Assembly (NCBI GenBank): GCA_023053545.1
Contig: JAKZAN010000006.1
Coordinates: forward strand, 5,089,001-5,153,000
Reading direction: 5' to 3'
DNA from: Lepidurus packardi
Lineage: Eukaryota; Arthropoda; Branchiopoda; Notostraca; Triopsidae
Length of the DNA: 64,000 nt
Shown here piece by piece: positions 1-64,000 of this stretch (position 1 is its first letter; the number at the start of each line of letters is the position of its first letter). Both the position numbers and the translations under genes were made by a program. The notes under the pieces were generated by a model. It had not been told where the DNA came from. It did no database searches and saw nothing but the letters and a program-made list of their open reading frames with translations.

Positions 1-1586
1 TTTTAGAGCATTTGCCCTCTAAGGTTATCGAGGACGAAGTTAATTACTGTACTGTACCTTGTCATCATCATTAGGTAGAGGAATTATAGATTCTGGACCA
101 GAAGCGATGCGTTCGTTTTCAGTTTCGTTTTTTTTTAGGAATTTTTTGGGGGGTGGGAAACGTTTCGTTCTGCTGAGAGTGACACAATCAATAAATGTCC
201 GACATGTGTCCATGGGATGTTGAATACATTGGATAGGGAAGGAGGGTAAGGGGGGAGAGGGTGATGGGGGCTAAATTCACTCGGCGAGGGGACGTACGGA
301 AGTTTGCAGCGATCAAAGAAGGTGTGGTGTGTGTGTGTAATAGCATTTCATATAAGAAAATGAGGTTTGATCCGTACGTCTGTCAGCGCCGAGAGTGGAA
401 ACACAGGGAAGCGAATATTGATTACTATAAGTGGGGAAACTGAATCCCAAACCCGTGTGCCGACACATTGCAACCAGATTGGATTTTTGCTTATAACATC
501 CAGAAAGAGGAGCATAAGAAAGGGATTCAATCGTATTACAATTGTATCCAATATAAAAACTAGGTTGGGGTAGTAAGGAGAACTTAGAAGTGCACACATG
601 TAACAGGCCGGACTTGTAGCGTTACTCCGGCCTGCTGCCGCAGTGGCGCAACAGTGAAAAAAAAAATGGCTATTAATTAATATAGGATACATGCCGGAAG
701 AACCGTAGTAAAAATAATAAAATGGAACGGCTATTTGATGTTATAGACCATTCTAAACGCCAATTACCATATTTGATGTTTCATCGTCCAAAACATACAA
801 GGAGAGAAAAAGAAAGAATAAAAAACAAGCCATTTCTTTCCGAATGCCCTGGGCGGTGAAGCGTCGAGTAGGAATGCCTGAGTAGAGATAAGGAACCCGG
901 CCAATCCCCACTCGTTTCGCTCGGTTCATAATTTTTCACTGTTGAGCAATGGCGAGGCAGGCCGAAGTAACGCTAGAAGTCCGGCCTGGCCAAAGTAGGT
1001 TTCCTGCGGTACCAATTGATTGGACCTTATAGGTGGTAGAGTGCAGCACTAGTGGTGCGGTACGGTACGTCAGGGAAATGGGTACGGCACGTTTTAAGCC
1101 AAGTATTGTACATACAATATTCCGTGAACAAACACGCGGACTATCTGTGCTCATAAATACGTACATGGGTTTCAGGTTCTTCGTATATAACTTCGCGAAA
1201 ATGTATTCAAGTAGAATTAGTCATAATGTACATGTAAGGTTAAAAAACACCATTCACAAGTCTTAGCAAAGATGGATTACAGTTCTAAGAGGATCTTTTC
1301 CGATTCCTGCTGGGAAGAAAATCGATTGTCAATCACGCCAGTTAGGGAGCCACATATAGATATATATCCATATATCTATATAGATAGAAATAGAGATACA
1401 GAAACTGGTCTATAACTCACGCTCCATGCCTCTCTTGTATTCAGGCTGAGACTTGTAAAGCGGTTATTTTCGTTTTTTATAGCTGGGAGAAACCCATCTC
1501 CTCCTTTCATATTAAGCTTATTGTCTTTCTTGGGAGGAATTTTTTCCTCTCTTCTATATTTTCTTCGATTTTTTCTTCTACTCCAG
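1..1586. other. Region upstream of the first visible Dscam exon
   Basis: No exon can be supported here. The signal-peptide exon of the Dscam gene should lie upstream, but I see no ATG plus hydrophobic stretch ending at a phase-1 donor. The stretch holds an inverted-repeat element (604-987), a short ATATAG-type microsatellite near 1357-1400 and a pyrimidine-rich tract that leads into the acceptor at 1585-1586. The short open frames present resemble nothing I know. Confidence 0.6.
604..987. repeat. Foldback element with ~60-bp inverted arms
   Basis: The sequence at 604-665 (starting CAGGCCGGACTTGTAGCGTT) recurs as its reverse complement at about 932-987 with few mismatches. Each arm ends in AACAGTGAAAAA. 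About 265 bp lie between the arms. No target-site duplication was recognised. It is probably a non-autonomous foldback or MITE-like insertion in the 5' intron of Dscam. Confidence 0.65.
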
Positions 1587-4500
1587 GTGAGCCATTACTT
1601 ATCGATAGCCCAGGCCCGCTATTTGTTATTGAACCACCTTATCTGGTCGAGTACTCTAACTCAACCGGAGTTACCATCGATTGCATTGGCAGGTAAATAA
1701 AAATTTATATCGGCAGATAAATACGAATTTAGTCAATAAAAGTGTCTGTAAAGCTAGAAACAATTACACCAATTATCCTTATCGATAAATAATCGATATA
1801 GAATAAAGAATTAGAATAATCGATAATAGAATAGAATAATCGATATCGATAATAGGATAGAATAATCGATATCGATAATAGGATAGAATAATCGATATCG
1901 ATAAAGAATTTGTAGAATTTGTAAGAATTAGAAATAATCGATATAGAATAAAGAATTAGAATAATCGATTATAGAATAGAATAATCGATATCGATAAAGA
2001 ATTTGTATTACTTAATTTTAAAAGAATTAATAAAATTTGTAATAACTAATTTTAAATAATTAAACGATTTTTTAAATAAAAATAGTTTAAAGCACGGTAT
2101 AAAAATGGAATAATACTGTAATTAGTTTTATGCATAAAACTAATTACAGTATTAGCATTTATTGTGCATTTATTATTATATTTATTATTATGCATTTAGT
2201 TAATGTACTTAATGTTCCTAAATTGTAATCTGCGAATTGTGTTATCTGGTTGGGTTACACATAGTTGTATTGTTGCCCGGATTACGGATAAAGGACATGG
2301 TGCATTGTCTGATAATACTAACATTTGCATTGTTGTTGGCAGGGGTCAGACTATAGTGAAAGTTGAATGGTATTACGCGGATGGTTTACCCGTAAATTAC
2401 ATTCCTGGTTTGCGTCATGTGCTCAACAATGGGAGCCTCAGTTTCCCGCCGTTCAGTGCCAATCATTTTCGTCCTGATATCCATAGCAGTGTCCTCCGTT
2501 GTGTCCTCAGCAATCAAGAAGGCAAACTCATTAGTCGCGACGTCCACATTCGCGCAGGTACAGCGCATTACTTTGACAACTGTATTACTAGTACAAACTA
2601 TAGCCACTCCTCGCACTTCCTGCCTCCTACCTCCTTCCTACCCCTTCCAAATTGCACTCACAGATCCCTCACCTATGCACACGATTACTGCCGAACTCCG
2701 ATTTTCCATTCCAAACCTACTAACTTGAACTTAAGCATGTATTGAGAAGGTATTTTCTTTCAATTCAAAACCTACTAACACAGATTCCTCACCTATGCAC
2801 ACTATTACTGCCGAACTCCACTTTTCTTTCCATTCAAAACCTACTATCTTGAATTTAAGCATGTATTGAGAAGGTATTACTCATGTATTGTATGTATTGC
2901 TCCCGTTGTATCATCTTTTGGCCGTCGTTCTTTCCATTCAAAACCTACTAACTTGAATTTAAGCATGTATTGAGAAGGCATTTTCTTTCAATTCAAAACC
3001 TACTAACACAGATTCCTCACCTATGCACAGTATTACTGCCGAACTCCACTTTTCCATTCAAAATCTACTAACTTGAACTTAAGCATGTATTGAGAAGGTA
3101 TTTTCTTTCAATTCAAAACCTACTAACTTGAATTTAAGCATGTATTAAGAAGGTATTACTCATGTATTGTATGTATTGCTCCTTTGTATCGTCTTTTGGC
3201 AGTCGTGGATCAAACCTTTGAGGTAACAGTTCCAGATGTAGCTGCAGTATTTGGCCAATCAACGCTTTTACGATGTATGGTTCCCCTTTTCATCAAAGCC
3301 TACGTAACCATCACCTCATGGATCAAAAACTCGGCGGAGATCATCTACCCTACCTCAGACTTCGGTAAAAATCCACCCTTCCGCTTGCTCTTGGTTCTTT
3401 TTCGTGTGTGGTTTTGAGGGTTTCGAGGAATGGTGCTGATGAAAGTTGATGTTGATGTTGATGTTTGAGACTATGCATATGTATGAGCTAATTTAAGAAG
3501 GGAAGGAAGCGTTATTGATCTGGAAAACGAAGGAATGGAGGTATCTCTTCTTCTCTTTGGGGAGTTTCTCTCTCTTATTTGATGTATGTGTTGTGTGTCT
3601 TGTATGATCTGCAGAGAGCAAGCGCCTGATGCTGACAACCGGAGATCTGTTGATAAGGACGGTGGAAGCCAATGATAATTATGCTAACTATCAATGTCGT
3701 GTTATGCACCGCCTCTCCGGGAAGACAACCGTGAGCAGTAATATGGGCAAATTAACGCTCTCAGGTACATATTATTGAGATATTTACATGCACGTACCCC
3801 TGGAATGCTGCAGCCTTGCTTAGTTTCCTAAAATTTGCCTTGACGCTTTTGTCCCATTGAAATCCAAGGAACTTTGTTCAGCGTTAAGTCTTGTTGTCCA
3901 AAAGGGTACGAAAGGATACGGAATGATGTCTTTCTTGGCTTTCTTCGCTCCGTAGAGTCCAAAAACCCATTAGCAGCACGTGTTATGGACAGGTTCATTA
4001 CTATCCATGCCAATCAGGGGAACAACGTGATTCTGTTCTGCCCAGCTCAAGGGTACCCACCACCCTATTACAGGTAATCATCTTATTTTCTCCCTTTCCT
4101 TCGATCTTCATTGCATTCGTCATTGGACTCTGATTCCTCTAAACTTGATTACCTTAACTCCTCACGGAATCCTCCCTCCTCTGTCGTCGTTTATTTCTGC
4201 CGGGAAGTTGGTACAAAGATAGCAGCTATGGATTGGAGATGGTCCAAGCCAATGTTCGCGGCGAGCTGTATTTTATCAACCAGATTCAGGAACACCAAAG
4301 TGGGCGGTATTACTGCTACGCGAACAACAGTTTGGGAGGCGACAGATCGGAAATCCAAGTACGCCTTTTCGCCTCTTTCTTCCTGTCTGTCCTAAGCAGC
4401 AATCGTTTCCCATGGAAGTTCGCGTCGTAATCGATGAAAACGAAACGAAACTGTTGGGAAGGCTTTTGCAGCTTTTCAATTAGAGCACGCTATCGAAAGT

Positions 4501-7500
4501 TCATTGAGGTTGTTGTTGTGTTTCTTAGGTGGTGGTGAGTTCGCCGCTGATGGTGAGTGTCACTCCAACCTACTTGAAGGTGAATCAAGGTCAAGAAGCG
4601 GCGTTGACTTGTGCTTCCTCGGGTGGGATGTTTGGAAGTGGGTTCCATGGTCGCTCAGGTCAATTGAGTTGGCTCAAAGACGGACATCCGATGCGACTGT
4701 CTCCGAGGCACTCGGTACTGAGCGACAAGCTGGTGATCCGACAGATGCAGAAGGAAGACCAAGGCATGTACCAATGCATGGTCAAGGCGGACCGCGATAT
4801 GGCCCAATCGGCGTCCGAACTCCGCTTAGGAGGTAAAGAGTCTTTCCGACCTACGCTCCATGTCCTCTCGTCACGCTACGTTAAACGGGCTATAGTTAGC
4901 TTCTTAGAGAATCTCCTTGCATTCTTCTCAAATTCTCCCTTAGCACTTAACGCTAACGTTTTTAATCCCTCCATTAGCGTTAACGCTTCTAAACTGAGTA
5001 ACTGTAACACTCTGAGTGACGGAAACTCAGAGCCATTCAAAGACTCTTCGCGTTTCAACAGACTTTCCCTCGATTCGACTCTCCAAGACATTTATCTCTA
5101 AATAAATGATCGAACGATCCAAGCGATCCAGGGTTCTGCACAAAAGTGAACGGAGTCAATGATTTTGTCTAATTAAACTACAGACTCTTCGAAGTCGATC
5201 GAATGCATTTAGAATGTATTAAAAGCGATGGAATAGAATTGCAATTGGGATGTGTTTTTGCCATGTGTATACCATAGCCCCTTTAAGAGCGTAACGGAGA
5301 GAAAATGGGAAAAGCAATCCTTAGAGAATCGGTAGTCTCGGAATGTAATCCAATGAATGGCCTAGATGTGATTCCTGTGTTCCTGTACCGGTTTATTGAC
5401 CAAACCGTTCAACCAGGCATGGCCGTTTCCCTAAAGTGCAGTGCAACAGGAAGTCCGAGTCCTTCGATCTTATGGAACTTGGACGGTTTCCCTATCCTTC
5501 ACAACGATCGGTAAGTTTCATTGTTGGGACCCTGGCTGGCGTTCTACAGTAACTAGTACCCACAGTATGTATAGCTAACGAGTCTTTCGAAACCTTGAGC
5601 CAGGGGAGGAACATTTCATTGTTGGGACCCTGGCTGGCGTTCTACAGTAACTAGTACCCACAGTATGTACAGCAAACGGGTCTTTCGGAACCTTGAGCCA
5701 GGGGGGGGGGGAATCTTTCATTGTTGGGGCTCTGGCGTCTATGGTAGAAGAGGTTTCCGAAGACCTTTAGCAGGGAAGGATCATTCACACGTAGTCAAGC
5801 GCCATTAAAGAATAAATGTCCTTTCCATACGCTTCAACCGTCGAACCGTCAAGTCAACCCTAACGCAGTCTAACGCGGAATTGGGGATGGGGTTCGGGGG
5901 TAAGAGGAGAAAAAGTGTCCCCAAACGTTCTCCTGGTAGACGCGAAACGATTTTGCTTTCGGAAATAAGCTTCCCTTGCTTCCTAAGTACCACATGGAAA
6001 GCTATTAAAACTCGCGCTCCATAAAACGGTTCTCGGTTCCAAGTCGGACCCCACTTTTTTGGGTGATACTGTACCCATGCTTAGCCAGCACAGCACACAG
6101 GGTTTTGCTACTCGATTAGACCTTTTGTCAAACGGTTTTGGAACCTCCACTTTCAAAAGAAGGGTTTAGTTAAAGGGGTCCCGAAAGTTTTGCCCCATTA
6201 CTTTCCACTTCCGTGGAAACTTTAGTTTCGATTTGTCTTGTGAGAGAATTTTAAAACATTCGGGGCGAGGGTGGGGGGGAGGGGAATCTGAAATAGGTAA
6301 GTTCGTCGCCATCCGACAATGCCAAAAGTTGCGGCAGTAGTTTAAAGAAACGCATTTCACCAAAGACGATTTCACTAAAGACGGTTTTCCTATGCTGTAA
6401 CAAAGGGAAATTGACCTTAATAGCATCCAAGGGTGATAAGAGTGATTTGCCTATCGTTTAAAGGCGCAAAAGGAACCTTAGTAGCATCCAATGACGATAA
6501 GGACGATTTTGACATGCTTAAGCAGGGAATTCTGGCCTTAGTAACATAGAAAACTGCAATAAGAGCGCTCGTATGTTTAAGCATTCAAACTCTTGTGAGA
6601 GAATTTTAAAGCCTGTGGGTGGGGAAGGGGGAGGAATCTCTAACGTTAAGAGCCTCGCCATCCGACAACGCCAAAAGTTGCGGCAGCAGTTTAAACCAAC
6701 GCATTTCACCAAAGACGGTTTCACTAAAGACGGTTTTCCTATGCTGTAACGAAGGGAAATTGACTTTAATAGCATCCAAGGGTGATAAGAGTGATTTTTC
6801 TATCGTTTAACGATGCAGAATGAACCTTAGTAGCATCCAATGACGATAAGGACGATTTTGACATGCTTAAGCAGGGAGTTCTGGCCTTAGTAACATAGCA
6901 ACCTGCACTAAGAGCGATTTTCGTATGTTTAAGCATTAAAACTCTTGTGAGAGAATTTTAAAGCCTGTGGGTGGGGAAGGGGGAGGAATCTCTAACGTTA
7001 AAATCGTCGCCCTCCGCCAAAGCCAAAAGTTGGGGCAGTTTAAAGCGTTTCCAGCGGTTTCACGATTTCCAACGGTATGGTTGGAAACGTGGGAACCACA
7101 CGCTTCGCGGAAGCGGCGGATAACTTCTGACACTAAAGAGCTAAGGGTTAAGTGCTAGCGGCCTGGGCTTCTTGGATCCTGAATGTTGCATTAAGCTTTG
7201 GAAGCTCGGGAAAGTCTTGTGCTTGTTTTTTTCCCCCTTTTGGCGGAACTAAGAAACAATTTTAAGCGTATATAGCGTGTGGGTTGGCAGTTGACGGTTG
7301 GCGGTTAGTGATAGGGTTTTTGAAAGGATGGAGGTAGAAAAGCTTTCATTCCACCCGAGTAAGTTTGTCGAAGCATTTTAAGTTTTAAAGGGATGTTGTT
7401 TTTTCGTGTGCTTGTGGTTTGAAGGTTCTTGATTGGCCAGTATGTAAACATCCATGGCGAAGTCATCAGTCACGTCAATATCACCACCGTGTACGTGGAA

Positions 7501-10500
7501 GATGGCGGGTTCTTTTCATGTACGGCGGCCAACCGGATTGGCAGCGTGACCCATTCGGCGCTACTTAACGTTTACGGTAAAATTTCGGGTACCCTTCCTT
7601 TTTTTTTTTTTTTCGAGGGTTTATGATTGAGGGAGTGTAGTAAGGGTTACTTAGTGTAATGCGGAAAATTAACGTGGGTTATCTTTTTGTCCTTGGGGGT
7701 TGGCAAAGTGTAGGTTTGCCGATAGTACGCCATATGGGGAGTTTAACGGCCGTCGCGGGTGAAACTTTGGTAGTAAAGTGTCCAGCAGCTGGCTATCCGC
7801 TTCATAAAATCACGTGGGAGAGAGGTAAAAAAATGCCATTTTATGTCTGGGAGTTTGGGGAAGATGCAGTTTACATTTATACCGCTTCACTGGAGATCGC
7901 AAAGTCCACCAACTGCCCTCCTAACTTCTTAGCTTTTCATGATACCTAGCTCCCCCCTTTGCCACCATGATTCGAGGTTCTCTGTTTAAGTACACCAAAG
8001 TACTTTAACTCCCAAACATGGCTTTATGTTTATTTACTTCAAGTACTACTACTTTCCTTACTACTTTCTCTCTTACTCTCTTAGTAAGTACTAAGAGAGT
8101 AAGAGAGATACTAATAAGGAGCTACTTTCTCTCTTACTCTCTTAGTAAGTACTTACTCTCTTAGTAAGTACTAAGAGAGTAAGAGAGATACTAGTAAGGA
8201 GCTACTTTCTCTCTTACTCTCTTAGTAAGTACTTACTTTCTTAGTAAGTACTAAGTGAGTAAGAGAGATACTAGTAAGGAGCTACTTTCTCTCTTACTTT
8301 CTTAGTAAGTACTTACTCTCTTAGTAAGTACTAAGAGAGTAAGAGAGATACTAGTAAGGAGCTACTTTCTCTCTTACTCTCTTAGTAAGTACTTACTTTC
8401 TTAGTAAGTACTAAGTGAGTAAGAGAGATACTAGTAAGGAGCTACTTTCTCTCTTACTCTCTTAGTAAGTACTTACTCTCTTAGTAAGTACTAAGAGAGT
8501 AAGAGAGATACTGGTAAGGAGCTACTTTCTCTCTTACTCTCTTAGTAAGTACTTACTCTCTTAGTAAGTACTAAGAGAGTAAGAGAGAAAGTATTAAGGA
8601 GAGATCGAAGGGTTTTGATGTCGAAGTGATACAGATTATTGCTGACGGTCACCAAGCTAACCTTGGAAGAAATCCAGTCAAGTTGATTGATTCCCGTGGA
8701 TCGATCACGGGGAGAACAAAGATCGTGCCACGGTGATTTTTGGTGCGTAAAAGAGGTTACAGGATACGCTGACGTCAGATTTCTGCGGAAATGTACTGAA
8801 GAGATAAAAAAAAAATGGGAGTAGAAATGAATTAAATTGTTTTTTTTATTTTTTGGGGGGGGTTTTATGGCTCGACATAACGCGACATAAGGCGACAGAG
8901 CTTTTTTTCTTTGCTTTCATGTTTAAGCAGTCTTGCTAACAATTTACAGGGATTTCCTTGAATTGTTTTTCTTTAGTAAATTGCATTTCAAAAACGTTTC
9001 AAAGTAATAATATCTCGTTTTAAAGAAATTTTAAGTCGAAAAATATCAATTTTCACCTTTAAATAACTCTTCAAAGAGCATCTAGATCTGCGTTTTGCTT
9101 TCGGATAATTAACGAATTTTTTATGATTTTTTATGGTTTATGAGTGCAGTAATTCATTCCTTTGTTTCTATTTGATTGTAATGATATTCAGGATTAAATT
9201 TAGTAGTATTCTCTAAGCGTTTCGATGATACTAAATTTAACGGAGAATTCAACTCCCTGTTTTTGCATATACAGAAGGGAAATTGCTGCCCTTGTCTCGC
9301 CGACAAGAAGTGACGGTAAATGGCACGTTAATTATCAACAATCTGCAGCAATTAACCGACCGGGGCAATTACTCTTGCACTGCAACGAACAAACAAGCGC
9401 ATTCAGACTCCAAAGCTCTTCAAGTCAACATCATGGGTAAGTTACGAAAACCTTTTTCATCTCCTTGGTACGAAACGAGTAACCAATCGATACCACCTTA
9501 CTAGATTTAAATTTAAAAAAATATAATATGTAAAACTAAAGAGCATAAGAAAGTAAAAGCACATCAGACTGAAGATATCCCAACAGTAATAATTTGGCTA
9601 ATTCTACACCAATTTCGCCGAACATTTTGGTCAACATTACCAACAGTTCCTCCCAAAATCGTTCCTTTCCAATCCGTGGAGGGCGTTGCGTTAGGCTCGC
9701 GCATCACTCTAACCTGTGTGGTAAGCGAAGGTGACACTCCTTTGACCATCACCTGGCTCAAGAACGGCCACGTGCTACAAGGCGAGGAAGGCGTCGAAAT
9801 CCACGTGTTCAGTCAATACAACGCATTCCTCACCGTGGAACGCGTCACCCCAGCCCACAGTGGTAATTACTCCTGTGAAGCTTCCAACGCAGCCGCTACT
9901 GTCGCTTTTGTCGCCCAAATCCAAGTTTACGGTAAACATAACCCACCAAACTTCCAACCTTGTACTTCCTCTTCCAACCCTACCAAAATCAAGATTTTTT
10001 TTTATTTACTCACCCATTACCTAGCCATTCTATTAGTATGTACCCGACCTGATCCGCCCTCCATGATCTACCCTTAGTAATCTTGTTGTTCTGAGTGAGT
10101 GGGAACTTTGAATGTGTGATCCAAATCCTAGCTAACGTCTTCTGTAGTAGCTAAGTTCAATGTTCTTAAATTTAGTTCTTTTCAGGGAATTCTTGCGTAC
10201 TAACATTCATCATCCTTCGTGTTCATCATCCTTCTGAACACTAACATTTCTTCCCAGATCCATTTCGCTGTTCACCAACCTTCTCAACGGCTTCTAACAT
10301 ATCTTCCCAGATTCCCTTCGAGTACGACGACAGGAAGGAGACTATAGGAGAAGCCAAGGAAGAAGGAAAGGAGTAGGAAGGGAAAAAGGCTCTCGAGGGC
10401 TAAAAAAACCTCGGAATTAAACTTCTTTTGATGCGTATGTGTTGTATTTTTTCTATGTGGTCTCGTAGTTCCCCCGAAAATTGCTCCTTTTGCCTTCCGC

Positions 10501-13500
10501 CGGGATTTGGCTCAAGGAATTCGGGTGCAAGCCACTTGTGCGGTGGAAAGCGGCGACTTGCCCTTAACGTTTGCCTGGCTCAAAGAGCAGGAACCTTTGG
10601 ACCCCGTCATGGGTCTGGAAATCCGGCAATTGGATGCTTACTCGAGTGTGATGATCGTCAACGAATTAGCCCCCTATCATGCCGGAAATTATACTTGCGT
10701 CGTAGCCAATCTGGTAGCTCGTGCTCAGCTTACGGCGGTGCTTATTGTGAGCGGTAAAGTCCAGCGACCATCCACTCTTTTTCCCAAAAAATCATTCTCA
10801 GACCCATGTCACATGCACTTCCTTATTACAGCACATTCGGAGCACTTTACTAGGCACTCCTTTTTCACTTAATTTCTGATCAAACATCACAGCACTTTTT
10901 CTCTCCACCATGCACAGCACTTGACATTTCTGCACATTGCTTCGGTTCCAAAGAGGCAGTAATACGATGTCCTACATCAAACTGGTCAGTCTGATTTGCG
11001 AACTGCAAACTGCAACTGCATTGAACCTGCAACTGCAACTGCAGGAAGATGGATTTGAAATTGGGAGCAGAAAGTTAACCATATCTGAATGACTGAATGA
11101 ATGGAAGAATGACGTGTGAATATTTTGATTTTTTTTAGGATATTAACGGAGGAGCATGTCTGGCTTTTTATACTTTTTTGTACTTTTAGTTTTCCAAAAA
11201 GGAATCACGACTGCCTTTTCTAGTTGTTCTAGCTTACAGCATATGCACACTTTAGATAATTTAGTTCTTTGTTTGTTTTTTAAATAAAAAGTAAATGTTT
11301 GAGAAAGGATGAGCTGTCCCACTTTGCTAATGAGGCGTTTGCACGTGTTGCTGGAATCCATATTCCTAACAGTGCCGCCCGAATGGACGCAGGAACCACG
11401 CGATGAACGTGTTCGCCAAGGAGAGAAATTCGGATGGCCCTGCGCTGCGTCTGGCTTTCCCCAGCCTACCATTGTATGGAAGAAAGTTGTGCGTAAGTGA
11501 CAGAATTTTGTTTCTCTTTCAGGGATTTTTTACGTGCCTAATTCTTTTTCATTTGACTAGTGTGGTTTCTGTTCTGTAGAGCGTTTTCAAAGTACTGTAT
11601 GCCTTCACAATACCCTTACTAAATGTAATACCTCCCCTACTCTCCTACTTTAGGATTTACGATCTTTACGATATTTTCTTTGTTTACAGCTTTATGCTAA
11701 GGTAGATTTGTTATTTCTTCTACACGCTATTTGTTTATCTCTTCTAAAATAGTTCGTTTATTGTTATAAATGGAGTTAAAGCGGTCTGTTCCCAAACGGG
11801 AGCCATCTAGTGACGTCATAAGCAACCATACACCATAGGAACTCAGTTTTAGTCCATGCGTTAAACCTAATTTTCGACAACAACCATAACAAACGTTATC
11901 CATGCGGTTTAGGAAAACAGAAAGTCGGTGTAGAATGACTAGATAGCATGGAAGGTTCTCAAAAAGCAACCCCTGGTTCATGCTTTAAACAAAATTACCC
12001 ATGCATGATGCTCTAGGGACCAGGGCATCATGAATAACTTGGTAGCCCTAGCGCCAGGATGGAGAAAGGGCGGGAGCTTGGGAAAGTCAAGGTAATATTT
12101 CTTCACCAGGTCTGTGTTAATAGGATAAGCAAGGATGCTTTCAGTTTATCGAAAATGACATTTCATTAGAGCCCTTTTGACATCTCTAAAAAGGGAAACG
12201 TGACCTAAACCAAGTCCCAAATCCCTTTTCTCTTTTCATTTGATTTTTTTTAAGTGTTGCTACTAGATTATTGATGTGTCAGCTTCTGCTCTTCTTATTG
12301 CCCGTCTTATTTATCCGCTTTTTCCACGTCATATATATTTTTCTCTCACTTTTTTTCTCTTTTCTTTGGGCTCTTGTGTGTGTCTATCCTTTAGAGGGGA
12401 AAAGCGGCGTTTACAGCGATATTGCCACTAATCAATTCAGTACCGATCTGCCCATTCATTTCTCCAATGGCACACTCCTATTCCGCTCCATCTCCAAGGC
12501 AGACGAAAGTCAATATCTCTGCGAAGCTTTTAATGGCATTGGCGTAGGCTTAAGTAAATTCGTGCAACTGACAGTAGAAGGTAAGTACTGCGGGATTTTT
12601 TTTTCTCCCGCTGCTCTTACTGGTTGGGAGGAAATACTTTCTCACGATATAAAGGGAATTATAGGGAGAAAAAGGAAAAAAAAAGAAAATTCTAAAAAGA
12701 GTTTCCTTTGTGCAGTATCTGCTCGGATAAACAGCCATTCGACGCCAGTCGCGGTGAAGTTGAACAATCCGGCCCATTTGCATTGCACGGCCACGGGAGA
12801 TGCGCCTTTGTCTTTGACATGGAGACACGGATCCCTGTTAATCGGACATGCCATCGACGACAGGTTTTTCTAATTTCACTCCTTTCATTTACTTCTTTTG
12901 GTGATGAAAATGAATTGCGGCTGAAAGGAGCAATGTAACGATTTTTCAGAATTTATAAAACGAGGTAAAAGAGCAAAAATTGGCTAATTTAGTTAACCAG
13001 AACCAGCACGTTCTGTGTATTTATATTATGTGTATACGTGTATTTTCTAGTCCGAAATTCTTATGCTTAGGTTTGTAAAAATGATTTTTCGGATAACCGG
13101 ATGTCACTAAAGACCATGTTTCTATGTTAAAACAAAACAAAATGAACCTTAGTCGCATCCAGAGACGATAAGGGCGATTTTCATATACTTAAGCATCGAA
13201 AGTTCGACCTTATTAACGTCAAAGTGTAATAAGGATGATTTTTCTATCCTGAAATAGAGAGCTTAGTGACAAAAAACTGTCATTAGGGCGGATATCCTAT
13301 GCTGTGACACATGAATTTGGTTTAAGCGTCACGGTGTGTGCTTAATGGACCTTCAATTAAAAATCGACCTTCAGTAACTTAACTACTACTTCACCCATCA
13401 TTGGAATGTATCACCAGAAACTAAATTTTACGCACTAGTTTTATTTATTAAATTAGTTTTTGTTGGCCCTTTACACAGCGATTTAAAAGATTCCAACAAT

Positions 13501-16500
13501 GATTTTAAAACGATTCAAGCGATTTACCGTTTTTTTTCTTCCAAATAAAACGATTTCAAACATTGTCAATTTCTTCTTTTCTTTTGGATGCAAAACCGTA
13601 TCGCAGAGTTGTGATACAAGAGAAAACGACCACAGACGGATCGATTCATTCGGAAATGCATTGGAAGCGGGCGTCGCGTGACGACAGCGGCATCTACCAT
13701 TGTTTCGCTAGCAATTTATACGGCCATGATGAACGCGCTGTGCAATTACTGGTCCAAGGTACTTTAAGCGCTACGTAAACATTATTCCAACCCTTGAACA
13801 GATGAGTAGCTTGGGAGCACATTTTCTAAAAAAAAAAAGAAAAAAAGGTTTCCCATCTCTTTTTCTTTGCTCCCATAGTAACCCCCTATACTTATACCAC
13901 TAACCCCCTCTGTTGTCCACCGGCAGAACCTCCCGACCCGCCAAAACAATTAAGGGTGACCGATAAATCAAGCCGAAGCGTACAGCTGGCTTGGACAGCG
14001 TCCACGGATGGGAATTCTCCCTTAATTCATTACAAGTTACAATACAAAATCCGGACAGGTAAGTAAATAATTCGAGAACGACCCTCTCTTCCATTCCCTG
14101 CCCCCCTTCCTTACATTCCCATCTTTCATGAACTACTGGGAAATGAAGATATCTGAAACTTGCATGCTTCTCATACCAGTGCCTTGGCAAGAACGTCTGC
14201 CAGAAGTGATTGTATCCGGTACCGAAAACGTTGCTATGGTGACGGGCCTCCATCCTGCGACTTCTTACGAATTCAAGTTAATTAGCGTTAACAGCATGGG
14301 GGAGAGTCTTCCGAGCGAGGTAAGAAAAGAGAAGAAAGGAAAAAAGAAAGTATCGGGCTTTGTCCGAAGCTTTAAGTAACAATGGAAGTACCAGTCCAAA
14401 CATTTCTTAGCTGATACTTTGACTGTAATACTCGCTGGGGTACTGGTACTTTGACTGTAATACTTGCAGAGCAAACCAATGCTTTTTGGTTTATGGACTA
14501 TTAAAACACCTCCCCTATGCTTGTTTCCGTAACCCAGGTTTTGGAAGTGACGACCGACAATCAGGAACCCAGTGGTCCCCCGTTAAATGTACGGGTTAAC
14601 GCGGTCAGCAGCCGGGCGCTGGAAATTACGTACAACCAGCCGATACTCGAGCATCTCAACGGCCAATTGAAAGGCTACTTAGTGGGAATCCGAGAACTCA
14701 AGTAAGTTTTCCCAACAAAAGCATCCCAGTAGCTGTTTTCTTAGTTAGAATTTTAGTTTGACGCCTTAGCATGGTGTTTAGCTGGCTAGAGTAACCATCT
14801 CGTGACGTCACAACCAACGCGCCGACTCCAAACGTGTATTTATGTGGTCACATTTCATGTGGCACTACTTAGAAACTGGTTTTAATAGTAGCAGATACTC
14901 AGGAACGACCGAAAAGTAGACCAAATGCTAATTTTGGCTTGGATCGGGGTCTAGTAACCATCTAATGACGTAACAACCAGCGCGGAAACCCCAAAATGTG
15001 CCATTATTGCGTCATATTAGATTGGGCACTGCTTAGTAGCTAGGCTAAGTAGCAGCAAATACTCAAGAACCCTCAAAAAGTAGCCAAAAACACGAATTCT
15101 GACTTGGATCATGGTCTAGTAACAATCTAGTGACGTCACAACCAGTGCCGAGACCCCAAAATGTGTAAATTTTTGGTCACGCTTGACTTGGTTCTGTTTA
15201 GAAACTAGGTTTAGTAGCAGCAGGTACTTAGGAATCCTCAAAAAGCAGCCAAATCCTCAAAAAGGAGCCAAAAACACTCATTTTGGCCTGATCATGGTCT
15301 AGTAACCATCTAGTGTCGTCATGACCAACGCGTAAACCCCAAAATGTGCGATTATTGCGTCACGTTCGATTTGGCACTGCTTAGTAGCTAGGCTTAGTAG
15401 CAACAAATACTCAAGAACCCTCAAAAAGTAGCCAAAAACACGAATTCTGACTTGGATCATGGTCTAGTAACAATCTAGTGACGTCACAACCAGTGCAGGG
15501 ACCCCAAAAGGTGTAAATTTTTGGTCACGCTTGACTTGTGCACTGTTTAGAAACTAGGTTTAGTAGCAGCAGGTACTTAGGAATCCTCAAAAATGAGCCA
15601 AAAACACTCATTTTGGCCTGATCATGGTCTAGTAACCATCTAGTGTCGTCATAACCAACGCGTAAACCCCAAAATATGCCATTATTGCATCATATTCGAT
15701 TTGCCACTGCTTAGTAGCTAGGCTTAGTAGTAGCAAATACTCAAGAACCCTCAAAAAGTAGCCAAAAACACTCATTCTGACTTGGAACACGTCTAGTAAC
15801 CATTTACTGTCGTCATAACCAACGCATAAACCCCCAAATGTGTATTTATTTGGTTATATTTGGTTTGGCATTGCTTAGAAACGGGTCTAGTAGCAGCAGA
15901 TACTCAGAACCCTCAAAAAGTAGCGATAAACACTAATTCTGGCTTGGGGCATGGACTAGTAACAATCCAGTGACGTCACAACCAACCCAGAGATCCCCAA
16001 ATGTGTAGTTTATTTGGTCAAGTTTGGTTTGGCACTGCTAAAAAAAACAAATTTAGTAGCAGCAGACACTCAGGAACTCGCCCAAAATAGCCCAAAACAC
16101 TAAGTTTGGCTTGTGGTCGCGGTCTAGTGCACCATCTAGTGACGTCATAAGGAATTTCTTGTTGCCACAAGTTAAAATTGCTTTCTTAACTCTTCACGGC
16201 ATGGTTTTGTTATCGTATATGAATGGTGGGAAGCTAATATTCTGTGCCTTAAACTATTCGAGTCTCGAGATGAAGTTAAAGTATAAAGTTTGAATGTTTT
16301 TTATCCAAACGAAGAGGAATTGAAACTGGAAGGTTTTTAGCGAATCAAATTTGATGGAATTAAGGATCTGACATCTTTGGTGTCTAATGTGATGCCTTTG
16401 CACAATCTCTCCTCTTTTTTGCTCACTTTTAACACATTCATTACGACTGTCTTCTCTTCTCAGAATGGCTGGGGATTATTATTACCATAAGACGGAGGAA

Positions 16501-19500
16501 ACCGTGACAGAGTTGGTCGTTAATCAGCTGCACCCGTTCACACGCTACGCCGTTGTTGTCAAGGCTTTTAATTCTGCTGGCATTGGGCCTCCCAGCGATG
16601 AAGTAATTGGACAGACAGTCGAGGATGGTAAGGATTCCGCAAGCACCCAAACCTCCCCCCCAAAAAAGAAAATATTTTTTTAAATAAAACTGAAAAGAAG
16701 TCTCCTAACCACAAAAAGCTTTCACTCCCCATCATCTCTCTCATTCATGATCTCATTCTCTGATTCATTTCTTTCATTTCTTTCCTCTACTCTATTTCTT
16801 CTATTCCACTGGGGGGAATCTTCCTCCTGGCACATGTGTGCTTAACTCCTCCCAACGTATGTGGTGGGTGAAAACACTCAAAGTTCCCGAAGGCCCTCCC
16901 TCGGAGACCCGCTGTTTAGCTGTATCTTCCCAAAGTTTGCAGATTAGCTGGCAGTCACCGGAAGAAATGTTCTGCAACGGTATAATTATCGGCTACAAAG
17001 TTCTCTCCGAGCTAGCTGAGCCACAAGGTTAGTTCAAACTTTGTCGATGTATTTCATATGGCTCCTGAAACTTTGTACTAATTGAGATGTCTGGATGTCT
17101 GAATTTCTGAAATTTCTGCTATTTCTCTATTTCTGCATTTCTATCCCCTTTCAAAAGACAACAGCGAAGGTGATGTCAAAACTTCCACCACTCCCAACCT
17201 GGTCCTCAGTGGATTGCACAAGTTCAGCAATTACAGTATCCAAATTGCTGCCTTCACCAAAGCTGGCTTAGGTCCTTACAGCATTTCTGTTTACTGCCGA
17301 ACCCTGGAAGACGGTAACGTCAAACTTTTCTTTTGCATCTTGTAAAAAAAATTGTTGTTGTTGTTGGACTGTTTTTAGTCAAAACTGTGCCATCTAACGG
17401 GCACATTATCGACTACTTCTGACCATTTAATATTTCTGATTTTTTTTTGGATAAAGATTATTTCTAAAACAGCTTTCTATTGATCTTATTATTATCTTTA
17501 AAAAAAAAAAATTACACCACTTCTATTAGTCTGGTATCTTTAAGGTAGTCTACTATACAGTTTCTTAACTTATATAGTCGTTCTGGTTCAGTTTCCCCAA
17601 ATCCTAATACAGTTTCCATGTTAAAGGTTACTGTGATCTGTTCTACTTCGGAGTAAAACAGATCGGAGTAACCTTTAACATGGAAAATGTATTAGGATTT
17701 GGGGGAATTGAACCAAAGAAATTGTTCCTAAATTGCTGAATCGGATGAATAGTTCCGGATGCTCCCACCGCTATCAAAGCGCTGTCATCGTCTAGTAACT
17801 CGGTAGCGTTAGGATGGCTGCCGCCCAACCAAGTGAACGGCCAATTGATCAAATACCACTTGTACATCCGCGCCTTGGAGAGCGCTATGTCTGCCAAGCT
17901 GGGCAAAAGCAAAGCCGTGACGAGTACGGGCAAAGACTCGCCGGTACAGTACCGGGCGGCTCAGAATCAAACGAAGCAACAAGACGCTTCGACCCAAAAG
18001 TTGACGCTGAGTCCCTCGACGACCTTCTACCAGGTGGCGCAACTGCAGCTGCACCAGAAGTACCAGTTTTGGGTCTCTGGAGTGACCAAAGTGGGCGAAG
18101 GAGCCCTCTCGTATGCTGTCACGGTCGGCCCCGCTACGGAAAGTAATAAATGTGACCAATTGAAAGAAAGAGGGACTGATGTCTTGGGTTTCTTTCTTGG
18201 GCTTTTTTTTCGTATCTGTGTCTGTGTTTATATATATAAAACAGTCCCAGCTGGCGTGGTATCGTTTGGCAGGAACTTGCGAGTCAATTGGAAAGAAGAT
18301 GTCAACTTGGAATGCAATTTTGTAGGAAAACCCGAGCCGGCGATCACTTGGAGAAAGGGGTCTCTAGAGATTCAAGTCTCAGACAAGTAAGAGTCTTATA
18401 TAGCTTGCCTTCCCTTCTTGCACACAAGAGTCTTTTGGCACGGAGACACATATAGTGAAAATGTTTGTCCCCCCTCCCGCAATATTGATGAAATGAGAGG
18501 AAGAGGAACGAGGAAGAAGAAAAAAAAGCTAATTAAATGCGTGACTGGTTTCGTTGATGCGGTAGACGACAAGTTTTTGCGGATGGATCGCTTATCTTAC
18601 GGGACCTGCAACTGTCCGACCGGGGAAACTACTCGTGCCATGTACGGAACAAACTGGGAGCGGACCAAGTGACCTACAGCCTTATCGTTCTAGGTAACAG
18701 TTGAAAAACCGAATCCTTGACCTGATGTATCCGGAATTTTTCCAATAATTTTGTACAGTGAAGCGATTAGCGTAATTAGGATTAGCGTAATTTGGATTAG
18801 CGTAATTTAGGTTAGAAAAAGTTATACACCCTGAAGCAAACGTTGGGTAGATTCTGGACTCTTTTTACTGGTAATTATCGCCTCAGAAAAAAATACACTA
18901 ATGAGCGCATTGAAATTGATCCCTGGACTCATAGGGACCGAACCATGCCCTTTCTTTTGAAAGCTAAAACTGGTCTGCATGGGGCTTTGATTCATTTGAA
19001 AACTCAGTCATAAAATAGTGACTTTTTCTACGCGCCATCTATACATTGCGGTCCGAAACCCGTTGCATGCCGTCTATCGAGCCAAGATCCGCGCCTGAGA
19101 GCCTTTCGTCGAGTTTCGGTTCGGCTTAAGGGTGGTTCACACTACCGAGCAAAATAAAAAATCACCAGTCAAAATCAAGAAAAGCCTTGACTGGGGGCGT
19201 GGTTTGGTCTGACTTGTGCCATTCAAATAAAACTTTGGTTTTTGAGCAGCTAAATAATAAATAAAACTGTAAAAAGCTATCCAAATTTACTGAATTAATA
19301 TTATAAAGTTTTTTGTTGCAGTTTTATGTTTTGGCTGCAACATAAAACTTTATTATATTAATTCAGTAAATCTGGATAGCTTTTTACAGTTTTATTTATT
19401 ATTTAGCTGCTCAAAAACCAAAGTTTCCTGCATGTTTTTCATACAACTTTGCTTGGCAATGTGGCAAGTCACACAAATCACAACAAAGGACCCAAATTCA

Positions 19501-22500
19501 ATCTTATTTGAATGGCACAAGTTAGACCAAATCAGACCAAACCACGCCCCCAGTCAGTGATTTTCTTGATTTTGACTGGTGATTTTTTATTTTGAATGGT
19601 AGTGTGAACCACCCTTTAGCAGCCGAGACCCGTTGCATACCGTCCTTCGAGCCAAAACCCGCGGCTTAGAGCCTTTCAGCGAGTTTCGGTTCGGTTTAGC
19701 ACCCGAGAGCCTATTCCCTGGCAATCCGCACGGTGCGAAGGAAAAGTGACTTTCTTAAGTTTGTTTGTGATTAAGTTTGTGAAGTAACCAAAGCGCGTGC
19801 GAAACTGGTTGAGCATTCAAAAGAAAGATAATAGTACGTCGCTATGACTCTAGAAATTGATTTTCAATGCGCTCATAGGTAAAGGCGCTAGTCCTTCAGC
19901 AAGCTGTTCCCCATTGTTATAAAGATAGGAAAAATTGAAATTTTGCGGAAAGGGCCTCAATAATTCCGTTAAATAATTACAATTACCTTAGTCATTTTGC
20001 ATAATTGACCTAGGGGTTCTTGAGCCATAACACTTTCCTTTGGTCTATCCTATGACACATCTTTTTTTCATTTAGAAACCTTACTCCCCCTTTAAAACAG
20101 TTCCTAATTAGATTCAGAAAAAAATAACACAAATTTATCTTCTAGTTGCTCCAGCAACGCCGGTTTTGTCCATCACTTACGTGACCAATCATTCGGTCTC
20201 GCTGAAATGGAGCTTGAGCAATTCGGGTGGAATGCCTTTATTAGGCTACGTTATCCGATACCGTCTCCATGGCCAAGAATGGCGAGAAGAACGGGCCAGT
20301 AAAAAAGACTTGGCGTTTACATTGGCTGGCTTAAAATGCGGATCTGCTTACCAGGTTCTTTTTTGTGTTTTTTGGATATTGTCCCTTCTTAACTCTTCAA
20401 GTTGTTATTGTCCTGTCTGGTTTGGTCGTATAATGGAAACGGGGTACTTTTCTTATTAAGGTTTACATGGTCGCTTCCAACCGCGTGGGTTTAAGTGAAG
20501 CCAGCAACACTATCGCCACCTACACCAAAGGCGCTACAATCAGGTTCCCCGTTCAGCAAAACGAATGGATTGTAGTCAATACGACCACCATCGTGATTCT
20601 CATGAAGGGTTTTGATCGCGAGTGTCCTCTCAAATTTATGGCCGTGGAATACCGGCCTTATCATTCTTCCACTCCATGGATTACAGGTAACGGTTAACCA
20701 AGTTGGTTTCCCTTCTATAGAAAATAATTTATGAGATCTTCAAGTATGCTAGACCACTTCCAATACCCAAATCCTCATAACTTAAACACGACCTGCATGT
20801 GAAGTCGTCGTCTGTCGTGGACCATTTAACTTATACATGATCTTTCGTTTTGTTTTGTTGCCATTGTTTACATATCTAGCTGCTCTGCATGAGCAAGACG
20901 GAAACTACGTGTTTGATCATTTAGAACCTGCAACGCGCTACTTGTTGAAGCTAATTGCCCATAACGATGCAGGGACTTCCAGCGTTGATTTGGATATTAC
21001 CACCTTATCCATCTATGGAAGTAAAAAGATCTTTTTCCATTTAATTTAACTTTTTCGTTACATTTCATGTTAATTTATCTATTGATTTGACTCATTTTTG
21101 ATGATTTTTTATGGATTTTTTATACAGGTACAATGATTTTTTGATTTTTTTGATGATTTTTTATGGGGGTTTTTTAAGGTACAATTTGGCCAAATGCTGC
21201 CCAAGATGACGGTCTGGAGACAAGCAATTTTTTTGCTGATGTTCGTATTCTGACTTCCATGATTATCTCGAGCGTGACGGTTCTCATCACTTTATGCGTC
21301 ATGTGCTTTTTTTATTGGAGTCGAAGTGAGTTTTTTCTGTATGTTTTATCTCTTGCTTCTGTTATTTGCTTTCCTCTTTGTCTTTGTTTCGTTTCTTCAA
21401 AAAAGCTTTTGTTTTTATGATGTTGTGTCTATCATGCATTTCATGTTTTATATTCCTGAATTGCTTTGTAAGGACGCGCCATCGCGCGGCCCAATACGGA
21501 AACTGACTCCGGGCAGTTTACTGAACAAACAGCTGATCAGAGGTTTAGTTATGCCCAACGAGAAAGATGCTACTCCACTGTCAGCAAACGGTCTGGTAAT
21601 ACTTTATGTTTTACTTTCAATTAGTTTACCTCTTCTTATTTCTGTATATTTATTTACGTTAAAACGTAAACACAATATGGTTTATATTCATCAATTTCTT
21701 TATGAATATCGGCCATCTTCTTGATTACATTCCTTTAAAGGTAAACACAGTACATTGTTTACATTCCTTTAACGTTAAACACAGTACATTGTTGACATTC
21801 ATTTAAAGGTAAACACAGTACATTGTTTACATTCCTTTAAAGGTAAACAAAGTAATGACTTACATTGATGAAAAACCTTACTTGTTAAATTGCATACTAT
21901 TTTACTCATAAAACTTAATTTTGTTTTTACTTACTTACGTGTGGTTTTCGTTTTCTTATGGCTAAAAGAATCAAAACTAATTTTGTGTGTGGCAAGTTTT
22001 ATATTAACTCAATTTTTTATTTCTTTCTTCACCCGTTAATAAAGAGTACGACGACGAGATCTGCCCGTATGCTACTTTCCAAATGAAGCACATAGATAAG
22101 AGTTCCAGCCCGGATAACCGAGAAGGCAACTATCGCATGTCTACGTACCGGGTACCGGTTAACAAGGTAAAAGTAACCATTCTACTCTCCGTGAAAACCG
22201 GTTAACGCAAGAGTGGCCGTTACTTTGAATCTTATTTTGGCCGGGAAGTAATGTCTTTTTTTTTCGTTTCCTTTTAGCTCGGCGAACGGGAAATGCCTAC
22301 ACTGCGTTTGTCGGACAAAATGTCGGACGAAGAAGCGTCTGAGAATTCCAAATGGTCTGATACGGACACGGACTATTACCGCGAGTCGTATACGAACCAA
22401 GACTCACGAAAGAGGCCTCCGCCTGTTCCCAAATGGCCCATAAGACCTGGGGCCCAGTCTCGGAACAGTAAAAAGATCCGGCAGAACCCTCCAAGTAATG

Positions 22501-22891
22501 CTTTTAACTTTTTTTATCCTTTTTTGCGCCCTTTTATTTAACCGATTGTAGCTAATATTACTGATCTTCTTATCTTTTTCCGTGCTTCGGGTTGATTCAT
22601 AAGGCTTACCGCCCAGTAACTCTCTAGGTTGGCCTTCCAAAACTAGGTAATATTTTAACTTTGGGAATGTGGTGATCACAAGTTTTTTAGAATGTTTGAA
22701 GTTTTTATTTGATTTTTTATATTGCCAGGCGTTTGCCAAATGTTCCGCAGTTGACAGTGACACCGGAACGAATTGAGCCTCCAAGCAAGTTCGCAGACTT
22801 TGAGCAGCACAGTGAAGCTGGATGTGATTTAGATCCTCGTTTGAAATCTCGTCGTCTTAAGCCTGAAGAGAAGTTTACGATTGCTGTATAG
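1587..22891 (+). CDS. Dscam: Dscam-family immunoglobulin cell-adhesion receptor (5' partial)
   Basis: Homophilic neuronal adhesion receptor of the Dscam family. Exons: 1587-1692, 2343-2557 (Ig1); 3203-3364, 3615-3764 (Ig2); 3956-4073, 4208-4358 (Ig3); 4529-4832 (Ig4); 5366-5510, 7425-7576 (Ig5); 7714-7824, 9278-9436 (Ig6); 9647-9931 and 10469-10753 (two Ig7); 11373-11492, 12395-12580 (Ig8); 12716-12863, 13607-13758 (Ig9); 13927-14058, 14180-14319, 14538-14701, 16464-16627, 16884-17027, 17158-17313, 17753-18142 (FN3 1-4); 18245-18386, 18566-18693 (Ig10); 20146-20354, 20461-20686, 20880-21020 (FN3 5-6); 21179-21325 (TM); 21473-21595, 22045-22166, 22278-22494, 22604-22646, 22729-22891 (tail). 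All phases join: 1965 residues if both Ig7 exons are kept, 1870 with one. Family signatures seen: YSNSTG in Ig1, LYRFIDQTVQPGMAVSLKCS in Ig5, DEICPYATF in the tail, and a C-terminal TIAV like the TMAV end of Drosophila Dscam1 (a likely PDZ ligand). Ig2 and Ig3 exons are single, so this is not a hypervariable Dscam. The exon at 9278 could start at 9275 (tandem acceptor CAGAAG). Confidence 0.95.
1795..2000. repeat. ATCGAT-rich minisatellite in Dscam intron
   Basis: Imperfect tandem copies of an AT-rich unit built on ATAATCGATATCGATAATAG, about 28 bp per period. The motif is self-complementary around ATCGAT. Confidence 0.75.
2111..2154. repeat. 44-bp perfect palindrome
   Basis: The bases 2111-2132 are exactly repeated as their reverse complement at 2133-2154, centred on ATGCAT with no spacer. 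It lies in the intron between the two Ig1 exons. Confidence 0.9.
2690..3175. repeat. Mixed tandem repeats in Dscam intron
   Basis: Two motifs alternate: one containing TTCAAAACCTACTAACTTGA followed by AAGCATGTATTGAGAAGG (about five copies), and one containing CCTCACCTATGCAC followed by TACTGCCGAACTCC (about three copies). They fill most of the intron between Ig1 and Ig2. Confidence 0.8.
5513..5785. repeat. Direct repeat of ~100 bp in Dscam intron
   Basis: A segment beginning TTTCATTGTTGGGACCCTGG and ending GAGCCAGGG occurs twice almost identically, followed by a third diverged partial copy. It starts directly after the donor of the first Ig5 exon. Confidence 0.8.
6236..7045. repeat. Tandem ~354-bp repeat, Dscam Ig5 intron
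   Basis: The string CTTGTGAGAGAATTTTAAA recurs at about 6238, 6592 and 6946, a period of 354 bp; the third copy is incomplete. Each unit carries internal modules of about 55 bp containing GATAAG(G/A)(G/A)CGATTTT, which belong to a family scattered through other introns of the window. Confidence 0.8.
8040..8600. repeat. 80-bp hairpin-forming minisatellite, Dscam Ig6 intron
   Basis: The junction AAGGAGCTACTTTCTCTC occurs at about 8116, 8196, 8276, 8356, 8436 and 8516, exactly 80 bp apart. Within each unit, TCTCTCTTACTCTCTTAGTA is followed by its reverse complement, so every unit can fold into a long hairpin. Copies differ by only a few substitutions. Confidence 0.92.
9647..9931 (+). CDS. Dscam: Dscam exon Ig7-A
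   Basis: This 285-bp exon encodes one complete Ig domain. It starts VPPKIVPF, has the first cysteine in LTCVV, the tryptophan in ITWLKNG and the second cysteine in GNYSCEASN. It is phase 1 at both ends, so it can be skipped or swapped without breaking frame. It matches the Ig7 position of Dscam, the exon-9 array in Drosophila Dscam1. Confidence 0.92.
10469..10753 (+). CDS. Dscam: Dscam exon Ig7-B
   Basis: This second Ig7-type exon has exactly the same length (285 bp) and the same 1-1 phase as the exon at 9647. It starts VPPKIAPF and has cysteines in ATCAV and GNYTCVVAN. Hand alignment with the other copy needs no gaps and gives about 38 identities in 95 residues. The next exon (VPPEW) is clearly Ig8, so the domain count is one too many unless the two exons are alternatives. 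Confidence 0.92.
13080..13330. repeat. Copies of a dispersed ~55-bp module
   Basis: The Ig9 intron holds three or four diverged copies of the module with CCTTAGTxxCATCC, GATAAGGGCGATTTT and a TATGCTT-like end. The same module occurs at 6380-6940 and 53040-53150, and in reverse complement at 26640-26850 and 61030-61180. Confidence 0.65.
14760..16155. repeat. ~172-bp satellite array, Dscam FN3-2 intron
   Basis: About eight to nine copies of a unit with TGGTCTAGTAACCATCTAGTG, a GACGTCA-like core, AACC(C)CAAAATGTG, TTTGGCACTGCTTAGTAGCT and CTCAAAAAGTAGCC. Units alternate between two subtypes, so the longer repeat is about 345 bp. It fills most of the intron between 14701 and 16464. Confidence 0.9.
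17585..17714. repeat. Near-perfect 57-bp inverted repeat before FN3-4
   Basis: The arm starting GGTTCAGTTTCCCCAAATCC is repeated as its reverse complement with about five differences and a ~15-nt loop. The 3' arm ends about 38 nt before the acceptor at 17751-17752, so in the pre-mRNA it would form a strong hairpin next to that splice site. Confidence 0.88.
18901..19876. repeat. Outer inverted-repeat element (host of a nested MITE)
   Basis: The left end ATGAGCGCATTGAAA and right end TTTCAATGCGCTCAT are inverted copies. Similarity continues for about 100 bp inward (for example CTTTCTTTTGAAxGCT and xAACTGGT). Two direct copies of a ~80-bp segment containing CCCGTTGCAT and GAGTTTCGGTTCGG lie inside (19049-19128 and 19621-19699), one on each side of the nested element. 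Confidence 0.7.
19129..19615. mobile_element. Harbinger-like foldback MITE
   Basis: Terminal inverted repeats begin AGGGTGGTTCACACTACC and the two halves are near-complementary along almost their whole length, with an ~80-bp extra stretch in the right arm. A 3-bp direct repeat TTA flanks it (19126-19128 and 19616-19618). PIF/Harbinger elements make 3-bp TWA duplications. There is no coding capacity, so it is non-autonomous. It sits in the intron between Ig10 and FN3-5 of Dscam. Confidence 0.8.
21725..21860. repeat. ~35-bp minisatellite, Dscam tail intron
   Basis: About four copies of GTAAACACAGTACATTGTTT followed by ACATTCCTTTAAA. Confidence 0.85.
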
Positions 22892-23236
22892 AAATATGAA
22901 ACGAAGCGACTTGTGTTTGAAGCCCCAAAGATCCTGTTGATCCTCTTCTCTCAAAGAAAACAAACAGATTTTAAGTCACATATCCTTCGAAATTTTTCGT
23001 TGATGTTCAAAATGTTATAACCCAAACGAGCAATGTTATGGACTTGTCTTCCAATACTGCTGCGTTTGATTGTGCAGTGCCAAGAAAAAGAGTTGGGTTG
23101 GGAGTATACGAGGGGGTGGCCAATTGTTTTAGCCAAGAAAATGTCACCTCCAGAAAGAACTGGTGTAATTGCTAAATAGAAATTGAACTGACTTGAAATT
23201 GATTGGACTGACGTCCCCCTTTGCTAAGCTATTGGC

Positions 23237-23242
23237 AATAAA
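23237..23242 (+). terminator. Poly(A) signal of the Dscam gene
   Basis: AATAAA, about 350 nt after the stop codon at 22889-22891, followed by a T/G-rich stretch. This is the first canonical hexamer downstream of the stop. Confidence 0.65.
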
Positions 23243-24061
23243 GTGGCATTCTTGTTTCTTGTCCAGATTGTCCATTTTGTTTCGAGAACGTCCTGCGTCA
23301 GTTGGGAATCCAAATCCAGATTTAATTGTGTTTGTTTCATAAACGACTTTAATAACGGAGATTTATGCTTTTAGCGAATCAGTTAGATCCTTTCTTTTCT
23401 TACAAATGAAATTCCTGCCTTAAGTTGCTGGACATTGTCGAGGTTGCAAGACTTATATTACGACACTTTCCAAGTTATTAGATGAAATTAGCAGGAAAGA
23501 TTACCTTTTCTTTTCGTTTTCAGTCAACTGCCACAGTTTCACGCCACAAGGTTTCACAATTGATCGAATGTCCATAAACTGAAACGTTTTTACGTTAATG
23601 AATTACAGCTGCGCTTGATCTGCATGACAGCCAACGGATAAATTCAAAAACAAAGCCAAAGGGGCGGGGTAACGCCAAAGCCACAATCTTTTAAACCGTC
23701 ATTTTAAATACGTTTGTAATTTTCGATTTAACGTTAAACGCATGTATAGCCTTAACAATCAATAAGAGAATGATGGTTAAAAACAACATTAGATTAAACG
23801 AATGCTATTATAAATTCCAAGAATGCATGGCGTCGAGCTGGCCGTTTTGGTTCAAATAAGAGCGCGAACGAAACGAAGACTCCGGACGGCGAACTCCCTA
23901 ACTGTAAAGTGGACGAACCGCGAATTAACAGTAAAGTGGACGAATCTCCTGTAATACCAACGCTTCATAGCGCCAGTCAGACGAACCAATAGAAGCGCCA
24001 TCTAATTTTCTTTGTGTGTTGACAAACAACGCTACAATCAAAATTCGACAAGAAACATAAA
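23243..24061. other. Intergenic region, Dscam to KDM7
   Basis: No open frame of interest. The promoter and 5' leader of the KDM7 gene should lie in the last few hundred bases. A short duplicated segment with AGTAAAGTGGACGAA occurs near 23905-23945. No TATA box is obvious. Confidence 0.5.
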
Positions 24062-28157
<4,096 letters not shown>

Positions 28158-29232
28158 CGCAGAAATGTGTGTATTTGCTGGATCTCGGGACTCGAAACAA
28201 AAAAACAGTGGAGTGGAATGCGTGCGTGTGTCTGTGGTCTTTCGCTAGGGTTATGTGCCTCTTATAGCAGCGTTTATTATGATTTTTCCATTCTTGGCAG
28301 ATATCTATAATGCGGTGTGTTTTGCTTAGGAACTTAGAGACAAAGCAGCTCAAATGAAATAAAATTAAAATGAAACTCGATAAAGTTGACAAGTTATTTA
28401 CAAATGATCAGCCATTTCTGATCCATGATACATAAAAGCATATCGATTACAAAATTAAAACTGCCTAATATCGAGTGTAACTGAAGTATCGAAGTTTGCA
28501 TAGTATCGATAATGTTTAACTATCGAAGTATCTAATATGAACAAAGGAATACAATACTATATAATACTATACAATACATTATGAGTTAAAATATCGTCAT
28601 GCATATATTAGTTATCACCCAGAGCATGTTATATTATAGTCGTTTTTTCTGCAAGCAATGCTACTATAAATCATACACATATCGATATACGCTAGTATCG
28701 AAAAATAGGCCAAAAATATCGATTTCGTTCTTTCTTTGACATGATTTAAATAGTACCTCTGTAACAGTGGACTTTCCAAATTGCCACAGCCCGCCTACCC
28801 CAACTCGATGTAAATTTAATCGGATAAAACTTAAATAAGCAACACTGGATTCAAAACTGCCCATCTGATCTGCTTCTGATCTCCTTATACGAGCAAAGCT
28901 TATAGAAGATGCGGTTTCCGCTCTCAACTTGGAGTTCAAAGAGCGAAACACTTCTACCACGAAAGGAAGTGCTGCATTTTGTGCTTTCCCGTCAAAATCT
29001 GGCTATGACTACTCTACCAGGAAGCTACGTAAAAATAATCAACACTGTTACTTGTATTCTCCTTCAAATTTTTCCTTAAACTGTTTTATCTCTTAACCAC
29101 AATAGAATTATCTCTTAACCACAATAGAATCTCGGTTAGCGAAACCTTTTCCGTTGACTTTCTTCATAACAACTGCAACTGTTTGTAGTCCCGTTTTGTT
29201 TAGTCTCTTGAAGTTCCTTGGGAGGATTAATC
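28158..29232. other. Intergenic region, KDM7 to CLCA
   Basis: Holds the KDM7 3' UTR and an AT-rich stretch with repeated ATCGATA and TATCGAA motifs. The part up to about 28725 is copied at 43800-44340. No further gene is seen. Confidence 0.6.
28358..28363 (+). terminator. Poly(A) signal of KDM7
   Basis: AATAAA about 200 nt after the stop codon. Confidence 0.6.
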
Positions 29233-32200
29233 ATGTTTCTAATAAACTTGAGTTTTATGATCTGTGTTTGCCTTCTTATGAAAAGTAAGTTTACCACTGG
29301 GGAAGTGACGTTCGAGAATTATTCCTACAGGGAAATCGATGTGGCTATCGGAGAAAATGTACCTTACGATCCTAAACTGATTAATCAGATTAAGGTAAAA
29401 CTTAAACTTTCATTGAAATCTGTTTGATTGAAACCCTTCTTTTCTTTTTTTCACACTTCTTTTCTCATCAGGATATGTTCACTGAAGGCTCGAAAGTGCT
29501 GTTTAAAGCTACACACCAGAAAGCATACTTTGGGCAAGTGAATATATGGGTCCCACCTACTTGGGAAGTCCAAACTGAACCCAATGAAATTGACACGTCT
29601 CTGAAAGGCAAGGACAAGTGGTTTGAAGATGCCGCCTTACGTTTAGAGGCGGAGCCTCACCCTATCCATGGCGATAACCCATTCACCCTCCAACCCCGTT
29701 CGTGTGGGGAGCCCGGCCTTTACATGCACTTTACGACCAAGTATCTCAGAAACCCCAAACAACACGGAAACCCAGGTACAACTTTGATCAAGTTATAAGC
29801 TTTAACCACAATTTTGATGTAAAAAAGGGCGTGTTTTGGTTCACGAATGGGCTCACTACCGCTACGGTATCTTCAACGAATACTGTGATAGTGACGATCC
29901 TCGCCTCAAGTTCTACCACGACTCGAACCAAACCGTAACTTACTTTTATAATAAACAAACAACGTTGCAGAGTTCCTTAATTTGAATTTCTTTAATAACA
30001 GCTTAAACCCACACTGTGTCCTAGCCATGTGAAAGGCTGGTTTTACAAAAATGGTAACGAAAGTTGCACCAAGAATAGCAAAGGCTTCCCGAACAAAAAC
30101 TGCTCTTTTCACCCTGACAGCACTAGCGACGCCAACGAAAATGTGACTGTCTCGCTCATGAGCGTCCCCTATCTGAAAAACGTAACAATTCCTTTGCAAT
30201 CTGATACGCGCTTAGGAAAGAAAATGGGAAATATTAGTAAAAATTACTATTATATTAGTAAAATATTACTATTATATTAATAAAATAATTACTAACTAAT
30301 TACTAATTAATTAATTAATTATTAACTAATTACTATTATATTAGTAAAATATTACTATTTTTAGGTAGAATTTTTCTGCAATGAAGAACAACATAATGTA
30401 TTCGCCCCTACCAAACATAACGAACTCTGCAATCAAACATCTACTTGGTCCATCATAAACTCTCACTCGGATTTCAAGTAAAACTTAAACTAGAAATAAC
30501 TATAACTATAAAGCCATTAAATAAATCACTAAAAATAGTCAATAAAAAGTGTGAATTCTTTGCAATGGCTTGGAATGAATTAGGGACCTCAATGCAAGCA
30601 CCGTTTTTCCCAATACCACTCCCGAGTTCTGTATTTTCCAAAGCAAAATTCCCAAACCGAAACAATTTGTAGTGGCATTGGTGGACCTTTCCGAGACCAT
30701 GAAGAAAAAGATAGAAACCGTCCAAGCTTCTTTGAAAAGGTACGAAAGCTAACCTAATACTAAAATAAAATAATACATTTTAATATTCGAATATTTATTG
30801 TTTCTGTCGCACAAAGTTTTGTCAAGTACAGGCTACCTAGAAACATTGAATTCGCAGTCATAGGCTTTTCTGGCTTGTATGCAGAAAAAAGCATGAGGAA
30901 TTTGAAAGTTTTCCAAAATTTGACAACTGTCAAACATGTCAGACAGCAAACAGAAATACTTGAAAGTATTGACGCCATGCGTGATGAATATAATGACCAA
31001 AAGATGGCGCAGTCAATCAACAATCGTCCTACTGGCCGAGCCCTTAATAATACCCTTAAAGTAATCCTACACGTATCCTTAACTTAGTGTACCTTTACTT
31101 CAGCAAACTAATGTAAAAATCGGTGTATTGTGGATTCTTTCCTGAAAAAATAGTACCTTAAAAAGCAACTTGGCAATCTGGCCAACGCTTCCGTGTTGCT
31201 AGTTATAGACGGTGCCACAAATTTCGGCCCGTTTGTCAATGACATGATTGACAATCTGATTGAGGATGAACTGCAAGTGAACGTTGTCAGCTTAGGCCAT
31301 TCTATCCAACCAAATTTAAAGCAAAAGGTGACTTTACAGTCAAAATTAATAAAGTCAAGCTTCTCCATACAGTAGTCATTTGTTTCATTCCCCTTTCCCT
31401 CAGATTGAGGAAACTTCGGGTGCATTGTATTGCGTGGAAGTTTTGAACGATAATTCAACCATTAAGCTCCACCAATTGGACTCGGCTTTGCTGCAGGTTG
31501 CTTCTAGGATTGGTTACGACCAGCTAACTCCAGTAAAATTATTAATACCTCTCAAGTAAATGGGAAAGGAAGTAATCCAACTTTCACTAACTAGCTTCGG
31601 GAAAGTACAATAACGCTTAGTGATGGAGAAGACTGGAATGGCACTTTCGTGGCGGAAAAACTAGGCAAAGCATCGCGAACAGAAGTCTTCGTTTGTGCTA
31701 AGGAGAAAGAAGAGTTTACATTGACCAGTAAGCCTAATAATAAACCCAAACATAACTGAATTCCAAATGGTTGGTTAGTTTGGAACGCCACTGCCGAAAT
31801 CTACGGGGAATCCAGTTACTGTCATTTCACCCATGTGCAAGTGGTACACAGAATTAGATCAAAATAGTAGAGAGTCAACTTAACTTAACTAGATCAAACT
31901 AAACTAACTTAACTTAACTAGATCAAACTAAAGTATTCCATAATTAGATCGGGGAAACTTACTTTTCGCTAAACTACACCAAAACGGGTGATGGGCCTGA
32001 TAACTTGACTCTCTCAGTGATTATTAGCTCACGAAGTCACAGACATCAGCTGACTCCTGACCGAAACGTTAGGTAAGAAACTTTGTATCTGACAAGCTGA
32101 ATAACCATACATTTTTCACCTAGACAACGAGAGATTCCACCCAACATCGTTCATCCAGCGACTCCCAAAGCTTACTTGATCCTCACAAAAGGTTACTATG

Positions 32201-34927
32201 CACCCATGATCAAAGCTGAAGTCAAGTTTATAGCTTGCGCTACGAGCCTCGTCAACAATTCCTGCGAAGCTTTTGAGCTGCGCGACGACGGCCAAGGTTA
32301 CCGTCTAAGAAAGACTATTCCAAATAAAATGAGTTAATTAACGATAATAAAACAACAATTCAGGAATCGATAATTTTGCGAACGATGGGGTTTATTCTGC
32401 CGTCACAAATTACGTGAAAAATAACGGATCTTACTCGACTTCATTTACCGCTCGTAGAGTCAACGGTACTATCGTCATCCGACATAAAAGTAAAAACTGT
32501 CTAAAAAAACTCGAAGAAATGTACATAAAGCTGGACTCCATTTTTCTGAACAGAAATTCCTCAAACGGGTGCACCGAGCTTAGAAGTGCCAGACGGTGAG
32601 ATTTCTACTTTTCAATTCAACTTTCAAATTGAATTTTCAATTTCAAATTCAATTTTCAATTTCAAATTCAATTTTCAATTTCAAATTCAATTTTCAATTT
32701 CAAATTCAATTTTCAATTTCAAATTCAATTTTCAATTTCAAATTCAATTTTCAATTTCAAATTCAATTTTCAATTTCAAATTCAATTTTCAATTTCAAAT
32801 TCAATTTTCAATTTCAAATTCAATTTTCAATTTCAGATTCAATTTTCAATTTCAAATTCAATTTTCAATCTCAAATTCAATTTTCAATTTCAAATTCAAT
32901 TTTCAATTTCAAATTCAATTTTCAATTTCAAATTCAATTTTCAATTTCAAATTCAATTTTCAATTTCAAATTCAATTTTCAATTTCAAATTCAATTTTCA
33001 ATTTCAAATTCAAATTCAATTTTCAATTTCAGATTCAATTTTCAATTTCAAATTCAATTTTCAATCTCAAATTCAATTTTCAATTTCAAATTCAAATTCA
33101 ATTTTCAATTTCAAATTCAATTTTCAATTTCAAATTCAATTTTCAATTTCAAATTCAATTTTCAATTTCAAATTCAATTTTCAATTTCAAATTCAATTTT
33201 CAATTTCAAATTCAATTTTCAATTTCAAATTCAATTTTCAATTTCAAATTCAATTTTCAATTTCAAATTCAATTTTCAATTTCAAATTCAATTTTCAATT
33301 TCAAATTCAATTTTCAATTTCAAATTCAATTTTCAATTTCAAATTCAATTTTCAATTTCAAATTCCCAACTTTAGAAAACACTGGAGAAGAGCCGAGAGA
33401 TTCGGTGGACCCTAATTCAATGCTTCATGATCTGGATGAAGACTACGACTCTGAAATGGACGATATTTTTGCGAAGTACGAAGTAGAAGAAGTCGACGAC
33501 TTTTTTCGCGAAACTTCCAGCGACTCTACCAAAACTTTCAACTACTTGGCTGTGAACATCATTAAACCCGCCTATGTTCGAGATCTCACCATAATTGACA
33601 CCTCCCCCAGCAAACAGAAAAACGCCCACTTAGTGGTCAGCTTAGAGTGGACGTCTTCTGGTGACGATGAATACGAAGGCATTGGTAAGAAGACAACAAA
33701 AGAAAAGCCTTTTGGGTTAAGAAATGAAAAGTATACAAGCTATCTTCTCATTATTTATTTACTTTTCGTGGGTAGCTGATTATATTGAAATACGTTACGC
33801 CTACACTCCGGATCTCAGAAGGAATTTTGAACAAGGCAAAATCATTACTAGTAGTCATCTCAAAGAAGGATCATTAGATCCTCAGCAACCTCGTACGAAG
33901 CATTCAGTGAAGGTGGAAGTCAAGGTAAAAGAAATAAATGATAAAAGTCGGCATTTCTACACTTACCCCCACATTCTAGATACTAACCCGCGATACTAGA
34001 TACTAACCTACTAACGATTCTAGATACTAACCTACTAACCCGTGAATGAATAGCAAACGCGAACGAATGAAGTGTGCAGGCTTTCCTAGGTGACTTAGGT
34101 TGGGCTAGGTTAAAAGCTAGGCTAGGTTGGGTTAGGTTAGATTAGCCTAACCTAACCTAATCCAACCTAACTCTGATAATCTCTACAGTGCATCCTAAAG
34201 GGTCACCCACGAAAGCTTGTGCACTACGAATGGCAGTCAGACTCTTCATTCGTGGGTTAGTATCTACGGTGTGGGGAGAAAGATGACTGAAGTGCCTCAA
34301 AATCCAATTTTTCGTTGAATATTGACTTACGAAACGCTTAAGAGCGACGTGCAAGCTGAGACCATGGCCTTTGTAACGCACTTTGTGGTCCAAACGTGCG
34401 ACCAAGCTCGCAACTGTGAAAAATCGAACGTCGCCAGGGCTTACTTGCAAGTAGCCTTCCCCCCAGAGGTAGGAACACTAGGACTTGGCATCTCTACGGG
34501 CACTTTGACGCTTATAGCCATCTTTGGGATCGTATTTGTGATGGTCGTCTCCATATCGGTTGTTAAAATTACCCAATGCCAGCAAAACAAGTTGAATAAG
34601 GTATTACACATATTTTTTTACGGAAACAAATTTCGATTTTCGATTTCGGAAAGAGTATCGATTTTGATTCTAATTTTTGGTTCGTTTATCCGAATATTGT
34701 TGGGCGGAAAACAGCGAAGAAAACCCGACAAAGATTCAGGCAGTAATGTCTTCTCCAAAGGAGACACTTACTCAAATTACTCGATGGATTTCACCAAAAA
34801 TACCGAAGCGTCCGCCCAAGCTGCAGCGGTGGCCCAAGTTATCGAACAAGCGGCCAAGAAACGCAGCAAGAAAAGACAACTTAAGCAGTACGATTCTTTG
34901 TTAGCGGTAGCTGAGACTCGTGTGTGA
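29233..34927 (+). CDS. CLCA-family metalloprotease/VWA membrane protein
   Basis: Homologue of calcium-activated chloride channel regulators (CLCA), which are self-cleaving zinc proteases rather than channels. Exons: 29233-29394, 29472-29775, 29828-29934, 30002-30181, 30365-30477, 30599-30739, 30817-31060, 31154-31327, 31404-31532, 31595-31727, 31779-31840, 31948-32072, 32124-32296, 32364-32489, 32554-32595, 33376-33684, 33776-33924, 34343-34600, 34715-34927; 1047 residues, phases consistent. A signal peptide (MFLINLSFMICVCLL) is followed by the CLCA N-terminal domain with the protease motif VHEWAHYRYGIFNEY. Next come a VWA domain (FVVALVDLSETM ... LLVIDGATNF), beta-sandwich and FN3-like parts (LEWTSSGDDEY), one TM segment (TLTLIAIFGIVFVMVVSISV) and a ~90-residue basic tail. 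The first MIDAS motif reads DLSET instead of DxSxS. The exon at 31154 could start at 31166; the acceptor before 29828 is poor in pyrimidines. ATG 29233 is the only methionine that gives a signal peptide. Confidence 0.9.
32600..33365. repeat. 19-bp minisatellite, ~40 copies, CLCA intron
   Basis: Unit TTCAAATTCAATTTTCAAT, nearly homogeneous, with occasional 6-bp insertions and G or C substitutions. The unit has no stop in the + strand frames, which creates long false open frames. It lies between the 42-nt exon at 32554 and the exon at 33376. Confidence 0.97.
33965..34278. repeat. Foldback element with TTAGG-like centre
   Basis: The left arm ACCCCCACATTCTAGATACT and the right arm AGTATCTACGGTGTGGGG are inverted copies. 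Between them lie short direct repeats of GATACTAACCTACTAAC and a head-to-head block of TTAGG and CCTAA motifs (about 34085-34175). It sits in a CLCA intron. Confidence 0.65.
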
Positions 34928-35122
34928 TTTACATTCTTTCTTGCCAACGTTTTCTGACGAATTTCGTTTATACTTTTCTTTGGTTTACAACTTTCATTCT
35001 TCTAATTTTGAAGTTATACATTCTTACCTAAATATTCTGTAATTCTAGTAGTACATAGTTTCGTATTTCAACTTGCTAGTGATTCTTTTTTAGTTGGCGA
35101 AACCTGTTACCCTGTATCGAGA

Positions 35123-35128
35123 AATAAA
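35123..35128 (+). terminator. Poly(A) signal of the CLCA gene
   Basis: AATAAA 196 nt after the stop codon at 34925-34927, directly before the tRNA-like sequence. Confidence 0.6.
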
Positions 35129-35129
35129 G

Positions 35130-35199
35130 TGCCTCGCCCGGGAATCGAACCGAGGACCTTTGGGTCCCCAGTCTTGCGTGTTATCCACGCGGTCACGGC
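35130..35199 (-). tRNA. tRNA-like sequence, probably a pseudogene or SINE head
   Basis: On the minus strand the 70-nt sequence starts GCCGTGACCGCGTGGATAAC and ends GGTTCGATTCCCGGGCGAGG plus CA. The box-B consensus GGTTCGATTCC is perfect and a box-A-like GACCGCGTGGA is present. A 4-bp D stem (GCGT/ACGC) forms. The acceptor stem has mismatches and I cannot form a proper anticodon stem, so a functional tRNA is unlikely. It lies between the 3' ends of the CLCA gene and the GPCR gene. Confidence 0.45.
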
Positions 35200-35593
35200 T
35201 TATAAATGTATCGAGAAAATATAGGTAGAAAATGTGCAGCTGTGACCAACTTCTCTAAGTAGATGTCAGCACGCAAGGAATGATGGAGCCAACCTCTTTG
35301 TTTGCTTCCTAGAAGTATTCCATATGTAAGGATTTTTGGTATAAACTATTGTAACTTTTAACAAAACCGGCTATTTTTTGGGGTGAGGACAGCACTAACC
35401 AACACAGTACTTTGTATTATACACAAAACTTTCTACGGCTCGTGTATTGTCATACAAGTATTTGAAAACCACAAAGGATTTTCGAACGCAAGGGTTTGAA
35501 ATTTTCGTCCAAAGTATTGATAAAAAGCGAAGTGCTATTAGTATGAAATGGTGCATATTTAAATCTCATAGAAGAGGTAATACATGGTTTATG

Positions 35594-38500
35594 TTAGAGA
35601 TTTGATGTTTCATATTCAGAATGCTTTGGTAGTCGTTGTCTGTTTTTAAGCTCGCCGATTACCCGCGAGGGGATCGAACTAGTAGATTTGCTTAGAGCAG
35701 TCTCAGAGGTGGCGCCACCAGTACCGGTTGATGATGGTTTGGAATGTTTCACTTTGTCTACAAGTCTGTCTCTGGCTCTATCTCGGTCACTTTTTCCTTC
35801 TATGAAGTTTTGCCATTGTTGGTGAGCATTTTGTCCCCGGAATATGAAATGCACAAAAATGGCAAAGCCTTGCAGCGAATTGAAAATGCAAAAGAGGTAG
35901 CTGAAAACGACCCGTGCATGACCTATAGCTAGCAATCCGAAAATCCAAGACAATCCCATTACGAAGAAAATTACGACGCCAGTGTAATGTGTGAAGGAGC
36001 GTTTGGTCTGGGTACTTTGGATGGTCGATTTTGCACAACCCACTTTGACAATGATGATTATATACAAGGTTAAATTGATCACGCCAATCAAAGAAGCAAA
36101 CGGAAGTAAGGCATAGTAAAAGCCCCGAGGTTTCAGCCAGCAGTACTTACTGCTATCCGTATAATAATACAATTCCGTATTCCATACCAAAAGTGCGACT
36201 ACAGGAACCAAGGGCAATACCCAAGCGAACAAGGACGCTTTCAACAAGAAATATGCAGTTATAGACCCCATAACTTTCAGGAAGAGTGAATAATGGCAGT
36301 AAGCTTCCACCAGCATCCAGAAGAAGACGACCAGCATCAAGTAGTGGAGGAATGCCGCGACAAACAAACAAACACGGTCATCGCTGGTTCGATCAAAGCC
36401 TCCCAAGAAGGTAGACAACAGCAAAGCTAAAGCTAGCGAGAGTTGAAAGATTACGTGATGGCCGTAATACCCGGGTCTGGGTTGTCTCCACTTGGGGAAG
36501 ATCGTGTAAGTAACTAGGACTCCAATACAGCCAAAGAGGGACAACGCGCATCCAATCTTGGTCAAAGTGTCCAGAATCGAGTCATGGATAGTAAGACCGT
36601 AGTCGTCGTAGGCAAAGAAAGCCGTGAAGCTTGAAAGGTGATTACATTGGCAATGCTCTAAGCCACCCATATTGCCTTGGTACGTGCAACCTTGGGTGGA
36701 CCACCCTCCATGACCGTTATCCACTTCGGGGTTCCAAAAAGCGCATACAATGCTACTTGACGAATTTGCGCTTGAACTTGTGTTAACTGCTCGGAAAGGT
36801 CGGAAGTAGATATTCACCAGCCCTGAAATATTGTAAACAGGTCCGCCTCCAACCGCCACCTGTACCATGGCGCTGTTCGCAGAATGTTTGGCTGTTCGGA
36901 GCGTGTCATGATCACCGTCGCTAGGGTTTGGACTGTAGACCTTGGCGTTTGTTTCTCTAGCTGCGACTGCAGCGTCAGCCAAACGTATATTAGGGTGATA
37001 CACAAAGGCGATCTGCGATGCGTTTATCCGGTTTACCATCAAAGTGCCCACGTTAAGTATCACCGAAGCGTCATGGTGGAGATTGTCCGTTACATCAGAT
37101 GATGAACTGCGAATGATTCTTGTGTTCGTTACGGTGTCATCCGATTCACCCAAGTTAGAAGAGTTGGCAGTGAACAGGAAAGGTGACGACCCTGTAAGTT
37201 CAGCGGTATGGCCCCGTAGTGCCGAAGCCACTAGCTTAGACGTACTTGCATTGGTGGCCGTTAGAATCTTCTCAATACCCATCAAGAGATTGGTCGATAC
37301 GTTTGGTAACCGCTGTGCATTAGCTAGGATCTCAGTGTCAAGATTGAGTACCTTTCAATAGAATCAAAAACGCAGTAAGGCCCAACTGTAAACGATACCA
37401 CTACCACAGTATAGAGGTTTACACAGTATGGTAACAGGGGTATTCTTCCAATGTTAAGGTTTTCTGACAAATCTCTGGTCCCAAGAGGATGTGAGGGTAC
37501 GAAGGCTTATATGGGGGATGGATTCCCAGACTGCCCATGTACCCTCATGTAGGCATTCCTAATCTACTAGAAAGAGGGTTCCAGAAGAGAACAAAACATT
37601 CACAAAACGGGGGACTCTCTCGGGCACTCGAGGGAGTTTTGGGCTGACGTAGCCTCCTAGCGGCAACGCGCGCATTTGAAAGTGTTTTTGGAAAAATGCC
37701 TATGCTATTTTTTGGTAATAAGTCTTAGTTCGAGTTAGGATTTACTATACACTTAAAGAAGAAAATGTAGCTGTAGCAGAAAGAGCCGTAGTTAAACGTG
37801 TTAAGATAAATACTAAACTTGCAAAAGTTAGTATCATTTAGGAATAGTTGTAAAGTACCAGTGTAATGGATAACTCCTATATAGACATAAATAGTCATAA
37901 CACATATAGACATTAATATACATGGGTATTTTATAGTATATGGGGTTAAACCTGTATACTATAAAACACCTATGTATGGGCTGCAAAAGAGACTGCCTCC
38001 TGGTGGTGCCACCTGGGTAACGCGAAATAGTCTAGAATGTGTATACGTGTTGTGCTTTGACCTAGTTAATTCATCTTTTATTTTAAGCTCACATAGTTTA
38101 AAGCAATAGATTTAAATTACGCGCTTTGTAAACCGTCGTGACCTTTTTTGAACTGCACTGGGAGGTTTGCGAATGTACCTTTTCATTTTCTGGCCTTTTA
38201 GCTGAATATTACTCTGGGGACCGAGAAGGTTGTCAGAAAACCTTAACATTGGAAGATTGCCCTGTTAGCATACTGTGTAAACCTCTATACTGTGACCACT
38301 ACCCTGAATACGACAGCGTTGGCTTACCTGTTGGATTATGCTGGCGGTCTGATTGACATTCCCTTGAGAAAACTCCGTTTCTCCTCTCGAAGCGTTCGAG
38401 AAGACTAAGGCTGTTAGTTGAACATCGGCTATGGTGGGGTCCCATTGACTGGTGACTCGTTCCAGCTCAGCCAATGCAGACGTAGCGGATTGATGAGTTG

Positions 38501-41500
38501 CAGTAATATTCAAGAGCCGCGACGTGGTTTCGGAAGGACTTGCACAGTTAAACTTACTTGACACGTTTACCAGTCGCCCTTCTGCGTTCCAAGCCTGCAT
38601 ATATTAACCACAGAACAAAAGAAGAAAACTAAACGAAAGTCGAGTTGAAGTTGAAGTATCTTACCTGTGTTGGCCCCCAGTAGGCTCCATAATAAATGTC
38701 GCCGATACATGTCCGCTGCACTAAAGAACCGCCTTCGAACACACAACCTTCTCGAGAGAACGCCGTCCTGTCTAAAGGTGTTTCGATCCACGTTAAATTC
38801 CCCAATAGACGTTCCTCCACATCTTCTAGACAGGTCACCATGCTACGTAGTGCTTCAATTCTATAGTTAGGTCTGTCTATATTGCTCATAAGAGATTTCA
38901 TATCGTGTTGCAATAGCTTGAAAGCCGTAGTCAGGTTTTCTGCCATACTGTTAACGGCCACGTGGAATCGTATCAGCAACTCTTCATAGTTCTTTGATTC
39001 GACGCCCACGCGGTCGGATTTTACGTTAACCATGAGGTGCTTCCGCAGTTCTGACGAGGAGTTATCTTTTCCAAGCTCTATCTCTTGGGAATTTCTTCGT
39101 CTCAAGTTTTCGTTTCTGATATTACTTGGCTCATACAGCTCAGCGAAACGAGCTTTGGTGATTTCGTAATAATTATAATCTTCTCTGACTGGTCTCGACC
39201 TCTCCAATGTTGCACTAGCCTGTAGAGCTTTCATTCTTAAGAGTTCTGTCTCGGGTACTATGCGAACTTGCCGAATGCGTGCGATTACTACAAATGTAAA
39301 TCGTGCTTGCCGCCAAAGTATCGTATTGGAGCGTAGAAATAGTGCAGTACTTGTCCTGGACTCGCAGTAGAAACTAGTGACATTGTCAGGGAACTCAAGA
39401 TACATTTCCATAACTTTGTCATCACCGATGGCTGAAATGTCAAGTAATAAACCATCTCCAAAGCAAACCAGTCCCGAACGGATGTATTTCCAGTCATGCT
39501 TCAGTATACTGTCCCAGTCATAGCCAGGCAACAGCCTGCCTTCTTGTGTTAGATACAATTTGAGGGCATTTCCTGTGTTATCCTTCCAAGCAAGCTTGAG
39601 GTGGTATGTTACGGGAGTTTCGGCCAGAAGTGGTAGTTTGAAATTAATTTGACACACCGCTTGGTAGAGTCTAGTTTCTGGCAAACGAAGAGTTAAAGAA
39701 TCTATGCCATTTCCTGAAGAACTGAGATAAACTCCGTGTAGGAAGTCTGTGTCATTGCTGAAGCCATATATGGGATCAGCACACTGGTTAGTTGAAGTCA
39801 TGAGGCGACACGTGGTCGAGCGTCCGCCTGACCGATGAACGCCGAACCAGGTTGGCTGAAAATCGTCAAATCGCATCCGAGTTTTGGTAGTGTTGACAAG
39901 GGTATAGCGTGCAGGTACTGCCAAGGTAGCCCCATTGTGAAACTTTTCGCATTGCAATCGGGCTTCTTCCCAAGTAAAGTTGGCTGATACATTCGGGTTA
40001 GAGGTGTGGTCTCTTAAGAGTTTATGGCACGAATTTAGGCCGAATACGTCTGCCAGAATAACGTAAAATCCACGGCACTCTGGAATGTAATAGGACGACA
40101 CTAGCTCCTGATTACTGGATACTTTTCTTGAATCGACTGGCTGTCCGCGAACGATACACAGTGTTGGGTGTTTCTTTGAGCAACTGCGGGAGGTGAGCGT
40201 TCTGGATTTTGCAGACCAAGCGAAACACAATTTGCAGGGATCAAGGTCTCCATAGTTAAGTGTTCTATTATCAGAGCCAGCATTACCGGGAAGAGAAACT
40301 TCCCAGTCGTCGTATGAGGAATAATTAGCCTGCTCTGCAAAATCTAGACAAGTCCTTGCTAGTTTTAAAAAATACAGATTTTGATTCATACCTAATGGCA
40401 TCATATATGGGTACAAAGGACCACATGGAACTCTTCGTCTTGACGGCAACCATAGCAAGTTTCCCAGAAGCTCACTCGAAGGATTAGCCCTGGTCAAATA
40501 GTCGATAGTGTTGTGTATCCATTCAGTCGGGTTAACTTGATGCAACATGGATTGCTCTGAAAGCGTTAAGATGTCGCCACCAAAGCAAGCTTCCATGGCA
40601 TCGTTCCACGTCCGAGACGGTACTTGCTTGACACAATAAGCCCCCTTCTTCTCAGCTGGGGTCGTCAGGGAATACCCCGTCTGGCAGAATGTACCCGTGG
40701 GTTTGTTCCCAGCTCTCGAACAGTTCTATTTATAAGGTTTAAAAAGCTAGAAGTGCCACCATATATGACTCTAATCCTCTTACTTGTTCTTCTGAGAAAG
40801 GTTCCACCCATTGAGCCGCAGAAATGAGTGACCCAGTACAGGTTCGAGTAACAGGAAAGTCGTTTTCATCAAGGCACCATTTTGAATGTGTGTCAGCCAT
40901 CAAGCTTGGTTTCACTTCTTTTCCAATTCCACTAACCCATATGTACGATGCACTCCTTTCCAGGGGACAGAGATCCACGGCAAAGAATTGTACCCCAATC
41001 AAAGTGTTGTTACTCAAAAGGTTTAAGAAGTATGTGATGGCATTCCGCGTGGTCGCTTGAAAAGGTAAATCCTGTTTAATGTAACTTCCACTCAAGAATT
41101 GGTTCAGTAACTCGATCCGCTCCTCGTAGTTAATTATATCTGTCAGTTCTCTTCCCTGGAATGTGTCGGTTAACAAGTAGGTAACGATAAACAGTTCAGA
41201 ATCATTCAGCTCAAACAAGCTGTTACCGACTTGCGATACCTTGAAGGCATCAGGGTCATTGTTAATCGCCTCTAGAAGCTAGAAATTTCAAATGTCTAGA
41301 AATTAACTCACCTAAAACTATCATTAGTAAGGAATACCTCTTTTATCGGCTGAGCGTAGTCCAAAGATGAAGTAGAAAAAGTCGCGTTGCGAATCCTAAT
41401 GAGCAACCCCAGTTTACCCCTAGATGGCGTAGCGACCTCAATTTCTTGGGAGCGGTTACCGTAAGCTGAGCCCAGGTACCTTACTTCACAAGCATATTTG

Positions 41501-42898
41501 GTGAAGTGTTTGTACGGTACGGTTAGTGTCTAAACAAAGTGCGCAAAAACTTGGTAACAAAGATCCATGTTTCATAACAGGCTCCCGTATAGCTCAGCTA
41601 GTTACACCTAAGCTACCGCAAGGAGGCGCGCAGAGCTTTGCATGGTGTGTTTATGAACTCTGCGCTTAAAACTGCAAGCAATATAACTTTATGACTGTCA
41701 GATACTCGATTTATATGGAATCTTTGTTAAGAAAAATATAGGGAAATAAGTTGTAGGGCGTGACAGTTTCCAAATATGTAATTTTGCTTTTGTCTTGAAG
41801 GTGAGAAATGAATTTGCATTTCTCAAGTTAGTGAAGGCAGAAATTAAAAAGTATTTTACATTTTACATATGTAATACTAATTGCCTTACCAATGAGTATT
41901 ACATATATTACTGTCAAAATTTTTTGTACACAATTCGTGGACTCCTTAATGTAAGAAATTGCGTCTGCCTTAAGCTGTACGGGAGCCTTACTATCAAGTT
42001 GGACTTACCGTGCTGTGGTCGCCATGTTTGATTCCTTCTTCAGGATAGTAAGCGTCGTCTAGTATCCAGACTATGTTGAAAGGTCTGTCTGTCAGGTTGT
42101 TATATGTGTCTTTAAATTTTGGTACGCAGCGAAGAACTTCCGTCCCTGGATCCGGTCCGGCAATTTTGTGAAACTCAATATCGATTACTAGTTTCAGAGG
42201 GAGCCCTGTAACATAAAGGGAAGTTGTTAGTATTGCGACGAAACTGCTTCAACATCTTACTTAGTTTTCGCTGGGTTTCACTGAACTTAGCTTGCCATGT
42301 GATACACTGGAAAGGGAGTGATATATTGCATTGATGACCCAGAGCTTGGAAAGGACTAGAAGGAATAGATATTCCCTTCCTGCCATCAGAACCTTCTGGA
42401 CCCCAAGAACCAATGGCGAAGCAGTGCTCACCCTTGGCTACGTGACGAAGAACTGCATCATTGACTACTAGATGGCCTAAATAAGCTACCAAATGATGTG
42501 TAGTTAGTAAACATTTTGAGTATTTTAATAAATATGATATGAATACCAGGTGAATATGTATCTTCCTTGAACTCATGCCATCTGCCAGCATTCCAATATA
42601 AAGAGGACCAAGAAATCGCTTTGGCTTCATCCGGAAATAGCGGTGTATCCTATACATTTTTAAAATGTAAACTAGGTCGAATGAATACTTAGGTACGTAC
42701 CTCAAACGGCATCCAAAACGGCAGCATGCCACCTAACGCAATACAGCTCTCAGAGGCATCAAGCCATGTCTTGGGCCTGGAGGCTATATAGAGGCAATAC
42801 GTGGCGCCATCTTGGCAAACCCACCCCTCTTTTGTCCTGTTTGGAAGGATTGGTACCTCGTCCGGTACCAAGGCAAATTTCGGAGTTGTGAATGTTAT
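35594..42898 (-). CDS. Adhesion GPCR with multiple C-type-lectin-like domains (5' end not found)
   Basis: Minus-strand exons in order of translation: 42701-42898, 42547-42649, 42261-42476, 42009-42205, 41338-41529, 40784-41278, 38665-40725, 38328-38594, 35594-37351; 1828 residues visible, phases consistent. Domains in order: a lectin-like fold (TYCLYIASRPKTWLDASESC ... LYWNAGRWHEF ... HCFAIGSWG); an undefined, possibly Ig-like region; a cysteine motif KWCLDENDFPVTRTCTG ... NCSR resembling the hormone-receptor (HRM) motif; two more lectin-like domains (AYCVKQVPSRTWNDAMEAC ... PTLCIV and NFTWEEARLQCEKF ... YQAVCQI); a second HRM-like motif (FEGGSLVQRTCIGD ... WGPTQAW ... FNC); a GAIN domain; a GPS (CAFWNPEVDNGHGGWSTQGC ... 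CQCNHLSSF, cleavage expected at HL/S); and seven TM segments in the last exon. The GPS/7TM assignment is firm, the lectin domains likely, and the HRM calls tentative. The signal-peptide exon was not recognised. Confidence 0.88.
37405..38294. mobile_element. hAT-like non-autonomous element with 8-bp TSD
   Basis: Both ends carry long inverted repeats starting CACAGTATAGAGGTTTACAC and staying similar for about 85 bp. The exact 8-bp sequence ACCACTAC flanks the element (37397-37404 and 38295-38302). An 8-bp duplication is typical of hAT elements. An inner hairpin (about 37917-37980, TATTTTATAGTATA) is present and there is no transposase frame. It almost fills the intron between the last two GPCR exons. 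Confidence 0.88.
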
Positions 42899-43512
42899 CT
42901 AGATTAAAGGTGTACCTTTTAGAAACAGTTTTACAACTGTTATTTTTCGAATGACTCCGTCTGTTGAGGAAGTTCAGAATTATTATTTTATTTTATTGTA
43001 CCTTTGCTGAACTTGGCTTTGAAGACGATGTTGCAGCAGGTTGTGTTGCAAATTGTCCCAGAACAAAAGTAGAGCATAATGTTATAAAACAGAAAATACG
43101 CAAACTGGCTTCCATGGTTAACTACTTGAAAAAACTGACTTGTGCTATGAAAACTACACACTGGGATTTCCTTTCGTACTAAATTCCTTTCCCCAAACTC
43201 TGATTCAACAGAGGAAATAAAACCGCTCTACAAAAAATGGAAGGAAATAGCTAGCAACCTTTTTTCTTATTGGTACAATTGGTATCTTATCTTCTGGTTT
43301 CCTTTTCGGCAATACCCACCATTACAAGTTTCAAAGGAAACAAACAGGAAAACCGAAAACCCCTTAAAAAAATCAGGAAGTGGTTAGTTTTTATGCACGG
43401 ATTAATAACTCATTATACTGAAACAAACAACAAACCTAAAACTGAAATAAATTACTTTAAGCTTAAGTTAAACTAAATTACTTTAAGCTTAAGTTAAGCT
43501 TAAGCTTATGTT
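42899..43512. other. Region 5' of the visible GPCR exons
   Basis: AT-rich, with short TTAAGCTTAAG-type repeats near 43455-43510. The missing first GPCR exon may lie here or further right, but I cannot support one. Confidence 0.4.
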
Positions 43513-44340
43513 AAACCTTGTTTCTTTGAGATTTTTTAAATTTAAATGTACTTTATTTGTTAAGAAAACTTATTTTTATTGTCTTCATTATATTGCGCAG
43601 CCAAAACGACCGTATAAGTGAAAATTGGAATCATCAACACCAATGAAAGCTGCAACAGCAAAAGAAGTGGGCGTGGTCAATCCCACCAGCGATTCCAAGG
43701 GCGCGAGTGCGAGTCGCAGTTCCAAACTACCCAAGAAAAAGGGTTTGGCTACGGCGTAGCAGCGTTTGGGGAAAATTTTGAAAATTAATAAAATGGTTTA
43801 CTGACCCAGAAAAGTGTGCATTTTACTGTATCTCGGGACTCAAAACAAAAAAAAGTACAATGCATGCGTGTGTTTGTGGTCTTTCGCTAGGGTTATGTGC
43901 CTCTTATAGCAGCGTTTATTATGATTTTTTCATTGTTGGCAGATTTCTATAATGCGGTATGTTTTGTTTATGAATTTAGAGACAAAGCAGCTCAAATAAG
44001 TAAAATAAAAATTGAACTCGATACAGTTGAGAAGTTATTTACAAACTATCAGCCATTTAATGAATATGTATTACAGTACACAACTGCCTAATATCGATAA
44101 CTAAAGTATCGACGTATCAAATAGTTTCGGAAATATTTAACTATCGAATATCAAATATTTAGCAAATAAATATAATAGTAACGCATTGTGAGTTAAAAGA
44201 TCGTCGTCCATACATTAGTTATCAATCATATCATATTCTATTATAATTTCGTTTCAGAAAAGCAATTCTACTTTAGATAGCAAATTTTAATGTAAATAAT
44301 AGAAATATCGATATACGCTAGTATCGAAATATCGATTACG
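43513..44340 (+). pseudogene. Duplicated last exon and 3' flank of KDM7
   Basis: This segment is a diverged copy of about 27879-28725, in the same orientation. It includes intron sequence, the acceptor, the last KDM7 exon (copy 43601-43804), the 3' UTR and the flanking ATCGATA-rich DNA. Because intron sequence is included, it arose by genomic duplication, not from mRNA. The copied exon keeps its frame apart from two in-frame insertions (3 and 6 bp) but has two premature stops, a TGA replacing CGA and a TAG replacing AAA within GLATAKQRLG. It is not linked to any PHD or JmjC exons, so it is a non-coding fragment. Confidence 0.93.
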
Positions 44341-47234
44341 ATATTTCCATGACTTGTTATATAAATAAATACCAATGTATGTATAAACTAATGTAAATAA
44401 GATAACTTAAAGAAAGATTTTAATATATTATAAGAATAAACTACGTTACTAAGAGAACTAACGCAGAAAAACTCTAAACGGAAATCACAAGAACGCAAAA
44501 GGAACAAACTAAGGCTTTTCTTAAAGCGTTGACATGAAGCTCAAGTAGAGATAATTTTTTTTTGGTAATTTTTTTATATGTATACAACAAACATGACCCG
44601 CACTGATAATGAGTGGGATCATCATTATTTTATACAGGTGTTTTTTTTTGTCCAACGCTCGCTTGCAAACTGGTGAACATTATGATCATGACAACCACTC
44701 TACCTAATACTTGTTGTACAACTACACTAAGTACTTTTTTGTCTGTATATGGATTCCTACTTCAAAGTAACGATTGTACTTGTAGACACGCCCCCATATA
44801 CTCTGTCTTTGCCAGCACGCACACAAGAAAACATTACGAGGTTTGGAAACAAAGGGTTTCTTTAAAAAAAAAAAACGAGCTGAGACGCAAAAAATTTTTT
44901 TGCAAAACCAAAAAAAAACTTTACAGATCCATTTCTTTCCTTTTCAAGAAAGAAAAAAAACGCAAAAAAATAGAAGGGGGTTCAAGAAAAACACGCAGAA
45001 TTTTTTTTATCGCACACATACAAACCACGACACATTCACGCCAAAATATTGCAATATTGCCATGAAATTGTGCAACTCCTGCTAGCAGTTTTCAATTTTT
45101 TCCGTTTTTTTCTTCCAAGTCGGAGTTCTCTGGTAATTTTTTTTTTGAGCTGGGAGTGCTGGACCACAAGCAAGAAAGATAGGGGGGGTGAAGGGTGACG
45201 GTTTCAATTCATCGACTTTTGTTTTTTTCTGCGCCCCAGAAAATTAGCTCCGCCCACTTTTAACGTTTCTCATTATAAAATTGATAGGGGGTACTCTCCC
45301 CTTTAAATACTCGCATAGATTGACATGTTTCTGTTAGTGGTTGAAAGAAAGGGAGAAAAGGATCCAAATAACGAATTTTCATTTTTTTTTTCTTTAGCGA
45401 TTTTGCATCGAATTCCAAGCCGATACACGGTTTCGGTTTTGACAAGCCTTGGCACTCTCTTATTTTCCTTTTCCGACCTAACTCTTCTTAATCACGTAAG
45501 TTCGTACTTTTTCCCACACAAAAAGAGCGAAAAAAAGGGAACTTGCATTTTTGAAAATGAGTGTGGCTTGTTTTTTTTTTTCCTTTAGGCAAACTGCGTT
45601 ACGTATTTGAGTTAAGCAAGAGGGATGGCCCAAAACAAAACGAGAGAAAATAGAGCATGTTAAAGAATTAAATGAAGACATTTTGATTAATTTTTTCCCC
45701 AAAAAATCCGCCAAATAAAAATAAAGTCAAAATTAAAAAATGTCGAAATTAGACCCAAACTCGAAAAAAGGCAAGAAGTACTTTTAGAAAAGGAGGGGGA
45801 GAAAAGGGCATTTTTTTTTCTTTCTTTCTTTTTGCTTGCAAACAGGGAGGGATTTAAGTTCGGCACTGCGATTACGTCATAGCGAACTTCTCAAGTCAGC
45901 TGTTTTGGGGGGTAGGAACCCAATGCATCAAAAAAGAATGCCAACGAACGAAACCGACTTTCGAAATTTTCGAAAAACTGAGAAAAATAAAAATAAAATA
46001 ATTTCCAAAAATTAAAATTCCATTCTAAAATTAAAAAGAAAAAACCGGCTGTTTTTTATGAGTATAACGCGATATGGCCTCACGAGGTGAGAAAAAAAGA
46101 TGCACCGGAGAACACAAAATAAGCTCTTTAATACTGACATACGGATTTTTGGCAACTCAACGTGTCTTTTTTCCCTTTTGAATTTGAAAAGATATCTGAA
46201 ATTTTTTCATTTTTTTACCTGGTAAACTTGACAAAAGGTAAAAAAAACTCCACGCTACCCCAAAAAAGTCTTAAGAAACAAAAAAAAAATGCAATTTGGT
46301 GCACTTTTCAATCTTTAAATTCTTTTCTCCTCTTATTTTCCGTTTAATTTCATGGTAAGTCATTAATTTAAATCCTCTTCTTTTAAAAACTTTGACGAGA
46401 AGGAAATAATAAGGTGAATTGAGCAGTTTGAATGCAAGTCGCTGAGAGATCCATCAAAGCTCGTTTGAGTTTTTCCTCAAAAAACGCGTTTTTGTCTTTT
46501 TTTTTGCATAACAATTTCTCTTAAAAAAAAACTTCGTCAGTTATATCAAGAACCGAAAAGAAACCCCCTTTCCAACAACTCAAAAGTCCGTTCATTAAAG
46601 GAAAGGGTTGAGGTTATGCGATGTGACGGAAAACTGCACGGTAGGGGGCGGCGGAGGTAAAAAGGTTAAGTTAAGTTTCTTCATTCACTGTCCGAAAATC
46701 CGAAAACGAGTGAAAAAATAGAAAGTCCCAATATCGAACACATCCCCAACACAACTCAACTCAACACACGATGCTAAAAAATGACAAAATGGCCTTAACA
46801 AAGATAAAGAATTCAACCAATCTGGATAAAATCGAATGAAATCTCAAAAAAATGGAGCAAGAACAAGATCAAAATTCAACAATAGGTCCATCTGTACAAC
46901 ACCGAGCGCCAATTAATCCCACGGTTGTTCTCTCCCAAGTAATTTTCTGTCCTTTTGCTGCAAGTGAAAAGGGAGGTAAACATTACTTGGTTGTTGTCTT
47001 TTCCAAATTAACAAGTTTTTCTTTTCATTCCCAATTCTCATCGTAATTCATTCTCATGTAACAACTTTGTCTTTCTTATTCGCGAAGCCATGATTGCCAA
47101 CGATTTCGATTTTCCCGATTCTCTTCTTCTGCTTCGATTCTTTTCCTTAGTTTTTGCTTGATAATCACTTGTACAACTTTCTGCTTGCATAAAGAGTCGT
47201 CAAAGAATTCCACTTGAACGGAAAACATTGCACT
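44341..47234. other. Gene-free AT-rich region with A and T homopolymers
   Basis: Nearly 3 kb rich in runs of A or T, with no frame resembling a protein. It lies downstream of the TDG gene and could hold part of a long 3' UTR, or the unseen 5' exon of the GPCR gene. I see neither clearly. Confidence 0.5.
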
Positions 47235-47240
47235 TTATTC
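47235..47240 (-). terminator. Possible poly(A) signal of the TDG gene
   Basis: AATAAA on the minus strand, about 246 nt after the stop codon at 47486. Other downstream hexamers may be used. Confidence 0.4.
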
Positions 47241-47485
47241 GCAAAAAATCCATCTTTTCTCCATTTCAGTTTTAGCTTTTCTTCGGCTGCTTTTCGGTTA
47301 ATGTCACTGGGCTTAATACGTTGAGAACAGTTGCGATTGAAGGAGATTCCATCCCCAAACCAGATTTTCCGTTCACCAAAATGAGGGAATTTCTATTTTT
47401 GTTTTTGTTGCAAAATACGTTTTTTTTTTGCAAAATTCTTGGATAACTTTGAGTTTGTTTTCGCTTACAACAACAATGAATAGCT

Positions 47486-50400
47486 TTAGTAGCCACCAAA
47501 CCCCATGTCCATTCTCTCGTGCTTGAACCGATCCAACACTGAATTATTTAAATAGCCCGGTTGGGGATAGGGAGGTTGTCCATACGCCGCTGGATACCCG
47601 TAATTGGCTGGCGGGACATGCAGCCCCGCGCCCGGCGTGTTCCACGACGTATAGGCGGGCGAGCCCGGGTACTGTGAATAGGGATAGCCTAGCGTGCTGG
47701 GCGGCATGCCCAAGCCCGGCATGCCTAGACTCGCCGCGCCCGGTCCCATCGTGCCGCTGCCGAACATTCCTGAAGCCGGCGCCATGGGGAAACTGGAACC
47801 GAAGTTGGGGACGGAGAAGGACGACTCATGTTCGTAGGGCGAACCATAGGACGCGTAGCCTGACGCGGCGGCATTAGCGTATGAAGAGTAAGTGGAACTA
47901 GGCGGTGCGGATGTGGGCGCACTAGCGTAGCTCTGACCGTAGGAACCGAACGCGGCAGGTTGGTAGTGTGTCGGCGGACCGCGGTTTGGACTGAAATTGG
48001 TTTGGGGCGCTAACGACGGCGGACCGTCGTGTTCCCCCAGGTTCGGAATCTGATCCACCAACGATTCCAACCCGGAGAGCGATTTGGTGGCGATATCTTG
48101 GTTGGCCCCGCCGGCGTGGTTGGCTTTCGCGCCCAGGCCATTGTTATAAGCGTTGCGGGCGGATTGCGGGGGCGGTGCAGATGACTGCTGCTGCTGCTGT
48201 TGTTGTTGGGATTGAGGTGTTTGAGGTTGAGATTGTTGCGAGGTCGCTGAAGTAGGCTGAGATTGCTGAGGGTTGGGAGTATTGCTGTAGTAACTGCCGG
48301 TGGCGAGGCTAAGTTTGGGTGGCTGCTCGTGTAAGGACGCGTCGGAATCGTGGGGTGAGTGGTGGGCGGAGTGATGGGAGGTTGGGGCCACCAGATCGTT
48401 GGGTGGAAGACTGCTGGGAAGTTCGAAATCCGGCGGATCCAAGGGCGAAGGTTGGGTGGGCGGTGTAAGCGTGTGGTCGCTCCGCGTCCCGGTGACGCTC
48501 GAGCTCCGACCGGGCTCGTTCCCGCACCCAAGGTCATAGGACTGACTGGCGGAGGCGGACGCCGGGTTGCTCCCACTGCTGCTGTTGTGGGCCGGGGAAG
48601 GGGATTGGTTGTACATGGCTAAAGGTGACGGGTGATACGTATGGGGTAGCGAGTGTGGCCGCGTCGGGGACTGACGGACGCTCGACTGCGCCAAGAACGC
48701 GGGCGAGGCGTAACTGCTGCTTGAAGCTAGTGGGGGCGGGTAGGACGATGTAGGGGTCAAACTGGCGGTCGGGGTCAGTTGGCCGCCATTGTTACCGTCG
48801 CAGGAAGAGGACTGTTCGGTTCCCCGGTCGACGTAACTGGGTTCGACTTTGTTGGCTTCGTCCAAACGGATCTTCTTCGGTCGGCCGCGCTTTTTCTTCA
48901 AGGGGGTGCCGTCAGGACCTAGCACAGGCGGCGCGAGTGATGCTGAGGACGCCCGGGGAACAGGGACGGACGCAGCAGCGGCTGCGGATGCTCCTGGAGG
49001 AGCGTCAGGTAAAGGACCACCGTCTTCTGGACGGATTTTCTTGGGGCGACCGCGTTTCTTTTTGGGCGGCAGGTTCGGGTCCACGTTGAGGTTCGCGTTC
49101 GCGCCTGGGAGCGCAGGTAATGCGGGCAGGCCGTTGACGACACCTACTGCTCCAGTGCCAACACCGACAACACCAACACCGACACCAACACCACCAACAG
49201 CACCGGGTTGGAGCGCAGGCGGAAATTGTTCGGGCGACTGCTGCTGGTCGTCCTTAAGATTATCGAGTCTGGAACCGTCATCTGCGTTCCTAATGCGAGG
49301 ATCGTTGAACACCACTTCGGCGTCGTCAATCTCCGGGACGAGGCCGTTGAGGTAGTCCCGGAACTTTTTGAGGGCCGCATAAAAGGGGACTTTGTCCATT
49401 GCACGAGGCAATTGTGCACAACGTGCAGATGATGACGGCATTACCCAAATGTACTGCAACATAAAACAATATTAAAAACAAAATAAAAGACACCCTCGTA
49501 CTGACAATCTTAGCTGAACTTCACCCACGAAAGTTAGAACAACCATTTTAGTACAAAGATATGACTTCAATGAATAGCATCTATTGTAATACAAATGGTT
49601 TATTTGAGGTATGCAGCTTTTGTCGTTCCCTTGTTTTGTCTTTCCCTTAAAGCATTTTTAAAATGAATAGACTTGTTTTCATGTGTAGCCATGTCGAAGT
49701 AGAAGTGTTCACAAGGGGAACATAACCGTCCAATCAGAGAGTGGAGTTTGCCCGTTGGGCGTTCCCAACGCACGAGCTAATGGTCACCTTTAACGCGTTT
49801 TAGAACTGAAGCTCTAAAAGGTAACGTTTAGCTGAAGCGTTATACTTAAGGACAGACTTTTAAAATGGCTACTGTATCTAAATTTCATTGTTGCTAGCTT
49901 GACTTTGGACTAGATAATCGGCTTAGGGACGCTGATGTGACGCTCTCAGCATAACAATAATGAAAATGAGGGCTTGCTGCACGGTAAAGTCAATGTTTTA
50001 TACCTAACTTTATGAATTGTTCAACGTAATTATATATAACTTACTGCATCCTATAAGTAGATGGACACAGGATATTCTTAACTTTTAAATTTCATTTAGC
50101 AAGAGACTCCGGAGGAGTTAAAAGATACAAGTTTCTCAGCAAAAGCTAAGAATCGAGACTTAATTTTAGCCACAAGATGGCGAGGGAAGCATGTTTAAAC
50201 CTCGTTCACATCATGGGAGTAAGCTCGTAAGTGCGAACACGGGTTTAAGTGTGTTTCAGAAAAGTTTTGGTAAACAACAAGGATAAAATTGGGGTAAAAG
50301 TGTCCCATATTCTTAGTAAAACATTCTTTAATATGAAATGAATTTCTTTCATCTACATATTCGTTGAGATTGAAAAGTAAGTTGTTTGAAAACCTACGAA

Positions 50401-53400
50401 GGAAAGAACTTACAGTATTGGTCCCATCGATAAACTCGGGTTGGCGCCCAAAGGTGAAATCCTTTTTGCCGGAATACACTTCATAGATGCCTTTTCCATT
50501 GAAGACGGCAATCTTGGGCCGAAACTGCTGCAACTTCTCCTGCAAAAGCCGCCCACCCTCGCGTATTTCTTTCCGGGTGAGATCCGCGCTACCTTTGGTG
50601 GCTCGGTTTACCATATTCGTAAAGCCAATCCCATAGTGGACCATCTTAAAGTCATCATCTGCCGTCATGGGCTCGGGTACTAATCCCGCCAGGTACAAAC
50701 ACTTCCCTGTGATCAATCAAAACCCAAATTTTAATCCCGCCCTGAAAAGATCTCTTTTTGCCCAAGGCCTTCAGACTTATTAACTTAAACTTAACCCTAA
50801 TTTACTCACAAAAATGGTTCCCCGGACCCGCATAATGGTGTCCCTTATAAGCTGCAAAGAGTCCTGGATTGATTCCAATCTAGAATCCAGAGACCAAGAG
50901 TTTACAAGTACCCGTTAAGGTGTCAAAATCTTGGGACTTACGATAACGATATCCAGGTTGGGGATTAAGTGGTCAGGCAAAGTTCTGGACTTGACTTCTT
51001 CTTCCGACATGCCGTTAAAACGGTCATGTCGACGTCTTTGTTTATAATGCTCCGATTTCGTATACTTGCGTTTCCCTCCAGGTGGACCGGTCGAAGATTC
51101 CGGCGACGGTTCAGCTCCCTCAGGAATTCTATTCAGAAAACCAAGGATCATAATATGATCATTAAAGGATCATAAAACTGCGTCAAGGTATCAATTGACC
51201 TTTCCATAACCGATTTTTAGTTACAATCAAGAATAAAAACAGGCACACAAAAAATACAAAACAAATGGAAAGGATAGTGAAAGTGAAGTTTCTATTTGCT
51301 TGTTTTACTCGGGTTCAACTTTTTTCTTCCGTCCACGCTTCTTTGGAGCAGGGTTGAGCGTATTTGCCATTCCTGGCTCGGGCAACGCTAAAGGCATGCC
51401 TCGATTTTTGTTGTCACCGCTGTTCGGATCATGGGAACCTTGACCCAACATCGGATCTTCGTCCACGAAGCTGTAGGGATCTTCCGCGGGTTCGTTTTTG
51501 TAGACTCCACCTACGTGCCAATACAAAACAATGAGCCTTTTACTGTATATATCTCTCTATCTCTCTCTATCGGTCTCAATCTCCATCTCTCTTTGCCAAG
51601 TGAATTAATATGCAGATATTTCATGACCCAAAAGGCTATAAATTCGTAAGAACTACGCTCAAAGGCCAGCCGGACGACATTTTCGAACACTCTTCACAAA
51701 TGTCATGAGGAACCACATGCCACAGTCTACAATCTCGAAAAAAAGAGGTCAAAATTTCGTAATACTGTCATAAAAAAGTAATTCTCCCTCTCTTTCCAAT
51801 GAACTATACAGATTAAAACACGCACAAAAAAAGCTCCTTGAAGCTTCATGTATAATTATTCCTTCTGGTCAAACGGATCTTTGGTGGGTCGAAAATGATG
51901 ACAAAAAAAAAGGCCTTTTGCTCTTGACTGTCATTTTCGGTACTTTTTCTCTCCTGAAGTGCGTGTGTACTCGTGTTGAATTCGTCATTGCGTCCCTGGT
52001 TTGAGAAGAGGGGGATGGGGACACTATTTCTATGCCCAGATGTTACCTTTCCCTTTCCCACCAAGATTATCCAAGTAGCTCATTAACACTGCAATCAGCT
52101 TTAACCTATCGAACACGCGAGATAAGCGAACCTTCTAGACTACCTCAATGGTCGAGTAAAATTCTCCAAAAAATCATTTACTTCCTCAACTAATTCATAT
52201 AAAATAAAAAAAAAATAAAAACGAAATGGTTTAAATCCTGCTAACTCGACATAAAACTCCTTAAATTCGTATAGTACAGTAAAAAAGTAAAAGAGTATAG
52301 CAAAAATCCAACTTGGTTCATCGTAAACGTGTTTTGGATGATTTGCTACGTAACTTACCAGAATGAGAGGCTGGCATTAAGGATGGGTAATGATTATTCT
52401 CATTGCTCGAGGTTTTCCCGTACGTTTTCTCCAAATCCATCTCGGATTGGCCGCTACTATGGTGGCCGGCATGGACGTGGCTAAGGTTATGGTCCATGTA
52501 TGAACTTTGCGAAGGGATGACCCCCATATGATGGTAGAGATTGGCCTCATGGGAGTGGCTGAAGGGTCCTCCTGCCCCGCCTCCGTTATGACTCCCGTCT
52601 AAACTGTGATGATGGGCGTGGTGCGCGGGAAGGGGAGGTCCATGGTGATGATGACTGTGCTGAAGGTGCTGCGAGTCGTGATGAAGGGCTTCTAAGCTGT
52701 AATGCGGGAGCCGATTGGCCATCGCCATGTGCTCCACCTGACTGAAGGCGTGGCCATGCATGTACTGGGCGTGGTGAGGGGGCGGGTAGTGTCCATGGTC
52801 CATCCCAGCACTGAGGCCCAGGCGGTAGTCGTAGCTCGGGTCGGGCGTCTCTGTTTTCATGTAACTGCAACAAGAAAAAACATCAGAGGTGAATAAAAAT
52901 GGATTTCCTGCATTAATTACGTCATTAAAACTACTCCAGTATAGATACAGAAGATTTAATTAGTGCCCTAAAGCACTCTTATGCACTATAGAAACTGTAT
53001 CCCTAGACGAAGTTAAGCAGTTTCCTTTATTGTAGGCAAGATCTGCAATAAGGGCGATTTTGCCATGTTAAAAGCTAGAATAGTGGACCTTAGAAACACT
53101 GAACTGCAATAAGGGCTAAAATCCCATGCTTCAAAACTAGAAACTGGTCTTATGTTCGCATCACTCCTTTCCTTTTGCAAGTTATTGGCACGTCAACTTT
53201 GAGTCATGACGTCAGAGACGTAGCATGGCCTGGCTCCTGGTGCTTGCTACCCTTGTTTTACTGTTTATTCCATGCATAAAAACTGTAAACAAGGCTGCCA
53301 GAACCGTCCGTGATGCCAAGACAAACAAGTGACTCTTAATTTGATTAAATTTCATGATTTAATAGCTTTATTACTATTGCACGTATGATGGAAAGGGAAA

Positions 53401-53581
53401 CGTCATTAGAAACTAGACGCCTTGCTCTATTGGGTTAAAATAAACGCTGTTTCTTGGTCGCTGTCTGCCTTTAAAATACAAAGTATACAAAGTTTTAAAA
53501 TTTGAGTCGAAAAAAAGTTGTACGTTTTACTCACTGATTGGTATGGCTCTGGTGTGCTTGAAGAGGATCCTGCGTCGCCAT
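47486..53581 (-). CDS. TDG: Thymine-DNA glycosylase, large AT-hook form
   Basis: Base-excision-repair enzyme of the MUG/TDG family, which removes T or U from G mismatches and oxidised 5-methylcytosine. Exons in order of translation: 53535-53581, 52359-52864, 51309-51510, 50942-51128, 50810-50879, 50414-50706, 47486-49453; 1090 residues, all phases consistent. The catalytic domain (about residues 285-475) has the asparagine motif GINPGLFAAYKGHHY, FNGMSEEEV, YGIGFTNMVNRATKGS, the REGGRLLQEKLQ helix and the MPSSSARCAQ loop. The N-terminal ~180 residues are rich in His (HHHHGPPLPAHHAHHH). An AT-hook-like PKKRGRKKK precedes the core and two KKKRGRPKKI hooks follow it. The C-terminal ~600 residues are Ser/Pro/Gln/Gly-rich with a polyQ run. 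Human TDG is about 410 residues, whereas Drosophila Thd1 is also greatly enlarged. The start ATG (MATQDPLQ) is the first in frame and sits just after an acceptor, so the 5' UTR is probably spliced. Confidence 0.95.
53035..53150. repeat. Dispersed ~55-bp module in TDG intron
   Basis: Two tandem copies with CTGCAATAAGGGCGATTTT or CTGCAATAAGGGCTAAAAT and a CCATGxTTxAAA end, in the same orientation as those in the Dscam introns. Confidence 0.65.
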
Positions 53582-56153
53582 TGTCAGCATTAACTAGAAC
53601 AACAAACAAAGAAAAGGGGGCAAAGTTCAGGTTTAAGCTCCCAACTCTTAGCTAGCAAGAAACTGAGGCAAAGGTAAAAAGAGAAGGAACCTCCATCCAA
53701 GTTCATGGAACTAAAAGACACCAACTTCTAGGAGCATAAAAATTACATTAAGCGCACACGCTATAGTATGCCAAAGGAAAAGATGGCATTACAGTCTTGA
53801 ACAGACATGACGATCTTCCCTTAATGCAATCTCCATTTCATTAGAACTAAACTATAAGAATCTTTTAAGCCCTCCCTTTATAACATCTCTCCTCCCACTA
53901 AACTCTTAACTCCCCAAAACATGGAACACATCCCCTAATAAGTGTCTAAAAGTAACCCCAAACACTCAACTAGCATTGCGTTGGCCCTTCAAAAACACAA
54001 AACTAGCTCTGACCTGTGTTTTTTACAATACTCGAATACTACTAGTTGCATAACACAAGGAAAAGTGGAGTTCTTGCACTCTTTTTTTGTCCCCTAAGCC
54101 CCAGCAAATGTTTCCACCACTTTTTCTTTACTCCACAGCAAAACAAAACTTTTTTGTGGTGGGGGGGCAGGGGCTTCCAAAGCTGACAGAAAAAGTTGGG
54201 GTTCTGGGGTACTGCAAGAGTCCGAGCCTCAGTTTGCCCATAGTAAGTTGGGTCCTCTTTTGCCTTTCCATCGTCATAAAAATGTGTGGTGGCTCTCCTT
54301 CCTCACCTCGTTCTCTTGCCTCGGCTCAAAGTTTGGCACATGGCATAATAATGCAGAGGCATAAAAGCAGGTTTTCCAATCTCCCGCCTGTCTTTTTCTT
54401 CTTGTATCATTGCCAGCGATGAGACAAAAAGTGGCAGGCTCTTTTTTTGTGTATGTCGCCTCAGCTGATGGGACAAAACATGTCCCAGCGAACTTTTTGG
54501 CTGCAGCCAAAAGGAATCCCTGGCGAACGGGAAAAGTGTGGTTGGGGTCCTTGTTTCCTTTACGCGTTGTTGGTCCACAGGCGAGCACAGGCCGCCATTA
54601 CTGCCTTAGCGCTGGCACGGAACACTGGGAGCCATAGTAGTAGAGAACCCAACACTGAGTACTGCTAGCAAAACTTGGGGGACGCTTTTTGGGGTTCCGA
54701 CTTTGGAGATCCCACTTTTGGACGGAGAAAGGGCGTTTGGCTTACCTTTTTCTGGGGTCTATCCAACGTTTTTGAATTCAGGAATCCATGGAGGGAGAAC
54801 AGAGTGCACAGAGTTCCCGCCACCCAATTTGCTCATTATGACAAACCGCACACAAGAGAGAGAGAGAGAGATGCACACGTTTTATTCCAATGTTGCCCTG
54901 CCCAAGCCATAACCAACCTGAAGCAACAAAACACACAGCGTGCATACATCCATAGAGCATAGGGCCGCAAGCCAAGGGAACCAGGGGGAGAGTCGGGGCG
55001 AGCAGAGAGAGAGCGAGCTCAGGCGAGCCGTGTGAGAAAGCGCAGAGCAGAGGGCCGAAGGGGGCCAATGGAGATGGGCCTCGCCTTGTCGTCACTAGGG
55101 CGGGAAGAAACCGGTTACCAATTGGTCCTAAGGCGACGACGTACCAAATACGAAAACCTTGCTCTCATAGACAAAAACTTGGAAGGAAGAGAGACCTTGC
55201 TAAGGGAAAGAATTTCTACTCGAGTAGTATTCTTACGTCTATTCGTTTTTTTCTATCTAGTTCACTTTTTTGGGGAAGGTCTCGGAATCTTGGTCAGATT
55301 TAGACATGGAATTCAGTTTTTTCTTACCTTCTTTGCTGGCTACCAGAAATGGAAGCGATGACGCGATCAGGCAAACTCGTCCCAAATGAATTTACGGACA
55401 TATTTTGCGTTTTTGGGGGTATTGAAAGGCTAATTAGAGCAGGCTCTAGGGAGGTTCGTTTTGGATTTTTCCTTACTAGCGGTAACTGGCCGAATCGTTT
55501 TCAAACTTGGCGCGACAATTCATATCTTTTTGCTATTCGGGTGTAGATCCTACTGTTACTTCATTCTTTTAAGTTATATTTCCTTCTTTATACACAAAAT
55601 GTAGGCAAAAGCAACAATATTGCATATTCCTATTAGACTTTTAAATAAGACGCGAAAACCTTTAATATTGCGCCTTTATTAGCTTGACATTAACGTTAAC
55701 AAACATTTCTTGTTTGTTTTCTTACGAAAACTTTATTGAATTATAAACTATAAGTCATACAAGCAACATCACAGATATATGGTACAATGATATAGGTATT
55801 AATGAAAAGGGAACTTAAAAAAGACACCAGCTAGTATGACCGAAGCGGTAAGGCGCAGCCTGAATTCAAATTGGGCGCTCAAATTCCCTTCCAAGTCATT
55901 GCCGTTTATATTCCCTTTATTCACTGTTGTAGGCGCAAACAAATACTATATAATACTTAAACAGACCTATTCAGTCTATATTTTACCAACCATAAGAATG
56001 TTTAAGTTCTAGATATAGTAGAGAATTGGGAAGTAGGGTTTGGATTCCCAAAATCAATGCGCCACTAATTACAAGCCAGCCGCGCGAAATCGTTGCCATG
56101 GCTACCGCGACACCCCGCGTTTCGACCGCAGCAACTTAGATATTTGTAAATAA
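53582..56153. promoter_or_regulatory. Divergent TDG/ST7 intergenic region
   Basis: TDG runs left and ST7 runs right from this 2.5-kb stretch, so both promoters should lie here. It includes a (GA)n tract near 54856-54870, a GC-richer block about 54950-55130 and a CpG-rich patch at 56080-56150 just before the ST7 start. The open frames in the GC-rich part have no recognisable similarity and overlap on both strands. Confidence 0.55.
56093..56106. promoter_or_regulatory. X-box (RFX)-like motif before ST7
   Basis: GTTGCCATGGCTAC differs by one base from the palindromic X-box GTTGCCATGGCAAC bound by RFX factors. It lies 48-61 bp before the ST7 start codon. Recognised by motif only. Confidence 0.35.
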
Positions 56154-59100
56154 ATGGCGGATCGCCCCGACCGCGGCGTGTCCGGAATAAAAACATTCGT
56201 TTCTACTCTTAAAGGGTGGTTTTTCTGGTCCTGGCTCTATCTGTGGATTGTTTGGGCTGCATTATTAACCCTCGTCATATACTATTTACGAGGGCCTTTG
56301 CAACTTTTCGAACGTTACAACATGGGTAAGTCTAACTAGTCTGAAACTCCTAACTCCCATTCCTTTGAAAAATCTACGCGCCCTATATTATTGTATTTAT
56401 AATACTATTAATCTCGCATTAATCTAAAGGACCGACCAACGCAAGTCCCCCAGGATTCCTCAAAAAACACCTTATTACTGTTTTTAGCGCTCAAAAACAA
56501 AAAGCCTCCAACCTGTGGTCGCGGGCACAGGTGGCCCAATTTTTAAAAAAGAAAAATGGGGCACACCCAATCCGGTACCGTAAACCTTGCTATGGAATCT
56601 GAACTTCAACATCAATGAATCTTTTCCAATGCGAAATGAAAAGTTGGCATTCGTTCCGTTGATTTGGATCCTCTGCTGAGCTGACTTTAATAAACGCCAT
56701 CCAACTGCGTTAATTAGCACGACAACTTGTTTACAAGCTCCCTACTTTGGGGTTTTTTTTTACCCCGTTAAACTCAAAGCAGATTTTGTTTGTAGGCATA
56801 TGCAGCTCTCGGCAGGGCATACAATCCCCTGGCAAGTCGGCCAAGACGTGCATTTGCATTCAAGCACTGCCTGTGCTAATGAACATCCAACAACTTGCTT
56901 GTTTAATCAGGACTTTTATTAAGCTTCCTCGGTCCTTCTGTTTGATCCAATTGCATTAGAAGGCAGAAGGGAACGGAGGAGACAGACGTAGAAATGGAGG
57001 AAGATCTTCCAAGAGCCGACTAGAGACCTAGATTGACACTAGGGATAAGGGTTGAAAAGCTTGGGGGTTTGTATTCAGCTAATAAACGAAAGAGGTTAAA
57101 GAAGGGAAAATACAATAAATTTTTTTAAAAAAAGCTGTGGGGTCTTTAGGTTTTCTTAAACGAAGGAATGAGGATGGGGACGGAGGAGTAGAGACAAATA
57201 AATTGCCTTGTATAGGCAAGTAATTGGATGCATCTAGCTTCCTTTAGCTTTTCCGTCAGGCAGCCACGTGCTTCTTTGCCTCCACTTTTTGCTTCTTGTT
57301 CTCCTCCCCAAGTCTATTTTGGAAAGCTTTTTCTCACTCCTCCATGTCCTCTGTGTCCCCTCCCTGCTTACTCTTTTTGCATTTCGGTTAGCTTGCACAA
57401 CCTTCGCGACGCTCTCGGCGCCTCGGATCGATGCCAAATGTGGCGCAGGCGCCATAACTGTTCCACCTCCCCACCAGCCAAGTTTGACTGGGGAAAAACC
57501 TGTGGTACCTCTAGCCCAGCTTCCCCAGACGTGGTTTCGTCCAAATCCGGTTTCCCTTGAAACCCCAAATAATGTTTGACTGTAAGTTGCCTAATAGCTG
57601 TCCCTTGGTGATAAGGAATTTTGGGCGTCAAGTTATTTTGACGCTCCAGAAATTAAAATCTTGGACAAGTTCCTTGGGTTCAATTTGGCGTGTTCATTTC
57701 TGGAAGGACTTTATTTTTATTGTTTTGTTGGGAAAAGAGAAGCTATTGATGTTTACGTTTTGGTTTGTCTTGTTTAGCGACCATGTTCCTGAGCACTCTT
57801 ACGCCAAAGTTCTACGTGGCCTTGACGGGAACGTCTTCCTTGATCTCGGGACTCATTTTGATATTCGAGTGGTGGTATTTCCGGAAATATGGAACGTCTT
57901 TCATTGAACAAGTCTCGTTGAACCACCTCAGTCCGTGGATTGGAGGAGACACCAATTCAGAATCGTTGACTAGTACTCCTACCAACAACAATACAGCGCC
58001 ACCTGCCGTTCCTGGTAAATATACCGCTCAAAACGGCGTACAAGCTACCAGTTTGGCTTGGAATGTAAACAAAGGGAATGTTTTCAATGTGTTTACTCAA
58101 AAGAAACTTATGATTGTGTTATGTAACGTTAAGAGATTGGTTTTGCAGTTGCAGAGTAATCTACAATTGAAATTTACAAGTCACAAGGAATGTAAACATA
58201 AATGCGAGAAAATTAAGACTCTTCCCTTTTAAATAGGCTAAAGGTTTTACCTATGCTTCTGGAATGTGTTAGTATTATTATTAATTGCAGTTACTAATGA
58301 CTGGCTCGTAGCACGGAATACGAATTGTTGGTCGCTCTGTTGTACGTTTTTGTGTTATTAGTTGTTAATTAAGCTCGTGGGCGAGTTAATTAGGAAGAAA
58401 CAAACAAAGAAAAGGGAAGACATTCAACCAAACTTCATGTGAATCATGGTTACCATCGTTTGTGTACTTAATTGCTTATTTTTTGTTCTTTTCAGAGTGT
58501 AAAGTTTGGCGAAATCCATTGAACTTGTTTCGGGGAGCTGAATATCAGCGGTTTACGTGGGCGACGCAGAAAGAACCGCTCACATATTACGACATGAATC
58601 TCTCAGCTCAAGACCACCAGACGTTCTTCACGTGCGAAGGCGACGCGGGCAAACCAGAGTATGAAAGTAAGATTTCCCTAAGGTTCCAAGAGGCGTCAAA
58701 AGGTTTAAATCAGCGTACTTAGTTATGGCCACTGCGTGGCGAGAACGGAATCCTGCGGCCCGAGTGCGAGCTGCTCATGAAGCCTTGGCCAAGAACCCCG
58801 AATGCGCTCCAGCTTTGGTGCTTTTAGCCGAAGAAGAAGCGACGACCATACTGGAAGCTGAACGACAGCTCAAACTCGCCTTAAAAGCAGCCGAAGCCTC
58901 TTATCGAAAGTCCCAACAGACTCAACACCAGGGTTCAATATACGAAGCCATCCACAGTAAGATTTCAACACACTTGGGTGTTTTATTTCCTACTTTCCTA
59001 AGATTGCTGTCCAAGTTTTAGAAGGACTTTTGGCTTGACTCGTCCACTCTTCTGTTTTTATTGGTTTGCTGCTTAGCTACTTAAACCAGTACTCAAAGCT

Positions 59101-62100
59101 ACCTTGCAATCAAATGAACTTTCAACGTAAAGAACCTGAACTGTTTTCACGCAGTGAAATCATAACGTTGACTAACACGGCTAACAGCAATGAACGCTTA
59201 GGAAAAGTCAGGTATAGCAATGCATCACTGTAACTGCGAATGCTTAACGCAGTGAGGAACTTGTCGTTTTATTACAATCTTCTTTCCATAGTTATAATCC
59301 ATATTACAAAAGTTATAGTACAGAAGTGAAGGCTCTTTTATTATTTTATCCATAACCAATTGTTTATAGACCAAATCCTAACTAAAGGGTAGATGTACAA
59401 CAAAGTGTTCAGCAAAGTATGCGATCCTTGAAAACATTTACAAAACAATTTGTGTTAACAGTGATGCTTTAGGGACAACAATGAAATTTAGTCTGGTAAC
59501 TTAAGGATGGCCGCGCGAGCAGCGAAACTTCCAGAACGCAAAACGTTCGAAACTTTTCTAAACAACACGAGCTCCAAACTTGGAAACTAGCTCTCCAACT
59601 AACCAAACTTCAGACATTCGTTGCAACAATGAAAAGCGATAGTGAAATGCTCTCTGACATGCGCAATTAAATCATACTTTTCATACTTAACACAACGTTT
59701 TTACATGTTATTTTGGATTGTGGTACGTAGACACAAGGATGACTCGACGGCTTAAGGACAACCAACACCTAACCTAGTCCTTAAGTCGGGGTGCACCGTA
59801 GTCCTTATGTCGAGTCGTCCTTGTGTCGCGTTGCCTGATTTTGTAGGGTATTTATGGTTTTTGCTTCAACTAATTCTTATATTTGTTTTAAAAATTGTTT
59901 GCTATTTGTTTACTTGCTATTGTTTATGTTATTGTATACTGTTAGTTTCTTCACTATTGAAGATAGATTGTTCTGTTTTATTAGGAATTCAATCCTCTAA
60001 CTATAAAAAAGAGTATGACCTCGTCAAGCCTTTCAAAATCCGCACACGTGCTGACTTATTTCTGTTTGTATTTTCTAGGGCGAGATACGAACGTGCTCAT
60101 TTGCATCAAACGGAGGCTTGCCATGTGTGCGAGGAAGTTGGGTCGTCTCAAGGAAGCTGTCAAGATGTTTAGAGATGTAATTGCTTGGATTATTCGTAAT
60201 TTTCAAAGATCATATTGCAATTTTGGGCTCTTTTTTGTGTGTTGAAGTTGACGAAAGAAGTACCGCCCATCCTCTCAGTGTTGAATTTGCAAGAAAACTT
60301 GTTAGAAGCGTTATTAGAGATGCAAAATTACGCTGACGTGCAGAACGTACTTGCCAAGTACGATGACATCAGTTTGCCCAAGTCGGCCACCATATGTTAC
60401 ACAGCAGCCTTGATGAAAGCCAGAGCTGTTGCAGACAAGTAAATAGGATTTGACTAGCTTTAAAACGTAAATCTGCCACTTGTTAATGAGACTATTCCGG
60501 CTGTAGGTTTTCGCCTGATATTGCCAGCAAACGGGGCTTGACAGCTGCAGAAATGGCTGCAGTAGAAGCAATCCATCGCGCTGTTGAGTTCAACCCACAT
60601 GTTCCCAAGGTAAACTGGCTTTTCAGTCTACTTTAAATCTAGCTTTGGAGAAAAAGAAAAACTTTGTACTTTCTTAGTAACATTTCTTTTTTTGTATTTA
60701 TTTTATATTATGTTTAGTATTTATTGGAAATGAAGCCTTTAATCATGCCGCCTGAACATATACTCAAACGAGGAGACTCGGAAGCTATCGCCTACTGTTT
60801 TGCACATTTAGTGCATTGGAAACGAGTGGAAGGGGCGCTACATTTACTGCATTGCACCTGGGAAGGAACGTTCCGGATGATTCCCTATCCTCTCGAAAAG
60901 GGACATCTCTTCTATCCGTACCCAACATGTACGGAATGCGCCGACCGGGAATTGCTACCAGGTACTAACGATCACCAAAAACCATCTTAAAGTTCAATAG
61001 CCACCGTAGAACGAACAAAAACGCCATAAGAACAAGTTCTTGTGTTAAAGCATAGGATATTCGCCCTAATTGCGTTTTATGTTACTAAGGTCTATTTTTC
61101 TCTTTAGCATAGAAAATCGCCCTACTTCAGTTTGGCGTTACAAAGGCATGATGTTCAGTGCTTATATATCAGACGGAATTTGTCTTTAGTACCATTTGAT
61201 TGCATTTAGTTATTTTCACAAGCCTAACCATATACATTTCGAAGGATGATGTAAAAAGCAACCGGGGTAACTAGCGCCATAAGCCACGCCTTGACCCTTC
61301 CATGACGTCGTGGTCAGCACTTACATGCCAATAACTCGTGAACGGCTGAATTTAGTAGTATTTGAAATGAAGTTAGAATAATGTAGACTAAAAGAATCCA
61401 TCAAAATACTTAAAACGCGATTTGAGTGGGTTATTATCCTTTAAAACCTTTGACGTAAGCATTAGCCGTAAGCCCTTTCGGTTATACATAATAGTGTTAT
61501 TAGTAACCATAGCAACGCAGTTCCATGCAAATAAGTCTAGCCTAATAAAATAATAATTATTATTATTATTTTCTTTTTTCCAAAAAAGAGAACAAGAAGG
61601 AACTGTTGTGGAAAGTTTAAGTGGGTGGACCGTAAAGCTAAGATGAACTTGGTTGCCAAGGTTACACTGTCTTCATATAAAGCATGTTGAGCGAACAAAT
61701 TATAGAATCTTGAAGGCTTTTTCAAAATAAATATTTAAGGGGCGTGGCTTGAAGGTTATATTGTCTGTGACTTCTTCATACGGTCTATTTTTTAGATGTA
61801 TTTTCAGATATTGGAAGGTTTTTTGATACTGGTTTCTTAAGTGTATTTTGCTCTTTTTTTTCTTTTTCTTTTCCTTTCCTTTTAGCGTTTCACGAAGTCA
61901 GCGTCTACCCAAAGAAAGAGCTTCCGTTTTTTATCCTGTTTACGGCAGGGTTATGTTCTTTAACCGCATTGTTGGCCCTGCTTACCCACCATTATCCCGA
62001 GCCAATGGGTCATTTGGCTCGAACGCTACTCGCTTGGCTTTCCGTACCTTTTTACTACATTCTGGGCAAATTGGAAGCCATGCTGCCATCAAACTTACTT

Positions 62101-62121
62101 CAGCAATTGTCCAAGATCTGA
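56154..62121 (+). CDS. ST7: ST7 family multi-pass membrane protein
   Basis: Homologue of vertebrate ST7/ST7L (suppressor of tumorigenicity 7). Its biochemical role is poorly known; it has TPR-like helical repeats and a few membrane segments. Exons: 56154-56325, 57778-58014, 58496-58666, 58723-58956, 60079-60176, 60248-60438, 60507-60609, 60718-60961, 61886-62121; 561 residues (human about 585). Highly conserved blocks: [119 protein letters not shown] and [18 protein letters not shown]. Membrane segments are near residues 20-46 and 60-85 and in the last exon ([19 protein letters not shown]). The end [16 protein letters not shown] is the long-isoform C-terminus. The start ATG follows an in-frame TAA four codons upstream. 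Intron 3 is only 56 nt. Confidence 0.96.
61030..61185. repeat. Dispersed ~55-bp module in ST7 intron, reverse orientation
   Basis: Two to three copies with AGCATAGxAxATxCGCCCTA, TGCGTTTxATGTTACTAAGG and ATTTT, the reverse complement of the Dscam-intron module. Confidence 0.65.
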
Positions 62122-62721
62122 GGTAAAGTTTTAAATTAAAATTATCTTGTAAATTCAAGACTTTCAAAGCTTGGAACTTAAGAGTTTGTTTCAACTTGAT
62201 TCCAAGTCGGTCGCTAGATGTCTCTGTCTTTATTATTATTTTTATTTCAATATTATTATTGAATTTTATTACTAGTTAATTCAAAACAACGTTAAAGATG
62301 CATTTAAACAAAGTTGTATTTGGCTTCACTAACGCAAAACTTTCCGTTCATTTTCTTTTGCAGGCCATCGTCGCACAACTGTACACAATTTGCAAAAATT
62401 CCTAGGTCTTGCTTGAACAGCATACTGGAAACCCGTGTTAAATGAATACTGTGCATTCTTTGCGTTTTCGTAATGGGTATACATGGATGAAGAAATGGTA
62501 ATACAAGTTCTATTTGGTCTAACAAAACCACACAATCCAAGTGTCAAAAAACGATAAATAGCCTTCTTTTTCTCTTAATTTCTTTTTGCTTTTTCGTGTG
62601 AAAAGCCATTGACTAGTAGCACATGAATGAAAGTGTACAGTTTTACATGAGTGAATTGTACAATTTTTATAACACATAAAACGTCAAATGAGGTGTGGTG
62701 GATATGTTGTCAATGTGAAAT
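62122..62721. other. Short intergenic region between convergent ST7 and Wnt2
   Basis: About 600 bp of AT-rich DNA that must hold both 3' UTRs. No canonical AATAAA was recognised for either gene. No other feature is seen. Confidence 0.55.
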
Positions 62722-63916
62722 TCATTCAACTTGAGGGAAAGGTCGATTCTGTTCTAGTCTGAAGAGCTCTTCGTCTCTGAAAGGAGGGACTTTGGATTTG
62801 CTCGGTCGAAAGGATAAACTCCTCAGCAGTTCGTCCAGATTTTTTCGTTCTTTGGGCTCGGCTACTGCAGCTGCAGCTGCACTTCGCTTCGCTCGATTAT
62901 CCATAATGGAGGAGGATTTGCAACGATGCTCATCCACCCACTCCTTGCAAGTGTTGCATTGCACGAAGCAACACCACTGAAATTTGCATTCGCATTGGCG
63001 AGTCACGAGGACTCGACGTGTATCGTAGCCACGCCCACAGCATAATACTTCGCAGCCATCTGGTCCTGCTGATGATTTATTGCAGACGCGACCTTCGGTA
63101 CCCAGAGAGCCTGTTACGGTTTAGAATACAAACAAGTTTAGTTTAAAACGTACCAACTTTTATCTTTCTACTTAATAAGAACAAAGAATACACAGCAGAA
63201 AAACGTTTTACCTCTCGAAGGATCTGTACTGCAGTAATCTGGCGAGTTTTCAAAGTAAATCAAGTCGGTTTCCTTGGGTTGGCGGCGGAAGTAGTCAGTC
63301 AATACTAGCGTACTCCCAGCGGGCGCTACGGTCACTTCAGCGGCTTGGTCATAGCGTCTCTTGAGGTATTGCCCTACTTGGCGAAAATCGGGTGTTGCTA
63401 GCCAACACGTCCTTATGGTGCAAGCGCCACTGACGCCATGACACTTGCATTCCAGCTTCATGTTTTTCACCACTGCCTGTAAAAAAAGTGGAAGTTAAGC
63501 TTGTGACTAAAGAAAAACAGGCTAATAAACTGTACTTTGCGTCCAGCCCTGTTGTTGTGCATATTCATCAGGGCCCTGGCGTCACGTTGTCGTTTTTCGC
63601 GAGCGTCAACAAACTTCCTGGCGAATGTTATGCCGTATCGAACATTTTCTGAACAACCACCCCAGGAAAACTCGCCCTGGGTATCTTTATGACTTCCCTA
63701 GAAATTTCCAGAATGTTGGTACAACTGTTCCTTGCTCGTCGTAAGTGATGATTGATGCAAGACTTTCTTTCCCAAGGCATTTTTTGTTTATATTTACCTT
63801 GCGATTGGAGTCACAAGCGCAGTTGGCAATGTCGCCTTTGGAACACGCTCGGGAAATCGCGTGGACCACCCCAGCTGAACTAATAGCGTACACGAACGCA
63901 GCTTCTTTACTTCCAA
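62722..63916 (-). CDS. Wnt2: Wnt2-type secreted signalling protein (5' part outside window)
   Basis: Secreted lipid-modified Wnt ligand. Minus-strand exons in order of translation: 63798-63916, 63536-63697, 63212-63476, 62722-63110; 310 residues, the start lying beyond the window. The sequence has [45 protein letters not shown], the acylated-serine motif [10 protein letters not shown], and the C-terminal cysteines [13 protein letters not shown] and [13 protein letters not shown]. Subfamily is judged from [21 protein letters not shown] and [10 protein letters not shown], which match vertebrate WNT2 better than WNT4 or WNT7, and from its place next to ST7. After the usual Wnt end (HRCKSS) the frame continues for about 60 residues ([14 protein letters not shown] ... 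NRPFPQVE), which is unusual for the family. Confidence 0.93.
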
Positions 63917-64000
63917 CTTTGAAAGGTTTAAAAAAAAAAGAGAGAGATTTCAAGGATTAATTCAAGGAATAATTCAGGATTTCAAGTGTTTTCAGAGGAG
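63917..64000. other. Wnt2 intron at window end
   Basis: Intron sequence upstream of the exon at 63798-63916; the next exon must end in phase 1. Nothing else is visible. Confidence 0.7.

Follow-up and report, generated by a model that had tools for sequence, protein, structure and literature searches.

Two Ig7 exons and a probable two-way splice switch in a non-hypervariable Dscam gene of Lepidurus packardi

Dscam genes with a choice between two Ig7 exons have been described before. Drosophila Dscam2 is non-hypervariable and has exactly two Ig7 alternatives (PMC3364881, PMC5465998). They give isoforms A and B, of which most cell types express one, and isoform A is unable to bind isoform B (PMC5991427). 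For Dscam-L2, too, two alternative Ig7 exons are reported, both in Drosophila and in the crustacean Daphnia pulex (PMC4244043), and D. pulex orthologues are mentioned as unpublished data in a further paper (PMC3236188). In Strigamia maritima the Ig7 exon is duplicated two to five times in 40 Dscam genes, with transcripts that suggest mutually exclusive splicing (PMC4244043), and such splicing of Ig7 is reported for at least one gene of this species (PMC5465998). The orthologue of exon 9 often has two alternatives in Chelicerata (PMC4835542), and 178 pancrustacean Dscam1 genes carry 9 to 53 copies of it (PMC12431208).

We analysed a 64-kb stretch of L. packardi DNA, referred to below as the window. 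It contains a single Dscam gene on the + strand, for which we reconstructed 35 exons that extend from Ig1 (1587) as far as the stop codon (22891); the gene model begins at Ig1 and leaves out the signal-peptide exon or exons farther upstream (table 1). The encoded domains follow the canonical Dscam order of Ig1-9, FN1-4, Ig10, FN5-6, a transmembrane segment and a cytoplasmic tail. Pfam recognized the DSCAM-specific family PF25059 (FN3_DSCAM-DSCAML_C, 2.7e-45 for the whole protein) as well as Ig and fn3 families, and Ig1-8 are colinear with Drosophila Dscam1 (3dmk) at 660 bits. Ig4 and Ig7 are the sole Ig domains encoded in one exon, the remaining eight each being split over two. A whole Ig7 domain in one duplicated exon is a feature shared with pancrustacean Dscam1 (Dscam-hv). 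G+C content is 41% in the window and 38% in the introns of the Dscam gene, which have a median length of 202 bp.

Table 1. Features of the L. packardi Dscam gene, in positions of the window.
Feature	Position	Strand	Evidence
Constant 5' part, Ig1-Ig6, 11 exons	1587..9436	+	open frame across joins; match to 3dmk
Ig1-Ig6 exons, first six	1587-1692, 2343-2557, 3203-3364, 3615-3764, 3956-4073, 4208-4358	+	
Ig1-Ig6 exons, last five	4529-4832, 5366-5510, 7425-7576, 7714-7824, 9275-9436	+	
Ig7A exon, 285 bp, entire Ig7 domain	9647..9931	+	frame, profiles, tree
Intron separating Ig7A and Ig7B, 537 bp, GT-AG	9932..10468	+	
Ig7B exon, 285 bp, entire Ig7 domain	10469..10753	+	frame, profiles, tree, structure model
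Ig8, two constant exons after the Ig7 pair	11373-11492, 12395-12580	+	open frame; 3dmk match
Ig9, FN1-4, Ig10, FN5, beginning of FN6	12716..20686	+	open frame; Pfam
Remainder of FN6	20880-21020	+	open frame; PF25059
Transmembrane exon, single	21179-21325	+	open frame; hydrophobic stretch judged by eye
Cytoplasmic tail, five exons	21473..22891, stop 22889-22891	+	open frame

An earlier note on this DNA had pointed to two consecutive Ig7 exons of equal length, and its description of the pair holds. Ig7A and Ig7B lie at the positions given there, both with AG/GT flanks and phase 1-1, between neighbouring exons whose facing ends are indeed at 9436 and 11373. Their shared start reads VPPKIVPF in Ig7A and VPPKIAPF in Ig7B, and the gapless alignment, put at about 40% identity, has 37/95 identical residues (39%). 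BLAST aligned the two with 36/90 identities. Over the 94 whole codons 36 residues are identical; when one copy was shuffled 10,000 times, the number of identities averaged 6.2 and never rose above 17. The copies agree at 47, 54 and 25 of the 94 first, second and third codon positions, and different codons are used at 25/36 of the residues that they have in common; both exons are thus old and constrained. Each has kept both cysteines and the tryptophan.

Both Ig7 exons also encode an N-x-S/T site on the F strand, a motif found once each in Ig6 and Ig10 too. All sDscam Ig1 (= Ig7) isoforms are reported to carry an F-strand glycosylation site that prevents the other face from taking part in the dimer, the dimer face of Dscam1 Ig7 and sDscam Ig1 being ABED (PMC10154414). 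With strand limits taken from the Ig7B structure model and strand A set by hand, the differences between Ig7A and Ig7B were not concentrated on the dimer face (11/28 residues identical in the ABED strands, 9/22 in CFG, p = 1.0). A post hoc split of the divergence into B+D+E versus C+F gave p = 0.09 and was not used.

Several lines of evidence identify both exons as Ig7. Among 801 six-frame pieces, Ig7A and Ig7B took the top two places with profiles built without window sequences, namely from fly Ig7, from human Ig7, from two chelicerate sDscam Ig1 domains and from all four together. Third in each ranking was Ig10b, with a far lower score. Searches with phmmer pointed to Ig7 for each exon as well. 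In a tree of 24 domains the two fell inside the Ig7 clade (97/96), while window Ig1-Ig6 paired with the matching Dscam1 domains (81/95 to 100/100) and window Ig9 with human Ig9 (87/75); the placement of Ig8 was not resolved. The earlier note had named the grouping of either exon with another Ig domain as the result that would speak against an Ig7 duplication, and no tree showed such a grouping. Ig7B is the weaker match to Pfam Ig_3 (37 bits vs 69 for Ig7A). We modelled it with AlphaFold2, with Ig7A as the only other row of the input alignment, and obtained a best mean pLDDT of 91.9 (five models: 91.9, 87.1, 64.7, 42.7 and 41.9). The best 15 PDB chains for this model, from 11 entries, all belong to Dscam proteins and comprise sDscam constructs that begin with Ig1, fly Dscam1 Ig7 and Ig1-8, and human Ig7-9; for multi-domain entries the table of matches is silent on which domain matched. 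Both exons thus encode Ig7 domains, the fold evidence being for Ig7B only. An AU test neither established nor rejected them as sisters (p = 0.206). No Dscam2-4 label occurred among the 16 PDB sequences listed with E up to 1e-40.

The top five structural matches to the Ig7B model were with sDscam Ig1, the homologue of Ig7. This domain is also closer in sequence to Ig7B than to Ig7A (59.9 vs 38.8 bits, 7y4x), and trees joined Ig7B with chelicerate Ig1, a join that was not starred (85/87 in one tree, 80/88 in another). Such affinity would fit an arrangement in which one of the Ig7 exons is transcribed from a promoter of its own, as in chelicerate sDscam with its 5' cassettes, and the start site of transcription decides between the exons. 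We consider this extremely improbable. Both exons lie inside a full-length gene and are preceded in frame by Ig1-6, in contrast to sDscam, which is described as having no Ig1-6 and 5' cassettes with alternative promoters (PMC4835542). The in-frame Ig1-6 also rule out that the gene is itself a chelicerate sDscam. We did not build upon the join of Ig7B with chelicerate Ig1, given its support values and a long-branch warning for the second of these trees.

No other exon array is detectable in the gene, as the earlier note had proposed. When the peptides of all 35 exons were compared with the window by tblastn, Ig7A and Ig7B were the top pair (E 1.3e-20 and 9e-20). FN2b/FN3b came next (5e-8), and the closest other pair of Ig exons was Ig6b/Ig10b (2e-7 and 2.5e-6). 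Profiles of Ig7, Ig2a, Ig3a, Ig8 and the transmembrane segment found no convincing unlisted exon among the 801 six-frame pieces, which start before base 24000; in particular, they revealed no second transmembrane exon and no third Ig7-like exon. Since the Ig7, Ig2a, Ig3a and transmembrane profiles contain window sequences, their matches to their own exons arise by construction. The strongest off-exon matches are contained in or overlap a tandem repeat with a 98-bp unit in the Ig5 intron (5516-5704). For this reason an Ig9b match at 5641-5745 (tblastn, E 0.002) and an Ig3a profile match at 5553-5651 (E 0.005) were not counted as exons. The remaining off-exon matches had E values of 0.068 or more. 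Relatives were also sought in a genome-contig and a viral-contig collection, where none of the 146 and 52 pattern matches was a relative.

The single Ig2a and the single Ig3a exon, without the Ig2 and Ig3 arrays of hypervariable Dscam1, bear out the claim that the gene is not hypervariable and rule out that it is a Dscam1 of that kind. Whereas pancrustacean Dscam1 carries exon arrays for Ig2, Ig3 and Ig7, the gene studied here has two Ig7 exons only. It thereby resembles the two-exon type of Dscam2 and Dscam-L2: there are exactly two Ig7 exons, equal in length and phase, and no other ectodomain exon appears duplicated in the tblastn and profile searches. The likeness to Daphnia pulex Dscam-L2, a crustacean paralogue with two alternative Ig7 exons, is one of published description (PMC4244043), and that to Drosophila Dscam2, also non-hypervariable with exactly two alternatives, is one of arrangement. 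Strigamia maritima offers a further parallel, with a duplicated Ig7 exon and Ig2 and Ig3 exons that are not duplicated. Its canonical Dscam genes, however, form a family of 60 to 80 (PMC4244043), and the window shows one.

The gene model has one open frame with Ig7A alone, with Ig7B alone, with both and with neither (1871 residues with either exon, 1966 with both, 1776 with neither), and exclusion is therefore not enforced by frame. The three introns around the exons are all GT-AG, and the intron between Ig7A and Ig7B is too long for steric exclusion. Splice-site weakness was unremarkable: the donors of Ig7A and Ig7B ranked 9th and 11th weakest of 34, and the acceptors 16th and 33rd weakest of 35. 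Muscleblind-type YGCY sites numbered 1, 2 and 4 in the three introns, which is no enrichment. Docking-selector pairing among these introns was not supported either, as both stems and duplex energies lay within the range of shuffled sequences. The observed score of the best ungapped stems was reached by 12, 18 and 183 of 200 shuffles, and the observed duplex energy by 22, 25 and 19 of 60. In the best upstream-downstream stem the arms 9559-9572 and 10986-10999 are complementary at 13/14 positions, which is not significant. None of these features, whether the frame, the length of the intron, the type and strength of the splice sites, YGCY content or intron pairing, gives a sign of exclusion, and all are uninformative on this point. 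For exon 9 of beetle Dscam1, docking sites are described as clade-specific and are doubted by some authors (PMC8042237), so a single sequence is unlikely to reveal them.

The open frame of all four combinations, together with the failure of splice sites, YGCY sites and intron pairing to reveal a mechanism of exclusion, would also suit a pair of regulated cassettes that are used singly, together or skipped, giving up to four ectodomain forms. This seems very improbable to us, as no Dscam is so described in the literature examined and as the missing of a visible mechanism in one sequence is weak evidence. A four-state switch, in which Ig7A, Ig7B, both (with 11 Ig domains) or neither is chosen and the tandem form occurs in some cells, is given the same low chance; if true, it would produce a full-length Dscam ectodomain of new length.

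The earlier note had weighed a Dscam2-type two-way switch against a protein with 11 Ig domains, in which every transcript contains both exons and two Ig7 domains stand in series; both were reasonable readings. For the 11-Ig protein, the frame is kept with both exons, the splice sites of both are ordinary, and the tick Ixodes scapularis is reported to have Dscams of non-canonical domain composition, with duplications of whole genes and of domains (PMC4244043). These tick duplications indicate that the domain count of a Dscam can change. Against it stand the domain ends. Compared by eye, the start of Ig7B (VPPKIAPFAF) looks as canonical as that of fly (VLPRIIPFAF) and human (VPPFIQPFEF) Ig7, and the end of Ig7A (QVY) resembles that of fly (NVY). 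From these few residues, the ends facing Ig6 and Ig8 look to be kept in both exons, and an Ig8-facing end on Ig7A and an Ig6-facing end on Ig7B would be needless in a tandem. Moreover, the full-length Dscams whose domains are listed in the literature examined have one Ig7, none with two in series being described there, and duplicated Ig7 exons there are spliced alternatively or thought to be so. Constant inclusion of both exons is thus very improbable.

The two-way switch at Ig7 in this non-hypervariable gene is better supported, since two-exon Ig7 Dscams are documented and ends suited to Ig6 and Ig8 seem present in both exons, and we regard it as highly probable. We infer mutual exclusion from this precedent and from the domain ends. 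After the Ig6 exon, whose end is at 9436, the spliceosome would use one of Ig7A and Ig7B and connect it to the Ig8 exon at 11373, leaving one Ig7 per mRNA. The two resulting isoforms would be identical outside Ig7 and would differ in homophilic binding, like Drosophila Dscam2A and 2B. Dscam2 is reported to show isoform-specific binding and a choice that depends on cell type; by analogy, both may apply to the L. packardi gene.

The arrangement of two Ig7 exons is already published, with a crustacean case in Daphnia pulex Dscam-L2 (PMC4244043), and the gene described here is one more two-exon Ig7 Dscam. Duplication of exon 9 (Ig7) has been placed before the split of Myriapoda and Pancrustacea and the duplications of Ig2 and Ig3 after it (PMC12431208). 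With Ig7 duplicated first, two-exon genes may be similar to the initial stage on the way to hypervariable Dscam1. Comparing Ig7A and Ig7B with the A and B exons of Dscam2 could tell one duplication from several behind such switches.

The Dscam gene shares the window with a Jumonji helical domain exon, CLCA, an adhesion-type GPCR, ST7 and a Wnt gene, as identified by Pfam. To our knowledge, several of these neighbours are absent from Drosophila. In other animals ST7 adjoins Wnt2.

The intron of 537 bp (9932-10468) between Ig7A and Ig7B, the two Dscam exons proposed to be alternatives in a two-way splicing choice, contains two copies of a CTAACATTTCTTCCCAG-like sequence (10241-10267 and 10294-10320) that are 85% alike. 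Both resemble a branch point followed by an acceptor and lie upstream of the Ig7B acceptor (10468). Judged by their sequence, these copies are possible decoy 3' splice sites. We also observed that the Ig7A acceptor region (9640-9666) and positions 10785-10811 are 67% alike.

Other introns of the gene carry inverted repeats and tandem arrays (table). The fold-back element has inner arms of 92 nt that are 97% complementary and outer arms of 93 nt that are 91% complementary. The 64-nt inverted repeat ends shortly before the FN4 exon, which begins 37 bases downstream. Palindromic stretches are found within the 80-bp unit of the Ig6-intron array.

Repeats in the Dscam gene and other features of the window
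Feature	Position	Strand	Location	Details
Tandem array, 349-bp unit	6303-7044		Ig5 intron	2.1 copies, 91%
Tandem array, 80-bp unit	8072-8601		Ig6 intron	6.6 copies, 96%
Tandem array, ~165-bp unit	14790-16147		FN2 intron	8.1 copies, 74%
Inverted repeat, 64 nt	17584-17715		Dscam intron	arms 4 nt apart, 91% complementary
Fold-back element, nested	19124-19620		Ig10-FN5 intron	
Jumonji helical domain exon	25911-26162	+		
CLCA family protein	29406-29795	+		one exon
19-bp unit repeat	32616-33365		outside Dscam	38.8 copies, 95%
GPS and 7tm_2 domains	35597-37354	-		
Frame with UDG-superfamily match	50198-50716	-		Pfam, sub-threshold
ST7 exons, then Wnt exons	58671-63956	+, then -		Pfam

Outside the Dscam gene, the 19-bp repeat is spanned by open frames that are between 260 and 409 codons long. 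The GPS and 7tm_2 domains identify an adhesion-type GPCR. The UDG-superfamily match scored 23.8 bits, slightly below the Pfam cut-off of 24.3 bits.
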